Assembly (NCBI RefSeq): GCF_900221005.1
Contig: NZ_OBQI01000007.1
Coordinates: 62,001-126,000 of the forward strand
Direction: 5' to 3'
DNA length: 64,000 nt
Source: Blastococcus aggregatus
GTDB lineage: Bacteria > Actinomycetota > Actinomycetes > Mycobacteriales > Geodermatophilaceae
The translations under genes and the position numbers were made by a program. Below the pieces are notes generated by a model. That model saw nothing but the letters and a program-made list of their open reading frames with translations. It was not told the origin of the DNA and made no database searches. Shown here piece by piece: positions 1-64,000 of the stretch (within the stretch, counting starts at the first letter, position 1; each line of letters opens with the position of its first letter).

Positions 1-248
1 TCGTTGACGCCCTGCTCCTGCGACGAGCCTCCGGCCGCCTCGGCGAGGTCCATGCCGGAGCAGAAGACCCGGCCGGTGTGGTCGAGCACGATCACCCGCA
101 CGGCGTCGTCGGCCAGTGCGTCGGTGAGGGCGGCGCGGAGCTGGCCACGCAGCGCCCGGGACAGCGCGTTGCGGTTCTCGGGGGAGTCGAGGGTGAGCGT
201 CGCGACGCCGGCGGACACGGTCACCTGGATCACTCGGTCGTGGGTCAC
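1..248 (-). CDS. enoyl-CoA hydratase/isomerase family protein, N-terminal part
   Basis: Only the first 82 codons are present; the gene runs off the left edge. The N-terminus has the crotonase pattern: a short beta strand pair, then SPENRNALS and, near residue 60, VFCSGMDL, the oxyanion-hole segment that contacts the acyl-CoA thioester. Crotonase-fold enzymes hydrate or isomerise enoyl-CoA esters in the cytoplasm. Start chosen as GTG at 248 because a -10-like CAGGAT (255-260) lies exactly 6 nt upstream, as at many leaderless genes in this window, and the alternative ATG just upstream is out of frame. It is divergent from hemW. The substrate cannot be told from this fragment. Confidence 0.85.
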   Translation of the reverse strand, partial: MTHDRVIQVTVSAGVATLTLDSPENRNALSRALRGQLRAALTDALADDAVRVIVLDHTGRVFCSGMDLAEAAGGSSQEQGVN

Positions 249-296
249 AGCGGCATCCTGCCGCGAGCGGGCGTTGGCGCGGCACACTGGGAGCAG

Positions 297-1517
297 ATGA
301 ACACCGTCCTGCCCCTGGTCGAGCGCGCCGTCCCGCCGCTCGAGCTGCCGGAGTCCGCCCGCGAGGGGCTCACCAGCACGCCGTTCGGCCTGTACGTGCA
401 CGTGCCCTTCTGCGCGACCCGCTGCGGCTACTGCGACTTCAACACCTACACCTCCGACGAGCTGGGGCCCGGCGCCAACCGCGCCGAGTACGCCGGGACG
501 GCGATCGACGAGCTGCGCCGCGCGGCTGCCCTGCTCGGCCCGGACCTGCCGACGGTCTCGACGGTGTTCGTCGGCGGCGGCACCCCGACCCTGCTGCCGG
601 CCGCCGACCTGACGGCCGTGCTCGCCGAGGTGCGCCGGCTCTTCCCGGTGGCGGCCGACGTGGAGGTCACGACCGAGGCCAACCCCGAGACCGTCGATCT
701 CGGCTACCTGTCCGCGCTCCGCGAGGGCGGCTTCACCCGGGTGAGCCTCGGCATGCAGTCCGCGGCGGAGCACGTCCTGGCGGTGCTGGACCGCCGGCAC
801 ACCCCCGGCCGGGCCGTGCAGGCCGCTCACGACGCGCGGGCCGCGGGGTTCGAGCACGTCAACCTGGACCTGATCTACGGCACCCCGGGGGAGAGCGACG
901 CCGACTGGGCCGCCTCGCTCGACGCCGTCCTGGCCTCCCCGGTCGACCACGTGAGCGCCTACGCCCTCATCGTCGAGGAGGGCACCCGGCTGGCCCGGCG
1001 GATCAGCCGCGGAGAGCTGCCCATGCCCGACGACGACGTCCTCGCCGACCGCTACGAGCAGGCGGACTCGACCCTGCGCCGCGCCGGCTTCGACTGGTAC
1101 GAGGTGTCCAACTGGGTCACCTCGGATGCGGCCCGCTGCCGGCACAACGAGCTGTACTGGGCGAACGCCAACTGGTGGGGCGTCGGACCCGGCGCGCACA
1201 GCCACGTCGGCGGCCTGCGCTGGTGGAACGTGAAGCACCCGGCCGCCTACGCCGACCGGCTGGCCCGCGGGGAGAGCCCGCACGCCGACGCCGAACTGCT
1301 CGACGACGACGACCGCGCGCTGGAGACGGTCATGCTCGGCCTGCGCCTGCGCGAGGGCCTGCCGCTGGAGCTGCTGTCGGAGCTCGGCCGGCGCCGGGCC
1401 GCGGACGCCGTCACCCGCGGGCTGCTGGACGAGGCGGCGCACGTCGCCGGTCGTGCCGTCCTCACCGATCCCGGCCGGCTGCTGGCCGACGCGCTGGTCC
1501 GCGACCTCACCGACTGA
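297..1517 (+). CDS. hemW: HemW-type radical SAM protein (coproporphyrinogen III oxidase-like)
   Basis: 406-aa radical SAM protein. CATRCGYC at residues 39-46 is the CxxxCxxC ligand set of the 4Fe-4S cluster that cleaves S-adenosylmethionine, followed by the glycine-rich GGGTPTLL near residue 93. CxxxCxxC with a Phe-Asn after the last Cys is typical of the HemN/HemW family. HemW proteins bind heme and act in heme delivery; many are annotated as oxygen-independent coproporphyrinogen oxidases, a reaction HemW generally lacks. Start at ATG 297 leaves a normal family N-terminus (PFGLYVHVPFC at 29-39); the frame is open further upstream but without family sequence. In M. tuberculosis the homologue lies in the same neighbourhood as hrcA-dnaJ. 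Confidence 0.93.
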   Translation: MNTVLPLVERAVPPLELPESAREGLTSTPFGLYVHVPFCATRCGYCDFNTYTSDELGPGANRAEYAGTAIDELRRAAALLGPDLPTVSTVFVGGGTPTLLPAADLTAVLAEVRRLFPVAADVEVTTEANPETVDLGYLSALREGGFTRVSLGMQSAAEHVLAVLDRRHTPGRAVQAAHDARAAGFEHVNLDLIYGTPGESDADWAASLDAVLASPVDHVSAYALIVEEGTRLARRISRGELPMPDDDVLADRYEQADSTLRRAGFDWYEVSNWVTSDAARCRHNELYWANANWWGVGPGAHSHVGGLRWWNVKHPAAYADRLARGESPHADAELLDDDDRALETVMLGLRLREGLPLELLSELGRRRAADAVTRGLLDEAAHVAGRAVLTDPGRLLADALVRDLTD

Positions 1518-1892
1518 GGACCGGCCCGTAATCCGGCCACCTGTTCGCGTTCCTGGACTAGGGTGGCCCCTTTCCAGGCAACACAGCTGGCAACGGTGCC
1601 GGGCGGGTGAGGAGGTGGTCGGCGGTGGACATGTGCACGTTCCCTGCGACCCCGAGCTCCCCGCCGGGCGTCCGGGTCACCGGCGCTGCCCCCGCTCTGA
1701 CGGGCGGCATGCTGCTGGCCCTGGCGATGAACCGCCGGGCCCGAGGGCTGCGAGGGCTCGACGTGCTCCGCCGCAGCCAGGACAGGGCCCCGCCGCAGAT
1801 CGCCTGACTCGCCCCCGAGTCGCCGCCGCACCCCTGTCCTGACGCGCACCCACCGGGTGACCGCGTCTTTCTGCGTACCCCGAGGACTTCTC
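1518..1892 (+). other. 375-bp intergenic region with possible promoter and doubtful small ORF
   Basis: No recognisable gene. TAGGGT at 1559-1564 is a plausible actinobacterial -10. Downstream, GGAGGTGG (1611-1618) precedes ATG 1629, which opens a 59-codon frame to 1807 (N-terminus MCTFPATPSS) with no recognised domain. A 10-bp helix is possible between 1533-1542 and 1613-1622, and the enclosed sequence contains GGCAAC twice and GGTGCC. It could be the leader of the zinc finger gene that follows or a small-protein gene; neither is established. Confidence 0.3.
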
Positions 1893-2219
1893 ATGACCAC
1901 CACGCTCGACACCAAGAACCTGCCCGCCGGCGACTCCCGCTGGGACGCCTTCCGCACGCTGCTCGCCGACCAGCGCGCCGACTGCGTCCGGCAGCGCGAG
2001 GCCGCGCTGCTCGAGTGCGCCCAGTCCGTCCCGGACCCGGTCGCGCTCCGGCGCAGCGCGTCGCTGTCGGACACCATCACCGCGATCGACGAGGCCCTCG
2101 AGCGGATCGCGGCGGGAACCTACGGCTCCTGCGTCCACTGCGGCGCGACGATCCCCGAGGAGCGGCTGGAGCTGCGGCCCTACGCCGGCGCCTGCGTCGC
2201 CTGCACCGACCGGCGATGA
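1893..2219 (+). CDS. TraR/DksA-family C4 zinc finger protein
   Basis: 108 aa. The C-terminal half carries CVHC at residues 80-83 and CVAC at 101-104, the four-cysteine zinc finger of the DksA/TraR family, preceded by a helical region (residues 15-75) that would form the coiled coil inserted into the RNA polymerase secondary channel. Family members modulate transcription initiation, often with ppGpp; in actinobacteria the short versions are largely uncharacterised. It lacks the long coiled coil of E. coli DksA (151 aa). ATG 1893 follows GAGGA about 8 nt upstream. Family assignment is firm; the regulatory role is inference. Confidence 0.85.
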   Translation: MTTTLDTKNLPAGDSRWDAFRTLLADQRADCVRQREAALLECAQSVPDPVALRRSASLSDTITAIDEALERIAAGTYGSCVHCGATIPEERLELRPYAGACVACTDRR

Positions 2220-2246
2220 CCGGCCGGTGAGGGAGGGAGTCCGTCG

Positions 2247-3494
2247 ATGTCGGTCCACCCGCAGTCCGTCGCGGTCGTGGGGGCCGGGATGGTCGGTCTC
2301 GCGACCGCCTGGTTCCTGCAGGAGAGCGGCGCGCAGGTCACCGTCTACGAGCGGGAGCACGTCGCGGCCGGCGCGTCCTGGGGCAACGCCGGCTGGCTGA
2401 CCCCGAGCCTGACGGCGCCGCTGCCGGAGCCCGCGGTGCTGCGCTACGGCCTGCGGGCCGTGCTCAGCCCGCGGTCACCGGTCTACGTGCCGCTGCGCGC
2501 CGACGCCCGGCTGCTGCAGTTCCTCGCCCGCTTCACCCGGAACAGCACGCCCGGCCGCTGGCGGTCGGGCATGGCCGCCTACGTCCCGCTCAACGAGCGG
2601 GCGCTGGAGGCCTTCGACGCGCTCGCCGCCGGTGGGGTGCAGGCGGCGACGCACCGCGCGTCGCCCTTCCTCGCGCTGTACCGCACCGAGCGGGAGCGCG
2701 AGGGGCTGCTGGCCGAGCTGCAGGCGATCAAGGACAGCGGTCAGTCCGGCGTCCTGTTCGGGCAGCTCACCGGCGAGCAGGCCCGGGCGCTGGAGCCGGT
2801 GCTCACCGACCGGGTGGGCGCCGGCATCCAGCTCTACGGCCAGCGCTACCTGGACCCGCCGGCGTTCGTCCGCGCGCTGGCACGGGCCGTGCGCGACCGC
2901 GGCGGGCAGGTGCTGGAGGGCACCGACGTGCGGGCCGTGCGCGACGCTCCGCAGGGCGTCGTCCTCGACCTGGACGACAGCGAGCGCCGGCACGACGCGG
3001 TGGTCGTCGCCACCGGCGCCTGGCTGGAGCGCCTGGCCCGCCGGTTCGGCGTCCGGCAGCCGGTCCAGGCCGGTCGGGGCTACAGCTTCAGCGTGCCCGT
3101 GGCGCGGATGCCCGCGGGGCCGCTGTACCTCCCGCAGCAGCGGGTGGCTCTCACGCCGCTGGGGAACCGGCTGCGGATCGCCGGGATGATGGAGTTCCGC
3201 CGTCCCGACGCACCGCTGGACCCCCGCCGGATCGACGCCGTCGTCGACGCGGTCCGGCCGTTCCTGAACGGCGTCGACCTCGACGACCGGCAGGACGAGT
3301 GGGTCGGCTCCCGCCCGGTCACCGGCGACGGGCTGCCGCTGCTGGGGCGCACCGCGTCGGACCGGGTCTTCGTCGCCGGTGGGCACGGCATGTGGGGGAT
3401 CGCGCTCGGACCGGTCACCGGGATGCTCGTGGCCGAGGCCGTGCTCAAGGGGGAGACCCCCGAGGTGCTCCGCCCGTTCGACCCGCTGCGCTGA
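2247..3494 (+). CDS. FAD-dependent D-amino-acid dehydrogenase/oxidase-like protein (DadA family)
   Basis: 415 aa. The N-terminus has the FAD-binding Rossmann motif GAGMVG at residues 12-17 with the acidic residue at the end of strand 2 (VYERE). The C-terminal GGHGMWGIALGPVTG is the second FAD-contacting loop of the DAO superfamily. Length and the N-terminal GASWGNAGWL fit the DadA type, which oxidises D-amino acids to 2-oxo acids and passes electrons to quinones. ATG 2247 has GAGGGAGGGAG upstream. The exact substrate is not determinable; glycine/sarcosine-type oxidases share the fold. Confidence 0.85.
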   Translation: MSVHPQSVAVVGAGMVGLATAWFLQESGAQVTVYEREHVAAGASWGNAGWLTPSLTAPLPEPAVLRYGLRAVLSPRSPVYVPLRADARLLQFLARFTRNSTPGRWRSGMAAYVPLNERALEAFDALAAGGVQAATHRASPFLALYRTEREREGLLAELQAIKDSGQSGVLFGQLTGEQARALEPVLTDRVGAGIQLYGQRYLDPPAFVRALARAVRDRGGQVLEGTDVRAVRDAPQGVVLDLDDSERRHDAVVVATGAWLERLARRFGVRQPVQAGRGYSFSVPVARMPAGPLYLPQQRVALTPLGNRLRIAGMMEFRRPDAPLDPRRIDAVVDAVRPFLNGVDLDDRQDEWVGSRPVTGDGLPLLGRTASDRVFVAGGHGMWGIALGPVTGMLVAEAVLKGETPEVLRPFDPLR

Positions 3495-3496
3495 CG

Positions 3497-4852
3497 GTGG
3501 GCCGGACCCCGCGACCGCTGCCGGTGCTCCGGCTCGCCTCGGTCGGCTACCGCTTCCGGGAGAGCCTGTTCCTCCTGCCCGCGCTGATCGTGGTCGGCGG
3601 CGTGCTGCTGGCCGAGGCCACCCGCTCGCTCGACCGCGCCCTCGCCGACAGGGGCGATCCGCCGTTCACGCTGGACATGAGCAACAACACCGCGACCTGG
3701 CTGCTCAGCACGGTGGCGGGCGCGATGATCACGACCGCCGGCGTGGTGTTCTCCCTGACCGTGGTGAGCCTGCAACTGGCGAGCAGCCAGTTCTCGCCGC
3801 GGGTCATGCGGTCGTTCATCCGCGACCGGCTGGCCCAGGTGGTCATCGGGTCGCTGGTCGCGACGTTCGTCTACAGCGTCCTGACCCTGCGCGTGGTCAG
3901 CGGGCCCGAGGAGGAGACGGCGGCGCCGGTCCCGGTCACCGTGGCCGTCGTCCTCACCGTCGTCACCGTGCTGCTGATCGTGGCCTACCTCGACCACCTG
4001 GCCCACGGCATGCAGGTGGGCGAGGTCGTCCGCCGGATCACGGGGGAGGCCGAGACGGTGCTCGCGGACGTCGTCCGCCGGACCTCCGCCGAGCGCCCCG
4101 CGGAGGGGGCGGTGCCCCGGCCAGAACCCGGGCTGACGGTGCGGGCGACCGCGGACGGCTGGGTCACCCAGGCGCCGGCCGACCGCCTGCTTGCCGCCTT
4201 GCCGGCGGGCGCCACCCTGCGGCTGGAGACCCGGGTGGGCGCGTACATCCACGAGGGCGAACCGCTGGCGCACGTCTGGCCGGCTCCGGAGCGGCCGGAG
4301 CGGGTGCGCGCCCGGGTGCAGGCGAGCGTCCTGGTGGGCGACGTCCGCACGATGCAGGACGACGTCGACTTCGCGCTCCGGCAACTGGTCGACATCGGCC
4401 TGCGCGCGCTCAGCCCGGCGATCAACGACCCGACGACGGCGGTCGAGGTGATCCTGCGGATCGGGAGCCTGCTGCGCCGGCTGCTCCCCGCAGAGCTCCC
4501 GCGGCCGGTGGTCGCCGGCCTGGACGGACGGCGGCTGGTCCGCCCGTGGGAGCTGAGCGCGGCGGAGTACGTCACCCACGGCTTCGAGCAGCTCCGGCAG
4601 GACGCGGCCCCGCAGCACCAGGTCGTCGCCGCGCTCGCGCGCGTGCTGCGCATGCTCGTGCTGCACGTGGAGGAGGCCGGCCGGACCGACGCGCTGCCCG
4701 AGCTGCGACGCCAGTTGCGGCTGCTGCTCGCCATGGTCGAGGAGGATCCCGAGCTGCACGTGGAGGACGTCGCCCACCTGCGGGCCGTGGCCGAGGACCC
4801 GGTGGATCCCGCGGACCACACGGCCAGGACGGACGCGGGCACGCCGGCCTGA
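3497..4852 (+). CDS. DUF2254 family predicted membrane protein
   Basis: 451 aa. Four hydrophobic segments are visible in the N-terminal third: about residues 24-42, 66-90, 108-127 and 141-161. Between them lies the family-typical sequence SLQLASSQFSPRVMRSF, and a long soluble C-terminal part contains LSPAINDPTTAVE near residue 315. This matches the DUF2254 family of bacterial inner-membrane proteins of unknown function. GTG 3497 begins 2 nt after the stop of the preceding oxidoreductase, so the two are probably cotranscribed. The larger upstream-open frame covers the previous gene and is rejected as N-terminus. Confidence 0.82.
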   Translation: MGRTPRPLPVLRLASVGYRFRESLFLLPALIVVGGVLLAEATRSLDRALADRGDPPFTLDMSNNTATWLLSTVAGAMITTAGVVFSLTVVSLQLASSQFSPRVMRSFIRDRLAQVVIGSLVATFVYSVLTLRVVSGPEEETAAPVPVTVAVVLTVVTVLLIVAYLDHLAHGMQVGEVVRRITGEAETVLADVVRRTSAERPAEGAVPRPEPGLTVRATADGWVTQAPADRLLAALPAGATLRLETRVGAYIHEGEPLAHVWPAPERPERVRARVQASVLVGDVRTMQDDVDFALRQLVDIGLRALSPAINDPTTAVEVILRIGSLLRRLLPAELPRPVVAGLDGRRLVRPWELSAAEYVTHGFEQLRQDAAPQHQVVAALARVLRMLVLHVEEAGRTDALPELRRQLRLLLAMVEEDPELHVEDVAHLRAVAEDPVDPADHTARTDAGTPA

Positions 4853-4858
4853 GCGTCG

Positions 4859-5233
4859 TCAGCTGCGGCGCGTCCCGGGGACCGGGGGCTGGGCCGGGAT
4901 GGCCTCGGTCGACGGGCCGGCCGCCTGGACGGGGGTGAGCGCGTCGAGGTCGAGCACGCGGACGTGGATGACGTTGCGCTGCTGCAGGGCCGCTCGCAGC
5001 GCGCGGTGCAGCCCGTCCTCGAGGTAGAGCTCGCCGTGCCACTGGACGGCATGGCAGAACAGGTCGCCGTAGAAGGTCGAGTCGTCGGCGAGGAGGGTGT
5101 CGAGGGCGAGCTGGCGCTTCGTCGTCGTCAAGGTGTCCATGCGCACCTGCCGCGGCGGGATCATCGCCCAGTCGCGGGATGACAGGCCGTGATCGGGATA
5201 GGGGCGCCCGTCTCGAACCGCCTTGAAGATCAG
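4859..5233 (-). CDS. conserved actinobacterial hypothetical protein, divergent from hrcA, probable CTG start
   Basis: About 124 aa from a proposed CTG at 5233. No domain of known function is recognised. The sequence [10 protein letters not shown] and [19 protein letters not shown] in its middle belongs to a small conserved family that sits next to hrcA in many actinobacteria (Rv2375 in M. tuberculosis by position). From memory, homologues begin with [15 protein letters not shown]-like sequence; here that sequence starts at CTG, with GGAG about 8 nt upstream and a -10 (TAGGGT, 5282-5277) placing the transcript start near 5270. The only upstream in-frame GTG (5278) would lie outside that transcript. 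ATG 5164 or 5140 are alternatives giving 101 or 93 aa. Start confidence is moderate. Confidence 0.75.
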
Positions 5234-5276
5234 GGGACCGTCTCCACTCTCTGTCCGCCGCAGCGCCGACCGCTCC

Positions 5277-5305
5277 ACCCTAACGGCCCGCGGCGGTCGT
5301 ATGCT
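5277..5305. promoter_or_regulatory. back-to-back -10 elements for hrcA and the divergent gene
   Basis: On the plus strand TATGCT (5300-5305) is a good -10 that would start hrcA mRNA near 5312, inside the CIRCE element. On the minus strand TAGGGT (5282-5277) would start the divergent transcript near 5270. The -35 boxes are not obvious. Confidence 0.55.
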
Positions 5306-5307
5306 GG

Positions 5308-5336
5308 GCTGGCACTCCGACCGTGCGAGTGCCAGC
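5308..5336 (+). promoter_or_regulatory. CIRCE element, HrcA operator
   Basis: Perfect 10-bp inverted repeat GCTGGCACTC, 9-nt spacer, GAGTGCCAGC. The core CTGGCACTC-N9-GAGTGCCAG matches the CIRCE consensus TTAGCACTC-N9-GAGTGCTAA in spacing and in both GCACTC/GAGTGC cores. It overlaps the predicted transcription start of hrcA, so HrcA should repress its own operon and release it on heat shock. Confidence 0.93.
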
Positions 5337-5417
5337 AGGATCGGTCCCGGGCCCGTGGCCCCGGCCGGCGCGATCCACGCACCGCACGGCGGGTCGACCG
5401 GTACGGGGAGGTGTCTC

Positions 5418-6440
5418 GTGGCGCACGACGAACGCCGCCTGGAGGTCCTCCGGGCAATCGTCCAGGACTTCGTCTCGACCAACGACCCGGTGGGCAGCAG
5501 GGCGCTGGCCGACCGGCACGACCTGGGGGTTTCCCCGGCGACCATCCGCAACGACATGGCGGTGCTGGAGGAGCAGGGCTACATCACCCAGCCGCACACC
5601 AGCGCGGGCCGGGTGCCCACCGACAAGGGGTACCGGCTCTTCGTCGACCGGCTGTCGGCGGTCAAGCCGCTGTCGGTCGCCGAGCGACGGGCGATCGAGC
5701 GGTTCCTCGACGGCGCCGTCGACCTGCACGACGTCCTGGGCCGCACCGTCCGGCTGCTGGCCCAGCTGACCCGGCAGGTCGCCGTCGTGCAGTACCCGAC
5801 GCTCTCCCGCAGCGCCGTGCGCCACCTGGAGGTGGTGCAGGTGGCCGCGGCCCGGCTCATGCTGGTGCTCATCACCGACACCGGCCGCGTCGAGCAGCGG
5901 GTCGTCGACTGCCCGGCCGACATCGACGCCGGGGCCGTCGCCGAGCTGCGCACCCTGCTGAACTCCGCGTTCAGCGGGGTGAAGCTCACCGATGCCGGCG
6001 ACAAGGTGCCCGACCTGCTCGAGACCGCGCCCCAGCACCTGCGCGGTCTGGTCGCCACCGTCAGCTCGACCCTGCTGGAGACCCTCGTCGAGCCCAGCGA
6101 GGACCGTCTGGTCATCGGTGGGACGGCGAACCTCGCCCGCGGCAGCGCCCTGGACTTCCAGGGCACCGTCAGCCCCCTTCTGGAGGCGCTGGAGGAGCAG
6201 GTCGTCGTCCTCCGCCTGATCAGCGAGGTCGACGCCGGCACCGTGCTCGTGCGCATCGGCGAGGAGAACGACCACGAGGCGCTCACCGGCGCCTCGCTGG
6301 TCACCGTCGGCTACGGCTCCCGGGACCGCGCGCTGGGCGGCCTGGGCATCGTCGGTCCGACCCGCATGGACTACCCCACGAACATGGCCGCGGTTCGCGC
6401 CGTGGCCCGCTACGTCGGCCAGATCCTGGCCGAGAGCTGA
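5418..6440 (+). CDS. hrcA: heat-inducible transcriptional repressor HrcA
   Basis: 340 aa, the usual length. An N-terminal winged helix is seen at residues 1-70, with recognition helix [18 protein letters not shown] at 39-56, followed by [14 protein letters not shown], a family signature. The rest is the GAF-like HrcA domain. HrcA binds CIRCE and represses chaperone genes; activity normally depends on GroE. GTG 5418 has GGGGAGGTG immediately upstream. It leads the operon hrcA-dnaJ-rsmE (14-bp and 6-bp gaps) behind a CIRCE element at 5308-5336, so autoregulation is expected. Confidence 0.97.
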
Positions 6441-6454
6441 GGACGAACTTCTCG

Positions 6455-7585
6455 ATGGCAACCGACTACTTCGGCGTCCTGGGCCTGGCCCGCGAGGCCA
6501 GTGACTCCGACATCAAGCGGGCCTACCGGCGGCTGGCGCGGGATCTGCACCCCGACGTCAACCCCGACCCCGAGGCGAAGGAGCGCTTCCAGGAGATCAC
6601 CCGCGCCTACGAGGCGCTCACCGATCCGGAGAAGCGCCGGATCGTCGACCTCGGCGGGGATCCGTTCGAGAACGGCGGCGGCGGCAACGGGTTCGGCGGC
6701 GGCGGCTTCGGCGGCGGCCTCGGCGACATCATGGACGCGTTCTTCGGCGGCCAGCAGACCCGTGGTCCGCGCGGTCGCACCCGCGCCGGCCGGGACGCGC
6801 TGATCCCGGTCGAGCTCGAGCTGGACGAGGCGGTGTTCGGCACCGTCAAGGAGCTCACCGTCGACACCGCCGTCCTCTGCGACGTGTGCGCCGGCGCCGG
6901 CACCGCCCCCGGCACGCACGTCGCCACCTGCACCACCTGCTCCGGTCGCGGCGAGGTGCAGAGCGTCCAGCGCAGCTTCCTCGGCCAGGTCATGACCAGC
7001 CGCATCTGCCCGACCTGCTCGGGCACCGGCCAGGTCATCCCCGAGCCCTGCGGGAAGTGCGCCGGCGACGGCCGCGTGCGCGCCCGCCGCACCATCTCGG
7101 TGAAGGTGCCCGCCGGCGTCGAGGACGGCATGCGCATCCGGCTGACCGGCCAGGGCGAGGTCGGCCCCGGCGGCGGCCCCGCCGGCGACCTCTACGTCGA
7201 GGTGCACGAGCGGCCGCACGACGTCTTCACCCGGGACGGCGAGGACCTGCACTGCCGGGTCACCCTCCCCATGACGTCGGCGGCACTGGGCACCACGCTC
7301 AACCTGAAGACCCTCGACGGCGAGGAGGACCTGGACATCGCGCCCGGCACGCAGTCGGGCAGCATCCTCACCCTCCGGGCCCACGGCGCACCGCGGCTGC
7401 GGGCCACCGGCCGGGGCAACCTGGTCGTGCACGTCGACGTCGTCACGCCCACCAAGCTCGACGGCGAGCAGGAGCGGCTGATGCGCGAGCTCGCCGCGCT
7501 GCGGGGCGAGGACCAGCCGGAGTCCAACCGCGAGGCGCAGGGCGGGCTGTTCTCCCGCGTGCGCGACGCCTTCCACGGGCGCTGA
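6455..7585 (+). CDS. dnaJ: molecular chaperone DnaJ (type I)
   Basis: 376 aa with all type I DnaJ parts. The J domain is at residues 1-65 with HPD at 32-34, followed by a Gly/Phe-rich linker (about 72-90). Four CxxCxGxG zinc-binding repeats (CDVCAGAG at 142, then [24 protein letters not shown]) and the C-terminal substrate-binding domains complete it. It stimulates DnaK ATPase and delivers unfolded proteins. Its position behind hrcA, apart from dnaK-grpE, corresponds to the actinobacterial DnaJ2 paralogue. ATG 6455 is 14 nt after the hrcA stop. Confidence 0.97.
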
Positions 7586-7591
7586 CCCGCG

Positions 7592-8353
7592 GTGACCGCC
7601 GCCGACGCCGGCGCGCCCCAGCTCGACGGGGCACCGCTGTTCCTGCTCGACGCCCTGCCGGAGACCGCTGAGCTGCTGGTCGACGGGCCCGAGGGCCGGC
7701 ACGCCGTCGACGTGCTGCGCCTCGAGCCGGGGGAGCGGGTGCGGGTCGGGAACGGGCAGGGTGCGGTCGCCGAGGGCGCGGTCGTCTCCGCCGGGCCGCA
7801 GGGGCTGCGCGTCGCGGTGAGCGCCCGCTTCGAGGTGCCGGCCCCGCAGCCGGAGTTCGTGCTGGTCCAGGCGCTGCCCAAGGGTGATCGCGGCCCGCTC
7901 GCCGTGGACCTCGCCACCGAGCTCGGCGTCGACCGCATCGTGCCGTGGACGGCGGCGCGCTGCGTGACCCGCTGGCGCGACGACCGGGTGGCCAAGGCCG
8001 TGGCCAAGTGGCGCGCCGCCGCCCGGGCAGCGAGCAAGCAGTCCCGCCGTCCGCGGGTGCCCGAGGTGACCGAGCCGATGTCCACCCGTGAGGTGTGCGG
8101 CCTGATCGGGGACGCCGACCTGACGGTGGTGCTCCACGAGCAGGCCCGTCGTCCCATGGCCGGGCTGAGCGTGCCGAAGAGCGGGTCCGTCGTGGTCGTC
8201 GTCGGACCGGAGGGCGGGATCACCGACGGCGAGGCCGTGGCGTTCCGCGCCGCGGGCGCCGAACTGGCGCGACTGGGCCCCGAGGTGCTGCGCACCTCCA
8301 CCGCCGGCGCAGCGGCGCTGGCCGCGCTGAGCGCCCGCACCCGCTGGAGCTAG
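7592..8353 (+). CDS. rsmE: 16S rRNA (uracil1498-N3)-methyltransferase RsmE
   Basis: 253 aa. The N-terminal PUA-like domain begins with EGRHAVDVLRLEPGERVRV-type sequence. The C-terminal SPOUT domain carries GPEGG at residues 205-209 and LGPEVLRTSTAG near 230, the knot that binds S-adenosylmethionine. RsmE methylates N3 of U1498 in 16S rRNA. GTG start 6 nt after dnaJ, in the same operon order as in mycobacteria. Its last 4 bp overlap the convergent ybdD-like gene. Confidence 0.95.
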   Translation: MTAADAGAPQLDGAPLFLLDALPETAELLVDGPEGRHAVDVLRLEPGERVRVGNGQGAVAEGAVVSAGPQGLRVAVSARFEVPAPQPEFVLVQALPKGDRGPLAVDLATELGVDRIVPWTAARCVTRWRDDRVAKAVAKWRAAARAASKQSRRPRVPEVTEPMSTREVCGLIGDADLTVVLHEQARRPMAGLSVPKSGSVVVVVGPEGGITDGEAVAFRAAGAELARLGPEVLRTSTAGAAALAALSARTRWS

Positions 8354-8538
8354 CAACAGCGCGAGACCGGGTTGGCCTCCAGGGCGTCGGAGCGCAGCCG
8401 CTCGAACTCCCGCCGGGTCATCGGGTCGTGGCCGTGCGCGGCGCAGTGCTCGAGGTAGCGGTCCCAGCGGGCCTCGCCGGTGAACTCGCGCAGGTACCAG
8501 CGCACGCCGCGCCAGGCCCGCGCGATGACCGCGGTCAC
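8350..8538 (-). CDS. YbdD/YjiX family protein (CstA partner)
   Basis: 62 aa, the short YbdD/YjiX family. It contains WYLREFTGEARWDRYLEHC and a C-terminal MTRREFERLRSD; it ends in Cys-Cys. In E. coli the small partners of CstA/BtsT-type transporters (YbdD, YjiX) are encoded directly after the transporter and are thought to support pyruvate or peptide uptake. Here GTG 8538 overlaps the cstA stop by 4 nt, so translation is probably coupled. The stop overlaps rsmE from the other strand. Confidence 0.88.
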   Translation of the reverse strand: MTAVIARAWRGVRWYLREFTGEARWDRYLEHCAAHGHDPMTRREFERLRSDALEANPVSRCC

Positions 8539-10754
8539 TTCTCCTCCGCCTCGGGCCGCCCGACGCCGGCGCCCACGAGCCGCCGGTGCTCGGCCAGCGC
8601 CTCCTTCTCCTCCGGGGTCGGGAAGAACCCCGCCGGCTCGACCAGCCGCGACGGCGTGGGTGGCTCCTCCGTGGTCGGCAACTGGCCGGCACGGATGGCC
8701 CGCGCGATCACGACGACCGCGTCGACCACCACGACGAGCACCAGAACGGCGAAGAGCGCCTGCAGGACGCCGTTGAGCGTGGAGTTGAAGACGACCTGGT
8801 CCATCTCCGACATGTCGGTCGCGGGGGCCAGCACGTCCCCGGCGTCCCGGGCGTCGGCGTACACCTGCCGCTGCTGGAAGTAGCCCACACGCGGGTCGGA
8901 GGAGAACACCTTCTGGTAGCTCGCCGTCATCGTCACGACGAGGTCCCAGACGAGGGGGACGGCGGTCACCCACGCGTAGCGCAGCTTCCCGTGCTTGATC
9001 AGCAGCACCGTGACCAGCGTCAGCGCGATCGCCGCGAGCAGCTGGTTGGCGATGCCGAACAGCGGGAAGAGCTGGTTGACGCCGCCCAGCGGATCGGTGA
9101 CGCCGATGTAGAGCACCGAACCCCACAGCCCGACGACGAGGGCGCTGGCCATGACGTTGCCCGGTCGCCAGGACAGGTCGCCGAACTTCGTCCAGACGTT
9201 GCCGATCGTGTCCTGCAGCATGAACCGCCCGACGCGGGTGCCGGCGTCGACGGCGGTGAGGATGAACAGCGCCTCGAACATGATCGCGAAGTGGTACCAG
9301 AACGCCTGTCCACCGCCGCCGAACGCGTCGCTGAAGATCTGCGAGATGCCGACGGCGAGCGTGGGGGCGCCACCGGTGCGGGAGATGAGCGTGTCCTCCT
9401 GGACCGCGGCTGCTGCCGCGCCGAGCGACTGCGCCGTGGTGTCGAAGCCGAGGCCGTTGACGAACGTGGCGGCGGCCTCCGCCGTGCCCCCGGTGGCCCC
9501 GGCCGGGCTGTTCATCGCGAAGTAGAGGCCCTGGTCGATGACGCAGGCGGCGATGAGCGCGCTGATGGCGACGAAGGACTCCATCAGCATGCCGCCGTAG
9601 CCGATGAGGCGGACCTGGCTCTCCTTGGCCACCATCTTCGGCGTCGTCCCTGACGCGATGAGCGCGTGGAAGCCCGAGAGCGCCCCGCAGGCGATGGTGA
9701 TGAAGACGAACGGGAACAACGACCCGGCGAACACCGGACCGGTGCCCTCCCGGGCGAAGTCGGTGACCGCCTCGGCCTGCAGCACCGGTCGGGCGATCAG
9801 CAGGCTGATCGCCAGCAGGACGATCACGCCGATCTTCATGAAGGTCGACAGGTAGTCCCGCGGGGTCAGCAGCAGCCAGACCGGCAGCACGGAGGCGACG
9901 AACCCGTAGACGACCAGGGCGAGGACCAGCCACTCCTTGGAGAGGGTCAGTGCGTCGCCCAGCCCGGTGTCCTCGATCCAGCCACCGCCGACGATCGCCA
10001 GCAGCAGCAGGACCACACCGATGCCGGTCGCCTCGAGCACCCTCCCGGGGCGCAGCCGGCGCAGGTAGATGCCCATGAACAGCGCGATCGGGATGGTCAG
10101 GGCGATGGAGAAGACGCCCCACGGGGACTCGGCCAGCGCGTTGACCACGATGAGCGCCAGCACCGCCAGGATGATGATCATGATGGCGAAGACGGCGATG
10201 AGCGCGGCGATCCCGCCGACGACGCCGATCTCCTCGCGCACCATCTGGCCGAGGCTCTTGCCGTTGCGGCGCATGGAGAAGAACAGGACGGTCAGGTCCT
10301 GCACCGCGCCGGCGAAGATGACGCCGACGACGATCCAGATCGTGCCGGGCAGGTAGCCCATCTGCGCGGCCAGCACCGGACCCACGAGCGGCCCCGCGCC
10401 GGCGATGGCGGCGAAGTGGTGGCCGAAGAGCACCCGCCGGTCGGTGACGTCGAAGTCGATGCCGTTGTCCATGCGCTCGGCCGGCGTCGCCCGCCGGTCG
10501 TCGACCCGCAGCACCCGGTAGGTGATGAACCGGGCGTAGAAGCGGTAGGCGATGGCGTAGGAGCACAGCGCGGCGAACAGGATCCACAGCGCCGACACGG
10601 TCTCGCCGCGGGCGAGGGCCAGCACGGTCCAGCAGACCGCGCCCACGGCCGCGACGAGAACCCAGACCGCGATGGATCCCGGGCTCGGGCGTCGGCCGGG
10701 AGGCGCGGGGGAGTGCCCGCTCGCGGAGCTACCCGTGGTCGCGGTCCCGGACAT
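8535..10754 (-). CDS. cstA: carbon starvation protein A (CstA family transporter)
   Basis: 739 aa, many transmembrane helices. The family signature GHHFAAIAGAGPLVGPVLA begins at residue 111 and is followed by QMGYLPGTIWI. Further hydrophobic segments run to about residue 650. CstA-type carriers import peptides or pyruvate during carbon limitation; which substrate applies here is not visible. The N-terminal 27 residues are a polar Ser/Pro/Gly-rich extension. The gene forms a two-gene operon with the ybdD-like gene. Confidence 0.95.
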   Translation of the reverse strand: MSGTATTGSSASGHSPAPPGRRPSPGSIAVWVLVAAVGAVCWTVLALARGETVSALWILFAALCSYAIAYRFYARFITYRVLRVDDRRATPAERMDNGIDFDVTDRRVLFGHHFAAIAGAGPLVGPVLAAQMGYLPGTIWIVVGVIFAGAVQDLTVLFFSMRRNGKSLGQMVREEIGVVGGIAALIAVFAIMIIILAVLALIVVNALAESPWGVFSIALTIPIALFMGIYLRRLRPGRVLEATGIGVVLLLLAIVGGGWIEDTGLGDALTLSKEWLVLALVVYGFVASVLPVWLLLTPRDYLSTFMKIGVIVLLAISLLIARPVLQAEAVTDFAREGTGPVFAGSLFPFVFITIACGALSGFHALIASGTTPKMVAKESQVRLIGYGGMLMESFVAISALIAACVIDQGLYFAMNSPAGATGGTAEAAATFVNGLGFDTTAQSLGAAAAAVQEDTLISRTGGAPTLAVGISQIFSDAFGGGGQAFWYHFAIMFEALFILTAVDAGTRVGRFMLQDTIGNVWTKFGDLSWRPGNVMASALVVGLWGSVLYIGVTDPLGGVNQLFPLFGIANQLLAAIALTLVTVLLIKHGKLRYAWVTAVPLVWDLVVTMTASYQKVFSSDPRVGYFQQRQVYADARDAGDVLAPATDMSEMDQVVFNSTLNGVLQALFAVLVLVVVVDAVVVIARAIRAGQLPTTEEPPTPSRLVEPAGFFPTPEEKEALAEHRRLVGAGVGRPEAEEK

Positions 10755-10861
10755 GGCGTCCTCCGTCCCGACACCGGCTCCGTCGCCGGCCCCCGTCGGT
10801 TACGGCAACGAGCATAGGGAGCGGGGTGGGTGCCCGCGAGGCCTCGACGGCCGGCCGGCCC

Positions 10862-10867
10862 TAGGGT
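10862..10867 (+). promoter_or_regulatory. -10 element TAGGGT for a leaderless HIT-protein mRNA
   Basis: TAGGGT ends 7 nt before the GTG at 10875. With the usual 6-7 nt distance from -10 to +1, transcription would start at the start codon itself. Confidence 0.6.
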
Positions 10868-10874
10868 GCGAACC

Positions 10875-11234
10875 GTGTCCGACTGCCTGTTCTGCCGCAT
10901 GGTCGCCGGGGAGATCCCCGCCGACGTCGTCCACCAGACCGACCGGGTGCTGGCCTTCCGCGACATCCACCCGCAGGCCCCCACGCACGTACTGGTCATC
11001 CCCAAGGAGCACCACCGGAACTTCGGGGCGCTCGCGGCGGCCGACCCGGCCCTGCTGGGCGAGGTCGCGAACGCCGCGCACGCCGTCGCCGTCCAGGAGG
11101 GCCTGGTCACCGAGGGCGGCAGCGAGCCCGGCTACCGCGTCGTCACCAACACCGGGCCGCAGGCCGGGCAGTCGGTCGACCACCTCCACCTGCACGTGCT
11201 GGGCGGCCGCGGCCTCGGCTGGCCGCCCGGCTGA
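10875..11234 (+). CDS. HIT family protein (histidine triad nucleotide-binding, HINT type)
   Basis: 119 aa. The histidine triad HLHLH lies at residues 103-107 in the context DHLHLHVLGGRGLGWPPG, with CLFC at 4-7 as the usual N-terminal zinc half-site. HINT-type enzymes hydrolyse AMP-lysine/AMP-phosphoramidates in the cytoplasm. GTG 10875 is chosen because the HIT domain begins at once (SDCLFCRMVAGEIPA) and a -10 lies 7 nt upstream. Confidence 0.94.
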   Translation: MSDCLFCRMVAGEIPADVVHQTDRVLAFRDIHPQAPTHVLVIPKEHHRNFGALAAADPALLGEVANAAHAVAVQEGLVTEGGSEPGYRVVTNTGPQAGQSVDHLHLHVLGGRGLGWPPG

Positions 11235-11259
11235 CCGGGATCCCTGCGAGGATCGGCCG

Positions 11260-12084
11260 GTGACCGAGCAGAGCGCACCGCCCGTCCGGATCGAGCGGGA
11301 CGGCGACGTCGCCGTCGTCGTCCTCGACAACCCGCCGCTGAACCTGTTCACGCCCGCGGTGTTCCAGGCGCTGGACGCCGCCGTGGGTGAACTGGTCGCG
11401 CTGACCGACCCGCAGCGGGCCGACCGCGCGCGGGCGGTGCTGTTCGAGGCGCGCGGCAAGGTCGTCTCCGGAGGCGTCGACGTGACGTTCTTCCGGGACA
11501 TCGCCGAGGGCCCCGAGCCGGAGGCCCGCGGCGGCGAGCTCTGGGCGCAGCTGCTCCGGGTCGCGCAGACCGTCGAGGACCTGCCCGTGCCCACGGTCTT
11601 CGCCGCGCACGGGCTGACCCTCACGGCCGCGTTCGAGCTGTCCCTGGCCTGCGACATCCTGCTGGCCGCCGAGAAGGCGTCGTTCGGGCTGGTCGAGATC
11701 GTCGTCGGGCTGACGCCGTCGATGGGTGGTCCGCAGCGGCTGGCCGAGCGGGCCGGCCCGGCCCGGGCCCGCGAGCTGGTCTTCACCGGCGAGCGCTACC
11801 CGGCCGCCGTCCTCGAGCGGTGGAACGTGGTCAACCGGGTGCTGCCCGACGACGGTTTCGCCGAGGCCGCCCGGGCCTACGCGAGGCAGGTCGCCGCCGG
11901 CCCCACGCTCGCCCACGCCGCCACCAAGCAGCTCGTGGCCGCCACCGTCCGCCAGGGCGCCCGCGCCGCCGACGCGCTGGTCCCGGAGGTGTCCGGGGCG
12001 CTGTTCGGCACCGAGGACCTGCGCGGTGCCGTCCGGTCCTTCCTCACCGAGGGGCCGGGGAAGGCGACCTACTCCGGGCGCTGA
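11260..12084 (+). CDS. enoyl-CoA hydratase/isomerase family protein
   Basis: 274 aa crotonase-fold protein. N-terminal VVVLDNPPLNLFTPAVF is the acyl-CoA-binding entry, and GKVVSGGVDVTFF near residue 68 is the first oxyanion-hole loop. FGLVEIVVGLTPSMGG near 145-160 is the second, and the C-terminal helices are intact. The reaction could be hydration, isomerisation or hydrolysis of an acyl-CoA; the active-site Glu pair is not clear enough to decide. GTG start preceded by GAGGAT at 6 nt (11248-11253), a leaderless-type arrangement. Confidence 0.85.
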   Translation: MTEQSAPPVRIERDGDVAVVVLDNPPLNLFTPAVFQALDAAVGELVALTDPQRADRARAVLFEARGKVVSGGVDVTFFRDIAEGPEPEARGGELWAQLLRVAQTVEDLPVPTVFAAHGLTLTAAFELSLACDILLAAEKASFGLVEIVVGLTPSMGGPQRLAERAGPARARELVFTGERYPAAVLERWNVVNRVLPDDGFAEAARAYARQVAAGPTLAHAATKQLVAATVRQGARAADALVPEVSGALFGTEDLRGAVRSFLTEGPGKATYSGR

Positions 12085-12124
12085 CCCCATCGGGCGAAGC
12101 GCGCTTCGCGGTCCCGCACGCGGG

Positions 12125-12130
12125 TAGCAT
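12125..12130 (+). promoter_or_regulatory. -10 element TAGCAT upstream of phoH
   Basis: TAGCAT lies 45 bp before the phoH start and would begin the phoH-ybeY-CBS protein transcript near 12137. No convincing -35 was seen. Confidence 0.4.
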
Positions 12131-12175
12131 CGAACGGTCCGCCACTCCCAGCCAGGAAGGCAGGGTCGAGGGTTC

Positions 12176-13306
12176 TTGCCCGACACCTCCCCGAACGTCC
12201 CCGTCGAGGGTGCCCCCACGTCCCGTGAGGCATCGGCGCAGGCCGCCGCCGTCGACTCCACCGCCGAGCACCCGACCGGCCGGCAACCGGCCGCGGTCCG
12301 CGCCACGATCGCCGTGCCGGAGTCGGTCTCGATGGTCGCCCTGCTCGGCTCCGCCGATGAGCTGCTCCGGCTGGTCGAGGCCGAGGTCGAGGCCGACGTG
12401 CACGTGCGCGGCAACGAGATCACCGTGACCGGGCAGCCGGCCGACAACGCCTTCGCCGTCCGTGTCTTCGACGAGCTCCTCGCGCTGCTCGCCACCGGTC
12501 AGCAGCTGCGGCCCGACTCCGTGCGCCGGGTCATCGCCATGCTCCGGGGCGGGGGCTCCGAGCGGCCCGCCGAGGTGCTCAGCCTCGACATCATCAGCCG
12601 CCGCGGGCGCACGATCCGGCCCAAGACGCTGAACCAGAAGCACTACGTCGACGCGATCGACGAGCACACGATCGTCTTCGGCATCGGTCCGGCCGGCACC
12701 GGCAAGACCTACCTCGCCATGGCCAAGGCGGTGCAGGCGCTCCAGACCAAGCAGGTCAACCGGATCATCCTGACCCGCCCGGCGGTCGAGGCCGGGGAGC
12801 GGCTCGGCTACCTGCCCGGGACGCTGAGCGAGAAGATCGACCCCTACCTGCGGCCGCTGTACGACGCGCTGCACGACATGGTCGACCCGGAGTCGATCCC
12901 GCGGCTGATGGCCTCGGGCACGATCGAGGTCGCGCCGCTGGCCTACATGCGCGGCCGCACGCTCAACGACGCGTTCGTGATCCTCGACGAGGCGCAGAAC
13001 ACCACCGCCGAGCAGATGAAGATGTTCCTCACCCGGCTCGGCTTCGGGTCCAAGATCGTCGTCACCGGTGACGTCACGCAGGTCGACCTGCCCGGGGGTG
13101 CGCAGAGCGGTCTGAAGATCGTCCGCGAGATCCTCGACGGCGTCGACGACGTGCACTTCGCCACTCTCACCAGCACCGACGTCGTCCGGCACCGGCTGGT
13201 CGGAGACATCGTCGACGCCTACGAGCGCTTCGACGCCGCCCGCCAGCCCCGGGCGACCACGCCCGCGCCGGCCCGACCGACCCGGCCGCGCCGGCAGGGG
13301 AGCTGA
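12176..13306 (+). CDS. phoH: PhoH-like ATPase (PhoH1/PhoL type)
   Basis: 376 aa. A KH-like N-terminal domain lies at about residues 43-110. The ATPase follows: Walker A GPAGTGKT at 171-178 and Walker B VILDEAQN at 268-275. The family is tied to RNA metabolism and is nearly always encoded next to ybeY, as here (5 bp apart). A TTG start at 12176 with GAGGG just upstream is the only good initiation site; no ATG/GTG lies in a sensible position before the conserved region. The C-terminal tail is Pro/Arg-rich. Confidence 0.93.
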
Positions 13307-13311
13307 CCGCG

Positions 13312-13815
13312 ATGCCCGTCGAGGTCTCCAACGAGTCCGAGATCGCCGTCGACGAGGCGGAGCTGGCCGGGATCTGCCGGTTCGTCCTCGGCCAGATGGA
13401 CGTCAACCCGATGGCCGAGCTCTCGGTCCTGTGCGTCGACGTCGAGTACATGAGCAGCCTGCACGAGCGCTGGATGGGCGAGAAGGGTCCGACCGACGTC
13501 CTGGCGTTCCCCATGGACGAGCTCGACACCGCCCGCCCCGACGACCCCGATCCGGGCCCGGCGCTGCTCGGTGACGTCGTGCTGTGCCCCGCGGTCGCCG
13601 TCCGCCAGGCCCGCGCCGCCGGGCACACCATGGACGACGAGCTGGTGCTGCTGGCCACCCACGGCGTGCTGCACCTGCTCGGCTACGACCACATGGAGCC
13701 CGAGGACGAGAAGGAGATGTTCGGTCTCCAGTCGGAGCTCATCGAGAGCTGGAAGTCGGCGCCGCGCGAGCCGGTGACCGGCGAGGCGGTCGACAAGGGG
13801 CAGAACCCCCGATGA
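13312..13815 (+). CDS. ybeY: rRNA maturation RNase YbeY
   Basis: 167 aa. The zinc motif [11 protein letters not shown] places His117, His121 and His127 in the family pattern Hx3Hx5H. R53 and the [10 protein letters not shown] segment at 61-70 are also typical. YbeY is a metal-dependent endoribonuclease involved in 16S rRNA 3'-end processing and ribosome quality control. The stop overlaps the ATG of the next gene (ATGA). Confidence 0.96.
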
Positions 13816-15161
13816 GCTCGGGTGCGGTCGTCCTCCTGGTGATCGCCTGCTGCCTCGTCCCGCTCGCGGGCCTGTTCGGCGCCATGGACGCCGCCCTCCA
13901 GCGGGTGTCCAAGGCGCGCGTCGACGAGCTCCGGCGCGAGGGCGCCAAGCGCGCCGGCGCCCTCGAGGAGGTCGTGCTCGAGCGCGCCCGCCACGTCTCG
14001 CTGCTGCTCCTGCTCCGCATCGCGTGCGAGATGGTCGCGGCGGTGCTGGGGACCGTCCTGCTCTACGACGCCTGGGGTGGCGGCTGGCGCACCGTGCTCA
14101 CCGCCGCGGCGATCATGACCGTCGTCAGCTACGTGCTGATCGGCGTCGGCCCGCGCACCCTGGGCCGGCAGCACGCCTACTCGGTGGCGCTGGCCACCGC
14201 CGGCGTCGTGAAGCTGCTCGGTCGTGTGCTCGGGCCGGTGGCCACGCTGCTCATCCTCGTCGGCAACATGATCACGCCGGGCCGCGGCTTCCGCGACGGG
14301 CCGTTCTCCTCCGAGGTGGAGCTGCGCGAGCTCGTCGACATGGCCGAGGAGCGCGGTGTGGTCGAGTCCGGCGAGCGCCAGATGATCCACTCGGTGTTCG
14401 AGCTCGGCGACACCATCGCCCGCGAGGTGATGGTCCCGCGCACCGACGTCGTCTGGATCGAGCGCAGCAAGACCGTGCGTCAGGCGCTCGCGCTGGCGCT
14501 GCGCAGCGGCTTCAGCCGGATCCCGGTGATCGGCGAGAACGTCGACGACGTCGTGGGCGTGGTCTACCTCAAGGACCTCGTCCGCCGGTCGCAGAACGCC
14601 GGCGACGGCCGCGGGCCGCGGGTCGAGGAGCTGATGCGCACGCCGACGTTCGTCCCGGAGTCCAAGCCGGTCGACGAGTTGCTGCGCGACATGCAGGCCC
14701 AGCGGATCCACATCGCGATCGTGGTCGACGAGTACGGCGGCTTCGCCGGGCTGGTCACCATCGAGGACATCCTCGAGGAGATCGTCGGCGAGATCGCCGA
14801 CGAACACGACGCCTTCCAGCGCCCGCCGGTCGAGGAGCTGCCCGACGGCTCGATGCGGGTCACCGCCCGGCTGCCGGTCGAGGACCTCGCCGAGCTGTTC
14901 GGCGTCGAGCTCCCCGAGGACGACGACGTCGAGACCGTGGGCGGCCTGCTCGCCCGCGAGCTGGGCCTGGTGCCGATCGAGGGCGCCTCGGCCGAGATCG
15001 GCGGCCTGCGGCTGGTCGCCGAGAGCACCGGCGGACGGCGCAACCGGGTCGACACGCTGCTGGTCTGCCGGGTCGAGCAGCCGGCCGAGGACGAGGACGG
15101 CGACGGCCGCGGCCGCTCGTCGGCCCGTGACCAGGAGCCGGCCGTCGGCGTGGAAGGCTGA
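13812..15161 (+). CDS. CNNM/HlyC-CorC family protein: DUF21 membrane domain, CBS pair, transporter-associated domain
   Basis: 449 aa. An N-terminal membrane domain (DUF21/CNNM, hydrophobic segments about residues 5-25, 58-80, 90-115, 125-150) precedes two CBS domains (about 200-330, with [23 protein letters not shown] at the end). A CorC/HlyC C-terminal domain occupies about 350-430. Proteins of this family are implicated in magnesium/cobalt efflux; in this position (Rv2366c equivalent) the function is not proven. ATG overlaps the ybeY stop, indicating coupled translation. The sequence after residue 425 is acidic and Arg-rich. Confidence 0.9.
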
Positions 15162-15167
15162 CGTCCC

Positions 15168-15500
15168 GTGACCGAACTCCAGCCCGAGGACGCCAAGCTC
15201 GTCACCCTGGCCCGCTCCGCCCGCGCCCGCACCGGTGCGGCCGAGGGCGCGGCGGTCCGTGACACCGACGGCCGCACCTACGTCGCAGCGAGCGTCGGCC
15301 TGCCGTCGCTGAAGCTGAGCGCGTTGCAGGCCGCGGTCGCCGCCGCCGTCTCCAGCGGGGTCGAGGGGCTCGAGGCCGCCGCGATCGTCAGCGAGGGCGA
15401 CGCGGTGGAGACCGACGGCCTGGCCGCCGTCCGCGACCTCACGCCGTCGGCACCCGTGCACCTCGCCGGCCCCGACGGAACCCTGCGCACCACCGTCTGA
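15168..15500 (+). CDS. degenerate cytidine deaminase-like protein (Rv2365c type)
   Basis: 110 aa. The sequence aligns by eye with the N-terminal half of cytidine deaminases (ARSARARTGAAEGAAVRDTDGRTY, then GLPSLKLSALQAAV where active enzymes have a C/HAE zinc and proton-shuttle motif). Here the position reads SAL, and the PCxxC zinc motif downstream is absent because the protein ends. It is therefore predicted to lack zinc and deaminase activity. It lies between the CBS protein and era, exactly where mycobacteria carry Rv2365c, so the inactive form is conserved. Role unknown. Confidence 0.75.
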   Translation: MTELQPEDAKLVTLARSARARTGAAEGAAVRDTDGRTYVAASVGLPSLKLSALQAAVAAAVSSGVEGLEAAAIVSEGDAVETDGLAAVRDLTPSAPVHLAGPDGTLRTTV

Positions 15501-15545
15501 CCGTCGGCGGCCGCTGGTGTCACCGGTCGGTGGGAGACTGTCGGC

Positions 15546-16448
15546 GTGAGCAGCCCTGAGCAGACGCCGCACCGCAGCGGCTTCGTCGCCCTGGTGGGCC
15601 GCCCGAACGCCGGCAAGACGACGCTGACCAACGCCCTCGTCGGCGAGAAGGTCGGCATCGTCAGCAACCGTCCGCAGACCACCCGGCACGCCATCCGCGG
15701 GGTGGTGCACCGGCCCGAGGGCCAGATCGTGCTCGTCGACACCCCCGGCCTGCACAAGCCCAAGAGCCTGCTGGGCAAGCGGCTCAACGACGTCGTCCGC
15801 GACACGCTGTCCGACGTCGACGTCGTCGTCTTCTGCGTCCCGGCCGACCAGCCCGTCGGCACCGGCGACAAGTTCATCGCCCGTCAGCTGCGCGAGATCC
15901 GGGCACCCATCGTCATCGCGGTGACCAAGACCGACGCCACCGGCAAGAACCAGGTGGTGGAGCAGCTGCTCGCCGCCAGCCAGCTGGTCGAGGCCGCCGA
16001 GATCGTGCCGATCAGCGCGGTCAAGGGTGACCAGGTCGAGCTGCTGGAGAAGCTGCTCATCGGCATGCTGCCGGAGGGCCCGCCGCTCTACCCGGAGGAG
16101 CAGACCACCGACGAGGACGTCGAGCGCCAGCTCGCCGAGCTGGTCCGCGAGGCGGCGCTGGAGAAGGTCTTCCAGGAGGTGCCGCACTCGCTCGCGGTCA
16201 CCATCGAGGAGATCAACCGCAGCCCCGACCGGGACCTGGTCGAGATCCACGCCCTGCTGCACGTCGAGCGCAACAGCCAGAAGCCGATGCTGCTGGGCAA
16301 GGGCGGCTCGATCATCAAGGCGATCGGCAGCGAGGCCCGCGTCGGCATGGAGACGCTGCTGGGCGCACGGGTCCACCTCGACCTGCACGTCACGGTGCTC
16401 GGCGAGTGGCAGGACGACCCGAAGAAGCTGAACCGGCTCGGGTACTGA
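15546..16448 (+). CDS. era: GTPase Era
   Basis: 300 aa. G1 GRPNAGKT at 18-25, G3 DTPG at 65-68 and G4 TKTD at 127-130 mark the GTPase domain. The C-terminal KH domain (about 200-290) contains the GKGGSIIK loop. Era binds the 3' end of 16S rRNA and helps 30S maturation, in line with ybeY and rsmE nearby. GTG 15546 is preceded by GAGACT at 6 nt, a leaderless-type arrangement. The TGA stop overlaps the recO ATG. Confidence 0.97.
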   Translation: MSSPEQTPHRSGFVALVGRPNAGKTTLTNALVGEKVGIVSNRPQTTRHAIRGVVHRPEGQIVLVDTPGLHKPKSLLGKRLNDVVRDTLSDVDVVVFCVPADQPVGTGDKFIARQLREIRAPIVIAVTKTDATGKNQVVEQLLAASQLVEAAEIVPISAVKGDQVELLEKLLIGMLPEGPPLYPEEQTTDEDVERQLAELVREAALEKVFQEVPHSLAVTIEEINRSPDRDLVEIHALLHVERNSQKPMLLGKGGSIIKAIGSEARVGMETLLGARVHLDLHVTVLGEWQDDPKKLNRLGY

Positions 16449-17257
16449 TGAGCGCGCACACCCCCAAGGCCCTCTACCGCGACGAGGGCATCGTGCTGCG
16501 CACCCAGAAGCTGGGTGAGGCCGACCGGATCGTCACGGTGCTCACCCGCCGGACGGGCAAGGTGCGCGCGGTCGCCAAGGGGGTGCGCCGCACCAAGAGC
16601 AAGTTCGGCGCCCGGCTGGAGCCCTTCACCCACGTCGACCTGCAGCTCTACACCGGCCGCAACCTCGACATCGTCAGCCAGGTCGAGTCGATCCGGTCCT
16701 ACGGCCAGGAGGTCGTCGCCGACTACCCGGCCTACACCGCGGGCACCGCGGTGCTGGAGACGGCCGACCGGCTCACCGCCGAGGAGAAGGAGCCGTCGCT
16801 GCGGATGTTCCTCCTCGTCGTGGGCGCGCTCCGGGCGCTGGGGGAGCGGGCCCACCAGCCGGGGCTGGTGCTGGACGCCTTCCTGCTGCGGGCGATGTCG
16901 GTGGCGGGATGGGAGCCCGCGCTGGGCGAGTGCGCCCGCTGCGGCGAGGCCGGCCCGCACCGGCACTTCTCCGTCCCGGCCGGCGGCACCGTGTGCCCCT
17001 CGTGCCGGCCCACCGGCTCGGCGATGCCGAGCCCGGTCACCCTCGAGCTCATGGAGGCCCTGCTGACCGGCGACTGGGCGCGGGCGGATGCCAGCCAGGG
17101 CATCAACCGCCGCGAGAGCAGCGGCCTGGTGGCCGCGATGCTGCAGTGGCACCTCGAGCGCGGGCTGCGCTCGCTGCCGCTGGTCGACCGCACCGAGCAC
17201 GGGCGCCCGATGGTCCGGGCCGCCGCGACGCCGCTGATCGTCGGGACCGGCGCGTGA
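16448..17257 (+). CDS. recO: DNA repair protein RecO
   Basis: 269 aa. An N-terminal OB fold (about 8-80, [21 protein letters not shown]) is followed by a helical domain with zinc ligands Cys162, Cys165, Cys183 and Cys186. RecO loads RecA onto SSB-coated single-stranded DNA in the RecFOR pathway. ATG 16448 overlaps the era stop by 1 nt; GTG of the following gene overlaps its own stop, so era-recO-uppS form a tight operon. Confidence 0.96.
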
Positions 17258-18018
17258 AGCGCGAGGTGAAGGCGCCGAACCCGCACCCCTCCGGCGCGCG
17301 CCCTCCCGAGCTGCCGAAGGACAAGGTGCCCGGGCACGTCGCGATCGTCATGGACGGCAACGGCCGCTGGGCCAAGGAGCGCGGGCTGCCGCGCACCGCC
17401 GGACACGAGGCGGGGGAGTCCTCGCTGTTCGACTGCGTCGAGGGCGCCATCGAGCTGGGCATCACGGGGATCAGCGCCTACGCCTTCTCCACCGAGAACT
17501 GGCGGCGCAGCCCCGACGAGGTCCGCTTTCTCATGGGCTTCAACCGCGACGTGATCCGCCGGCGTCGCGACGAGATGCACGAGCTCGGCGTGCGGGTGCG
17601 CTGGGCGGGCCGCCGTCCCCGGCTGTGGCGCTCGGTGATCAAGGAGCTGGAGACCGCCGAGGAGCTCACGAAGGACAACGACGTCCTCACCCTGACCATG
17701 TGCGTGAACTACGGCGGCCGCGCCGAGATCGCCGACGCCGCGGCGGCCATCGGCCGCGAGGTGGCCGCCGGCCGGCTGAACCCGGACAAGATCGACGAGA
17801 AGACCATCGCCCGGTTCCTCGACGAGCCGGACATGCCCGACGTCGACCTGTTCGTGCGCAGCTCCGGGGAGAACCGCACCAGCAACTTCCTGCTGTGGCA
17901 GTCGGCGTACGCGGAGTTCGTCTTCCTCGACACGCTGTGGCCCGACTTCGACCGCCGCCACCTGTGGGCGGCGTGCGAGGAGTACGCCTCCCGCCAGCGG
18001 CGGTTCGGCTCCGCGTAG
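17254..18018 (+). CDS. uppS: isoprenyl transferase (undecaprenyl/decaprenyl diphosphate synthase)
   Basis: 254 aa. MDGNGRW at 33-39 carries the catalytic Asp34 of cis-prenyltransferases. [13 protein letters not shown] near 80 and the C-terminal [19 protein letters not shown] are further family signatures. It chain-elongates allylic diphosphates with isopentenyl diphosphate to the polyprenyl carrier used in cell-wall synthesis. The motif SGENRTSN has Asn where many family members have SGExRLSN; chain length cannot be predicted. It converges on the CoA-transferase gene only 6 bp away. Confidence 0.95.
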
Positions 18019-18024
18019 GACCGG

Positions 18025-19239
18025 TCAGTCGGTCTTCGGCCGCCCGACGACGCCCTCGGCGACCAGCCGCTCGACGTCCTCGGTGCTGTAACCGAACTCG
18101 GCCAGCAGCTCGACACTGTGCTCGCCGAGGTCCGGCACGGCACCCATGGCCAGCTCGACGTCGGTGAAGGTCATCGGCGGCAGGATCGCGCGGACCGGCC
18201 CGACCGGGGTCTCCACCTCGCGCCACCGGTCGCGGGCGCTGAGCTGCGGGTGGTCGATGAGCCCCTGCAGGTCGTTGACCTGCGCCGCCGGGACGCCGGC
18301 CTCGGCGAGGCGGGCGTCGAGCTCCGCCGTCGACCACTTCTGGGACTCGGTGGCGACCACGGCGTCGCATTCCTCGCGGTGCTCCACCCGCAGCACGTTG
18401 GTGCGCAGCCGGGGGTGGTCGACGAGGTCGGGCCGGTCGAAGACCTTGGTCACGAGGTCCTGCCACCCCCGGTCGTTCTGCACGCCGATGAGGATCTGCC
18501 CGTCCTTCGTCGGAAAGGCGTCGTAGGGCGCGATGGCGGCGTGGCTCAGCCCCATGCGCGGGACCTGCCGGCCGGCGTACAGCTGCATGTACATCTGATG
18601 GCCCAGCCACTCGGCGGTCGCGTCGAACATCGACACCTCGACCGTGGCGCCCTCACCGGTGCGCTCGCGCCGGAACAGCGCGGACAGCACCGACTGGCTC
18701 GCGTAGAGGCCCGCGGCGATGTCGGAGGCGGGGACCCCCGTCTTGGTGGCCGTCTCCGGCGTGCCGGTCACCGAGACCAGGCCCGTCTCGGCCTGGATGA
18801 GCATGTCGTAGGCCTTGCGGTCCCGCCGGGGACCGGCGGTGCCGTAGCCGGACATGTTGACGACCACCAGCCGCGGATCGGCCGCCCGCAGCGCCTCGGC
18901 GCCCAGGCCGAGCCGGGCCGCTGCGCCGGGAGCGAGGTTCTGCAGGAAGACGTCGGCGCCCGAGACGAGAGCCCGGGCCACCGCCCGGCCGTCCTCGGAC
19001 TTGAGGTCGAGGGCCACCGACTCCTTGCCCCGGTTGAGCCACACGAAGTGCGAGGCCAGGCCGTGGACGGCGCCGTCGTAGTGCCGGGCGAAGTCGCCCT
19101 CGCCCACGCGCTCGATCTTGATGACGCGGGCGCCCAGGTCGGCGAGGTGACGGGTGGCGATCGGAGCGGCCACCGCCTGCTCCAGGGCCACCACGGTGAT
19201 CCCCGCCAGGGGGAGGGACGGGGGTGTGGCGGCGCTCAT
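18025..19239 (-). CDS. class III CoA-transferase (CaiB/BaiF family)
   Basis: 404 aa. N-terminal LAGITVVALEQAVAAP, then DLKSEDGRAVARALV and, at 144-150, YDMLIQA with Asp145 as the expected catalytic aspartate that forms the acyl anhydride. Class III enzymes move CoA between organic acids. The divergent acyl-CoA dehydrogenase and SDR suggest a small acyl-CoA catabolic locus. ATG 19239 is preceded at 8 nt by TATGTT (19253-19248). The substrate is unknown. Confidence 0.92.
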   Translation of the reverse strand: MSAATPPSLPLAGITVVALEQAVAAPIATRHLADLGARVIKIERVGEGDFARHYDGAVHGLASHFVWLNRGKESVALDLKSEDGRAVARALVSGADVFLQNLAPGAAARLGLGAEALRAADPRLVVVNMSGYGTAGPRRDRKAYDMLIQAETGLVSVTGTPETATKTGVPASDIAAGLYASQSVLSALFRRERTGEGATVEVSMFDATAEWLGHQMYMQLYAGRQVPRMGLSHAAIAPYDAFPTKDGQILIGVQNDRGWQDLVTKVFDRPDLVDHPRLRTNVLRVEHREECDAVVATESQKWSTAELDARLAEAGVPAAQVNDLQGLIDHPQLSARDRWREVETPVGPVRAILPPMTFTDVELAMGAVPDLGEHSVELLAEFGYSTEDVERLVAEGVVGRPKTD

Positions 19240-19247
19240 AGCCGCAC

Positions 19248-19257
19248 AACATAGTGT
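19248..19257. promoter_or_regulatory. overlapping divergent -10 boxes
   Basis: Minus-strand TATGTT (19253-19248) serves the CoA-transferase and plus-strand TAGTGT (19252-19257) serves the acyl-CoA dehydrogenase. The two hexamers share two base pairs, each ending 7-8 nt before its start codon, so both mRNAs should be leaderless and the polymerases mutually exclusive. Confidence 0.6.
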
Positions 19258-19264
19258 CCGGGCC

Positions 19265-20428
19265 ATGAGCGCCCTTCCGCCTGACGAGCAGGACATGGTC
19301 GACCTGGTCGCGCAGTTCGTGGACGAGCGGGTGGCGCCCCGCGTACGCGAGTTCGAGGCGGTCGACGCGTACCCCGAGGAGTTCATCGAGGAGATGAAGA
19401 AGCTCGGCTTCTTCGGCCTGCTGGTGCCCGCCGAGCACGGCGGGGCCGACGTCAGCGCCGCCTGCTTCGCCCGCGTGACCGAGGAGCTCGCCCGCGGCTG
19501 GATGAGCCTGGCCGGCGCCATCGGCGGCCACTCGGTCATCACCTACCTGATCCGCACGTTCGGCACGCCGGACCAGCAGCAGCGCTACCTGCCGGCGATG
19601 GCCGAGGGCCGGGTGCGGGCGACCATGGCGCTGACCGAGCCCTCCGGCGGCAGCGACCTGCAGGGCATGAGCACCTACGCCGCCGCCGACGGCGACGACC
19701 TGGTGATCAGCGGGTCCAAGACCTGGATCTCCAACGCCCAGCACTCCCAGCTCATCGGGCTGCTGTGCAAGACCGACCGGACCGCCCAGCCCGCGCACGC
19801 GGGCATGAGCGTGGTCCTCGTCGAGCCCGGCGAGGGCCTGGCGATCTCGGGCAAGATCCCCAAGCTCGGCTACCGCGGCGTCGAGGCCTGCGAGCTCTCC
19901 TTCGACCAGATGCGCGTGCCCGCCTCCGCCGTCCTCGGGGGCGTGCCCGGCCAGGGCTGGCGGCACATGATGCGCGGGCTCGAGGTCGGGCGGATCCAGG
20001 TCGCCGCCCGCGCGGTCGGCGTGGCCCAGGCGGCGCTGGAGGCGGCGCTCCGGTACGCCCAGGACCGCGAGACCTTCGGCAAGCCGATCTGGCAGCACCA
20101 GTCGGTGGGCAACCTGCTCGCCGACATGGCGACGAAGACGCGTGCCGCCCGGTTGATGGCCCTCGACGCCGCCGCCGTCCTCGACAGCGGGAAGCGTGCC
20201 GACCTCGAGGCCGGGATGGCGAAGCTCTTCGCCTCCGAGACCGCGATGCAGGTGGCGCTGGACGCCATGCGCGTGCACGGCGGCTACGGCTTCTCCCGCG
20301 AGTACGACGTGGAGCGCTACTTCCGTGACGCCCCGCTGATGATCCTGGGCGAGGGCACCAACGAGGTCCAGCGCAACGTCATCGCCGCCCAGCTCGTCGC
20401 ACGTGACCGCAACCGAGAGGGAATCTGA
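19265..20428 (+). CDS. acyl-CoA dehydrogenase
   Basis: 387 aa, full-length flavoprotein. Three parts are visible: an N-terminal helical domain (1-115), a beta domain with ATMALTEPSGGSDLQGM (about 120-140) and WISNAQHSQ, and a C-terminal helical domain. The last contains RVHGGYGFSREYDVERYFRD and ILGEGTNEVQ; the Glu in GEGTNE is the usual catalytic base. It introduces an alpha-beta double bond into an acyl-CoA using FAD. It is followed after 3 bp by an SDR and divergent from a CoA-transferase. Confidence 0.94.
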   Translation: MSALPPDEQDMVDLVAQFVDERVAPRVREFEAVDAYPEEFIEEMKKLGFFGLLVPAEHGGADVSAACFARVTEELARGWMSLAGAIGGHSVITYLIRTFGTPDQQQRYLPAMAEGRVRATMALTEPSGGSDLQGMSTYAAADGDDLVISGSKTWISNAQHSQLIGLLCKTDRTAQPAHAGMSVVLVEPGEGLAISGKIPKLGYRGVEACELSFDQMRVPASAVLGGVPGQGWRHMMRGLEVGRIQVAARAVGVAQAALEAALRYAQDRETFGKPIWQHQSVGNLLADMATKTRAARLMALDAAAVLDSGKRADLEAGMAKLFASETAMQVALDAMRVHGGYGFSREYDVERYFRDAPLMILGEGTNEVQRNVIAAQLVARDRNREGI

Positions 20429-20431
20429 CCC

Positions 20432-21196
20432 ATGCAGCTCAACGGACTCGTCACCGCCGTCACCGGCGGCGCCTCGGGCCTCGGCCTGGCCACCGCCCAG
20501 CGGCTCGTCGCCGCCGGCGGCCGGGTCACGATCATCGACCTGCCCACCTCGGCGGGGGAGCAGGTGGCGGCCGACCTCGGCGACGCCGCCCGGTTCGCGC
20601 CCGCCGACGTCACCGACGCCGACCAGTTCGCCGCCGCCCTCGACGTGGCGGGCGAGGACGGCCCGCTGCGCGGGCTCGTGCACTGCGCGGGCGCCGGACG
20701 CCGGCTGCGCGTCCTGGACAAGGACGGCGAGCCCGGCTCGCTCGAGGACTTCGAGTGGGTCATGAAGCTCAACGTGACCGGCTCGTTCAACGCCCTGCGG
20801 CTGGGTGCGGCGCGCATGGCGCGCACCGAGCCCGTGGACGGCGAGCGCGGCGCGATCGTGCTGACCGCCTCGGTCGCGGCGTACGAGGGCCAGATCGGCC
20901 AGCTGCCGTACACCGCCTCCAAGGCCGCCATCGTCGGCATGACCCTCAACGCCGCCCGCGACCTGGCCAGCAAGGCCATCCGTGTGTGCACGATCGCGCC
21001 GGGGATCATGGACACCCCGCTGCTGGCGCGCCTGCGCGAGGACGTCCGGGCGTCCCTGGAGGCCTCGGTGCCGAACCCGGCCCGGCTCGGGCACACCTCG
21101 GAGTTCGGGCTGCTGGCCGCCCAGATCCTGGAGAACGGCTACCTGAACGGCGAGACGATCCGCCTCGACGGCGCTATCCGGATGGCTCCGCGCTGA
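20432..21196 (+). CDS. SDR family oxidoreductase, type II 3-hydroxyacyl-CoA dehydrogenase-like
   Basis: 254 aa. Cofactor motif TGGASGLG at 11-18, an Asp at the end of strand 2 (IIDLP, favouring NAD), and catalytic Ser147, Tyr160 and Lys164 (YTASK). Overall it resembles the HSD17B10/type II 3-hydroxyacyl-CoA dehydrogenases, with the loop AGAGRRLRVLDKDG. Such an enzyme would act after the adjacent dehydrogenase and a hydratase in acyl-CoA oxidation. The last 23 bp overlap the convergent zur gene. Confidence 0.9.
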   Translation: MQLNGLVTAVTGGASGLGLATAQRLVAAGGRVTIIDLPTSAGEQVAADLGDAARFAPADVTDADQFAAALDVAGEDGPLRGLVHCAGAGRRLRVLDKDGEPGSLEDFEWVMKLNVTGSFNALRLGAARMARTEPVDGERGAIVLTASVAAYEGQIGQLPYTASKAAIVGMTLNAARDLASKAIRVCTIAPGIMDTPLLARLREDVRASLEASVPNPARLGHTSEFGLLAAQILENGYLNGETIRLDGAIRMAPR

Positions 21197-21608
21197 CCGG
21201 CGCCGGGCCGGCCGCCGGAGGTTCGGCGGCCGCCCGGCACTCCGCGCAGGTGCCGAAGATCTCCAGCGTGTGGCTGACGTCGGCGAACCCGTGTTCACCG
21301 GCGACGCGGTCGGCCCACTGCTCGACGGCCGGGCCTTCCACCTCGACGGCCCGGCCGCAGCTCCGGCACACCAGGTGGTGGTGGTGCTGAGGGCTGCACC
21401 GGCGGTACAGGGCCTCGCCGGAGTCGGTGCGGAGGGAGTCCAGCTCGCCGTCGTCGGCCAGCGACTGCACCGCGCGGTAGACCGTGGCCAGCCCGACGGC
21501 GTCCCCGGCGTCCCGCAGCCGGGCGTGCACCTCCTGGGCGCTGTGGAAGCCCTCGAGGTCGGAGAAGACTGCTCGCACGGCTTCACGCTGGCGGGTGGTG
21601 CGGACCAT
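21174..21608 (-). CDS. zur: Fur-family repressor, probable zinc uptake regulator Zur
   Basis: 144 aa. A winged helix (residues 1-80, GLATVYRAVQSL as recognition helix) precedes a dimerisation/metal domain with HHHH at 75-78 and Cys81, Cys84, Cys121 and Cys124 as the structural zinc site. The assignment as Zur rather than Fur rests on synteny, since mycobacterial zur sits between uppS and glyS, and on the short His-rich segment. Start at ATG 21608 is supported by CAGCAT 6 nt upstream (21620-21615). A plausible target is the Fur/Zur-type palindrome at 33296-33312 before the zinc acquisition genes. Confidence 0.85.
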   Translation of the reverse strand: MVRTTRQREAVRAVFSDLEGFHSAQEVHARLRDAGDAVGLATVYRAVQSLADDGELDSLRTDSGEALYRRCSPQHHHHLVCRSCGRAVEVEGPAVEQWADRVAGEHGFADVSHTLEIFGTCAECRAAAEPPAAGPAPVSAEPSG

Positions 21609-21649
21609 GCGTCCATGCTGACAGGCGTGCACGACGACGGGAGACAGCA

Positions 21650-21925
21650 GTGTTCGCGGTGACCCGCCTCCGGGCGACGGGGCAGGACGCAGACGAGCTG
21701 GTGGCCGCGGTGCCGCCGCTGCTCGAGGCGCTCGGCGCGATGCCCGGGTTCCTGGGCGGGGAGTTCGGCCGCGCCGCCGACGACCCGGACCTGTTCGCGC
21801 TGGTGACCCGTTGGGAAGGCGTCGGCGCGTACCGGCGGGGTCTGTCCGCCGCGGCGGTGAAGATCGCGGGGGCGCCGGTGTGGGTGCACGCCCTCGACGA
21901 GCCGGGGGCGTACGTCTCCGATTGA
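21650..21925 (+). CDS. small antibiotic biosynthesis monooxygenase (ABM)-like protein
   Basis: 91 aa. One ABM/dimeric alpha-beta barrel domain: FAVTRLRA, PPLLEALGAMPGFLGGEFG and LFALVTRWEGVGAYRRGL match the strand-helix pattern of this fold. Members range from monooxygenases to heme-degrading enzymes and many have no known activity. GTG start with GGGAGA about 10 nt upstream, divergent from zur with 41 bp between. Function unknown. Confidence 0.65.
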   Translation: MFAVTRLRATGQDADELVAAVPPLLEALGAMPGFLGGEFGRAADDPDLFALVTRWEGVGAYRRGLSAAAVKIAGAPVWVHALDEPGAYVSD

Positions 21926-21996
21926 GCTTCCGGTCGGCGTGCGGGAGTGACGCGGCGGTCCCACGCCGGGCGGCTCGCAGCGCCTACGGTCGGAGC

Positions 21997-22383
21997 GTGG
22001 TCAGCCGCACCCGCACCGCCCGGTACGCCCGACGGCGCAAGCGCCGCATGGACGCCGTCGAGCACGACCTGACCCCGGAGCAGTGGACGGCGCTGCAGGA
22101 CTCCTGGGGCGGGTGCGCGTACTGCGGCGCCACCGGCGCCCCCCTGCAGCGCGACTGCGTGCTGCCCATCTCGCGGGGCGGCCGCTACACGCTGGACAAC
22201 ATCGCGCCGGCCTGCGGCTCGTGCAACGCCAGCAAGTGCAACGACGAGGTCTCCGGCTGGCTGCGGCGCAAGAAGCTCGACGAGCGCGCCTTCCTGGTCC
22301 GGCACGCCGAGATCCGGATCGCGCTCGCCCAGCGGTTCCCCGTCGAGGCCGTCCCCGTCGAGGTCACACCCGTCGAGGCGTAG
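21997..22383 (+). CDS. HNH endonuclease-like protein with Cys in place of the motif His
   Basis: 128 aa. An Arg/Lys-rich N-terminus (RYARRRKRRMDAV) is followed by an HNH/zinc module: Cys39-x2-Cys42, RDCVLPISRGG (52-61) and NIAPACGSCNASK (67-79, Cys72-x2-Cys75). Canonical HNH nucleases have DH where this protein has DC at 52-53, so the general-base His is replaced while both zinc CxxC pairs are intact. It may be inactive or use another residue. GTG start with TACGGT (21985-21990) 6 nt upstream, so the mRNA should be leaderless. Confidence 0.8.
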   Translation: MVSRTRTARYARRRKRRMDAVEHDLTPEQWTALQDSWGGCAYCGATGAPLQRDCVLPISRGGRYTLDNIAPACGSCNASKCNDEVSGWLRRKKLDERAFLVRHAEIRIALAQRFPVEAVPVEVTPVEA

Positions 22384-22411
22384 CGCGCGGTCCCCTGGGC
22401 ACAGTGGCCCG

Positions 22412-22780
22412 GTGAACCCGATGCCGCCCGACGACCGCACCCGCGACATCACCCTCCCGCCGCTGCCCGGTCGCCCCCCGCCCGCGCTGCCGGACGAGTG
22501 GAAGGGCCTGGGTCCGCTCAGCGCGGAACAGGACCCGGCCGTCGTCCGGGCGCGGCGCATGGCCACCGGGCCGACCGACGAGATGGCGGCGCCGCCGCGC
22601 GCCGTCCCGCGCGAGCGGACGCTGGCCTTCAGCTCGCCCGAGATGCGCCACCGGTCCATCGAGCCGGTCCAGGTGCGGTCGAACCCGCGCCGCTGGCCGT
22701 GGGTGCTGCTGACGCTGTTCCCGATCCTCGTGATCGTCGGCTTCGGAGTGGCCTGGCTGGTGCTGTTCAGCCGCATGTGA
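22412..22780 (+). CDS. hypothetical protein with one C-terminal transmembrane helix
   Basis: 122 aa, not recognised. The first 90 residues are polar and Pro/Arg-rich ([18 protein letters not shown]). One transmembrane helix lies at about 98-119 ([20 protein letters not shown]) with only FSRM after it, so the bulk is probably cytoplasmic with a tail anchor. GTG start has CACAGT (22400-22405) 6 nt upstream. It lies between the HNH gene and glyS on the same strand. Confidence 0.7.
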
Positions 22781-22809
22781 CCGGCTGGGGGTGTCCGCGG
22801 GGGTGCCAC

Positions 22810-22815
22810 TACCGT
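22810..22815 (+). promoter_or_regulatory. -10 element TACCGT upstream of glyS
   Basis: TACCGT would give a start near 22822 and a short leader containing GGAG at 22847-22850 for the glyS start codon. Confidence 0.45.
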
Positions 22816-22859
22816 GGACAGGTCAACCGCCGACCGCCAGCCGGATGGAGCCTCTCGCC

Positions 22860-24240
<1,381 letters not shown>

Positions 24241-24263
<23 letters not shown>

Positions 24264-24759
24264 GCCTCTCCGGCTGCGCCCCATGACCCCGGGCGACGTG
24301 CCGGCGGTGCTCGCGGTCCAGGAGCCCGGCGCCGTCCGGGCGCTCTCGACGATCTTCCCGCAGGACGAGTACCCCTTCCCGCGCGAGGACATCGGCCGGA
24401 CCTGGCTGCAGGAGATCGCCGATCCCGGGATCGAGTGCGCCGTGGCCGTCCGCGGCGAGGCGGTGATCGGCTTCGCCGCGGTGCGGGGTGCGGAACTGCT
24501 GCACCTCGGCACCGCCGTCGAGCGCTGGGGCACGGGCGACGCCGAGCGGATGCACGACGCGATCCTCGAGGGCATGCGCGAGGGCGGTGTCGGGCGTGCG
24601 TTCCTCAAGGTGTTCGAGGGGAACGCCCGCGCCCGGCGCTTCTACGAGCGGCTCGGGTGGCGACGGACGGGGGAGCGGAGAGTGAGCGCCTTCCCGCCCC
24701 ACCCCGAGCTCCTGGTCTACGAGCGGGATCCGGCCGGCTTCTCCCAGACGAGCAGGTAG
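24241..24759 (+). CDS. GNAT family N-acetyltransferase
   Basis: 172 aa. The GNAT fold is recognisable: [18 protein letters not shown] at the N-terminus, the central [15 protein letters not shown] strand pair, and the C-terminal [17 protein letters not shown] acetyl-CoA-binding helix. The conserved Q/RxxGxG/A loop is weak ([13 protein letters not shown]). It transfers acetyl groups from acetyl-CoA to an unknown amine. GTG 24241 overlaps glyS by 23 bp; the 3' end overlaps the convergent methyltransferase by 43 bp. Confidence 0.8.
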
Positions 24760-25358
24760 CGCCAGAACAGCAGCCGCCGCACGCGGACACCCGGCAGCAC
24801 CGCCCCGGCCGCCGCCCGCACCTCGCGCGTGGTCAGCGCGGGCGGGGCCACCGGCATGGCGTCGTGCGTGGCGTCATGGCGGTGCAGTGCCGCCCCGGTG
24901 AGCGGGCGGGCGGCGGAGAAGGCCAGGCCGAGCGCCTGGTGCCCGGCGAAGGCCGCCAGCTCCACCGGCAGGTCGCGGGGCAGGTCGGTGCGGGGGAGGG
25001 CCACGGCGGCCAGCACCCCGCCGGGCCGCAGCCACCCGGCCATCCGGGGCAGTGCCTCGGCCAGGGGCAGGTGGTGCAGCACCGCCGAGCTGACGACGGC
25101 GTCGTAGCTGCCCGGCGCGACGTCGAGGGTCAGCGCGTCGCCGACCTCGAAGGAGCAGTTCGGCGGCGCCAGCCGGCGGGCGGCGGCGATCATCTCCGGG
25201 GACCGGTCCACGGCGTCGACCTGCGGGACGGTGGCTGCGAGCCGCCGGGCGAGGCCGCCGGCACCGCAGCCGACGTCGAGCACCCGCTGAGCCCCCGCCG
25301 GGACCTCGCGCAGCAGGAGCCGGTGGTACCAGCTGTTGTGGTCCCAGTCCGTGATCAT
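24717..25358 (-). CDS. class I SAM-dependent methyltransferase
   Basis: 213 aa. Motif I VLDVGCGAGG at 26-35, post-I VDAVDRSPEMI near 50, and SSAVLHHLPL near 95 are the SAM-binding and substrate-side segments of the Methyltransf_11/25 type. The acceptor is not evident. ATG 25358 is selected because CAGCCT (25370-25365) precedes it by 6 nt; the frame is open a further 13 codons to a GTG at 25397 but those residues are not family-like. Confidence 0.85.
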   Translation of the reverse strand: MITDWDHNSWYHRLLLREVPAGAQRVLDVGCGAGGLARRLAATVPQVDAVDRSPEMIAAARRLAPPNCSFEVGDALTLDVAPGSYDAVVSSAVLHHLPLAEALPRMAGWLRPGGVLAAVALPRTDLPRDLPVELAAFAGHQALGLAFSAARPLTGAALHRHDATHDAMPVAPPALTTREVRAAAGAVLPGVRVRRLLFWRYLLVWEKPAGSRS

Positions 25359-25420
25359 CCGGGCAGGCTGCCAGAGTCGCCCCGCTGCGCGCGCCACCTG
25401 ACGTGTGGCCGCGCCGTAAC

Positions 25421-25470
25421 ACGTCCAGCCGCGTCACACCGCGGCTGGACGTTGATCGGAGCGGCTGGAC
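25421..25470 (-). repeat. palindromic repeat, copy A (13-bp inverted repeat plus half-site)
   Basis: A perfect 13-bp inverted repeat starting ACGTCCAGCCGCG with a 7-nt or shorter loop (25421-25452) is followed by a third half-copy GCGGCTGGAC (25461-25470). It sits directly after the stop of the AbiEi-type gene and before the methyltransferase, where it could act as terminator. A related copy lies at 26645-26716. Confidence 0.85.
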
Positions 25471-25475
25471 CCTCC

Positions 25476-26549
25476 TCATGCCAGCCCCACCCGGTCGTCG
25501 GTGAGCGCCAGCCACCCGTCGTCCCCGGGATCGCCGCCGCGCCAGCGGCCCTCGGCGCGCGGCACCTCGAGGAAGGTGCGCACGGCCGGTCCCGCCGTCG
25601 CCAGCTGGCGCCGCACGAACCGGTCGAGCTCGGCCCGCCGGGTGGGCGCCATGTCCTCGCCGGCCACCCGGACGAACCGGACGCCCAGCGACCGGAGCAG
25701 GTCCTCGCTCCGCTTCTCCCGCCACAGCTCCTCCTCCGGGGTGCGGCCGAAGCCGGGGCGCCGGTACTTGATCCGTCCGTCGAACTCGACGGCCAGGGCG
25801 GCCTCGGCGTACCAGCCGTCGACGACCTTGACGAGACGCCCGTCGACCCAGAGCTCCACCTGCGGCACGAAGGGCGGCAGGTCCAGCGCGCCGAAGGTCA
25901 GCCGGCCCCACGTCTCCAGCCAGGTCTCCGCCCGGCCGTCGGCCGACGCCACCGCGCGCACCGAGCGCGGGATCCCGGGGACGCTCGTCTGGCGGGCGAG
26001 GACCTGCGCGAGTTCCTGTCGCGTGGTCAACCGGCGCAGCAGGGCGGCGTCGACGGCGGCGACGGCGTCGACCTCGGGCCACTCGCGCGCCAGGTCGACC
26101 ACGGTGCGGGCAGCCGTCGTCACCGGGTAGGCGCCCCGCACGGTCACCTCGTCGTCCGGCAGGCGGGCGTGGGTCATCGACCAGCCCCGCCCGCGGCGCC
26201 AGCGGTGGGGATCGGTGAGCTGGACGATCCGGGGTTCGGACGCCGGTCGGGGCAGCCCCCAGACCCAGGCCGCCGTCCCGCCGCTGAAGACGGCCGACGG
26301 GCGATCGATGCCCGCCACGACTGCAAGCGCATCCAGACCTGGACGACGTCCGGTCCGCTCCACCTCGGCCAGGTCTACGGCTCGGACGAAGACACCGGGT
26401 CGCAGCCGCACCCAGGCACCGGCGCGCACCGCCGTCGCCACCTCGCGCGGGCTGACCCCCCGGGCGGCGAGATCGGCGGTGGTGAAGATCCCCAGCCGGC
26501 GGCGGGCGGGCTCGCGGACGGCCAGCGGCGGGACCGGGACGGCGCTCAT
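25476..26549 (-). CDS. AbiEi antitoxin-like / DUF559-type protein
   Basis: 357 aa. The N-terminal helix-turn-helix segment GIFTTADLAARGVSPREV (20-37) followed by AGAWVRLRPGVF is the AbiEi-type antitoxin N-domain. The C-terminal region has a restriction-like core, DGWYAEAALAVEFDGRIKY then EKRSEDLLRSLGVRFVRV, as in DUF559/Vsr-related proteins. This architecture is common and multicopy in actinobacteria, usually without an AbiEii toxin; none is seen next to it here. ATG 26549 has CACCGT 6 nt upstream. It is flanked on both sides by copies of one palindromic repeat. Confidence 0.75.
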   Translation of the reverse strand: MSAVPVPPLAVREPARRRLGIFTTADLAARGVSPREVATAVRAGAWVRLRPGVFVRAVDLAEVERTGRRPGLDALAVVAGIDRPSAVFSGGTAAWVWGLPRPASEPRIVQLTDPHRWRRGRGWSMTHARLPDDEVTVRGAYPVTTAARTVVDLAREWPEVDAVAAVDAALLRRLTTRQELAQVLARQTSVPGIPRSVRAVASADGRAETWLETWGRLTFGALDLPPFVPQVELWVDGRLVKVVDGWYAEAALAVEFDGRIKYRRPGFGRTPEEELWREKRSEDLLRSLGVRFVRVAGEDMAPTRRAELDRFVRRQLATAGPAVRTFLEVPRAEGRWRGGDPGDDGWLALTDDRVGLA

Positions 26550-26644
26550 GGGCCGACGGTGCAGCACGTGGGCGGCCCGACGAGGGAGCCGGTCGGATCT
26601 GTGGACGGGCCGGCCGGCTGGGGACGGAGGGCTCCGGCACCGGG

Positions 26645-26716
26645 GTCCAGCCGCGCCGTGTGACGTCCCGCCGCCCCATACCGCGGCTGGACGTCGATCC
26701 GGGCGGCTGAACGTCG
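26645..26716 (+). repeat. palindromic repeat, copy B
   Basis: GTCCAGCCGCG (26645-26655) and CGCGGCTGGAC (26682-26692) form the stem, with a 26-nt loop, followed by GCGGCTGAAC as third half-site (26703-26712). The segment from the second half-site onward matches copy A at about 30 of 36 positions in the same orientation. Confidence 0.75.
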
Positions 26717-26742
26717 GCACGGGGGTGACGTGGCGCGCCGCC

Positions 26743-26748
26743 TACCCT
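26743..26748 (+). promoter_or_regulatory. -10 element TACCCT for leaderless dus mRNA
   Basis: TACCCT ends 6 nt before GTG 26755. Transcription is expected to start at or within 1 nt of the start codon. Confidence 0.6.
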
Positions 26749-26754
26749 GGGAAC

Positions 26755-27915
26755 GTGACCGCCACGCTCGAGCCGACGACGACGGCGCTCCCGCCGCTGC
26801 GGCTCGGGGCGCTGTCGGTCGACCCCGCCGTGGTGCTCGCACCCATGGCCGGCATCACCAACCCGGCGTTCCGGACGCTGTGCCGCGAGTTCGGGGCCGG
26901 GCTCTACGTCTGCGAGATGATCACCACGCGGGCGCTGGTCGAGCGCAACGACAAGACGCTGCGGATGATCCGCGCGACCGCGGACGAGAAGGACGCCTTC
27001 TCCGTCCAGCTCTACGGCGTCGACCCGGCGACCGTCGGACGCGCCGTGGAGATGCTGGTCGACGAGGGCGTGGCAGGCACCCGCCCGGCGCACATCGACC
27101 TCAACTTCGGCTGCCCGGTGCCCAAGGTGACCCGCAAGGGCGGCGGCTCGGCGCTGCCGTGGCACCGCGTGCTGCTGGCGAACATCGTCCGCGAGGCCGT
27201 CCGCGCCGCGAAGGACGTCCCGGTCACCATCAAGACCCGCATCGGCATCGACGCCGATCACGTCACGTACCTCGACGCGGGCCGGATCGCGCAGGACGAG
27301 GGCGCCGCCGCGATCACCCTGCACGGGCGCACCGCCGACCAGCTCTACAGCGGTACCGCCGACTGGGCGCCGATCGCCCGGCTGGTCGAGGCCGTCGACA
27401 TCCCGGTGCTGGGCAACGGCGACGTCTGGGAGGCCGACGACGCCCTGCGGATGGTCGCCGAGACCGGCTGCGCGGGTGTGGTCATCGGCCGTGGCTGCCT
27501 GGGTCGGCCGTGGCTGTTCGGCGACCTCGCCGCCGCCTTCGCGGGCCGGTCCCAGCGGGCGCTGCCCACCATGCGCGAGGTCGCGGCGGTCATGCACCGG
27601 CACGCCACCCTGCTGGCCGAGCACCACGGCGAGCGGTGGGGCTGCAGCGACTTCCGCAAGCACGTCGCCTGGTACCTCAAGGGCTTCTCGGTGGGCTCGG
27701 ACGTGCGGCGCGCGCTGGCGATGGTCAGCGGCCTCGACGAGCTCGCCGACCTGCTGGCGCGGATCCCCGACCAGCCCTATCCCACCGCCGTCCTCGGGGC
27801 TCCCCGGGGTCGGACCACGCCGCCACGTCCGGTCGCACTGCCCGAGGGCTGGCTGGCCGACCGGGACGACCCGAGGCCGCCGGCCGGCGCCGAACTGGAA
27901 GTGAGTGGCGGATGA
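26755..27915 (+). CDS. dusB: tRNA-dihydrouridine synthase (DusB type)
   Basis: 386 aa. A TIM-barrel flavoenzyme: APMAGITNPAFR at 29-40, catalytic Cys120 in NFGCPVPKVTRKGGGSAL, HGRTADQLYSG and NGDVWEADDA later in the barrel, and a C-terminal helical domain. It reduces specific uridines in tRNA with NADPH. Pro-rich residues 350-386 extend past the usual end. The next gene starts within its stop codon region (ATG at 27912). Confidence 0.95.
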   Translation: MTATLEPTTTALPPLRLGALSVDPAVVLAPMAGITNPAFRTLCREFGAGLYVCEMITTRALVERNDKTLRMIRATADEKDAFSVQLYGVDPATVGRAVEMLVDEGVAGTRPAHIDLNFGCPVPKVTRKGGGSALPWHRVLLANIVREAVRAAKDVPVTIKTRIGIDADHVTYLDAGRIAQDEGAAAITLHGRTADQLYSGTADWAPIARLVEAVDIPVLGNGDVWEADDALRMVAETGCAGVVIGRGCLGRPWLFGDLAAAFAGRSQRALPTMREVAAVMHRHATLLAEHHGERWGCSDFRKHVAWYLKGFSVGSDVRRALAMVSGLDELADLLARIPDQPYPTAVLGAPRGRTTPPRPVALPEGWLADRDDPRPPAGAELEVSGG

Positions 27916-28340
27916 CCACCGGACCTTTCCTCTACGACGACGGCCCGGCGCCGCTGCACACGGGCGTCCCTCAGCGGTCGGGCAAGATCCTCGTGCTCAT
28001 CCTCGGCGGCACCGTGGTCGTCGCCGCCCTCGTCGTGTTCCTCGGGCTGGCTCTCCGCGGTTCGGGCAGCGAGCAGGCGACCGAGGTCAGCGGCGTCTTC
28101 CTGACCGCGCTCGCCGCGGACGACACCGAGACGGCGCACGCGCTGCTCTGCGAGACCGAGCGCGCGCGGCTCGAGCCGGCCGAGGTGGCCGGTGACTACC
28201 TGGGCGAGGGGGACCCCGAGCTCGGCGAGGTGCGCAGGGACGGGGACGCCCGCCTGGTTCCGGTGCGGTGGTCCGACGGGGCGACGTCCGAGCTGACCGT
28301 CATCGGCGAGGACGGCCTGCGCATCTGCGGCGTCGCCTGA
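27912..28340 (+). CDS. hypothetical single-pass membrane protein with extracytoplasmic domain
   Basis: 142 aa, not recognised with certainty. After a 25-residue cytoplasmic stretch comes one transmembrane helix (about 27-49, LVLILGGTVVVAALVVFLGL). A small domain follows, AFLTALAADDTETAHALLCE-like, resembling the Nuclear-transport-factor-2-like DUF4878 type found outside actinobacterial membranes. It overlaps dusB by 4 nt and is probably cotranscribed. Confidence 0.7.
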   Translation: MTTGPFLYDDGPAPLHTGVPQRSGKILVLILGGTVVVAALVVFLGLALRGSGSEQATEVSGVFLTALAADDTETAHALLCETERARLEPAEVAGDYLGEGDPELGEVRRDGDARLVPVRWSDGATSELTVIGEDGLRICGVA

Positions 28341-28415
28341 TCCGGCCGCGCGCGTCCCGGTACGGCACGATCGCCTCCAGGCGGTAGCCGCCGGTCGAGC
28401 GTGGAGGTGCGGACG

Positions 28416-31112
28416 ATGTCCAGCGGGGACACGTGGGTCTACGACTTCAGCCAGGGCAGCAAGGACCAGAAGGACCTGCTCGGTGGCAAGGGCGCCAACC
28501 TCGCCGAGATGACCAACCTGGGGCTCCCCGTCCCTCCGGGGTTCACGATCACCACTGACGCGTGCCGGTACTACCTCGAGCACGGCGGTACCCCTGACGA
28601 GCTCGACGCGCAGGTCGGCGAGCACCTGGCCGCGCTCGAGAAGGCGATGGGCAAGACGCTGGGCGACGCGGCCGACCCGCTGCTGGTCTCGGTCCGCTCC
28701 GGGGCGGCGGCGTCGATGCCCGGGATGATGGAGACCGTCCTCAACGTCGGCCTCAACGACGAGTCGGTGCAGGGCCTGGCCGAGCAGGCCGGGAGCGAGC
28801 GGTTCGCGTGGGACTCCTACCGCCGGCTGATCCAGATGTTCGGAAAGACCGTGCTGGGCATCGACGGCGAGCTGTTCGACGAGGCGTTCGACGAGGTCAA
28901 GCGCGAGCAGGGCACGGAGTCCGACCTCGACCTGGACGCCGATCACCTGCGCGACGTCGTCGCCCGGTTCAAGGCGATCGTGCGCGACCACACCGGCCGC
29001 GACTTCCCGCAGGAACCCCGCGAGCAGATGGACCTGGCGATCAACGCGGTCTTCGACTCGTGGAACTCCGACCGCGCGGTGATCTACCGTCGGCGCGAGC
29101 GCATCCCCAGCGACGCCGGCACCGCGGTGAACGTCTGCGCGATGGTCTTCGGCAACCTCGGCATGGACTCGGGCACCGGCGTCGCGTTCACCCGCGACCC
29201 GGGCAGCGGCGCGCAGGGCGTGTACGGCGACTACCTGCAGAACGCGCAGGGCGAGGACGTCGTCGCCGGCATCCGCAACACCGTTCCGCTGGCCGACCTG
29301 CGCGGGATCGACGAGGGCGCCTACGACGAGCTCATGGGGATCATGAGCCGGCTCGAGTCCCACTACCGCGACCTGTGCGACATCGAGTTCACCGTCGAGC
29401 GGAACAAGCTCTGGATGCTCCAGACGCGGGTCGGCAAGCGCACCGCGGAGGCGGCGTTCGTCATCGCCACCCAGCTGGTCGACGAGGGCCTCATCGACAT
29501 GGACGAGGCGGTCCGGCGGGTGACCGGCGACCAGCTCGCCCAGCTGATGTTCCCGCGGTTCATCGCCGGTGGGAACGCCCGGCAGCTCACCCAGGGGATG
29601 AACGCCTCGCCGGGGGCCGCCGTCGGCAAGGCGGTGTTCTCGTCCGAGACCGCGGTGGCCTGGGAGGAGCGCGGCGAGCAGGTGATCCTGGTCCGGCGGG
29701 AGACCAACCCCGACGACCTCTCCGGGATGATCGCCGCGCGGGGCGTGCTGACCAGCCGGGGCGGCAAGACCTCGCACGCGGCCGTCGTCGCGCGCGGGAT
29801 GGGCAAGACGTGCGTCTGCGGTGCCGAGGAGCTGCAGGTGGACACCAAGGCGCGGCGCTTCACCGCCCCCGACGGCAGCGTCGTCGAGGAGGGCGACGTC
29901 ATCTCCATCGACGGGTCGACCGGCCGGGTGTGGCTGGGGGAGGTGCCGGTCGAGCCGTCGTCCGTCGTCCGCTACTTCGAGGGGGAGATCGACCCGGGGT
30001 CCGAGGACGCCGACGAGCTGGTGCGCAGCGTGCACCGGATCCTGGGCCACGCCGACGAGGTGCGGCGACTCGACGTCCGCACCAACGCCGACACCCCCGA
30101 GGACTCCGCGCGGGCCCGGCGGTTCGGCGCCCACGGCATCGGGCTGTGCCGCACCGAGCACATGTTCCTGGGGGACCGGCGCCGGCACGTCGAGAAGCTG
30201 ATCCTCGCGGAGAGCGACGACGACCGGCAGGCGGCGCTGGACGCGCTGGAACCGCTGCAGCGGCAGGACTTCCTGGAGATCTTCGAGGCGATGGACGGGC
30301 TGCCGGTCACCGTGCGGCTGCTCGATCCGCCGCTGCACGAGTTCCTGCCCGACCTCACCGAGCTCTCCGTGCGCGTCGCGGTGGCCGAGGCGGAGGGCCA
30401 CCACGACGAGGGGCAACTGCGGCTGCTGGCCGCGGTGCGGCGGATGCACGAGGAGAACCCCATGCTCGGGCTGCGCGGGGTCCGGCTGGGCCTGGTCGTG
30501 CCGGGGCTCTTCGCGATGCAGGTGCGGGCCATCGCCGAGGCGGCCTGCGAACGGAAGAAGGCCGGCGGGGACCCTCGCCCGGAGATCATGATCCCGCTGG
30601 TCGGCGCCGTGCAGGAGCTGGAGGCGATCCGCGAGGAGTCCGTGCGGGTGCTGACCGAGGTCTTCGAGCGGGAGCGCTGCGAGGTGGACGGTTTGCTCGG
30701 CACGATGATCGAGGTGCCGCGCGCCGCGCTCACCGCGGGCGAGATCGCGGGCTCCGCGGAGTTCTTCTCCTTCGGCACCAACGACCTCACCCAGATGACG
30801 TGGGGCTTCTCGCGGGACGACGTCGAGGCGGCGTTCTTCCACGCCTACCTGGACAAGGGGATCTTCGGCGTCTCGCCGTTCGAGTCGATCGACCGCGACG
30901 GCGTCGGGAAGCTGGTCGAGATCGCCGTCGAGGCCGGGCGGGCGGCCCGCCCGGACCTCAAGCTCGGCGTCTGCGGCGAGCACGGCGGCGACCCCGAGTC
31001 GGTGCACTTCTTCCACGACGTCGGCCTGGACTACGTGTCCTGCTCGCCGTTCCGGGTGCCCGTGGCCCGGCTCGAGGCCGGCCGCGCCGCGCTGGGCGTC
31101 AGTCGCAGCTGA
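28416..31112 (+). CDS. ppdK: pyruvate, phosphate dikinase
   Basis: 898 aa, full length. The N-terminal ATP-grasp domain starts with GGKGANLAEMTNLGLPVPPGF-like sequence. The central phospho-His domain has SRGGKTSHAAVVARG, with the catalytic His near residue 454 and the regulatory Thr two residues before it. The C-terminal PEP/pyruvate barrel ends with GVCGEHGGDP and CSPFRVPVARL. It interconverts pyruvate + ATP + Pi and PEP + AMP + PPi, useful in gluconeogenesis. ATG 28416 has GGAGGTG upstream. No PPDK regulatory protein gene is adjacent. It converges on aztC with a 14-bp overlap. Confidence 0.97.
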   Translation: MSSGDTWVYDFSQGSKDQKDLLGGKGANLAEMTNLGLPVPPGFTITTDACRYYLEHGGTPDELDAQVGEHLAALEKAMGKTLGDAADPLLVSVRSGAAASMPGMMETVLNVGLNDESVQGLAEQAGSERFAWDSYRRLIQMFGKTVLGIDGELFDEAFDEVKREQGTESDLDLDADHLRDVVARFKAIVRDHTGRDFPQEPREQMDLAINAVFDSWNSDRAVIYRRRERIPSDAGTAVNVCAMVFGNLGMDSGTGVAFTRDPGSGAQGVYGDYLQNAQGEDVVAGIRNTVPLADLRGIDEGAYDELMGIMSRLESHYRDLCDIEFTVERNKLWMLQTRVGKRTAEAAFVIATQLVDEGLIDMDEAVRRVTGDQLAQLMFPRFIAGGNARQLTQGMNASPGAAVGKAVFSSETAVAWEERGEQVILVRRETNPDDLSGMIAARGVLTSRGGKTSHAAVVARGMGKTCVCGAEELQVDTKARRFTAPDGSVVEEGDVISIDGSTGRVWLGEVPVEPSSVVRYFEGEIDPGSEDADELVRSVHRILGHADEVRRLDVRTNADTPEDSARARRFGAHGIGLCRTEHMFLGDRRRHVEKLILAESDDDRQAALDALEPLQRQDFLEIFEAMDGLPVTVRLLDPPLHEFLPDLTELSVRVAVAEAEGHHDEGQLRLLAAVRRMHEENPMLGLRGVRLGLVVPGLFAMQVRAIAEAACERKKAGGDPRPEIMIPLVGAVQELEAIREESVRVLTEVFERERCEVDGLLGTMIEVPRAALTAGEIAGSAEFFSFGTNDLTQMTWGFSRDDVEAAFFHAYLDKGIFGVSPFESIDRDGVGKLVEIAVEAGRAARPDLKLGVCGEHGGDPESVHFFHDVGLDYVSCSPFRVPVARLEAGRAALGVSRS

Positions 31113-31962
31113 GCCCCCTGCGGAGCGCCGCCAGGTTCTCCGCCATGAGCTCCGGATAGGTCTCGCCGGGGAGCACCCGCTCGATCGGGTGCAGCACATC
31201 GGTCGCCAGGCCGAGGTCCGCGGCGAGGACCTCCGCCACCGACGATCCGGCCGCCCGTTCGAAGAAGATCGTGCGGGCGCCGGTGGTGGTCACCTCCTCG
31301 GCGACCCGGCGGATCCGGCTGGGCGGTGGCTCCACCTGCGGGTCCAGCCCCGCGACGCCCACCTGCCGGAGGCCGTAGCGGTCGGTCAGGTACCCGAAGG
31401 CCTCGTGCGAGGCGAGCAGGGTGGCCCCGCTGCAGGGGGCCAGCGCGTCGGCGTACTCGCCGTCCAGGGCCGACAGCGTCGCCTCGAGCCGGTCGGCCGC
31501 CGCGGTGTAGTCCGCGGCGGCGTGCGGATCGACCGCGCCCAGCCCCTCGGCGACCCGGTGCCCGAGCTCGGCCAGCCGCAGCGGGTCGAGCCAGAAGTGC
31601 GGGTCGCCCTCGTGGTCGGCCACGGTCGCGGCGTCCACCAGGTGCTCCTGCCCCACCTCGGCGAGGACCGCGTCGACGGCGGGCTGCATGCCGCCGGAGA
31701 GGTGCACCACGAGGTCGGCGGCCGCGAGCGCGGCCACCTCCCGTGGCGCCGGCTCCAGCCCGTGGGTGTCTCCGCCCGGCGGGGTCAGGTTGGTGACCGC
31801 GACGTGCTCGCCGCCGACCTCCTCCGCGACGAACTGCAGGGCGTAGGAGGTGACGACGACGTCGACGCCGTCCACCTCGTCCTGCCCGCCGCCGCACGCG
31901 GCGAGCCCGGCGGCGAGCGATCCGGCCAGCGCCAGGACGCCGAGGGTCCGGGCCGGGGTCAC
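31099..31962 (-). CDS. aztC: zinc ABC transporter substrate-binding lipoprotein (ZnuA/AztC cluster 9 family)
   Basis: 287 aa. A signal peptide with lipobox LAAC (Cys23) leads into the metal-binding cluster A-I fold: TSYALQFVAEEVGGEHV, GGDTHGLEPAPREV (first His), DPHFWLDPLRLAELGHRV (second His) and LASHEAFGYLTDRYGL (third His), ending in PGETYPELMAENLAALR. The long His-rich loop of ZnuA is absent, as in AztC, which receives zinc from AztD. GTG 31962 overlaps the aztD stop by 4 nt. The ATPase and permease (aztA, aztB) are not found beside it. Confidence 0.9.
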   Translation of the reverse strand: MTPARTLGVLALAGSLAAGLAACGGGQDEVDGVDVVVTSYALQFVAEEVGGEHVAVTNLTPPGGDTHGLEPAPREVAALAAADLVVHLSGGMQPAVDAVLAEVGQEHLVDAATVADHEGDPHFWLDPLRLAELGHRVAEGLGAVDPHAAADYTAAADRLEATLSALDGEYADALAPCSGATLLASHEAFGYLTDRYGLRQVGVAGLDPQVEPPPSRIRRVAEEVTTTGARTIFFERAAGSSVAEVLAADLGLATDVLHPIERVLPGETYPELMAENLAALRRGLSCD

Positions 31963-33245
31963 TCGTCGTGCTCGCCCTCGTGCTCGTGCTCGGCGTGCTC
32001 CTCGGCGTCGCCGGAGACGCCCGAGAGCTCGTTCGGCGTCACCTCCAGCACGGCGCTCTTCCACACGGTGCCGCCGGCGATGTCGACGGCGTGGATGGTC
32101 CGGGTGGCGGGCTCGGTCACGTAGGCGATGCCGTCCACGACGACGACCTGCGGGTGCGGGTCCTGCCAGTCGTCGGACTCCTCCCATGGCGCGGTCACGG
32201 GGATGGACCGGGTGATCGCGCCGGTGAGGACGTCGATGACCTGCAGGTTCCCGTCGTAGGTGAGGACGAGACCCTCGCCGTTCGGGCCGCGGTCGAAGGA
32301 CTGGTACCAGTACGGCGCGGGGAGGTCGACCAGACGCACGGAGGCGGTGGTGGTGTCGATGAGGGCGACGGTGCGGGACCGGTCGTCCTCGCTGCGCTCG
32401 TAGTCGCCGAGCACGATCGGCGAGTCCTCGGTGCCGAACTGGTTGCCGATGCGGCCGTAGGCGTCCGGGCTCTGGATCTTGGTGAGTTCGCCCCCGGACC
32501 AGAGGACGGCGCCGTCCTGGCAGCCGATCACGACGGCCTCGCCGGCGGCCACGGTCTCGCCGTGCACGGAGGGGCAGTCGTCGCGGGCGGCGAGCTCCTC
32601 GCCGTCGGCGTCCAGGATGCGGACGCCGCTGCGCTCGTCCTCCGTGCCGTCGGAGACCAGCATCGTGCCGTCCGCCAGCTCGACGGCGACGCCGTGGTGG
32701 GCCTCCGGCGTGGAGAACGCGGACAGCTCGACGTCCGGGTCGGCGATGTCGGCGCTGTCGAACAGGGTGACGTCGCCCGTGCCGTCGTCGAACAGGACGG
32801 TGCGGCCCTCGTGCGCCACCACGTGCCCGGGCTTCTCGGCCGGGAAGACGACGTCGGTCAGCCGGGGCTCGGCGGTGTAGTAGTGGCCGTGATCGCCGTG
32901 CGGCTCGCCCCAGGCGCCGCCGTCGAGCAGCTGGAACCCGCCCTGGGTCGACACGAGGAAGTGCCGTCCGTCGCCGGCCGGGTTGAGCCGGTTGAACCCG
33001 TCCATCGGCTCGTCGGCGAGCACCTCGAGCGTCGTGGCGTCGAGGATCTGCACCCCGCCGTCGTAGGTGAGCGCGAGGCGCGGCGCGGCGGCCCCGACCT
33101 CGGTGGGCTCGGCCGAGGCGGGCGCGCTGGACCGGGCGGGCGCGGCGGCGTCGTCGTCGGCCGAGCCGCAGGCCGTCGCGAGCACGAGCGGCAGGGTCGC
33201 GGCGACCGCGACGGTGCGGAGGGACAGGGGATGGGGGCTGCGCAC
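31959..33245 (-). CDS. aztD: zinc metallochaperone AztD, lipoprotein
   Basis: 428 aa. Signal peptide with lipobox ATAC (Cys26), then a beta-propeller-like series (LALTYDGGVQILDATTLEVL, GRHFLVSTQGGFQLLDGG, TVLFDDGTGDVTLFD). His-containing segments HGDHGHYY near 116-123 and the C-terminal EEHAEHEHEGEHDE suit zinc binding. AztD of Paracoccus is a periplasmic chaperone handing zinc to AztC. GTG 33245 has AGGAG directly upstream and the Fur/Zur-type palindrome lies 51-67 bp upstream, so zinc repression is likely. Confidence 0.9.
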   Translation of the reverse strand: MRSPHPLSLRTVAVAATLPLVLATACGSADDDAAAPARSSAPASAEPTEVGAAAPRLALTYDGGVQILDATTLEVLADEPMDGFNRLNPAGDGRHFLVSTQGGFQLLDGGAWGEPHGDHGHYYTAEPRLTDVVFPAEKPGHVVAHEGRTVLFDDGTGDVTLFDSADIADPDVELSAFSTPEAHHGVAVELADGTMLVSDGTEDERSGVRILDADGEELAARDDCPSVHGETVAAGEAVVIGCQDGAVLWSGGELTKIQSPDAYGRIGNQFGTEDSPIVLGDYERSEDDRSRTVALIDTTTASVRLVDLPAPYWYQSFDRGPNGEGLVLTYDGNLQVIDVLTGAITRSIPVTAPWEESDDWQDPHPQVVVVDGIAYVTEPATRTIHAVDIAGGTVWKSAVLEVTPNELSGVSGDAEEHAEHEHEGEHDE

Positions 33246-33295
33246 GGGGGCTCCTGGTGGTCGTGAACCGGATCGGTCAGGAGCACCGTAACGCT

Positions 33296-33312
33296 AATGA
33301 TAATCATTCTCA
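33296..33312 (-). promoter_or_regulatory. Fur/Zur-family operator upstream of aztD
   Basis: AATGAT-A-ATCATT (33296-33308) is a perfect 6-1-6 palindrome and overlaps TGATAAT-C-ATTCTCA (33298-33312), a 7-1-7 Fur-family box with one mismatch. It is an AT-rich island in very GC-rich DNA, upstream of zinc genes, and is best read as a Zur box. Confidence 0.8.
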
Positions 33313-33330
33313 GTAAGGGGGGTGGGCGCA

Positions 33331-33368
33331 CGGACGCCCCGGTCCCGCGAGGCGGGCCGGGGCGTCCG
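33331..33368 (-). terminator. strong hairpin terminator of furA-katG
   Basis: Perfect 12-bp stem CGGACGCCCCGG (33331-33342) with CCGGGGCGTCCG (33357-33368), extended inside by CCCGC/GCGGG around a 3-nt loop. It begins 11 bp after the katG stop on the minus strand. There is no clear U tract, usual for actinobacterial terminators. Confidence 0.85.
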
Positions 33369-33379
33369 GTGGGAAGGGA

Positions 33380-36068
<2,689 letters not shown>

Positions 36069-36196
36069 GGGGAGAGCCTGTCGTGCACACCGGATTCGTT
36101 CAAGATGGCGGGCGGCATTCCGCGCCCGATGTGGCGCGCGCATCACTCGTCGCACGCGCGCCACGGGCGGTCGGTGCCGCGTGGTACCCATGACCC

Positions 36197-36826
36197 GTGG
36201 GGGTGCGGTTGCGGAACCTGGTGACGCGGGTGGTCGGTGCCGCCGTGCTGGCGTCGCTGCTGCTCGTCGCCGCGACGTCGCTGGCGATCTGGTGGACGGC
36301 GCGGCAGGACTCCCGGCCGACCTCCGACGCGATCGTGGTGCTCGGCTCGGCGCAGTACAACGGCGTCCCGTCGTCGATCTTCGAGGCGCGGCTCGAGCAC
36401 GCCCTGGCGCTCTACGAGGACGGCGTCGCGCCGGTGATCGTGACCGTCGGCGGCAAGGCGGTGGGGGACGCGTTCGCGGAGGCCGAGGCCGGCCGCGACT
36501 ACCTGGCCGCGGCGGGCATCCCCGCGGACGCGCTCCTGGCAGTGCCCGAGGGCGTGGACACCCTGGAGAGCATGCGAGTGGTCTCCACCGTCTTCGACGA
36601 GCGCGGCTGGTCCGACGCCGTCCTGGTCACCGACCCCTGGCACGCGATGCGCGCCGAGCGGATGGCGGCCGACGCCGGGATGAACGCGGTGAGCTCGCCG
36701 ACCCGCCAGGGGCCGGCGGTGCAGACTCGGGTCACGCAGTTCCGCTACATCATGCGGGAGACGGCGGCCTACCTCCTCTACCGCGTGACCGGGGAGTCGG
36801 TCGCCGGCGCTCCCGGGATCGGCTGA
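36197..36826 (+). CDS. YdcF/SanA family protein (DUF218)
   Basis: 209 aa. N-terminal transmembrane helix (about 8-32), then the DUF218 core: DAIVVLGSAQYNGVPSSIF, VIVTVGGKAVGDAFAEA, PEGVDTLESM and VLVTDPWHAMRAERM. Family members are envelope proteins linked to vancomycin sensitivity or to cyclic metabolite handling; no defined reaction. GTG 36197 preceded by TACCCA at 6 nt. It is 11 bp upstream of dnaG and probably cotranscribed. Confidence 0.88.
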   Translation: MGVRLRNLVTRVVGAAVLASLLLVAATSLAIWWTARQDSRPTSDAIVVLGSAQYNGVPSSIFEARLEHALALYEDGVAPVIVTVGGKAVGDAFAEAEAGRDYLAAAGIPADALLAVPEGVDTLESMRVVSTVFDERGWSDAVLVTDPWHAMRAERMAADAGMNAVSSPTRQGPAVQTRVTQFRYIMRETAAYLLYRVTGESVAGAPGIG

Positions 36827-36837
36827 GGAGGCACCTG

Positions 36838-38721
36838 ATGGCCGGTCGAGGACGCATCCGGGCCGCCGACATCGCGCTGGTCCGCGAGCGCTCGCGGATC
36901 GACGAGATCGTCGGCGAGCACCTGCAGCTCAAGAACGCCGGCGGCGGCAGCCTGAAGGGGCTCTGTCCCTTCCACGACGAGAAGTCGCCGTCGTTCCAGG
37001 TGACGCCCAGCCGCGGGCTCTACCACTGCTTCGGCTGCGGGGTCGGTGGCGACGTCATCTCGTTCATCCAGCAGATCGACCACCTCGCCTTCTCCGAAGC
37101 GGTCGAGCTGCTGGCCAACCGGGCCAACATCGAGCTCAAGTACGAGGACGACGGCGGGCGGCCCACGGCCGGCCCGGACCGCGCCTCGGTGGGCCAGCGC
37201 GCCCGGCTGGTCGCGGCCAACGCCGCGGCGGCCGCCTTCTACGCCGAGCAGCTGGGCACCCCGGACGCCGCGCCCGCCCGGCAGTTCCTGGCCGAGCGCG
37301 GCTTCGACCGGCAGGTGGCCCTGGACTTCGGCTGCGGCTTCGCCCCCGGCGGCTGGGACGCGCTCACCCGGCACCTGCGCGCGGCGGGCTTCACCCAGAA
37401 CGAGCTGGTCACCGGCGGCCTGGCCAAGGAGTCCTCGCGCGGCACGCTGATCGACCGCTTCCACCGCCGGCTGGTGTGGCCGATCCGCGACATCACCGGC
37501 GACGTCATCGGCTTCGGCGCCCGCAAGCTGATGGACGACGACCCGGGCCCCAAGTACCTCAACACCCCGGAGACCCCGCTCTACAAGAAGAGCACCGTGC
37601 TCTACGGCATCGAGCGGGCCAAGCGGGACATCGCCAAGCGCCACCAGGCCGTCGTGGTCGAGGGCTACACCGACGTCATGGCGTGCCACCTGGCCGGCGT
37701 CACCACCGCCGTCGCGTCGTGCGGCACCGCCTTCGGCGGCGAGCACATCAGCGTGCTGCGCCGGCTGCTGATGGACCAGGACGAGTTCCGCGGGGAGGTC
37801 GTCTACACCTTCGACGGCGACGCCGCGGGCCAGGCCGCCGCGATGAAGACGTTCAAGGAGGACCAGCGCTTCGTCGCGCAGACCTTCGTCGCCGTGGAGC
37901 CCGACGGTCGCGACCCCTGCGAGCTGCGCCAGGAGCACGGCGACGCCGCGGTGCGCGACCTGATCGCGCGGCGCTCGCCGCTGATCGAGTTCGTGCTGAA
38001 GACGACGCTGGCCGAGTACGACCTCGACACCGTGGAGGGCCGGGTCGCCGCGCTGGAGAAGACCGCGCCGCTGCTCGCCCAGATCAAGGACCATGCGCTG
38101 CGCCCGGCGTACGCCCGCCGGCTGGCCTCGCTGATCGGCGACACCGACGAGTCCGACGTGCTCGAGCGGGTGCGCCGGCACACCGGTGACGGAGGGCAGC
38201 AGTCGCGTGGCCGCCGTCCCCGGCCGCCGCAGCGCACGCCCGACGACGCGGCGATCGCGATCGAGCGGGAGGCGGTCAAGGCTGCGCTCCAGGTGCCCGA
38301 GCTGGCGGGGCCGGCCTTCGACGCCGTCCCGCCCGCGGCCTACACCGATCCGGACTACGCGGCGGTCGCCTCGGCGGTCGCCGGCACCGGGGGAGCGGCG
38401 GCCGCCACGGTGACCGGCCCGGCCTGGCTGGACCTGGTCGCCGAGCAGTGCGACCGGGAGAGCGCGCGGGCGATGTTGACCGCGCTGGCTGTCGAGCCGC
38501 TGCGCTCGACCGGTGAGGCCGACGCGGGGTACGTGACCGCGGTGATGGCCCGGCTGCAGGAGATGGCCACGGTCCGGGAGATCGCCGGGCTCAAGGGCAA
38601 GCTGCAGCGGATGAACCCGGTCGAGAGCGGCGACGAGTACATGAAGGCGTTCAAGCAGCTCATGGACCTGGAGCAGCTGGCCATCTCGCTGCGCAAGCGG
38701 GCCATCGGCGGGCTCGGATGA
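36838..38721 (+). CDS. dnaG: DNA primase DnaG
   Basis: 627 aa. CHC2 zinc finger with Cys43, His46, Cys64 and Cys67; RNA polymerase core with TOPRIM motif VVVEGYTDVMA (Glu near 279) and FDGDAAGQAA. The C-terminal helicase-binding domain (about 450-627) starts after a Gly/Arg/Pro-rich linker. It makes RNA primers for replication. ATG 36838 has GAGGAGG 6-12 nt upstream. The stop overlaps the next ATG. Confidence 0.97.
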   Translation: MAGRGRIRAADIALVRERSRIDEIVGEHLQLKNAGGGSLKGLCPFHDEKSPSFQVTPSRGLYHCFGCGVGGDVISFIQQIDHLAFSEAVELLANRANIELKYEDDGGRPTAGPDRASVGQRARLVAANAAAAAFYAEQLGTPDAAPARQFLAERGFDRQVALDFGCGFAPGGWDALTRHLRAAGFTQNELVTGGLAKESSRGTLIDRFHRRLVWPIRDITGDVIGFGARKLMDDDPGPKYLNTPETPLYKKSTVLYGIERAKRDIAKRHQAVVVEGYTDVMACHLAGVTTAVASCGTAFGGEHISVLRRLLMDQDEFRGEVVYTFDGDAAGQAAAMKTFKEDQRFVAQTFVAVEPDGRDPCELRQEHGDAAVRDLIARRSPLIEFVLKTTLAEYDLDTVEGRVAALEKTAPLLAQIKDHALRPAYARRLASLIGDTDESDVLERVRRHTGDGGQQSRGRRPRPPQRTPDDAAIAIEREAVKAALQVPELAGPAFDAVPPAAYTDPDYAAVASAVAGTGGAAAATVTGPAWLDLVAEQCDRESARAMLTALAVEPLRSTGEADAGYVTAVMARLQEMATVREIAGLKGKLQRMNPVESGDEYMKAFKQLMDLEQLAISLRKRAIGGLG

Positions 38722-39272
38722 GCCTGCTCGACGCCGTGCGCCGGCGCTTCGCCCGCCCGCCCGAGGCGGTGCGGGCGGCCCTGTCCGGGGACGAGCAGGC
38801 GCTGGCGTGGGGTGCGCTGACCCGCGACGAGGGCTGGCTGGTCGCCACCGACCGCGGCCTGCGCCGGATCGGTGCCGACGGCGTCGCCGGCGAGCCGCTG
38901 CCATGGCACCACATCGGCTCGGCGCGCTGGAGGGCCGCCGGCGAGACGGGTGGGACGTTCGACGTCACCCCGCTGACCGAGGTGGAGCCGGGAGTCCAGG
39001 CACGCGGGCCGGCGCAGCGGCACGCGCTGGTCGATGCGGGGGAGCTGCCGGCCGTCGTGCGCCGGCGGGTGGACCAGACGGTCGTGGCCAGCCAGCGGTC
39101 GCCGCTGCCCGGCCGGGGAGGGGTGCTGCTGGTGGCCCGGCGGATCCCCGGTCAGCCCGGGCGGGAGTGGACCGTCGTGTTCGACGACGACGCCGACCGC
39201 GCCGATCCGGTCGCTCGCGAGTCGGCCCGGCAGAAGCTGGCCGACGTCGTCGCCGCGGACGTGCCGGACTGA
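38718..39272 (+). CDS. conserved hypothetical protein downstream of dnaG
   Basis: 184 aa, soluble, no signal peptide. The pattern AWGALTRDEGWLVATDRGLRRIG followed by LPWHHIGSARW resembles a PH-like beta domain in which a polypeptide is described as a lookup of a parameter, common in actinobacterial hypothetical proteins. No catalytic motif. It overlaps the dnaG stop by 4 nt (ATGA), so it is coupled to primase synthesis, but no functional link is known. Confidence 0.75.
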   Translation: MSLLDAVRRRFARPPEAVRAALSGDEQALAWGALTRDEGWLVATDRGLRRIGADGVAGEPLPWHHIGSARWRAAGETGGTFDVTPLTEVEPGVQARGPAQRHALVDAGELPAVVRRRVDQTVVASQRSPLPGRGGVLLVARRIPGQPGREWTVVFDDDADRADPVARESARQKLADVVAADVPD

Positions 39273-39273
39273 C

Positions 39274-39483
39274 TCAGCGGGGCGTGTCGCTGCCCATGCG
39301 GGTGCGGATCGAGGAGAGGGCGTCGTCGGCCCGCGCCTGGGCCATGCCGGCCAGGCTCTGCAGGCGCGGGTCGTCCTTCGCGCGGTCCCAGCCGCGCCGG
39401 ATCTGCTCGTAGCGCTCACGCCCGGCGCGCGCGCCGAGCACGTAGCCGGCACCGAATCCGGCCAGGAACGACAGCTTCGCCAC
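39274..39483 (-). CDS. small YtxH-like membrane-anchored protein
   Basis: 69 aa. AKLSFLAGFGAGYVLGARAGRERYEQI forms a Gly-rich transmembrane segment with the GAxxG pattern of YtxH-like proteins, followed by an amphipathic helix (DDPRLQSLAGMAQARADDALS). GTG 39483 has GGAGG at about 6 nt. Longer versions of the frame reach 39552 but lack support. Function unknown. Confidence 0.75.
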   Translation of the reverse strand: MAKLSFLAGFGAGYVLGARAGRERYEQIRRGWDRAKDDPRLQSLAGMAQARADDALSSIRTRMGSDTPR

Positions 39484-39588
39484 AAGGACCTCCAGGGCAA
39501 CGGGAGCGGAACAGTCGATGACGCTACCTGTGAGCATCGTCGCCCCGGACACGGCCGAGGGGGCTGAGGAACGACCCGATCGTTGCGG

Positions 39589-39594
39589 TACTCT
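39589..39594 (+). promoter_or_regulatory. -10 element TACTCT of the tRNA-Asn gene
   Basis: TACTCT lies 31 bp before the tRNA 5' end; CTGAGG at 39564-39569 is a possible but wide-spaced -35. Confidence 0.5.
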
Positions 39595-39625
39595 GGTCGG
39601 GTCAGCGGGTGTTCGCGCCCGCTCG

Positions 39626-39698
39626 TCCCTCGTAGCTCAATTGGCAGAGCATGCGACTGTTAATCGCAGGGTTACTGGTTCAAGTCCAGTCGGGGGAG
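39626..39698 (+). tRNA. tRNA-Asn (anticodon GTT)
   Basis: 73 nt, full cloverleaf. Acceptor stem TCCCTCG/CGGGGGA (one T-G pair), D arm TAGCTCAATTGGCAGAGCA, anticodon stem TGCGA/TCGCA around CTGTTAA giving anticodon GTT, and T arm ACTGG-TTCAAGT-CCAGT. CCA is not encoded. A strong terminator follows at 39705-39740 and a phage-type integrase begins 110 bp downstream, so the 3' end is a likely attachment site. Confidence 0.97.
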
Positions 39699-39704
39699 CA
39701 ACGT

Positions 39705-39740
39705 AAGGCCCTGACCAGCGAAATCGCCGGTCAGGGCCTT
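39705..39740 (+). terminator. intrinsic terminator after tRNA-Asn
   Basis: Perfect 12-bp stem AAGGCCCTGACC/GGTCAGGGCCTT, with an inner GCG/CGC pair and AAAT loop, followed by CTCCCTTT. It starts 6 bp after the tRNA. Confidence 0.9.
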
Positions 39741-39766
39741 CTCCCTTTGCAAGCCAAGACAACGCT

Positions 39767-39797
39767 GGCACTCTTTAGGCACTCACTACCGAGTGCC
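39767..39797 (+). promoter_or_regulatory. repeated GGCACTC sites before the integrase gene
   Basis: GGCACTC at 39767-39773 and 39778-39784 (direct repeat, 11-bp period) and the inverse GAGTGCC at 39791-39797. The last pair forms a 7-bp inverted repeat with a 6-nt spacer. Could be arm-type integrase/excisionase sites or an operator; the core heptamer equals that of the CIRCE element at 5308 but the spacing differs. Confidence 0.45.
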
Positions 39798-39808
39798 GGA
39801 GGTGTCCC

Positions 39809-41032
39809 GTGGGCCGTCCACCGCTGCCCCTGGGCACCAGCGGCAAGGTCCTGTTCGCCACCATGCCCAATGGCATGGTCAAGGCCCGGGTCAAGTTCCG
39901 CGACCACGACGGCCAGGTCCGGCTGGTCTCCAAGACCGCGGCGAGCCGGGCCGCAGCCGAGCGGGCGCTGAAGGTGGAGCTGACCGTCCGCCGTTCCCCG
40001 GGTGGCACGGGTGCTCTCACCGCAGGCACGCGGGTGTCGGCGTTGGCCGAGGCCTGGCTGGCCGCCGAGCACGGCTGGTCGACCGGCACCGAGCGCACCT
40101 ACCGCTCGACGGTGCGCACCCAGGTGATCCCGGCATTCGGCCGGTTGTGCCTGCGCGAGATCACCCCGGGAACCGTGAACCGGGCGCTGACCAGGATCGC
40201 CCAGCGCAGCGGCTCGGGAGCGGCGAAGACGGCTCGAGCGTGTCTGTCGGGGATGTTCGCCCTGGCGATCGCGGACGGCGCGGTGACGTCCAACCCGGTG
40301 CGTGATGCCGGCGCCCGGTTGACCACGACCGCGAAGAAGGCGCCGCGGGCGCTGTCGGTGGAGGACGCCAGGCGGCTGGTCGAGCTGTTCCACTCGAGCC
40401 CACGGGCTGCCGAGCTGGACGTCGCTGATCTCGTCGACTGGATGCTCGCCACCGGCGCCCGGATCGGTGAGGCGTTGGCACTGCGGACCGGAAAGGCTGA
40501 TGGTCGGCCGCTGCTCGACCTGGACGCCGGCACGTGGGAGGTCAACGCCACCACGGTGCGGGTGCCCAAGCAGGGGATGGTCGTGCAGCCGCGGACGAAG
40601 ACCGCCGCCGGCTGGCGGATCGTCGCGGTGCCGGCCTTCGCCGTGGAGATGGTGCGCCGGCGGCTCGCGTCACCCCGGCGGCCGGACACCGCGCTGGTCT
40701 TCCCGACGCCGGTGTCCGGCACGCTGCGGGACCCGACGAACGTCTCCGCCGATCTGCGCCAGCTGTTTGACGGCTTCGAGTGCGAAGCGTGCGACGGAGC
40801 CGGCGTGCGGCCGGTGGCGGGTGGACGATCAGCCCGCTGCACGGAGGGGCCCTGGTCGTGGGTCACCTCGCATACGTTCCGCAAAACAGTCGCCACCCGG
40901 CTCGACGAAGCTGGCTTCACCCCGCGCCAGGTGGCCGACCAGCTCGGCCACGCCAACCCGTCGATGACCCTGGATGTCTACTTCGGCCGCCACGTGGTCA
41001 GCGCCGAGGCCGCTCGGGTGCTTGGTCGATGA
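39809..41032 (+). CDS. int: tyrosine-type site-specific integrase
   Basis: 407 aa. Arm-binding N-domain (MVKARVKFRDHDGQVRLV), SAM-like core-binding domain (about 75-165), and catalytic domain with Arg218, Lys264, His355-x2-Arg358, His381 and nucleophile Tyr391. Between Lys264 and the HxxR box there is an insert with Cys325-x2-Cys328 and Cys344 (FECEACDG, SARC), possibly a small zinc knuckle. GTG 39809 has GGAGGTG upstream. Position next to tRNA-Asn marks the left end of an integrated element. Confidence 0.93.
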   Translation: MGRPPLPLGTSGKVLFATMPNGMVKARVKFRDHDGQVRLVSKTAASRAAAERALKVELTVRRSPGGTGALTAGTRVSALAEAWLAAEHGWSTGTERTYRSTVRTQVIPAFGRLCLREITPGTVNRALTRIAQRSGSGAAKTARACLSGMFALAIADGAVTSNPVRDAGARLTTTAKKAPRALSVEDARRLVELFHSSPRAAELDVADLVDWMLATGARIGEALALRTGKADGRPLLDLDAGTWEVNATTVRVPKQGMVVQPRTKTAAGWRIVAVPAFAVEMVRRRLASPRRPDTALVFPTPVSGTLRDPTNVSADLRQLFDGFECEACDGAGVRPVAGGRSARCTEGPWSWVTSHTFRKTVATRLDEAGFTPRQVADQLGHANPSMTLDVYFGRHVVSAEAARVLGR

Positions 41033-41093
41033 TCCGCGTGGGCGCCGCCGCGGATCCTTGGCACGACGGCAGAGCGGCGATCACGCTCACTGC

Positions 41094-41297
41094 TCAGCCC
41101 GCTCGTTCCGCACGTCCCGCTTCCGACCGCTCGAGTAGCCAGGCGGTCACGTCGGCGCGGCGATAGACGACCCGACGCCCCAGCCGGAAGCTGTGCGGAC
41201 CAGTGCCGAGATGCCGCCAGTACCTCAAGGTGGACACCGGTGAGCGCATGATCTGAGCGACCTCAGCGGTGGTCAGCAGGTCATCGGGGCTGTCCAT
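41094..41297 (-). CDS. excisionase-type helix-turn-helix DNA-binding protein
   Basis: 67 aa. LLTTAEVAQIMRSPVSTLRY then FRLGRRVVYRRADVTAWL is the winged MerR-like/excisionase HTH-17 pattern. Such proteins direct excision with the neighbouring integrase or regulate its gene. ATG 41297; an upstream in-frame extension exists but lacks domain residues. It lies convergent to int, 61 bp away. Confidence 0.85.
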   Translation of the reverse strand: MDSPDDLLTTAEVAQIMRSPVSTLRYWRHLGTGPHSFRLGRRVVYRRADVTAWLLERSEAGRAERAG

Positions 41298-41332
41298 GGA
41301 CGAACCTCCTGGTCGTTCCTCACGCATGTCGG

Positions 41333-41488
41333 TCAGGCTTGGCCTGCAAGGTAGGACCAGCTGTAGACATCCTGGCGGCTCGGCCAGCCGGCGCGGCCGA
41401 CGGCGAGGCTGGCGCGGCTGCGTTCGCTGATGAGGCGTCGTTCCATCTGGACGTAGGCGGCGAAGATGTGGAGGACGAGTTCGCCTAG
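41333..41488 (-). pseudogene. serine recombinase (resolvase/invertase) relic
   Basis: An in-frame stretch of about 35 residues, LGELVLHIFAAYVQMERRLI then SERSRASLAVGRAGW, matches the end of the catalytic domain and the long E helix of serine recombinases (family pattern LxxhxxfAxxExxxIxERTxaGL). The N-terminal part with the nucleophilic Ser and the C-terminal HTH are both missing. The flanking in-frame residues (before 41488 and after 41381) are unrelated. Confidence 0.7.
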
Positions 41489-41771
41489 CGGGAGCGGCCC
41501 ACAAAGGTCAGAGGTCCGCCGATTCGGGCCGTTGATTTCGGGCACGGGTTCTGGGCCGGTTGATCCGACGGCCGACCTGCGCAAACGCCCGACGAGCCAA
41601 GTGGCGCGACGAGCGGCCCAGAAACGGGTGGTTGTTGGCCGCAGTTTCGGAACCCCTTTCTGGTCACACAGAGCGACACGGCCGATTCCCGCTAGCCGCG
41701 CTCTGCGCTGTAGGTCCGCGCGCCCCGTCGGGTGCGGAACTGGCCCGCGCTTGACCGCATCGCTCGTGCGC
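41489..41771. other. 283-bp region without a recognisable gene
   Basis: Several short open frames overlap on both strands but none has a known domain or a good start signal. Lower G/C third-position regularity than in neighbouring genes and its position beside a recombinase relic suggest recombination debris. Confidence 0.4.
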
Positions 41772-42317
41772 TCATGCCGCCTCGACGGGACCGGGAGCCA
41801 GTCGCCACTCGACCTCGCCGTCGACGATCACGGGCGTGGGGTGCAATCCGAGGTGGCGGGCTACGCCAGCAGAGGCCAGATGGTGCGGGTGGATGTGCGC
41901 GACCAAGTCCGCGACACCGACCTGGAAGAGCCACGCGACGACCACAGCGGCGGCTTCCTTCGCCAGGTGCTGGCGATGGTGACTGGTGGCGATGATCCAG
42001 GCGAGTTCAGCGGTGATGCGGTTGTCGGCTGTGCGGGTGAGGGTGGCCTGCACGGTGCCGATGAGTTCGCCGGTGTCGTGTCGGCGAAGCATCCAGTTCA
42101 GCCATCCCTGAGTGCGATCCGGAGAGTGCCCATGGACCTGGCGGGCGTACCGAGCGCGAAGTTGCTCCTCGGTGGCTGGCGCCCCTCCGGTGAACTGGTG
42201 CAAGGCAGCATCCCCGAAGGCTGTCGCGGCCTCGGTGGCGTGACTGACCTGCAGCGGCTCAAGCGCCAGACGAGGTGAGGAGAGGGGGACTGCCGCGGGC
42301 CAAGGTGCATGAATCAC
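41772..42317 (-). CDS. GNAT family N-acetyltransferase (RimJ/RimL-like)
   Basis: 181 aa. LSSPRLALEPLQVSHATEAATA at the N-terminus, TGELIGTVQATL as central strands, and ELAWIIATSHHRQHLAKEAA as the acetyl-CoA loop region (HRQHLAKEA replaces the usual GxGxA), then AHIHPHHLASAGVARHLGL. Substrate unknown. GTG 42317 has CACGCT (42329-42324) 6 nt upstream. It is in the putative island. Confidence 0.8.
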   Translation of the reverse strand: MIHAPWPAAVPLSSPRLALEPLQVSHATEAATAFGDAALHQFTGGAPATEEQLRARYARQVHGHSPDRTQGWLNWMLRRHDTGELIGTVQATLTRTADNRITAELAWIIATSHHRQHLAKEAAAVVVAWLFQVGVADLVAHIHPHHLASAGVARHLGLHPTPVIVDGEVEWRLAPGPVEAA

Positions 42318-42477
42318 GCGAGAAGCGTGCCTGCTGTCCGTCCGGCCACGCGCGCCCGGACTACCACTGGCTCCCGTTGGCTCCTAAACGGTTGGGTATC
42401 GGGCCGTCCGTTAACGGGGGTTTGTGGTCGGCGCTGAAAGCACTGTCGACACGGGTTGCGTTGTGCGTGCCGGCACG

Positions 42478-43476
42478 TCAGTGGTGCGGGGACGACGAGC
42501 ACCGGGGTGTCACCCCGCCCGCGTCACCCTTCCTCCGCGGCTCGGGCGGGTGGGCTCGTGCGGTGGCCGTGGCCACCAGGTCGCGGGCCGGTCCGGCGGG
42601 TGGTCTGCCGGTGGGACCCACCCACACGGCCCGCAACCGTCGGCCCAGGTCTACCCCGGTGAGGCCGACTGGGACCAACCGGCCGTCGCGCAGGTCACCG
42701 GCCACCGCCAGTCGGGGCAGGACGGCCGGGCCGAGCCCGGCCCGGACGGACTCCCGGACGGCGGTCGCAGTGCTGAGCTCGAGCACCGGCGCCGGGCCCG
42801 GGGTGCCCAGCGCCTGCTCGAGCGCGGTGCGGGTGCCCGAGCCGACCTCGCGGGTGACGAGCGGGGTGCGGGCCAGCAGGGCGGCGGCCACCGGCCGTCG
42901 CCGACGGGCCCAGGGGTGGTCCGGAGCAACGACGAGCACCAGGTCATCGGTGCCCACCACGACCTGGGAGAGGTCGGCCAGGGGGTCCGGTCCCTCGACG
43001 AGACCCAGGTCCACGACCCCGGCGCGAACCAGGTCGGCCACGGCGGCGCTGTTGGTGGCCGTCAAGGTGATCTGCTCGACGCCCCCGTGCGCCCGCAGGG
43101 CGGCCAGCCACCCCGGGACCAGGTGCTCGGCCACGGTCATGCTCGCCGCCAACCGCAACCGTGCCGATCCCCGGTGACGCAGTGCGGTCAGCCCGGTGTC
43201 CAGGTCGGCGGCGGCCTCCACCACGCGAGCCGCCCAGGCGGCGAAGGCGGTCCCCGCCTCGGTCAGCCGGGTGCCGCGGGCCCGCCGCTCCAGGACGGCA
43301 AAGCCCACCTGCCGCTCCAAGGTGCGCAGCCGGGCCGAGGCGGCCTGCTGGGTGACACCGTGCCGGCGCCCCGCGGCACCGATGCTGCCGGTGGCCACCA
43401 CGTCCAGCAACAGCTCCAACGCCCCCAGCTCGGGCACGTGCGGACTCAGCGGCACGCCGTCAGCTCCGGCAGCCAT
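42478..43476 (-). CDS. LysR-type transcriptional regulator
   Basis: 332 aa. N-terminal winged HTH (about 18-75; SIGAAGRRHGVTQQAASARL as the HTH) and a periplasmic-binding-like effector domain with LARTPLVTREVGSGTRTALE near 210. It overlaps the 3' end of the upstream glycosylase-like gene by 31 bp and is divergent from a TDT exporter; LysR genes beside TDT/SLAC1 exporters usually control them. Candidate operators lie at 44093-44117. Start ATG 43476; a 500-aa frame reading further upstream covers the neighbouring gene. Confidence 0.88.
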   Translation of the reverse strand: MAAGADGVPLSPHVPELGALELLLDVVATGSIGAAGRRHGVTQQAASARLRTLERQVGFAVLERRARGTRLTEAGTAFAAWAARVVEAAADLDTGLTALRHRGSARLRLAASMTVAEHLVPGWLAALRAHGGVEQITLTATNSAAVADLVRAGVVDLGLVEGPDPLADLSQVVVGTDDLVLVVAPDHPWARRRRPVAAALLARTPLVTREVGSGTRTALEQALGTPGPAPVLELSTATAVRESVRAGLGPAVLPRLAVAGDLRDGRLVPVGLTGVDLGRRLRAVWVGPTGRPPAGPARDLVATATARAHPPEPRRKGDAGGVTPRCSSSPHH

Positions 43477-44048
43477 GCTGCTGCGGCGCCCAGGGCCTGC
43501 TGCAACCGCCGGCCGGCCTCGGTCCGGGCATGGGTGTTGCGCTGGGAGGGGTGCGGCACCGCCAGGGTCGCCACCGGGTGCGCGGGTGGGTGCATCGTCA
43601 GGTACCGCATCCAGCCGGCCAGTGCCGCCGTCCCCAGCGGGACGACGACCCGCAACCGCGGGACCAGCTCGAGGACCTCGGCTAATGCTGGACCGGCCTC
43701 CACCAGGTCGGCCGCCCGTGGGTTGCGCCAGGCCTCGGTGGTGCCCAGCGCCCATGGGACGACGTTCCACCTCAGGCAGTCCACCGCCCGCAGCGGGGAC
43801 GCTTCCCGCGCGGCCCGCAGCACCCGCGCCGTGGGGTCGGGGTTGTCCTCGGAGGACAACCCGCGCTCCCCCAGCGCCATCGTTGCCGGGCCCGGGCTCT
43901 CCAGGAGCAGCAGCACCCGCGCACCGGTGCCTCCGCCGTCCGGGTCGAACCACGGCACCGCCCGACCTCGGCCCCGCCACCGCCGGACCAGTGCATTCAG
44001 CGGCGCGACGTGCGGGGCGTCCAGCCGGGCGAGCTTGAGCTCTCGCAT
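43446..44048 (-). CDS. uracil-DNA glycosylase superfamily-like protein
   Basis: 200 aa. RVLLLLESPGPATMALGERGLSSEDNPDPTAR resembles the water-activating loop GExPGxxE region of UDG-like proteins, and VPHPSQRNTHAR resembles the HPSxxN minor-groove loop. Whether it removes uracil is unknown; this subfamily is uncharacterised. ATG 44048 has GCAGGAGA directly upstream. It is first in the minus-strand pair with the LysR gene. Confidence 0.7.
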   Translation of the reverse strand: MRELKLARLDAPHVAPLNALVRRWRGRGRAVPWFDPDGGGTGARVLLLLESPGPATMALGERGLSSEDNPDPTARVLRAAREASPLRAVDCLRWNVVPWALGTTEAWRNPRAADLVEAGPALAEVLELVPRLRVVVPLGTAALAGWMRYLTMHPPAHPVATLAVPHPSQRNTHARTEAGRRLQQALGAAAAWLPELTACR

Positions 44049-44092
44049 TGTCTCCTGCACAGGTGCGACGCTAGATCCCCGTGGCAAAACCC

Positions 44093-44117
44093 ACAAGCTT
44101 CACTTGTGCATGCACAA
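44093..44117. promoter_or_regulatory. paired palindromes between the UDG-like/LysR operon and the TDT exporter
   Basis: ACAAG-cttca-CTTGT (44093-44107) overlaps TTGTGCATGCACAA (44104-44117), a perfect 14-bp palindrome. The site lies 45 bp from the UDG-like start and 48 bp from the TDT start, a typical location for LysR binding. Confidence 0.6.
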
Positions 44118-44164
44118 CGACGCGGCGGCTACCGGCAGGGTCGGCATCAGCGCAGGGTGGACCC

Positions 44165-45283
44165 ATGACCAGCACGGCGACCCACCCCACCCCCGAACCC
44201 GGCCTGTTCGCCAGCGCCGACGACCGGCGACTGGCCGTGGCCACCATCGGCCCCAACTGGTTCGCCTCGGTCATGGGCACCTCCATCGTGGCCACCGCTG
44301 CAGCCACCCTGCCCGTCACCGTCCCGGGCCTGCAGGTCCTGGCACAGGTGGTGTGGGTGCTGGCCGGGGTGCTGCTGCTGGCCGTCTCGGCCGCCACCCT
44401 CGCGCACTGGCGATACCACCCCAACACCGCCCGTCGGCACGCCAACAACCCGGTCATGGCGCACTTCTACGGCGCCCCACCGATGGGCCTGCTGGCCTTC
44501 GGCGTCGCCACGCACCTCGTCGGGGCCGACCTCATCGGCGCCACCGCGGCTCTGTGGGTGTTCGCCGTCCTGTGGATCGCCGGCACCGTCTACGGCCTGG
44601 TCACCGCCGTCGGGGTTCCGTACCTGGTCTTCACCCGCCACGACGTCGCCGAGGACGCCGCGTTCGGCGGGTGGCTGATGCCCGTCGTCCCGCCCATGGT
44701 GTCCGCGGCCACCGGCGCCCTGCTGGTGCCCGAACTGCCCGCCGGACAGCTGCGTACCACCCTGTTCACCCTGTGCTGGTCGATGTTTGGGCTGTCGCTG
44801 CTGGCCAGCCTCGTGGTGATCACCCTGGTGTGGGGCCGACTGGCCCGGCACAAGATCGGCGCCGCCGCCATGGTGCCCACGCTGTGGATCGTGCTCGGTC
44901 CGCTGGGGCAGTCGATCACCGCCGCCAACAACCTCGGCGCCCAGGCCCACCTCGCCGTCCCCGAGCCCTACGCCACCGCCTTCCAGGCCATGGGTCTGGT
45001 CTACGGCCTCCCCGTGTGGGGCTTCGCCCTCATGTGGGCCGGGATCGCCCTCGTGGTGACCATCCGGACCGCTCGCGCGCACCTGCCCTTCACCCTCACC
45101 TGGTGGTCGTTCACCTTCCCCGTCGGCACGGTCGTCACCGGCACCTCGGGCCTGGCCCTGCACACCGGGGAGACCTTCCTGCAGGTCGCCGCCCTCACCC
45201 TGTTCACCGGCCTGCTCCTGGCCTGGGCCACCGTCGCCGCCCGCACCATCCGCGGAGTGCTCACCGGAACCCTGCTGCGCTGA
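44165..45283 (+). CDS. TDT family exporter (SLAC1/TehA/Ssu1-like)
   Basis: 372 aa with about ten hydrophobic segments. GPNWFASVMGTSIVATAAATL near the N-terminus, PPMVSAATGALLVPEL and LWIVLGPLGQSITAANNLG are typical of voltage-dependent anion channel/TDT transporters. Relatives export sulfite, tellurite or dicarboxylates, or conduct anions. ATG 44165 is preceded by CAGGGT (44153-44158) at 6 nt. Divergent LysR suggests inducible expression. A weak hairpin (45286-45299) follows. Confidence 0.88.
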   Translation: MTSTATHPTPEPGLFASADDRRLAVATIGPNWFASVMGTSIVATAAATLPVTVPGLQVLAQVVWVLAGVLLLAVSAATLAHWRYHPNTARRHANNPVMAHFYGAPPMGLLAFGVATHLVGADLIGATAALWVFAVLWIAGTVYGLVTAVGVPYLVFTRHDVAEDAAFGGWLMPVVPPMVSAATGALLVPELPAGQLRTTLFTLCWSMFGLSLLASLVVITLVWGRLARHKIGAAAMVPTLWIVLGPLGQSITAANNLGAQAHLAVPEPYATAFQAMGLVYGLPVWGFALMWAGIALVVTIRTARAHLPFTLTWWSFTFPVGTVVTGTSGLALHTGETFLQVAALTLFTGLLLAWATVAARTIRGVLTGTLLR

Positions 45284-45587
45284 CAGCCGGCCCAGCCGGT
45301 CACCGTCGGAGTTGGCCCGCTCGATCCCTGCGGTCCAGGTCACCGTCCCCGCAGGTCACGTCCGCCGACACTCGAGTCCTCGGCCAGGTCGCGGCGGCGA
45401 GCATCACTGCCGGCCTCCCCCTCAGCCTCACCCAGGCTGGACATCAAAAGGTGACTACGAGCGGACTTTTGGTCCGAGTTGTGGAACGAAATCCGCAGGA
45501 CCGTATACGGGCCTTTCCGGTCGCTACTCGATGCGCCGACGTCGTCTGGGGCCGTGTCCCTTGGCGGCCTACGAAGAGACAAATTGG
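45284..45587. other. 304-bp intergenic region
   Basis: No gene recognised. The right half (about 45450-45590) is less GC-rich than its surroundings (for example CAAAAGG, ACTTTTGG, ACAAATTGG), which points to foreign or decaying sequence. A short hairpin CCGGC/GCCGG lies at its left edge. Confidence 0.4.
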
Positions 45588-46235
45588 TCAGCCAGCAGCC
45601 GCGATGCGACGCACGTCGTCCGCGGTCAGCCGCGCCTGGTACGGGTCGCTCACCGAGCCCGTGATCGTGGGGTTCGCCCACTCGACGATCTGGGCGAGGG
45701 TCTCGTCGTCGGGGTCGTCAGTCCGCAGGTGGTCGGGGAGTTCGAGGGCGTTGAGGCCGGCGGTCGTCGTCTCCCGGTCAGGCAGGAGCAGGTAGTAGGC
45801 GGTCCACATCCGGAGGAACGCGTTGAGGTCTTCCCCGATGATGCCCATGCAGCCGGGCTCGAAGATCGCACCGATTTTGGCGATGATCGGTCGAGTCTCG
45901 GTGGGCGGTAGCCACAGTCCCACCGGGTCTCCGTTGCCGTCGTTGCCGAACAGCACAAGCTCGTCCGGGACTGGCCAACCCCATTCGCGATGTGTCGCGG
46001 ACGCCTGCGCGACGCTGAGCTCACCGTCGGTCTGCAACGGGTACAAGACGCAATTGCCCCCGAGCCAGGATCCACCGTCGTGCCGCTGGTACAGCTCTCG
46101 GAACGCGCCCGGCAGGGGTCGTCCGATCGACTGCTCGACGGAGTCCAGCTCGTCGGGTGACGCGGGAGGCAGAGGCTCGTGGAGTCACGCGGTCGCCGTC
46201 CAGGCCCGCCAGACGCGATTGTCGAGTTCGGACAT
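45588..46235 (-). pseudogene. SMI1/KNR4 (SUKH) family gene interrupted by an in-frame TGA
   Basis: From ATG 46235 the frame reads MSELDNRVWRAWTATA, then TGA (46187-46185), then continues with PPASPDELDSVEQSIGRPLP, FRELYQRHDGG and a full SMI1/KNR4 domain to 45588. The ATG is the natural start: TAGGGT lies 7 nt upstream (46248-46243), and a short helix with Trp residues before a PPASPxELxxVE segment is common in the family. Removing the stop would give about 215 aa. The 152-aa remainder from TTG 46046 would lack the N-terminal half of the domain. SUKH proteins are often immunity proteins to secreted toxins. Confidence 0.8.
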
Positions 46236-46346
46236 GCTGGGGACCCTAGGCCGACACCACTGCGAGCATCGCGGGACCTGCCCCAGGATCTACCCCGTGT
46301 TGGGCTGCCACGAATTCAGTTGACTCGTCGGGAGCGAGGCTCCACC

Positions 46347-47129
46347 GTGCGACAGGTCAGACTGCGGGCCGTGGAACTACGCGAGCACATCCTTGGCTAC
46401 TTGGTCACGCCGGGAGCTGACACGCGCTTCGGTGACCCCTACTTGCTCCGCCACATCGCTGTGCAAGCAAGCCGGCCCCCGCACGAAGTGGCCGAGGCGC
46501 TCTGGGGTCTGGTCGGCGAGGGCCTGGCCTACATCGACAAGGCCGGCCAGGGGTCGAGCACCGACAACTGGCGCTGGCGGGCGAGCGCCCGAGGGATCAA
46601 GACAGCAACAACAGGGCGCTGGGAACCGCATGACCCGGACGGATACCTCCGCCGTCTCCGACGAGCCGAACCAGGCGTCGACGCCTTCGCCCTCGTCTAC
46701 CTCGAGGAAGCGCTGCGAGCGTTCAACGCCCAGTGCTTCCTCGCCTCCTCCGTCATGCTGGGCGTTGCATCCGAGCGGGTGGTGAACGAGCTGGCTCTGT
46801 CGATGGTCCAGTCCTTCGGCCCATCGGCCGAGAAGCTGCGCAAGGCCGTAGAGAACCCGCGTACGTCGCAGAGCGCCCGGTTCGAAGAAGTGCGCAAGCT
46901 CCTGGATTCCCACCGCGGCCGCGTGCCCGACGGGCTCGCTGACAGCCTCAGCCTTGATGCGGTGACGGACTTGCTGCGCCTGACGCGCAATGATGCGGGG
47001 CACCCAACTGGGACAGAGATCGACTACGACACCGCGTACACGCACTTGCAGATGGCAGCGGCCTACTTGATGAAGATGACACGGCTGGCGCACCACTTCG
47101 ATCGCTCGCCCTATGACGCGCACGCCTGA
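46347..47129 (+). CDS. uncharacterised protein with a HEPN-like Rx4H motif
   Basis: 260 aa. Residues 8-90 resemble a small winged-helix domain (LREHILGYLVTPG, DPYLLRHIAVQ, EVAEALWGLVGEGLAYID). Residues 112-250 are all-helical, with AQCFLASSVMLGVASERVVNEL and, at 214-219, RNDAGH, the R(N/H/D)x3-4H motif of HEPN ribonuclease/DUF4145-like domains. HEPN proteins cleave RNA in toxin-antitoxin and defence systems. GTG 46347 has GGAGCGAGG upstream; start placement is moderate. It is divergent from the broken SMI1 gene. Activity is inference. Confidence 0.7.
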   Translation: MRQVRLRAVELREHILGYLVTPGADTRFGDPYLLRHIAVQASRPPHEVAEALWGLVGEGLAYIDKAGQGSSTDNWRWRASARGIKTATTGRWEPHDPDGYLRRLRRAEPGVDAFALVYLEEALRAFNAQCFLASSVMLGVASERVVNELALSMVQSFGPSAEKLRKAVENPRTSQSARFEEVRKLLDSHRGRVPDGLADSLSLDAVTDLLRLTRNDAGHPTGTEIDYDTAYTHLQMAAAYLMKMTRLAHHFDRSPYDAHA

Positions 47130-47290
47130 ATTGACAGTGCTGCGCCGAGAAGAGCCGTTACATCAGAGTGAGCCGCATCCATTCTGCTCAGGCGGTAGCT
47201 GACGTCTGTATCCGAGGATGCCCCTTGTCCCGCGGCGCCAGCTGTCCCGTGCATGTCTAGCAACGTCGGTGCCGGCTCTTGGTCGGGACG

Positions 47291-48547
47291 TCATGGCAGG
47301 TGAGCTCGGTTGAACTCCTGCTGCAGGCGTGGCCTGCGGCGGTGGGTGAGGCGGAGGTCGGCGATGAGCCGGTCGACGTGGTCGATGTGTTCCTGGTCGC
47401 TGGTGCCGGCGGCGAGGGTGCGCATTCCGGCCAGGCGTCGGGCGGCGTCGCGGTAGTGCCGTGCGTCGGCGTGGGTGAGGTCGCTCTCGACGATCCGGGC
47501 GTGGACCGGGAATGTGGCCGGTGGGTCGATGGCCTCGTATGCGGTGGCCAGCGTTCCCCAGGTGTGGTTGTCGTCGGGGTCCAGGCCGAGGTCGTGGGCG
47601 AGCTGCCAGGCACGTCGTGGGTCGCGCAGGGTGCCCAGCGCGAAGCTGACGGCGTCCCGCGGTTGCTGGGCGAGCCGGTCGATGACGTCGTCGTCGATGT
47701 CGGCCCAGGCCCGACCGGCAGCGGTGGCGGCGTCGTGCAGTCGGGCTGCGGTGGAGTCGGTCGGCCATCGGTCGAAAACCGAGCGGCGGGCGGCGAGGAT
47801 GTCGTCCGCGTCGTACCCGGGTTGTTGGTCGAGCAGGGACACCCACAGGTCGGCGCACTCCTGAGCCTGGTGGAAGGGGTTGATCCCGGCGCCCTGCCGG
47901 GCCCAGCTGGTTGCGAGGTCGACCCGGTCGATCTCGACGAGGGCGACCGCGGTGTCGTGGAACCAGCGGGCGATGCGCCGGTCGCGTGCGTGGGTGCGGA
48001 TGACGGCGTCGGCATCCCGGTCGAGGACGGCGAGCCGTTGCTCGTTCCAGGACAGCACCCAGTGCTCGTGCCGGTGGCTCGATGCCAGGCGGTCGGCCGG
48101 CGGGTCCCCGACCCGCACCTGGATCTCGCCCAGGCGGTGGCGGTAGGCGGTGATGCCGTCGGCCCCGAGGGCCGGGGCGTAGGCAACGGGGTCGAGCTCG
48201 AAGTAGTCGACGTCGCCGTCGAACTGGAACGCGATCATCCAGTCGACCAGCCGGCCCGGTGGAGTTGACGCGGCGGCCGCTGTTCTCGGGTGCAGGGCCA
48301 GTAGCCGGCGGCACGCGTCACCGATGACTCCGCTGGAGTCGTCGGCTCGTGCGATCACCTTGATCGCGCTGGTCAGCGCCTTGTGGGTCACCGCGTGCAC
48401 CTCGACCGGATCACGGGTCGGCATGGCCTGCTCGAGCAGGTCGACTGCTTCGTGCATCACCATGCCGTGCTGGCTCGCCGAACCCCAACGGTGCAGATCG
48501 GTGCGAGTCCGGATCAGCGGCAGCACCGCGGCGGCGAGAGATCCCAC
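47291..48547 (-). CDS. hypothetical protein, helical, DUF6880-like
   Basis: 418 aa, soluble, mainly alpha-helical with repeated pairs of helices (for example AVDLLEQAMPTRDPVEVHAV, AGRAWADIDDDVIDRLAQ, TWGTLATAYEAID), a TPR-like look. It includes VDWMIAFQFDGDVDYFELDP near residue 108. It resembles actinobacterial proteins that PGAP-type annotation leaves as hypothetical (possibly DUF6880). No catalytic residues can be named. GTG 48547 marks the first family-like residues; the frame is open to 48643 through a repeat region. Confidence 0.65.
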   Translation of the reverse strand: MGSLAAAVLPLIRTRTDLHRWGSASQHGMVMHEAVDLLEQAMPTRDPVEVHAVTHKALTSAIKVIARADDSSGVIGDACRRLLALHPRTAAAASTPPGRLVDWMIAFQFDGDVDYFELDPVAYAPALGADGITAYRHRLGEIQVRVGDPPADRLASSHRHEHWVLSWNEQRLAVLDRDADAVIRTHARDRRIARWFHDTAVALVEIDRVDLATSWARQGAGINPFHQAQECADLWVSLLDQQPGYDADDILAARRSVFDRWPTDSTAARLHDAATAAGRAWADIDDDVIDRLAQQPRDAVSFALGTLRDPRRAWQLAHDLGLDPDDNHTWGTLATAYEAIDPPATFPVHARIVESDLTHADARHYRDAARRLAGMRTLAAGTSDQEHIDHVDRLIADLRLTHRRRPRLQQEFNRAHLP

Positions 48548-48571
48548 CTGCTCATCGTCCCGGGCTCGTGG

Positions 48572-48598
48572 AACCCCGCCAACCCCGCCAACCCCGCC
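48572..48598 (+). repeat. 9-bp tandem repeat AACCCCGCC x3
   Basis: Three exact copies in tandem in the divergent intergenic region between the helical protein and the coiled-coil protein. Possible slippage-prone spacer; no gene in this frame. Confidence 0.9.
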
Positions 48599-48726
48599 AA
48601 CTGGGCACGGCCCGCGCCTGGAGCGCACCGGCGCACCGCGCAACCCGAGATGTGGAAGTGGATCCCTCGTCCACAGGACCGCCGCAGAAGCGTTCCGCCG
48701 TCATTACGTCGGTGCAGCTTTACGTT

Positions 48727-49935
48727 ATGAGCGACCCTACGGAAACGGAACGACGGATCTGTCGCTTTCCCGGCTGCCAGCGGCCGGCGGCGGCATCGCA
48801 TGCCGGGGCTGGCCGCCCGCCGGAGTACTGCGACGACAGCGCGCACAACCGGACCGCCGCCTGGCATGCACGCCGCCGACTGCGAGCGGCGCAGTCCGGG
48901 CACGCGCCCGGAGTCGAGTCGCGGCCGGTGGACGCTGCGCGGCAGCGGGCCGGTGAGTTGCACGGTCAGGTCGCCGGCATGGTCGAGCACCTGGGTGAGC
49001 AGCTGCAGGGGTTGCTCGAAGAGCTGCGGACCGTGGCCGATCCGGAAGCTGCCGAGCTGCAGATCGAGGCTGCGGCGAGTCAGGCGGCCGAGCAGGTGGC
49101 GACCGCCGAGGCGCGCGCAACTCGGGCTCAGCAAGCGCAACGGCGCGCCGAGGCCGAGCGCGCCGAGGCCGACGCCGCTGCGGAGGAGGCCTCTGCGCTG
49201 AGCGAGCAGCTCGGTACCGGGCTCGAAGAGACTCGCCAGCGGCTGGCGGAGGTCCAGGCCGAACGCGACGGGGCGATCGCCGAGCTGGCAGACTCCCACG
49301 CGGCTGCGGAGAAGAAGCTGCACAGGTCTGCTGCAGAGCTGGCCGAAATCTCACAGCGGCTGACCGTCACCGAGGCGCGGCTGGTCGAGGCGCACGATGG
49401 CGGGGACACCGCGACACAACGAGCCGAGGCAGCCCTGGTCGCGCAGTCCGAGGCAGAGCAACGCTTCCGCAACGCCGTCGAGCGGATCGAGGCCGAGTCG
49501 AAGCGCGCCGCCCGGGCCGAGGAGGCAGTGGAGTCGCTACGCCGGGACCTGGCGCTGGTCGAACGGCGAGCTATGGACCTGCATGAGGAGGTCGGCGATC
49601 TGCGCGGGAAGCTGGCGACGATGACCGCCCAGCGTGACGCCGCCGTTCGCGGCGCCGAACGCGAGAAGGCCCACGGTGAGCAGCGGGTCGACGACCTGCG
49701 TGCCGGTCACGAGGAGGAGCACCGCCGACTCCAGGCGGAGTTCGGCGGGCTGCGCGGTGAACTCAACGCCGCACGCGAGGAAGTCGCCGTGCAGCGCAGC
49801 AGAGCCGATCGGGCCGAAGCCCGACTCGACAGCACCCCCGTCGCACGTGAGACCCGGCGTCCCCAGTCGCCCGCCGGGCGTGGCAGGCGTCGAGGCGAGG
49901 GCACGACCCCGGGCGCCGACCAGACCGGCGGCTGA
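48727..49935 (+). CDS. coiled-coil protein with N-terminal Cys/His cluster
   Basis: 402 aa. The first 45 residues hold Cys12, Cys17, Cys35 and His40 (CRFPGCQRP, PPEYCDDSAHN), a possible zinc finger that reads like a plant-SBP or DksA-type knuckle but matches no named family. Residues 70-380 are an almost continuous Ala/Glu/Arg-rich coiled coil. Such proteins occur on actinobacterial plasmids and integrative elements and look like KfrA-type DNA-binding filaments. ATG 48727 has CAGCTT (48715-48720) 6 nt upstream. The role is inference. Confidence 0.7.
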   Translation: MSDPTETERRICRFPGCQRPAAASHAGAGRPPEYCDDSAHNRTAAWHARRRLRAAQSGHAPGVESRPVDAARQRAGELHGQVAGMVEHLGEQLQGLLEELRTVADPEAAELQIEAAASQAAEQVATAEARATRAQQAQRRAEAERAEADAAAEEASALSEQLGTGLEETRQRLAEVQAERDGAIAELADSHAAAEKKLHRSAAELAEISQRLTVTEARLVEAHDGGDTATQRAEAALVAQSEAEQRFRNAVERIEAESKRAARAEEAVESLRRDLALVERRAMDLHEEVGDLRGKLATMTAQRDAAVRGAEREKAHGEQRVDDLRAGHEEEHRRLQAEFGGLRGELNAAREEVAVQRSRADRAEARLDSTPVARETRRPQSPAGRGRRRGEGTTPGADQTGG

Positions 49936-49954
49936 TGTCCCGGAGGCTTGGCCG

Positions 49955-49999
49955 GGCACACCGGACTGGTTCATGCGAGCGGCGCCCTGCCGGTGTGCC
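49955..49999. terminator. bidirectional terminator candidate
   Basis: GGCACACCGG (49955-49964) and CCGGTGTGCC (49990-49999) form a perfect 10-bp stem between the convergent coiled-coil and prepilin peptidase genes. The 25-nt loop is long. Confidence 0.5.
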
Positions 50000-50042
50000 G
50001 AAGATCCCGCTTCCGAAGATCGGCCGCTGGCTTTCGCTCGTG

Positions 50043-50681
50043 TCAGGCAGCGGCCGCGAGCAAGAAGCCCACCGTGAGAGCAGGGCCGTACGGGATCGTG
50101 CTCCGACGGTCCCCGCCGCGCATCACGGTCACGACGGCCTGCGTCACGGTGATCACGGTGAACGCGGCGAAGGCCAACAGGAGCCCGCGAGGTGTGGCAT
50201 GCCCCAGGCCCAGCCCGCCGAGCGTCGCCAGGCGGACGTCACCGAACCCCGCTCCTGCGAACCGCCAGCACAGGAGCAACGTCAGCCCCGACGCCATCGC
50301 GGCGACGCCGCTGAGCGCCAGTCCCGGCCAGTCGCCGTGCACGGCCAGTGCCACGGTCAGCAGAGCGCAGGTCAGGACGCCGGCCTGCCGAACGAGTGCA
50401 GTCGGGATGCGCTGGGTGACCGCGTCGCAGCACGCCGCCGTGACGAGCGCACATCCCCAGAGCAGCAGGACGGGCGCGAGCTCCCAGATCCCCGTGCGTT
50501 GTGCCACCGCAACCGCCGCCGTCCCGGCCGCGATCCCGCCGAGAGCCCCCGCCAGACCCAGACCCCTGCTCGCGGCGTCCCGTCGCGCCAGCTGCGCGAG
50601 CCCGCGTGCCAGCAGCACGGGTGTGGCCGCCGCCCCGGTGACAACGGCTGCGACCACCACACCCAGCCACACAGCATCCAT
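50043..50681 (-). CDS. A24-family prepilin peptidase (TadV/CpaA type)
   Basis: 212 aa, about six transmembrane helices. The aspartyl protease pair is Asp86 (CCDAVTQRIPTAL) and Asp148 in GFGD (145-148), the GxGD signature. The N-terminal methyltransferase domain of PilD is missing, as in TadV/CpaA and other pilin-only peptidases. It should cleave the Flp pilin and TadE-like pseudopilins of the divergent operon after Gly. ATG 50681 chosen as the first residue before the first helix. Confidence 0.88.
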   Translation of the reverse strand: MDAVWLGVVVAAVVTGAAATPVLLARGLAQLARRDAASRGLGLAGALGGIAAGTAAVAVAQRTGIWELAPVLLLWGCALVTAACCDAVTQRIPTALVRQAGVLTCALLTVALAVHGDWPGLALSGVAAMASGLTLLLCWRFAGAGFGDVRLATLGGLGLGHATPRGLLLAFAAFTVITVTQAVVTVMRGGDRRSTIPYGPALTVGFLLAAAA

Positions 50682-50805
50682 GCGCGCCAGGTGCCTCCTC
50701 GCCGGACCGCGAACGACTGCTCCCATGCGCTGGCACCTCGTCTGCCGAGGCGCGGGGGAGCGGGCTGCGAGTGTGCGGCGCAGAAACCTGACAGGGCCTC
50801 GCGAT

Positions 50806-50865
50806 ACACCCATCTGGGGGACGACCGGCAGAGCCATCGTGACTCTGAGTCACCCGAATGGGTGT
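50806..50865. promoter_or_regulatory. nested palindromes upstream of the Tad operon
   Basis: GTGACTC-T-GAGTCAC (50839-50853) is a perfect 7-1-7 palindrome. It lies between ACACCCAT (50806-50813) and its inverse ATGGGTGT (50858-50865). The site is 48 bp before the lipoprotein start and 125 bp from the prepilin peptidase start, so it can control both divergent transcripts. Confidence 0.65.
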
Positions 50866-50912
50866 CATGGTGCTCGATGTCACACCGTGTTCACGGCGAA
50901 GAGGAAGTCTCG

Positions 50913-51560
50913 ATGCACGAACAGGCAGACCGGAAGCGGAGCGGAGGACGCGTGCAGGTGACGCGGACGGCGGTCACGGCAGCGGTTGCTGGCGTGCTCA
51001 CGGTCTCGGGCTGCTCGTCGTCCGGCGGTTCCTCGACTGCGCCGACTTCGACACCGACCTCGGGGTCGTCGTCGAGCGCCGCACCATCCGCGACCGATCC
51101 GGCCGACGAAGCACGAGCACAGGCCGTCGAGTTCGTCCCCACCTACGTCCAGACGATCGACGACCTCTACCTGGACCCGTCGCGCCCCCTCGACGACCTC
51201 TACGAGGTGGCCGTCGCGCCGGAGGCAACCAATCAGGCCACTGCCATCGGAACCTTTCGTTCGCAGGGCTACCGGCAGGTCGGGCGATCCCAGCTGGTGA
51301 CGGCGACCGCCGACAGCGTCGACCTCACGACCGATCCGGCGGCCTCGCCGTCACCAACGCTCCCGACCGTCGTGGTCACCGCATGTGTCGACGTGAGCCA
51401 GGTGCAGGCGACCGACGCCTCCGGGACTTCGGTCGTCCCCGCCGACCGCCCGAGATACCTCGTTGCACGGCTGACGCTGGTCAACCCGGACTATCCGGAC
51501 GCCTCCGGATGGCGGGTCAGCGAGGCTCCGAACAGGCAGGCGCAGTCATGCGACGGGTGA
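50913..51560 (+). CDS. lipoprotein, first gene of the Tad operon
   Basis: 215 aa. Basic N-terminus, hydrophobic stretch and lipobox VSGC (Cys near 39), then a Ser/Thr/Pro-rich linker and a domain beginning AQAVEFVPTYVQTIDDLYLDP. The domain resembles small extracytoplasmic NTF2-like domains of actinobacterial lipoproteins. ATG 50913 has GAGGAAG upstream. Its 3' end overlaps the next gene by 13 bp. It may be an outer component or pilotin of the pilus; not proven. Confidence 0.78.
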   Translation: MHEQADRKRSGGRVQVTRTAVTAAVAGVLTVSGCSSSGGSSTAPTSTPTSGSSSSAAPSATDPADEARAQAVEFVPTYVQTIDDLYLDPSRPLDDLYEVAVAPEATNQATAIGTFRSQGYRQVGRSQLVTATADSVDLTTDPAASPSPTLPTVVVTACVDVSQVQATDASGTSVVPADRPRYLVARLTLVNPDYPDASGWRVSEAPNRQAQSCDG

Positions 51561-52504
51561 CGGTCGCGCTGTCCGGGGCGCTGCTCGGCCTCTGCGTCCA
51601 AGGCGTGCACTCGGGCACGGCCATGGCCGACCCGGTCGCTTGCCAGCAGTTCAACTCGCTCGGCATCTGCGTGGTGGAGGTCGAGTCCGCTCAGCAGCCG
51701 AGAAGTCGGCCGGTCGCAGTGGGCTCCGGTGGCGGTGGTGGAAGTCAGGAGGCTTCGTGCACCCTGGACGCCACCGGCGCCGCCATACCCTGCCAGGAGG
51801 GCCCGTCGTGGTGGGTCCAGAGCTTGCAGTGCTACGCCCAGCCGATGCTCGAGCCACCGCCCAAGGACTCGCCGGTGTGGAGCGGGCACACCGACGGCAC
51901 CGTCTACCTGTGCACCTTCTACACGGACGGTGGGGCCTTTCCCGGCACGAACGGGTTCTCGTTCTGGTCGGCCACCGCGCCGGCCGGCCCCGCGGCCGTC
52001 GACCCCGCGGTGCTCGCCGAGCAGGCGCTGCGCACCCTGACCGTGCCTGAGCCGACGACCGGTCGCTACCCGGCCGGGACCATGCGGGATGGCCGGGCCT
52101 TCACCGTTGTCAACGCCTATACGTGGTTCTGGACCGACCCCGCATCGTTCCGAGCGCTGACCGCGCGGGCGGACGCCGGCGGCGTCTGGGCGGAGGTGAC
52201 GGTGACGCCAACCGCCTTGAGCTTCACACCCGGCGACGGGGCTGGTGCTGTCTCGTGTTCCGGCCCCGGGGCGGCCTGGCAGCGCGGCGACGGTGTCTGG
52301 GCTCCATCCCCGACGGGCTGCCAGTACCGGTATCCGCATTCGTCGATCCACCAGCCCGATGAGCAGGTGACGGCGACCTACGGCATCAGTTGGTCGGTCG
52401 CCTGGACGTCGTCGACAGGAGCGAGCGGCACTCTGCCGGACCTGACGACGACGTCGAACGCGACGTTCGCGGTTGCGGAGGTGCAGGCGGTGGTGACCGG
52501 GTGA
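51548..52504 (+). CDS. secreted cysteine-containing protein of the Tad operon
   Basis: 318 aa. Signal peptide (residues 1-27, cleavage after AMA-DP), then a short Cys pair segment DPVACQQFNSLGICVVEV, a low-complexity Gly/Ser linker and a Trp-rich beta domain with further Cys residues in probable disulfides. The C-terminal half (AYTWFWTDPASFRALTARA) recurs in proteins of similar actinobacterial loci. Function unknown; surface adhesin or pilus-associated protein is a guess. Translation is coupled on both sides by overlaps. Confidence 0.78.
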   Translation: MRRVTVALSGALLGLCVQGVHSGTAMADPVACQQFNSLGICVVEVESAQQPRSRPVAVGSGGGGGSQEASCTLDATGAAIPCQEGPSWWVQSLQCYAQPMLEPPPKDSPVWSGHTDGTVYLCTFYTDGGAFPGTNGFSFWSATAPAGPAAVDPAVLAEQALRTLTVPEPTTGRYPAGTMRDGRAFTVVNAYTWFWTDPASFRALTARADAGGVWAEVTVTPTALSFTPGDGAGAVSCSGPGAAWQRGDGVWAPSPTGCQYRYPHSSIHQPDEQVTATYGISWSVAWTSSTGASGTLPDLTTTSNATFAVAEVQAVVTG

Positions 52505-53220
52505 CAGCACAGGTAGAGGGGACGACGACGTTAGCCGGGCGTGCCGCGGCTCCGGTGCGTGAGGCGGCACCACCACCGGTCCCCACGCTGCGGAGCGCGG
52601 CGGCAAGGCGGCGCACCAGCCGCAAGTCACTGGTCCTGAGCCTGCTCGTCGTCCTGCTCGGTGGTCTGATCGCCTTTGCCGCCGGCCGGATGCTGACCGC
52701 CCAGACCGAGGTGCTTGCGGTCGCCCGGGACGTGCAGGTGGGCTCGACGATCGCCGCCGACGACCTGACGATCGCGAACGTCACCTCGGACCCCAACCTG
52801 TCACCCATCCCTGCGGCCCAGCAGTCCGAGGTCGTCGGGATGGTGGCGCAGGTCCCGCTGACCCGTGGCGAGCTGCTGACCCGCGCCCAGGTCGGCACGG
52901 GCACCGGACTCGCGGTCGGGGAGATGCTGGTGGCCCTGCCGTTGAAGGAAGGCCAGTTTCCCTCTCGCGGGGTGACGCCGGGGCAGCAGGTGCTGATCGT
53001 TCCGACTCCCGGTGCCGCGGGCTCCACCAGTGGGACCGATGCCATGGGCGGGACGTCCGGTCGGCCGACCGAGGCGACCGTCGCCGAGGTGGGGCCGGTG
53101 AACCCGGCCACCCAGGTGACGGTCGTCGACGTGCGGGTCCGTGAGGCCGAGGGTCCAGCGCTCGCCCAGCTCGCCTCCACCGGCAGTCTGGCCTTGATCC
53201 TGCTGCCGACGGGGCGGTGA
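52501..53220 (+). CDS. SAF domain protein (CpaB/RcpC-like)
   Basis: 239 aa. One transmembrane helix (about 42-62, RKSLVLSLLVVLLGGLIAFAAG), then the SAF domain: VAVARDVQVGSTIAADDLT-like sequence and AQVPLTRGELLTRAQV. CpaB/RcpC proteins sit in the periplasm or outer face of Tad machines and contact the secretin or cell wall. In Gram-positive organisms the partner is unclear. GTG overlaps the preceding stop by 4 nt. Confidence 0.85.
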   Translation: MTAQVEGTTTLAGRAAAPVREAAPPPVPTLRSAAARRRTSRKSLVLSLLVVLLGGLIAFAAGRMLTAQTEVLAVARDVQVGSTIAADDLTIANVTSDPNLSPIPAAQQSEVVGMVAQVPLTRGELLTRAQVGTGTGLAVGEMLVALPLKEGQFPSRGVTPGQQVLIVPTPGAAGSTSGTDAMGGTSGRPTEATVAEVGPVNPATQVTVVDVRVREAEGPALAQLASTGSLALILLPTGR

Positions 53221-53224
53221 TCGG

Positions 53225-54007
53225 GTGCTGACCGTTGTGGCCTCCGGCAAGGCAGCCCCCGGCGTGTCGACGTCGGCGTGGGCGCTGGCCTTGTGTTGGC
53301 CTCGACCGCTGCTGCTGGCCGACTGCGATCACGCGGGCGGCGATCTGGCGCCGGGGCTGCTGGCCGGACGGGTCAGCGTCGACCGTGGCCTGCTGTCCTG
53401 GTCGGCTGCCGCTCGTCGGGGGTTGCCGGCGACGGCGGCCGCCAAGCTGTTCGCCGAGCATGCGGTGCAGGTACCCGAGCATCCGCAGGTGTCGCTGATC
53501 CCCGGGTTCACGACGGCCACGCAGGGGGCGTCGTTCACCTCCGAGACGTGGGAGCGGCTCGCGCTGGCACTGCGCGCGTCCACGACCGCCATCGGCCGGG
53601 ACGTCGTGGTGGACGCCGGACGACTGGTCACCGATCGGGGATGTTGGCCGGTCCTGCGGGCCGCTGACCAGGTGCTCCTGGCGGTGCGGCCCAGCGTGCG
53701 GTCGGTGCACGCGGCACAGGACGCCGTGCGGCGGGTGCGTCAGGAGCTCGGTGACCTGGCGAGCGTGGCCGCGCTGGTGGTCGGGAACGGGCCGTACTCA
53801 GCCAGCGAGGTGGTCAAGGCGCTGCAACTGCCGCTCGCCGGCGTGCTGCCCTACGACCCCAGCGCGGCCGCTGCCCTCTCCGACGGGGCGGTCTCGAGCA
53901 TGAAGACGCTGCGGCGGTCCGCGCTGATGCGCGCGGCGTCGTCCCTGGCCGGCGAGCTGGCTGGCTCCGCCGAGGCCTCCTCGCTCGCTGAGGCGGTGGC
54001 CGGATGA
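53225..54007 (+). CDS. TadZ/CpaE-like MinD-family protein with degenerate P-loop
   Basis: 260 aa. The overall MinD/ParA layout is visible: an N-terminal strand VVASGKAAPGVSTSAWALAL in place of the deviant Walker A, LLADCDHAGGDLA as switch I-like Asp motif, and RDVVVDAGRL as Walker B. The Lys-Ser/Thr pair of the P-loop is replaced by Val-Ser-Thr (GVST), so ATP hydrolysis is doubtful. TadZ proteins position the Tad machine at the pole. It lies 4 bp after the SAF gene and overlaps tadA by 4 nt. Confidence 0.75.
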   Translation: MLTVVASGKAAPGVSTSAWALALCWPRPLLLADCDHAGGDLAPGLLAGRVSVDRGLLSWSAAARRGLPATAAAKLFAEHAVQVPEHPQVSLIPGFTTATQGASFTSETWERLALALRASTTAIGRDVVVDAGRLVTDRGCWPVLRAADQVLLAVRPSVRSVHAAQDAVRRVRQELGDLASVAALVVGNGPYSASEVVKALQLPLAGVLPYDPSAAAALSDGAVSSMKTLRRSALMRAASSLAGELAGSAEASSLAEAVAG

Positions 54008-55533
54008 GCCCCGAATACGCCCGGCCGCCCCGGTCGCCATCGTCGACAGCACCGGAGCTCCCGCAGGTCCCGACGCGCCCGCTGCTGTCCGGCCTCGGAG
54101 GCGACGTCCCAGGAGACGTGCCCCGGGCCAAGACCACGCCGTCCGATGCTGCGGACCTCACCGAGGTCGAGTATCGCGTCGTGGCGGAGCTGCGCGACCG
54201 GGTGTCGACGCGGTTGACGGCGGAGGACAAGAACTACGCGGCCGGTCCGCGTCGGGAACTGACCAAGAAGCTGATCCGCGACGAATACGACCAGTGGCTG
54301 CTGCACGAGGCCAACCGCGGCCGGGCCGTCCCCGCGGTGGCCACCGAGGACGGGATCTTCGCCGCGGTGCTGGCCGAGCTCGACGGACTGGGGCGGCTGG
54401 CGCCGCTGCTGACTCGGGACGACGTGGAGGACATCCACTTCGAGGGCTGCGACCCGACCGTGCTGCGCACGGTGGACGGCCAGCTGGTGGCCGGACCGCC
54501 GATCGCCTCCACCGACGAGGAACTTGAGCAGCTGCTGCGGTCGATCGGATCACGCTCGGACGGCGGGCAGACCAGCCGCGAGTTCTCCTCGGCCAGCCCC
54601 ATCCTCAACGTGCGTCTAAAGGGCGTCACCCAGCTGGGAGCTCGCCTGCAGGCCGCGATGGACGTGCTGCCCCGCCCGGCCGGAGTGATCCGGGTGCACC
54701 GCTTCTCCGACCCGAGCCTGGACGACCTGCACCGGCTCAACATGGTCGACTCACCGATCCGGGCCTTCCTGCGCGCGGTGATCGAGGCCGGCGTATCGCC
54801 GCTCGTGACCGGGGCGCCGGGCGTCGGCAAGACCACCCTGCTGCGCGCGCTCGGCAACGCGATCCCGTGGAACAACGTGGTCATCACCGTGGAGGACGAG
54901 CGTGAGCTGGGCCTGCACCTGCCGCGGTGGGATCCCGACCAGCAGCGACTGGTCAAGCGGCACGCCGTCTGCCGCCCCTTCGAGTCGCGGCTGCCCAACG
55001 CCGAGGGCAGGGGCGGATTCGACATGGGGGACGCCCTGCACCTGGCGCTCCGGGCCTCGCCAACCTGGGTGCTGGTCGGCGAGGTCCGCGGCGCCTACGT
55101 CACCTCCTTGCTGGAGGCCGCGACCAGCGGCATCGCCTCGGTGATGTGCACGATCCACTCCCCGTCGGCTGACGGCGTCTTCGACAAGGTCCTGATCAAC
55201 GCGCTCAAGGCACACCCGACGCCGTCACCGGAGCTGGTCCTGCGCTCGCTGGCCGCCCTCGGCCTGGTCGTGCACGTGCAGCGCGACCACGGCTACACCC
55301 GGTTCGTGTCAGGCATCTACGAACTGGGTGCGATCGGCGACTCCGGTCGCCCCGACCTCAAGCCGATCTTCGCGCCGCGACCCGACGACGGCCGCGCCCG
55401 GGCCACCGGGCCGGGGATGCTCAGCGACTCGCTGGCCGAACGTCTGACCGCGGTCGGCTTCGACCTGAACTGGCTGCACCCGGAGGCCTCCGACTGGCCC
55501 ACCGACCTCCGCCGGCAGGAGTGGGCGTCGTGA
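54004..55533 (+). CDS. tadA: TadA/CpaF family secretion ATPase
   Basis: 509 aa. An N-terminal helical domain (about 50-150) precedes the VirB11-like ATPase: GAPGVGKT at 270-277, the Asp box ITVEDERELGLHL, and GEVRGAY near 360 as Walker B/His-box region. It powers assembly of Flp pili or secretion from the cytoplasmic side, with TadB and TadC as membrane platform. ATG overlaps the tadZ stop and GTG of tadB overlaps its own, a tight operon. Confidence 0.93.
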   Translation: MSPEYARPPRSPSSTAPELPQVPTRPLLSGLGGDVPGDVPRAKTTPSDAADLTEVEYRVVAELRDRVSTRLTAEDKNYAAGPRRELTKKLIRDEYDQWLLHEANRGRAVPAVATEDGIFAAVLAELDGLGRLAPLLTRDDVEDIHFEGCDPTVLRTVDGQLVAGPPIASTDEELEQLLRSIGSRSDGGQTSREFSSASPILNVRLKGVTQLGARLQAAMDVLPRPAGVIRVHRFSDPSLDDLHRLNMVDSPIRAFLRAVIEAGVSPLVTGAPGVGKTTLLRALGNAIPWNNVVITVEDERELGLHLPRWDPDQQRLVKRHAVCRPFESRLPNAEGRGGFDMGDALHLALRASPTWVLVGEVRGAYVTSLLEAATSGIASVMCTIHSPSADGVFDKVLINALKAHPTPSPELVLRSLAALGLVVHVQRDHGYTRFVSGIYELGAIGDSGRPDLKPIFAPRPDDGRARATGPGMLSDSLAERLTAVGFDLNWLHPEASDWPTDLRRQEWAS

Positions 55534-56393
55534 CCGCCGGGATGCTGCTGCTCGTCCTCGCCGGGCTGCTGGTCTCCGGCGGTCTGGTCGTCGCGGTCGC
55601 AGCGGTCCGTGGGGTCGGCCCGTCCACTGGTTCGCTGTCCGTACGCCGTCCCCGCCGACGGCGCATCACGCCACTGCACCTCGGCGCCGTGGCAACCGGG
55701 GTGCTCGCGCTGCTGATCACCGGCTGGCCGGTCGCCGCGCTGGCCACCGCCGGCGGCGTCGTGTTCATCCCCAAGGTGCTCGGCGGCGGCAAGGCCGCCA
55801 AGCGGATGATCGCCACCTCTGAGGCGCTGGCGGACTGGACACGGCGGCTGGCGGACCTGATCAGCTCGGGCGCTGCCGGTTCGACCCGGGATGCGCTGCG
55901 CCGCTCGCTGAGCTCGGCGCCGGAGGCGATCGCGCCGGCGGTCACCAACTTGGTGACCCGGATGGGGCCTCAGGGCGTGGAGTCCGCGCTGCGGCAGTTC
56001 GCCCGTGAGGTCGACGACCCGGCCGCCGACAAGATCGCCATGGTGCTCATCCTGCGGGAGCGGAACGGCGGGCCAGGTCTGGCCGAGGTGCTCACCGCGC
56101 TGGCCGCAGACCTCGACGACCGCTCGCGGATGGTTCGCGAGGTGGAGGCCGAGCGCGCCAAGCCACGGGCGAACATGCGCACCATCGTGGTGGTCACCCT
56201 GGTCCTGGTCGTCGCGATGACGCTGTTCTCCCGTACCTTCCTGTCGGGCTACTCCACGCCTCTCGGGCAGGTGGCGTTGCTCTTGGACGTCGTGCTCTTC
56301 GGTACGGCGCTGCGGTGGATGCGCCGCCTGTCCGACCCGCCCCGGCCGCCGCGTGTGCTCGTCGACCCCGATCTGGTCACGGTGGACCGGTGA
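55530..56393 (+). CDS. tadB: TadB-like type II secretion F-domain membrane protein
   Basis: 287 aa. Two N-terminal hydrophobic segments, a cytoplasmic F domain (EALADWTRRLADLISSGAAG ... ALRQFAREVDDPAAD ... REVEAERAKPRANMRT), and two C-terminal helices (IVVVTLVLVVAMTLF; PLGQVALLLDVVLFGTAL). It forms the inner-membrane platform of the Tad machine with TadC. GTG 55530 is chosen because it overlaps the tadA stop (GTGA). Confidence 0.9.
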   Translation: MTAGMLLLVLAGLLVSGGLVVAVAAVRGVGPSTGSLSVRRPRRRRITPLHLGAVATGVLALLITGWPVAALATAGGVVFIPKVLGGGKAAKRMIATSEALADWTRRLADLISSGAAGSTRDALRRSLSSAPEAIAPAVTNLVTRMGPQGVESALRQFAREVDDPAADKIAMVLILRERNGGPGLAEVLTALAADLDDRSRMVREVEAERAKPRANMRTIVVVTLVLVVAMTLFSRTFLSGYSTPLGQVALLLDVVLFGTALRWMRRLSDPPRPPRVLVDPDLVTVDR

Positions 56394-57298
56394 CCGGGCT
56401 GCAGACGGCCACCCTGGCCGGCATGGTGGTGGCGCTCGGTCTCGTCCTCGCGGCCCGGGCGCTGCGTCCCGCGCCGCCGTCGCTGATCGCGGCGCTCGAG
56501 CAGCTCTCGGCCAGCCCGACCGCGGGAACCCTGCCCCCGCCGGGAACGACGTCGAACTCGGCGGGGCACCGGTGGACCTGGTTGCCGTCGGCGATGGTTC
56601 GCGTGGTCGAGGGACGCCTCGGCGTCCCCGATGCCGACCTGGCCATCCTCGGCCAGACCCGCAGTGAGCTTGCCGCGCGCAAGCTGACCCTTGCCCTCGC
56701 CGGGTTGCTCGCCCCCGCGGTGCTCGGCCTCGTCGCCGTGCTGGTCGACATGCCGGTGCCGTTCGTCGTGCCCGGCGCCGTCGGACTGGGGTTGGCTGCG
56801 GTCGGATGGCTGCTCCCGTCGGCCGAGGCCCGGGAGGCGGCGGGGAAGGCGCGGGCGGAGTTCCGCAGCAACTTGGAGTCCTTCCTCACCCTGGTGGCCG
56901 GCGAGCGCCGGGCGCGAGGCTCGGTGGAGCAGGCCCTCGAGGAGGCCGCGGAGATCTCGGGCAGCCTGCCGTTCGTCCGCATGCGGCGCGCGATCCGGCG
57001 CGCCGCGCTGTCCGGTCGTAAGCCCTGGAGCGACCTCCGCGACCTCGGTGACGAGCTCGCGGTTCCCGAACTGCGCAGCCTCGCCGACATCGCCGCGGTG
57101 GCCGCCGACGGGGCGTCGGTCTACAACACCTTGCTGGCCAGCGCCCGCACCCTCCGGCACGCCGAATTGTCCGATGCCCGCAGCCAGGCCAACGAGGTCA
57201 GCGAGCGGATGTCCCGCCCGCTGGCGCTGCTCGTCACCGGACTGACCTTGTTTGTCCTGGTCCCGTTCCTGCTCCGCATGTTCGCCGTCAGCACCTGA
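56390..57298 (+). CDS. tadC: TadC-like type II secretion F-domain membrane protein
   Basis: 302 aa. Hydrophobic segments at about 5-22, 100-135 and 280-298 flank the F domain (FRSNLESFLTLVAGERRARG, SVEQALEEAAEISGSLPF, ELRSLADIAAVAADGASVYN). It is the second platform protein. GTG overlaps the tadB stop by 4 nt; 22 bp separate it from the pilin gene. Confidence 0.9.
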   Translation: MTGLQTATLAGMVVALGLVLAARALRPAPPSLIAALEQLSASPTAGTLPPPGTTSNSAGHRWTWLPSAMVRVVEGRLGVPDADLAILGQTRSELAARKLTLALAGLLAPAVLGLVAVLVDMPVPFVVPGAVGLGLAAVGWLLPSAEAREAAGKARAEFRSNLESFLTLVAGERRARGSVEQALEEAAEISGSLPFVRMRRAIRRAALSGRKPWSDLRDLGDELAVPELRSLADIAAVAADGASVYNTLLASARTLRHAELSDARSQANEVSERMSRPLALLVTGLTLFVLVPFLLRMFAVST

Positions 57299-57320
57299 CC
57301 CCACACCAACGGGAGGCCCC

Positions 57321-57557
57321 ATGTTCCAGCTCGCAACGCATCGCCATCACCTTCGTGCAGTCCTGGCCCACCAGGCGGCACTGCACGCCGCGGTCCTGAC
57401 AGCACTCGCGTGGCTGCGCGCCGAGCACGTGCGCGACGACCGCGGCTCGGACTCCTCCGAGAAGGCATTCATGGTCATCCTGGCCATCGCGCTCGGCGGC
57501 GCGGTCACCGTCGCCGCGGTGGCGTTCGTGGCCAGCAAGACGGCGCTGTTCCAGTAG
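57321..57557 (+). CDS. Flp-type prepilin
   Basis: 78 aa. A 42-residue basic leader, then the processing site RG|SDSSEKAF with Glu at +5 of the mature form and a hydrophobic helix (MVILAIALGGAVTVAAVAFV). The mature pilin would be 36 aa, normal for Flp pilins but with an unusually long leader. GGGAGG lies just before ATG 57321, the strongest ribosome binding site in the operon, fitting high-level pilin synthesis. Confidence 0.85.
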   Translation: MFQLATHRHHLRAVLAHQAALHAAVLTALAWLRAEHVRDDRGSDSSEKAFMVILAIALGGAVTVAAVAFVASKTALFQ

Positions 57558-57577
57558 CGAGACGCACCAGCAACGCC

Positions 57578-58045
57578 ATGCCTGGATCCCGTGCCCGGAG
57601 ACGCACCGCGGTACCGCCGTGCGGTGTGGTCGTGCGTCCAGGCCTGCCGAGCCGCGGTGGCGGGAGCGATCGGGGTTCGTCGAGCGTCGAGTTCGCCATC
57701 CTGTTCCCGATCATCGTCACTCTGCTGCTCGCCGGCCCGCAGCTGGCGATGTGGTACTTCGCCCGCGAAGCCGCCGACGCCGCCGCGCACGCCGGGGCGC
57801 GGGCAGCCAGCGTCAGCGGCGCGGCCGGGGGAGCGGGACAGGAAGCGGCCGACCAGTACCTGGCCCGACTCGGCACCGGCACCATCACCCGCTACTCGGT
57901 GGAGGAACAGGACACCGCCACCACGGTCACCGTCCACATCACCGCCGAGGTGCCCAACGTGATCCCGCTGCCCGGCTTCGCCCCGACCGTCGACGTCACT
58001 GTGACGCGCGGCAAGGAGCGTTTCACCACGCCGGACTCGCCATGA
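57578..58045 (+). CDS. TadE-like pseudopilin 1
   Basis: 155 aa. Prepilin-like site RG|SSSVEFAILFPII at 32-45 with Glu38 at +5, one hydrophobic helix, and a small extracytoplasmic domain. TadE-family minor pilins are processed by the prepilin peptidase and help assemble the pilus. The start at ATG 57578 is the best available; a later start close to residue 28 cannot be excluded. It overlaps the next gene by 4 nt. Confidence 0.82.
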   Translation: MPGSRARRRTAVPPCGVVVRPGLPSRGGGSDRGSSSVEFAILFPIIVTLLLAGPQLAMWYFAREAADAAAHAGARAASVSGAAGGAGQEAADQYLARLGTGTITRYSVEEQDTATTVTVHITAEVPNVIPLPGFAPTVDVTVTRGKERFTTPDSP

Positions 58046-58506
58046 ACCGTCGCCTGCAGCCGGTCACCGCTCCGACCGGCCCGCCGCGGAGAGACGACCG
58101 CGGCTCCGAGTCCGTCGAGCTGGCCATCCTGCTACCGGTCGGCATCCTGATCCTCGCGATGCTGGTGATCGGAGCCCGGATCGCACTGGCCGGCGACCGG
58201 ATCAGCGGCGTCGCCGGCATCGCCGCCCGAGACGCTTCGCTCGCCCGTTCAGCCAGCGCCGCTCAGCAAGTCGCCACGGCCAGCGCCACCGATGCGCTGA
58301 CCGACCGGAACCTGCACTGCGCCGACGTCCAGGTGCGGGTCGACACCACCGGGTTCACCAGCGCCCCGGGCGTTCCGGCGTCGGTCACCGTGACCGTGGC
58401 ATGCACCGTCGGCCTGTCCGACATCGGGGTGGCCGGACTGCCCGGCTCGCGCACCCTGCGTGACACGGCCACCAGCCCGCTCGACCCCGCCCGGGACCTG
58501 TCGTGA
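58042..58506 (+). CDS. TadE-like pseudopilin 2
   Basis: 154 aa. Leader of 21 residues, processing site RG|SESVELAILLPV with Glu26 at +5, one transmembrane helix and a beta-rich exterior domain with Cys in LHCADVQVRV. ATG overlaps the preceding stop; GTG of the next gene overlaps its own stop. Confidence 0.83.
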   Translation: MNRRLQPVTAPTGPPRRDDRGSESVELAILLPVGILILAMLVIGARIALAGDRISGVAGIAARDASLARSASAAQQVATASATDALTDRNLHCADVQVRVDTTGFTSAPGVPASVTVTVACTVGLSDIGVAGLPGSRTLRDTATSPLDPARDLS

Positions 58507-58931
58507 CCTGCCCGGGGCGGACCTGCGCCCAAGCCCGCGACGACGAGCGCGGGTCGGTGGCGGTCCTCTTCTGCTTCATCGTGCTGACCGCCAGCCTCCT
58601 GGTGACCGGCCTCGTGGACGCCGGTACGGCGATCCAAGCGGCCAACCGCGCCGACACCTACTCCGCCGAGGCGGCCCGGGCGGCCAGCATCGCGGTCGGC
58701 CCGGTCCCCACCGGAGGCAGCGCGGACGCCACGTTGGCCGTGACCGCCGCCCGCGACTACCTCGAGCAGGCCGGCGCGGTCGGCACGGTGAACGTCCTCG
58801 GCCCCGGCGTGGTCGAGGTCAGCGTGACCGTCACCGCCTCGACACCCCTGCTCGGCATCCCGGTCAGCCAGACCCGCACCCACACCGCGCAACTGCTGGT
58901 CGGCGTCACTCAAGGGGAGGGGTTGTCGTGA
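58503..58931 (+). CDS. TadE/TadG-like pseudopilin 3 without Glu+5
   Basis: 142 aa. N-terminal DERG|SVAVLFCFIVL resembles a prepilin site (Gly17) but the +5 residue is Leu, not Glu, as in TadG-type and Rv3654c-like proteins. One hydrophobic helix (about 20-40), then an exterior domain. It is the last of three pseudopilins and overlaps the LysM/SARP gene by 4 nt. Confidence 0.78.
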   Translation: MTCPGRTCAQARDDERGSVAVLFCFIVLTASLLVTGLVDAGTAIQAANRADTYSAEAARAASIAVGPVPTGGSADATLAVTAARDYLEQAGAVGTVNVLGPGVVEVSVTVTASTPLLGIPVSQTRTHTAQLLVGVTQGEGLS

Positions 58932-61900
58932 CCGCTCGCGCGGTCCGCCTCCTGAAGGCCGCGGGTGCGCTAGTCGTGCTCATCGCGGTCGTCGTCGGCG
59001 TTCCGCTGCTCCTCGCGGCCCTGCAATTGGTGCCGCACAGCCTGCCGTCCCTCGGCGAGGTCGCGACTTCGCTGAAGGTTCGAGACGACGGACGACTCGC
59101 CCAGATCGTCCTCGCTACGGGGGTATGGGTGTGCTGGGCGCTGTTCACGCTGTCGACCGCGGCAGAGCTGATGGGGCTGGTCCGCGACCGGCCGGCTCCA
59201 CCGCTGCCGGGGCTGCGGATCTTCCAGCGGCCGGCGGCCGCGCTGGTGACCGCGGTCGCCGTCGGTTTGACCGTCGCCCCTGCATTCGCCAGTGCATCCC
59301 CGTCCGGGACCGCATCTGCCCGGCCGCCGTTGCCGGTCGTGACCGTGTCCACTGGCCTGTCCGCGTCGGCGCAGCAGGACATCGGCGTCCGGGTCACCCA
59401 GACGGCGTCCGCGCACTCGACTCCGGAGGACCCGACTGCGACGCCCCCGACCTACCAGGTCCAGCGCCGAGACACCCTGTGGGCGCTGGCCGAGCGCTAC
59501 CTGGGCGACCCGCTGCGCTATCCGGAGATCGTCGACCTCAACGCTGCTGCCGTCGGTCCGGACAACGAGATCAACCCCGGCACGCTGCTGGTCCTGCCGG
59601 CGGACGCTTCCGGCCTGCCGCCGGCCGGGGGCGTCCCGGAGCCCACCGGCGCGAGCGTTGCCGAGGAGGTCACCGTCGAACCGGGGGACACCCTGTGGGA
59701 TCTCACGGAGGAGGTCACCGGGAGCGGTGAGGACTGGCGTCAAGCCTGGGAGTTGAACCGCGGACGCATCCAGCCGGGCGGAGCGACCTTCACCGATCCA
59801 TCGTTAATCCGGCCGGGATGGACGCTGAGCATCCCAAGGTCGGTGGACAGCCCCGAGCCCGAGCCGAGCCCACCGATACCGCCCGCACCTGCGCCTCGAC
59901 CGACGGAACCGCCCCTGCCGCCGTCCGGAGAAGCCCCGACGGCGTCCGTGCCGGCGCCGGACAACCCGCCCTCGACTCCGTCGGGAGCGGCCGCGCCGGA
60001 CGCCGAGTCGTCACCAACCCAGCAGAGCGAGTCCCCGACAGAGGACGGCGCACCCGAGTTGCCGATGGTCGCCTTCGCGGGTGGTGGGCTACTCCTGGCC
60101 GGTACCTCACTCGCTGCTCTGCTGCGCTATCGGCGACGCCAGTTCCGCCACCGCCGTCCCGGCCGGGTCATCAGCAGCACCCCGCCCGAACTCCTCGACG
60201 CCGAGCGGACCCTGCTGATGGCGGGAAGCGCCGGCAGCGCTGACGTGAGCTGGCTGGATCAGGCCTTGCGCAGCTTGGTGCACGGCTTGTCGACGGTCGA
60301 GGGCGCCCGGCTGCCCGACGTCGTCGCGGCGTGCACGACCGACGACGTCCTGACGCTGGTACTCGCGAGCCCCTCGCCGCAGGCACCGGAGCCATGGACC
60401 GTGGACTTCAATGGGACCCGCTGGTCGATCCGACGCGGCGACCCGCTGACCTACGACGAGCACCGGCGAACACGGTTCTTCGCCCCGTTCCCGACGCTCG
60501 CGTCCGTGGGTCACACCGCCGCGGGGGAGCACTGGCTCGTCGACCTCGAACGCGTCGGGGCCATCTCCCTGTCCGGCGACTCCGAGCGCTGCCTGAACCT
60601 GGCGCGGTTCCTCGCCGCTGAGCTGGCGCACAACAGCTGGTCGGAGATGCTGCAGGTGACCATGGTCGGCTTCGGCGAGGAGTTGGCCAAGATCAATACC
60701 GACCGGTTGACCTATTCCGAAGACGTCGAGAAGGCGATCGCGGCACTCTCCGGGAGGCTGGAGTCGGTCACGGACGCCATACGGGTTGCCGCCACCGACG
60801 TGCTCGGGGGCCGGCTGCACGACGTCGCGGCTGACGCTTGGGCTCCGCACGTGCTGTTGATCGCCTCGGACGCGGCCCAGGACGGCGACAGTCTGGCCGA
60901 GCTGGTGACTGCGATTCGGCAGCAGCCGGCCCGCAGTGCGGTCGCGGTGGTGCTGGTTCACGACACCGATCTCACCGACGACGTCCGCTGGCGGCTGACC
61001 ATCGACGACGACGGGGTTCTCCGCATCCCGGCACTGGACCTCGAGCTGATCGCCCAACAGGTCCCGGCCCACGAGGCCGCGCAGCTGGGTCAGGTGCTCG
61101 CCCTGGCGTCTGTCACCGAGGACCGGCCCGTCCCGCCGAGCCACGGCAACCAGTCCTGGGACGCGCACGCCGACGCCTGCGGCGGCCTACGCGTCGAACG
61201 AGCAGGCACTTCCCGGCGGGAGCGACCGGACTCTGTCGCGGCTGACGAGCGGTCACCGGGCCCGACGAAGAAGCCGCTGTCGACGACAAGCTCCGTGCTG
61301 CCCTTGCCCACGCAGAGCTACCTGGATCAGGCGGCGACGACCGAGCAGGACCTGCAGGCGCTGGCCCCGGCCACCGATGAGGGCATCCGGGGCCAGGTGG
61401 AGAGCGCCGATCCCGGCCTGGACGAAGACCTGGCCGACTGGGCCGACCCTTCCTGTCCCCGCCCCAAGTTGACGCTGCTCGGTCCGGTCCTGGTGCGCGC
61501 TCAGGGCTCGCTACCGGAGCGCAATCCGCGGCGGCAGTTCTACACCGAGATCGTCGCCTACCTGGCGACCCGACCGGGCGGCGTGACCAGCGAGCGCTAC
61601 GCCACCGCCATCTGGCCCAACGAGCCCGACGTCGTCGGCAAGACGAAGGTGCGCCAGTCCATCTCCGTCGTGCGGGCCTGGCTCGGCACCGATCCGGATA
61701 CCGGCGCCGACTTTCTGCCCTCCGGGCTCACCGCCGCAGCGGCGGGCCGGTACCGGATCGACGGCATGCTCATCGACGCCGAACTGTTCCGCCGACTGCG
61801 AGTCCGAGGCCTGGCGCGCGGAGCCGACGGCATCGCCGACCTGTGCGCGGCGCTCGACCTGGTCACCGGTCGCCCCTTCGACCTGCCGACCCAACGGCAG

Positions 61901-62248
61901 GGGGCCGTGGGCGGATATCGATGGCTAGTCGACGAAGACGGCCGGCTGGACCTCGAGTACGCGGCGATGATCGCCGACGTCGCCCACACGGTCGCCACCC
62001 ATCACCTCGCCGCTGGGCGGCCAGAGTTCGCGGCGGCCGCTGCGGAGGTGGCCCTGAAGGCTGAAAGCTACGAGGACACGCCGCTGCTCGACCTGGTCGC
62101 TGCCTGCGACGCGCAGGGCAACAGGGCTGAAGCAGACGCGTACGTCGCCCGCATCCTGGCCAACCATGACGCCGAGGTCGAAGAGGATCTGCCACCGAGA
62201 ACAGCCGAAATTCTCTTCCGACGCCAGTGGACCGGTCGAGCGAGCTGA
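58928..62248 (+). CDS. membrane-spanning LysM - SARP-type winged helix/BTAD protein
   Basis: 1106 aa. Order: three hydrophobic segments (about 8-35, 58-82, 102-122), LysM 1 at 176-226 (VQRRDTLWALAERYLGDP), LysM 2 at 246-302 (VEPGDTLWDLTEEV) and a Pro/Ser-rich stalk (300-378). A further transmembrane helix (about 380-400, followed by RYRRRQFRHRRPGR) precedes a large region with LSGDSERCLNLARFLAAEL near 540. From 847 comes a SARP-type winged helix (LTLLGPVLVR, GVTSERYATAIWPNEPD) and BTAD (950-1095). LysM binds peptidoglycan outside; winged helix/BTAD is the DNA-binding and activation module of AfsR/SARP regulators. It is translationally coupled to the Tad genes. Confidence 0.88.
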   Translation: MTARAVRLLKAAGALVVLIAVVVGVPLLLAALQLVPHSLPSLGEVATSLKVRDDGRLAQIVLATGVWVCWALFTLSTAAELMGLVRDRPAPPLPGLRIFQRPAAALVTAVAVGLTVAPAFASASPSGTASARPPLPVVTVSTGLSASAQQDIGVRVTQTASAHSTPEDPTATPPTYQVQRRDTLWALAERYLGDPLRYPEIVDLNAAAVGPDNEINPGTLLVLPADASGLPPAGGVPEPTGASVAEEVTVEPGDTLWDLTEEVTGSGEDWRQAWELNRGRIQPGGATFTDPSLIRPGWTLSIPRSVDSPEPEPSPPIPPAPAPRPTEPPLPPSGEAPTASVPAPDNPPSTPSGAAAPDAESSPTQQSESPTEDGAPELPMVAFAGGGLLLAGTSLAALLRYRRRQFRHRRPGRVISSTPPELLDAERTLLMAGSAGSADVSWLDQALRSLVHGLSTVEGARLPDVVAACTTDDVLTLVLASPSPQAPEPWTVDFNGTRWSIRRGDPLTYDEHRRTRFFAPFPTLASVGHTAAGEHWLVDLERVGAISLSGDSERCLNLARFLAAELAHNSWSEMLQVTMVGFGEELAKINTDRLTYSEDVEKAIAALSGRLESVTDAIRVAATDVLGGRLHDVAADAWAPHVLLIASDAAQDGDSLAELVTAIRQQPARSAVAVVLVHDTDLTDDVRWRLTIDDDGVLRIPALDLELIAQQVPAHEAAQLGQVLALASVTEDRPVPPSHGNQSWDAHADACGGLRVERAGTSRRERPDSVAADERSPGPTKKPLSTTSSVLPLPTQSYLDQAATTEQDLQALAPATDEGIRGQVESADPGLDEDLADWADPSCPRPKLTLLGPVLVRAQGSLPERNPRRQFYTEIVAYLATRPGGVTSERYATAIWPNEPDVVGKTKVRQSISVVRAWLGTDPDTGADFLPSGLTAAAAGRYRIDGMLIDAELFRRLRVRGLARGADGIADLCAALDLVTGRPFDLPTQRQGAVGGYRWLVDEDGRLDLEYAAMIADVAHTVATHHLAAGRPEFAAAAAEVALKAESYEDTPLLDLVAACDAQGNRAEADAYVARILANHDAEVEEDLPPRTAEILFRRQWTGRAS

Positions 62249-62293
62249 CTCCGATGCGAAGAGGACAGCCAGGCGCCTTCGTCGATCTCGGAT

Positions 62294-62299
62294 TACCTT
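62294..62299 (+). promoter_or_regulatory. -10 element TACCTT for a leaderless small gene
   Basis: TACCTT ends 6 nt before ATG 62306, in a short non-coding gap after the Tad operon. Confidence 0.6.
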
Positions 62300-62305
62300 C
62301 CCACC

Positions 62306-62572
62306 ATGGCCGCTCCGCCCCTCGATGGCTTCTACGTCTGGTGGCACGAGGACACCCCTGATCGCATCCGCCTCGCCACGAACAACGCCGACATCGTGGG
62401 CGAGGACGGCGAGAACCCAGGCCTGCAGATCGTCTTCAGCAGCAACCCGAGGTCGGCTGACTACCACCCGGCCAACTTCAACCGTATGGCTCGCTGGCTG
62501 GAGCTCTCCGCGGAACCGCATCCGGATCCCGTGCCTGTCGCTGACCGGCAGCTGGATCGCCGACCGCGGTAG
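62306..62572 (+). CDS. small conserved hypothetical protein
   Basis: 88 aa, soluble, no known domain. The first 70 residues look like a folded protein (GFYVWWHEDTPDRIRLATNN, LQIVFSSNPRSADYHPANFN) rich in aromatic residues and ending RMARWLE. ATG with TACCTT 6 nt upstream supports a real, leaderless gene with its own promoter. No link to the Tad genes is evident. Confidence 0.65.
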   Translation: MAAPPLDGFYVWWHEDTPDRIRLATNNADIVGEDGENPGLQIVFSSNPRSADYHPANFNRMARWLELSAEPHPDPVPVADRQLDRRPR

Positions 62573-62723
62573 GCCCCTCACCAGGAAGCCGGTCGTCCGC
62601 GTGCCGTCGCGGAGCCGGCGATCGACCGGCTTCACCGGGTCGACGGCCGCACGGAACCGTCGAATTGCCAGGTCCAGTGCCCCGGTCCGACATCGCACGT
62701 AGCTTCGCCTGGCGGCTGCTTGA

Positions 62724-63404
62724 ATGACGCCCATGTCTTCCGATGGGGACGTCGCGAGACTCGCGGTGCAGTGCGAGCAGTTGCTCGGCCCGACCGACAG
62801 TTGGACGCCCCCGGAGGGATACCCGGACGGACTGGCGCTTTGCATCATCGATGCCGTCTGGTCCATGGGGGTGCGCTACGGCGGGGTCCGGCGCGTGGTC
62901 CGGCGCTATCGCGGGCTGCGCGCAGACGAAGGGGCCGACCCGGGGGTCGACGGCGCCCGCGACCTGATCATCGCCATCGAGCGAACCGGTGGCTCGGACG
63001 CCTTCTCCGCGGCGATGGACAACAAGCATCGGACGTCGACGCGAAGCGGGATCCTCAAGGCCGAGGCGGTGCTGCTGTGCGCTCGGGCGTTGGTCGCGGC
63101 TGGCATGGAGTCGGCGGCCGATTTCCGCGGTGCCGTCGAGCCCATGACCTCGGCCGCCGAGCGCGCTTGGCGCGCCGTGCCCGGTCAAGGTTCGGGCATC
63201 TCGTGGCGGTACGCGCGGCTGCTCGCCGGCGTGCAAGAGGTCAAACCCGACCGGATGATCACACGCTTTGTCGCGCGTGCAATCGGGCGCACCCCGACGC
63301 CGAACGAGGCGGCGGACTTGGTCACGGCCGTCGCCGCCGGGTTGAACGTCGATCTCCGCGGCTTGGATCACCGGATCTGGAGGTTCCAGAGCGGCCGCGG
63401 TTAG
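62724..63404 (+). CDS. conserved actinobacterial protein, possible HhH-type fold
   Basis: 226 aa. Contains GYPDGLALCIIDAVWSMGVR, AVPGQGSGISWRYARLLAG and VKPDRMITRFVARAIG, then DHRIWRFQSGRG at the end. From memory this is a widespread actinobacterial family, sometimes labelled heme peroxidase without support. The WRAVPGQGSGISWRY ... VKPDRM arrangement resembles the helix-hairpin-helix and catalytic-Asp region of HhH-GPD glycosylases. ATG 62733 is an alternative start. The function is not established. Confidence 0.7.
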   Translation: MTPMSSDGDVARLAVQCEQLLGPTDSWTPPEGYPDGLALCIIDAVWSMGVRYGGVRRVVRRYRGLRADEGADPGVDGARDLIIAIERTGGSDAFSAAMDNKHRTSTRSGILKAEAVLLCARALVAAGMESAADFRGAVEPMTSAAERAWRAVPGQGSGISWRYARLLAGVQEVKPDRMITRFVARAIGRTPTPNEAADLVTAVAAGLNVDLRGLDHRIWRFQSGRG

Positions 63405-63449
63405 CCCGGGGCTTTCATGCCGCAGTCGCTTGACGCGTAGTTGATCAAG

Positions 63450-64000
63450 CGGAAAGTGCTCCTGACCAGCGAGAATGGGACTTGTCTAGGGTCCGTTCTA
63501 CGCAGCTCGAGGAGCACCTTCCAGGTGAAGAAACCTACCCTGTACTACCCGCGCCCGGCCATCGACGGGACCGGCTCGGCGGTCGTGGCTCACGCCGGCT
63601 CGATGCTGCTGCTGCGCACCGCGCAGACCGTCGGTCTGACCCGGGCGCTGCGGGAGGCCATGGCAGGGTGGCGCAAGCCGCTGGCCGTCCACGACCCCGG
63701 CAAGATCTTGCTGGATCTCGCGGTCAGCCTGGCGATCGGCGGTGACTGTCTGGCCGACATCGCCCAGCTGCGCGCGGCTCCGGAGGTGTTCGGGCTGGTG
63801 GCGTCGGATCCGACAGTGTCCCGCTGCATCGACGCCTTGGCCGCCGATGCCCCCGCGGCACTGACGGCGATCAACACCGCCCGGGCGACGGCCCGGGCCA
63901 ACGCCTGGTCGCTGGCCGGTGAGCACGCGCCCGATCACGACGCCGAGGCCAATCGACCGGTGGTCATCGACGTGGACGCCACGCTGATCACCTCGCACTC
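63450..64000 (+). mobile_element. insertion sequence, IS1380-like, left part
   Basis: A transposase gene starts at 63525 and runs off the edge. GTGCTCC (63456-63462) and GGAGCAC (63511-63517) form a short inverted pair in the leader. The left terminal repeat probably lies at about 63450-63480 but cannot be fixed without the right end. Confidence 0.6.
63525..64000 (+). CDS. IS1380-family transposase, N-terminal part
   Basis: 158 codons to the edge, no stop. The N-terminus (YYPRPAIDGTGSAVVAHAGS, LRTAQTVGLTRALREAMAGW, DLAVSLAIGGDCLADIAQLR, VASDPTVSRCIDAL) fits IS1380-type transposases. VVIDVDATLITSH near the end is the first Asp of the DDE triad. GTG 63525 has GAGGAG 10 nt upstream. Confidence 0.85.
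   Translation, partial: MKKPTLYYPRPAIDGTGSAVVAHAGSMLLLRTAQTVGLTRALREAMAGWRKPLAVHDPGKILLDLAVSLAIGGDCLADIAQLRAAPEVFGLVASDPTVSRCIDALAADAPAALTAINTARATARANAWSLAGEHAPDHDAEANRPVVIDVDATLITSH

Follow-up and report, generated by a model that had tools for sequence, protein, structure and literature searches.

The combination of LysM and BTAD appeared as early as 2013 in a table on the Tad locus of a C. acnes plasmid: Table 2 of that paper gives both Pfam domains (E 3.1e-10) for PAGK_2369 of plasmid pIMPLE-HL096PA1, which shares with the protein described here its place near the end of a Tad locus and was named 'TadB, Flp pilus assembly protein', with no discussion of topology, an FtsK-like fold or function in the portion of the paper available (PMC3666418). 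A plasmid relative from Cutibacterium modestum is part of our alignment (L010). In the available text of a 2017 C. acnes paper, Cutibacterium plasmid Tad loci are discussed as adhesins, their link with conjugation is called unclear and a functional link of Flp pili with the conjugation apparatus is left open (PMC5696575). On the linear plasmids of Rhodococcus erythropolis NI86/21, Type II/IV secretion ATPases, pilus assembly proteins and peptidoglycan-binding proteins were presented as conjugal transfer proteins, the main text, as far as available, containing neither the term LysM nor an analysis of LysM or SARP proteins (PMC12915292). T4SS-based ICEs of actinobacteria carry integrase, MobF/TrwC relaxase, VirB4- and VirD4-like genes, which are also their likeness to the element described below; the accessible main text is without LysM and has 'Tad' just in a place name (PMC3218068).

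As the initial annotation had stated, no described function for a LysM-BTAD protein was found, here in the available text of the open-licence PMC literature. The SARP regulators AfsR and EmbR are known as soluble proteins; the present protein shares their winged helix and BTAD fold and largely keeps the phosphate-contact arginines, but it is membrane-tethered, carries the SARP part as the C-terminal one of four parts and has its base-reading residues replaced. ToxR and CadC, which possess an N-terminal winged helix and a single membrane segment, resemble it in linking a cytoplasmic winged helix across the membrane to an outside domain. However, the winged helix here is C-terminal, behind four predicted segments, which speaks against the ToxR/CadC-like signalling suggested initially. 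With the EccC, FtsK and TcpA motors the protein shares the fold of residues 412-730, located directly inside a membrane segment.

Architecture of the LysM-SARP protein

The gene, located in a 64-kb window of Blastococcus aggregatus DNA (the whole stretch analysed, Table 1), reads through 1106 codons without a stop, and its GTG shares 4 nt with the stop of the TadG-like gene, in keeping with the overlap with the last pseudopilin seen initially. Among 30 LysM-SARP genes the overlap with the preceding stop is 4 nt in 21 and 1 nt in three, a count biased toward coupling because the start was picked by the analyst where several were possible.

Computation supports a layout in which the LysM domains lie outside and the FtsK-like fold, the SARP-like winged helix and BTAD lie inside, across four membrane segments. 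The architecture and sidedness proposed in the initial annotation stand, while its single transmembrane helix near residue 380 gives way to four segments predicted by hydropathy; both termini are predicted inside, so that the refuting condition set initially, both ends on one membrane side, applies in its letter, but the LysM and SARP parts at which it was aimed are on opposite sides. Segment 4 is followed by 7 K/R in 15 residues and preceded by none, and a positive-inside flank accompanies the last membrane segment in 26/26 sequences. Pfam LysM matched the window protein in two stretches (E 6.5e-10) and all 26 sequences of alignment A1, the window protein among them, as expected from the LysM domains named at the outset. 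Overlooked at that stage was the FtsK/TcpA/EccC-like fold at residues 412-730, which places the domain with the FtsK/EccC P-loop motors by fold, with their Walker A motif lost (0/26 sequences). A further conservation peak falls at residues 563-577 of this domain. A weak FixH match (E 0.16) was rejected as it falls within the same domain.

None of the 26 sequences, the window protein included, matched Pfam BTAD or Trans_reg_C, and the C-terminus is therefore termed SARP-like and not a SARP; in a further set of six proteins, a Micrococcus homologue passed the BTAD cut-off (23.5 vs 22.1 bits). When a profile of the 26 C-terminal regions was compared with 177,635 PDB sequences, EmbR ranked first (E 0.0041), followed by a designed helical-repeat protein (0.08) and AfsR (0.096). 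Foldseek analysis of the predicted C-terminal model, itself moderate (mean pLDDT 68, the winged helix mostly lower), filled the first four ranks with EmbR and AfsR (E between 1.3e-3 and 7.7e-3; probability 1.00), none of them under E 0.001 and with poor superposition (TM about 0.42, rmsd 12-13), directly followed by a TPR protein (E 8.1e-3). VIA-align of the model gave TPR proteins for residues 105-267 and barely covered the winged helix; BTAD resembles TPR. A winged helix followed by BTAD, the feature of the SARP family, was thus recovered by profile and fold searches, with EmbR first and AfsR near, and the SARP/BTAD assignment made initially holds by these searches and fails by Pfam.

In the available text on AfsR, R92 and T88 read bases and R94 and R87 touch phosphate (PMC10936776). 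Across the 26 sequences R94 (25/26), R87 (20/26), W74 (19/26) and S91 (16/26) are kept, and R92 (0/26), T88 (1/26), K95 (2/26) and P79 (4/26) are mostly lost, Q48 being left out; in the alignment EmbR also has no arginine at the R92 position. The recognition helix has a charge of +4 in the window clade and is basic in 25/26, the exception being the non-basic L053. It ranks 151 of 1092 windows in conservation, within the top 14% and not a peak. Maxima in the profile, which was computed from the first 18 of 26 rows with the eight rows from plasmids and own-genome copies left out, lie in BTAD and the acidic tail, the latter invariant among the 18 sequences; mean column identity was 0.69 for the winged helix vs 0.58 for LysM. 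A basic recognition helix with kept phosphate-contact arginines exceeds the needs of pure docking, an observation that counts against seeing the protein as a docking hub.

Table 1. Positions of the LysM-SARP gene, its parts and its neighbours in the 64-kb window.
Feature	Position	Strand	Basis
tRNA-Asn (gtt), presumed attachment site	39626..39699	+	Rfam
Tyrosine integrase of element	39809..41032	+	Pfam Phage_integrase 8.6e-13
Coiled-coil protein (KfrA-like by eye), upstream	48928..49935	+	weak sub-cut-off Pfam on 48568-49935
Prepilin peptidase (TadV-like), divergent	50043..50660	-	Pfam Peptidase_A24 on 50043-50507; longer start adopted
Conserved palindromic site GTCACCCGAATGGGTG, candidate operator of Tad operon	50849..50864	+	upstream comparison
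Conserved Tad-operon protein hyp1	50952..51560	+	lipoprotein-like by eye; homologues in plasmids and other copies; no Pfam match
Conserved Tad-operon protein hyp2	51557..52504	+	secreted-looking by eye; homologues in plasmids and other copies; no Pfam match
SAF-domain (CpaB/RcpC-like) protein	52690..53220	+	Pfam SAF 2.3e-9 on 52390-53220; start possible at 52390
CpaE/TadZ-like protein (label by position)	53225..54007	+	36% over 127 aa to pYJNG hypothetical, same place
TadA-like ATPase (T2SSE)	54004..55533	+	Pfam 1e-19; NCBIfam TadA family 4.5e-35, under model cut-off
TadB-like (T2SSF)	55521..56393	+	Pfam
TadC-like (T2SSF)	56390..57298	+	Pfam on frame 56315-57298
Small putative Flp-type pilin (78 aa)	57321..57557	+	position and sequence by eye
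TadE-like pseudopilin 1	57626..58045	+	34% to annotated TadE/TadG of pYJNG
TadE-like pseudopilin 2	58042..58506	+	41% to annotated TadE of pYJNG
TadG-like pseudopilin	58503..58931	+	weak Pfam Tad/TadE below cut-off; 32% to Tad-domain protein of pYJNG
LysM / FtsK-fold / SARP-like membrane protein gene	58928..62248	+	1106 aa, GTG start
Predicted membrane segment 1 (residues 14-32)	58967..59023	+	hydropathy
Predicted membrane segment 2 (57-75)	59096..59152	+	hydropathy
Predicted membrane segment 3 (103-121)	59234..59290	+	hydropathy
LysM 1 (176-224), predicted outside	59453..59599	+	Pfam
LysM 2 (about 246-303), predicted outside	59663..59836	+	second Pfam stretch; NCBIfam match 246-266; limits by eye
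Predicted membrane segment 4 (378-396)	60059..60115	+	hydropathy just at threshold; then K/R-rich stretch
FtsK/TcpA/EccC-like fold without Walker A (about 412-730)	60161..61117	+	fold comparison, motif check
SARP-like winged helix (846-950)	61463..61777	+	profile and fold searches
BTAD-like helical domain with conserved acidic tail (951-1095)	61778..62212	+	profile, fold, conservation

The Tad operon and its upstream palindrome

The gene was initially placed inside a Tad pilus operon, and the adjoining T2SSE, two T2SSF, SAF, prepilin peptidase and weakly matching TadE/TadG genes agree with this. TadA, TadB/C, TadE/G-like pseudopilins, the SAF protein and the prepilin peptidase make up a Tad locus, with the pseudopilin and peptidase Pfam matches under their cut-offs (Peptidase_A24 just below, 1.3e-5, 26.0 bits vs 26.5). 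The ParA match of the CpaE/TadZ-like protein is weak and far under cut-off, and a coiled-coil (KfrA-like) gene was found in 4/10 upstream regions compared. A defence role was rejected, PADLOC having found no match for the five proteins submitted.

The region 50682-50912, singled out in the initial annotation, contains a conserved palindromic site, which lies (13-15 of 16 positions) 84-127 bp ahead of the first gene in 21/21 loci, namely those of the 30 in which the two flanking genes were both recognised. Within the 4.62-Mb genome the exact sequence is present just two times, in each case upstream of this Tad type; at the other four own-genome copies an XRE-type gene (by eye) adjoins a partly similar conserved stretch. 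Members of the SARP family bind direct repeats and recruit RNA polymerase. AfsR, according to the text available, binds direct repeats (PMC10936776), in contrast to the palindrome here. The palindrome was rejected as an RNA structure, since leader folding was not above shuffles (z +1.05) and no Rfam element lies there; over 39500-64000 the tRNA was the only Rfam match.

Carrier elements in this and other genomes

Judged from gene content, the Tad operon appears to sit on an element with integrative conjugative element parts, in the order tRNA-Asn, integrase, cargo, Tad operon, LysM-SARP gene, cargo, T4SS genes and MobF relaxase. The gene set of T4SS-based ICEs is represented by integrase, MobF relaxase, VirB4-, VirD4- and VirB6-like genes, the transfer genes lying on the same contig beyond the window and the VirB4 label of this copy resting on weak NCBIfam matches and a plasmid homologue. 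The T4SS block encodes VirD4-, VirB6- and SCO6880-type proteins, an M23 peptidase and MobF. The tRNA-Asn is shared by 6/8 relatives, and an integrase of the same family stands beside a dnaG-like gene in 7/10 upstream regions. A search for the right border found no further exact copy of at least 20 nt of the tRNA-Asn 3′ end in C11:100000-269999 of the contig, which ends at 273061, cores shorter than 20 nt being missed. A partial match near 170716 (17/19 nt) is inverted and weak (E 8.6) and was taken as chance. A phage origin was rejected, as 1/50,697 phage records matched, in a LysM stretch only.

The B. aggregatus genome contains six LysM-SARP genes and six VirB4-like genes, every VirB4-like gene lying on the same strand as its LysM-SARP gene and 6.5-37 kb downstream; MobF-like genes adjoin four of the six copies. 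Tad genes lie upstream in 6/6 own copies and at 26/30 genome loci, and the LysM-SARP gene follows Tad genes in 11/11 plasmids read, so that the linkage expected initially was confirmed. Tad genes are lacking at four loci: at L050 and L052 the match covers only part of the protein, L046 begins at the edge of its contig, and L051 leaves 2.6 kb of upstream sequence. The own genome also encodes three further, distant TadA-like genes, none of them near a LysM-SARP match. Computation supports that the gene regularly closes Tad operons and that each own-genome copy is paired with a conjugation gene block.

Among 22 other genomes a VirB4-like gene was found in 20 and none in two, one match being weak only; where its position was determined, in eight genomes, it shares contig and strand with the LysM-SARP gene and follows it at 12-44 kb, and gene order was read in three of these. 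T4SS-block genes fall inside the 10-kb flank at 11/30 loci. LysM-SARP homologues, predicted initially for other actinobacteria and present in the 2013 C. acnes plasmid table, are also represented by 205 matching PLSDB plasmid records, typed as 161 non-mobilizable, 42 mobilizable and two conjugative by a scheme that misses cases, pYJNG being typed non-mobilizable yet annotated with a MobF relaxase. A LysM-SARP match is present in every one of the six plasmids whose VirB4 is closest (60-63%); the VirB4-like protein matches 482 plasmids vs 205 for LysM-SARP, indicating that the two are separable. No annotated T4SS gene lies within 11-14 kb in 7/11 plasmids read (three from Streptomyces and one each from Rhodococcus, Micromonospora, Micrococcus and Curtobacterium), one of which encodes an FtsK-type translocase and another a DUF87 protein. 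In this genome and its relatives, the gene neighbourhoods suggest that the carriers are most likely elements with T4SS and relaxase genes (ICEs).

Possible roles of the protein

We consider it probable that the LysM-SARP protein is the translationally coupled last part of a mobile-element Tad pilus locus and acts as an envelope-spanning hub. LysM would anchor the pilus machine in the wall, and docking of partners in the cytoplasm, perhaps the TadA ATPase or the conjugation machinery, would fall to the inactive motor-like domain and to BTAD and its acidic tail. The pilus itself would probably be used for contact between cells or for transferring the element's DNA. The last membrane segment with its flank, the SARP fold, the overlapping starts, the pairing with VirB4- and MobF-like genes and the conservation of BTAD and tail speak for the hub; the right border that was not found, the two of 22 genomes lacking a VirB4-like match, the plasmid typing and the 7/11 plasmids with no annotated T4SS gene nearby speak against it. 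That the winged helix also binds DNA, making the hub a sensor, is doubtful, although regulation by the SARP part is possible. The alternatives below overlap with the hub reading, and their likelihoods are not exclusive of it. A purely structural wall anchor or platform, with the winged helix and BTAD as protein-binding surfaces without signalling, is a plausible if lesser candidate: the lost Walker A, the altered base contacts, the translational coupling with pseudopilins and the conservation maxima on BTAD, the acidic tail and 563-577 speak for it, but the winged helix is better conserved than LysM (0.69 vs 0.58) and 25/26 sequences have a basic recognition helix.

It seems rather unlikely that the protein is a one-component membrane transcription factor, in which LysM would sense peptidoglycan or pilus occupancy and SARP would switch on transfer genes or the Tad operon, the palindrome near 50849 being a possible site of action. 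The SARP fold found by profile and Foldseek, the kept R94 (25/26) and R87 (20/26), the +4 recognition helix of the window clade (top 14% in conservation), the palindrome in 21/21 loci with its exact form just twice in the genome, both before this Tad type, and the lack of any other protein with a helix-turn-helix found in the conserved block are consistent with such a factor. However, the base contacts R92 (0/26) and T88 (1/26), along with K95 (2) and P79 (4), are mostly lost, the recognition helix is no conservation peak and is non-basic in L053, AfsR sites are direct repeats, and the XRE-type gene (by eye) at four other own copies is a simpler owner of the palindromic site. An ordinary adhesion Tad pilus merely riding islands and plasmids, functionally unconnected to transfer, is unlikely; Cutibacterium plasmid Tad loci are discussed as adhesins in the text available (PMC5696575) and the matching plasmids are mostly typed non-mobilizable, but the locus is paired with conjugation genes in 6/6 own copies and eight position-checked genomes, and three other TadA-like genes stand without LysM-SARP.

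Monoderm conjugation is generally held to need no pili. The recurrence of a Tad locus beside T4SS and relaxase genes poses the question whether a contact pilus is built that reports to the cytoplasm, and the pairing counts bear on the Flp pilus-conjugation question in the available text of the 2017 C. acnes paper (PMC5696575). It is a speculative, improbable extension that conjugative elements carry their own Tad contact pilus, with the LysM-SARP protein as a membrane sensor of pilus engagement or wall state switching pilus or transfer genes. A membrane-tethered SARP, if true, would represent a mode new to this family of regulators, which is known for soluble members, and the LysM-SARP protein may link pilus or cell-wall state with gene transfer.

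Position and linkage of the LysM-SARP gene

Reading the frame in the window gave an open frame for the LysM-SARP gene, and its GTG, proposed to overlap the stop of the last pseudopilin gene, was confirmed to share 4 nt with the preceding TadG-like gene. Among 30 LysM-SARP genes, some of whose starts were picked by the analyst, a 4-nt overlap was found in 21, a 1-nt overlap in three and a gap of 8-33 nt in three, the other three having no usable frame. On the same strand and 5' of the gene lie hyp1 and hyp2 (conserved Tad-operon proteins), a SAF protein, a CpaE-like protein (labelled by position), TadA, TadB, TadC, a small putative pilin and three TadE/TadG-like proteins, and a prepilin peptidase gene is divergent from this operon.

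Features of the window (C11:62001-126000) and of its contig, C11 (window numbering unless prefixed C11)
Feature	Coordinates	Strand	Remark
tRNA-Asn	39626-39699
Palindrome	50849-50864		GTCACCCGAATGGGTG, in the interval from the divergent prepilin peptidase to hyp1
hyp1	50952-51560
hyp2	51557-52504
LysM-SARP gene	58928-62248	+	1106 residues
Formate-dehydrogenase-like proteins and transporter	C11:127455-133433		by eye; just right of the window, separating LysM-SARP from the T4SS block
T4SS block	C11 about 140.5-150.8 kb		past the window; VirB6-, SCO6880-, VirB4-, M23- and VirD4-type genes
MobF relaxase	C11:160265-165835		past the window end

The expected linkage to Tad genes held in the genome collection, in which they lie upstream in 26 of 30 loci; the remaining loci are L046, which starts at a contig edge, L051, with 2.6 kb upstream, and L050 and L052, both partial matches. 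L050 and L052 come from Geodermatophilus, have no Tad match in their flanks and are perhaps decayed copies. The linkage extends to plasmids, Tad genes preceding the LysM gene in all 11 annotated plasmids read, with additional genes between them in the Micrococcus and Curtobacterium plasmids.

Association with mobile elements

A gene that is dnaG-like by eye and the tRNA-Asn gene mark where core-type genes end, and a tyrosine integrase gene follows; the right end of this element was looked for and not found. The closest relatives found belong to Blastococcus and neighbouring genera, and the genomes compared include draft assemblies. An integrase of the same family stands beside the dnaG-like gene in seven of ten upstream regions compared, accompanied by tRNA-Asn in six of eight relatives, and the cargo between the backbone parts varies. 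By eye, relatives carry other cargo to the left of the Tad operon and in the interval between LysM-SARP and the T4SS block, including metal-efflux-like genes.

T4SS-block genes fall inside the 10-kb flank at 11 of 30 loci, one of which has a ParA-like gene only. A VirB4-like gene was detected in 20 of 22 genomes searched (8/8 in one set and 12/14 in another, one match being weak at 7e-11) and gave no match in G009 and G022. In the eight genomes of the first set, which were checked for position, a copy follows LysM-SARP at a distance of 12 to 44 kb, in the same orientation and, with agreeing lengths, on the same contig; in three of the eight the gene order was read. For the window copy, the VirB4 label comes from likeness to a plasmid gene and from NCBIfam matches that are weak (best 4.7e-11, far under the cut-off), Pfam giving no match. 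The MobF relaxase (1856 aa) combines TrwC and helicase parts with a DnaG-type primase and Toprim region.

The B. aggregatus genome (4.62 Mb) contains six LysM-SARP genes, counted from seven match rows of which two are pieces of the C5 gene, and six VirB4-like genes, each paired with a LysM-SARP gene on one strand at 6.5 to 37 kb. MobF-like genes lie near four of the six copies (C11a, C5, C4 and C6), and none was seen near C8 (92-150 kb read) or in the stretch read around C11b. The genome also has three other TadA-like genes (29-34% identity), and around these no LysM-SARP match was seen. The C4, C6, C8 and C11b copies (e.g. L018, L022, L020 and L005) form a second type of Tad, LysM-SARP and T4SS block, whose LysM-SARP is about 40% identical to that of the window. 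The LysM-SARP protein of the C5 copy (L016) is 71% identical to the window copy and, by eye in the alignment, looks near-identical to that of Candidatus Blastococcus massiliensis AP3 (L031).

Among 72,556 plasmid records, 205 matched the LysM-SARP query, only two of them covering 80% of it; PLSDB types 161 as non-mobilizable, 42 as mobilizable and two as conjugative. Paenarthrobacter aurescens pTC1 and Nocardioides pNOCA01 have the conjugative type, and pYJNG is typed non-mobilizable yet has an annotated MobF relaxase. The closest six plasmids by VirB4 (60-63% identical to P0002), including two Pimelobacter records much alike in length and match, all belong to the LysM-SARP match set; the comparison was confined to these six, outside of which stand 476 further VirB4 records. 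In seven of the 11 plasmids read, T4SS annotation is absent within 11-14 kb of the LysM gene, and the tie is therefore to mobile elements generally.

In earlier work, a LysM and BTAD pair was tabulated in 2013 in a plasmid Tad locus, the protein being named TadB (PMC3666418), and the surface fraction of C. acnes with the plasmid was reported to contain a putative Tad pilin subunit; that plasmid also has conjugation-type genes, whose link to Tad is termed unclear there (PMC5696575). The same source cites a Micrococcus luteus tad locus as required for transformation. Type II/IV ATPases, pilus assembly and peptidoglycan-binding proteins of Rhodococcus linear plasmids were already classed as conjugal transfer proteins (PMC12915292), and a conjugative Rhodococcus plasmid encodes a LysM-like protein, presumed to be a murein endopeptidase (PMC6794481). 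No description of the function of a LysM-BTAD protein was found in the open-licence PMC texts, subscription papers being outside the scope.

Topology and proposed role of the LysM-SARP protein

Hydropathy gives the window protein four membrane segments, the fourth only just reaching the threshold, and the pattern is alike in the remaining sequences of the 26-sequence alignment, with an additional segment in L031, L040, L042, L045, L008 and L020; in L049 the script missed segment 2 and added another at 463-481. The segment following LysM has 5-8 K/R after it and 0-2 before it in all 26 sequences, and LysM is therefore predicted to be outside. Both termini would lie inside together with the FtsK-like, winged-helix and BTAD parts; the whole topology is a rule-based prediction. 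The initial annotation's placement of LysM outside and SARP inside thus agrees with the K/R flank, and its single membrane helix is replaced by four predicted segments.

Regulation via the winged helix is possible but rather unlikely. Of the residues by which AfsR contacts DNA, according to PMC10936776, the phosphate contacts R94 and R87 are retained in 25/26 and 20/26 LysM-SARP sequences, the base contacts R92 and T88 in 0/26 and 1/26; K95 is retained in 2/26 and P79 in 4/26, Q48 being outside the count. In the alignment EmbR carries N in place of R92, so that loss of R92 is no bar to DNA binding. Over the first 18 sequences of the alignment, BTAD has the highest mean column identity (0.76), ahead of the winged helix (0.69), with LysM and the middle domain at 0.58 each; by conservation the recognition helix comes 151st among 1092 windows (top 14%), and the C-terminal tail 1079-1093 is invariant. 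The predicted model of the SARP part is of moderate confidence.

A candidate site lies upstream of hyp1, where the palindrome's best match agrees at 13-15 of 16 positions in all 21 loci having both flanking genes detected (nine of 30 loci being unusable). Its exact form, GTCACYCGANNGGGTG, occurs in 16 of the 21 loci and in the window and C5 copies; the whole genome holds two exact occurrences, each upstream of this Tad type, and 18 hits with one mismatch permitted, versus three for the reversed control. In the window there is one hit versus 0.11 expected, and since 10 of 100 shuffles gave at least one hit, the weight rests on conservation across loci. The likeliest owner of the palindrome is a dimeric regulator. 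The C4, C6, C8 and C11b copies have a partly similar conserved promoter-like stretch upstream, before a gene that is XRE-type by eye.

We favour a reading in which LysM-SARP spans the envelope as the hub of a Tad pilus carried by mobile elements: its LysM parts would grip the cell wall, its inactive motor-like and BTAD parts would dock cytoplasmic machinery, and its amount, judging from the start overlaps, may be set by co-translation with the pseudopilins. Because the Tad locus pairs with conjugation genes, the pilus may be used in transfer.
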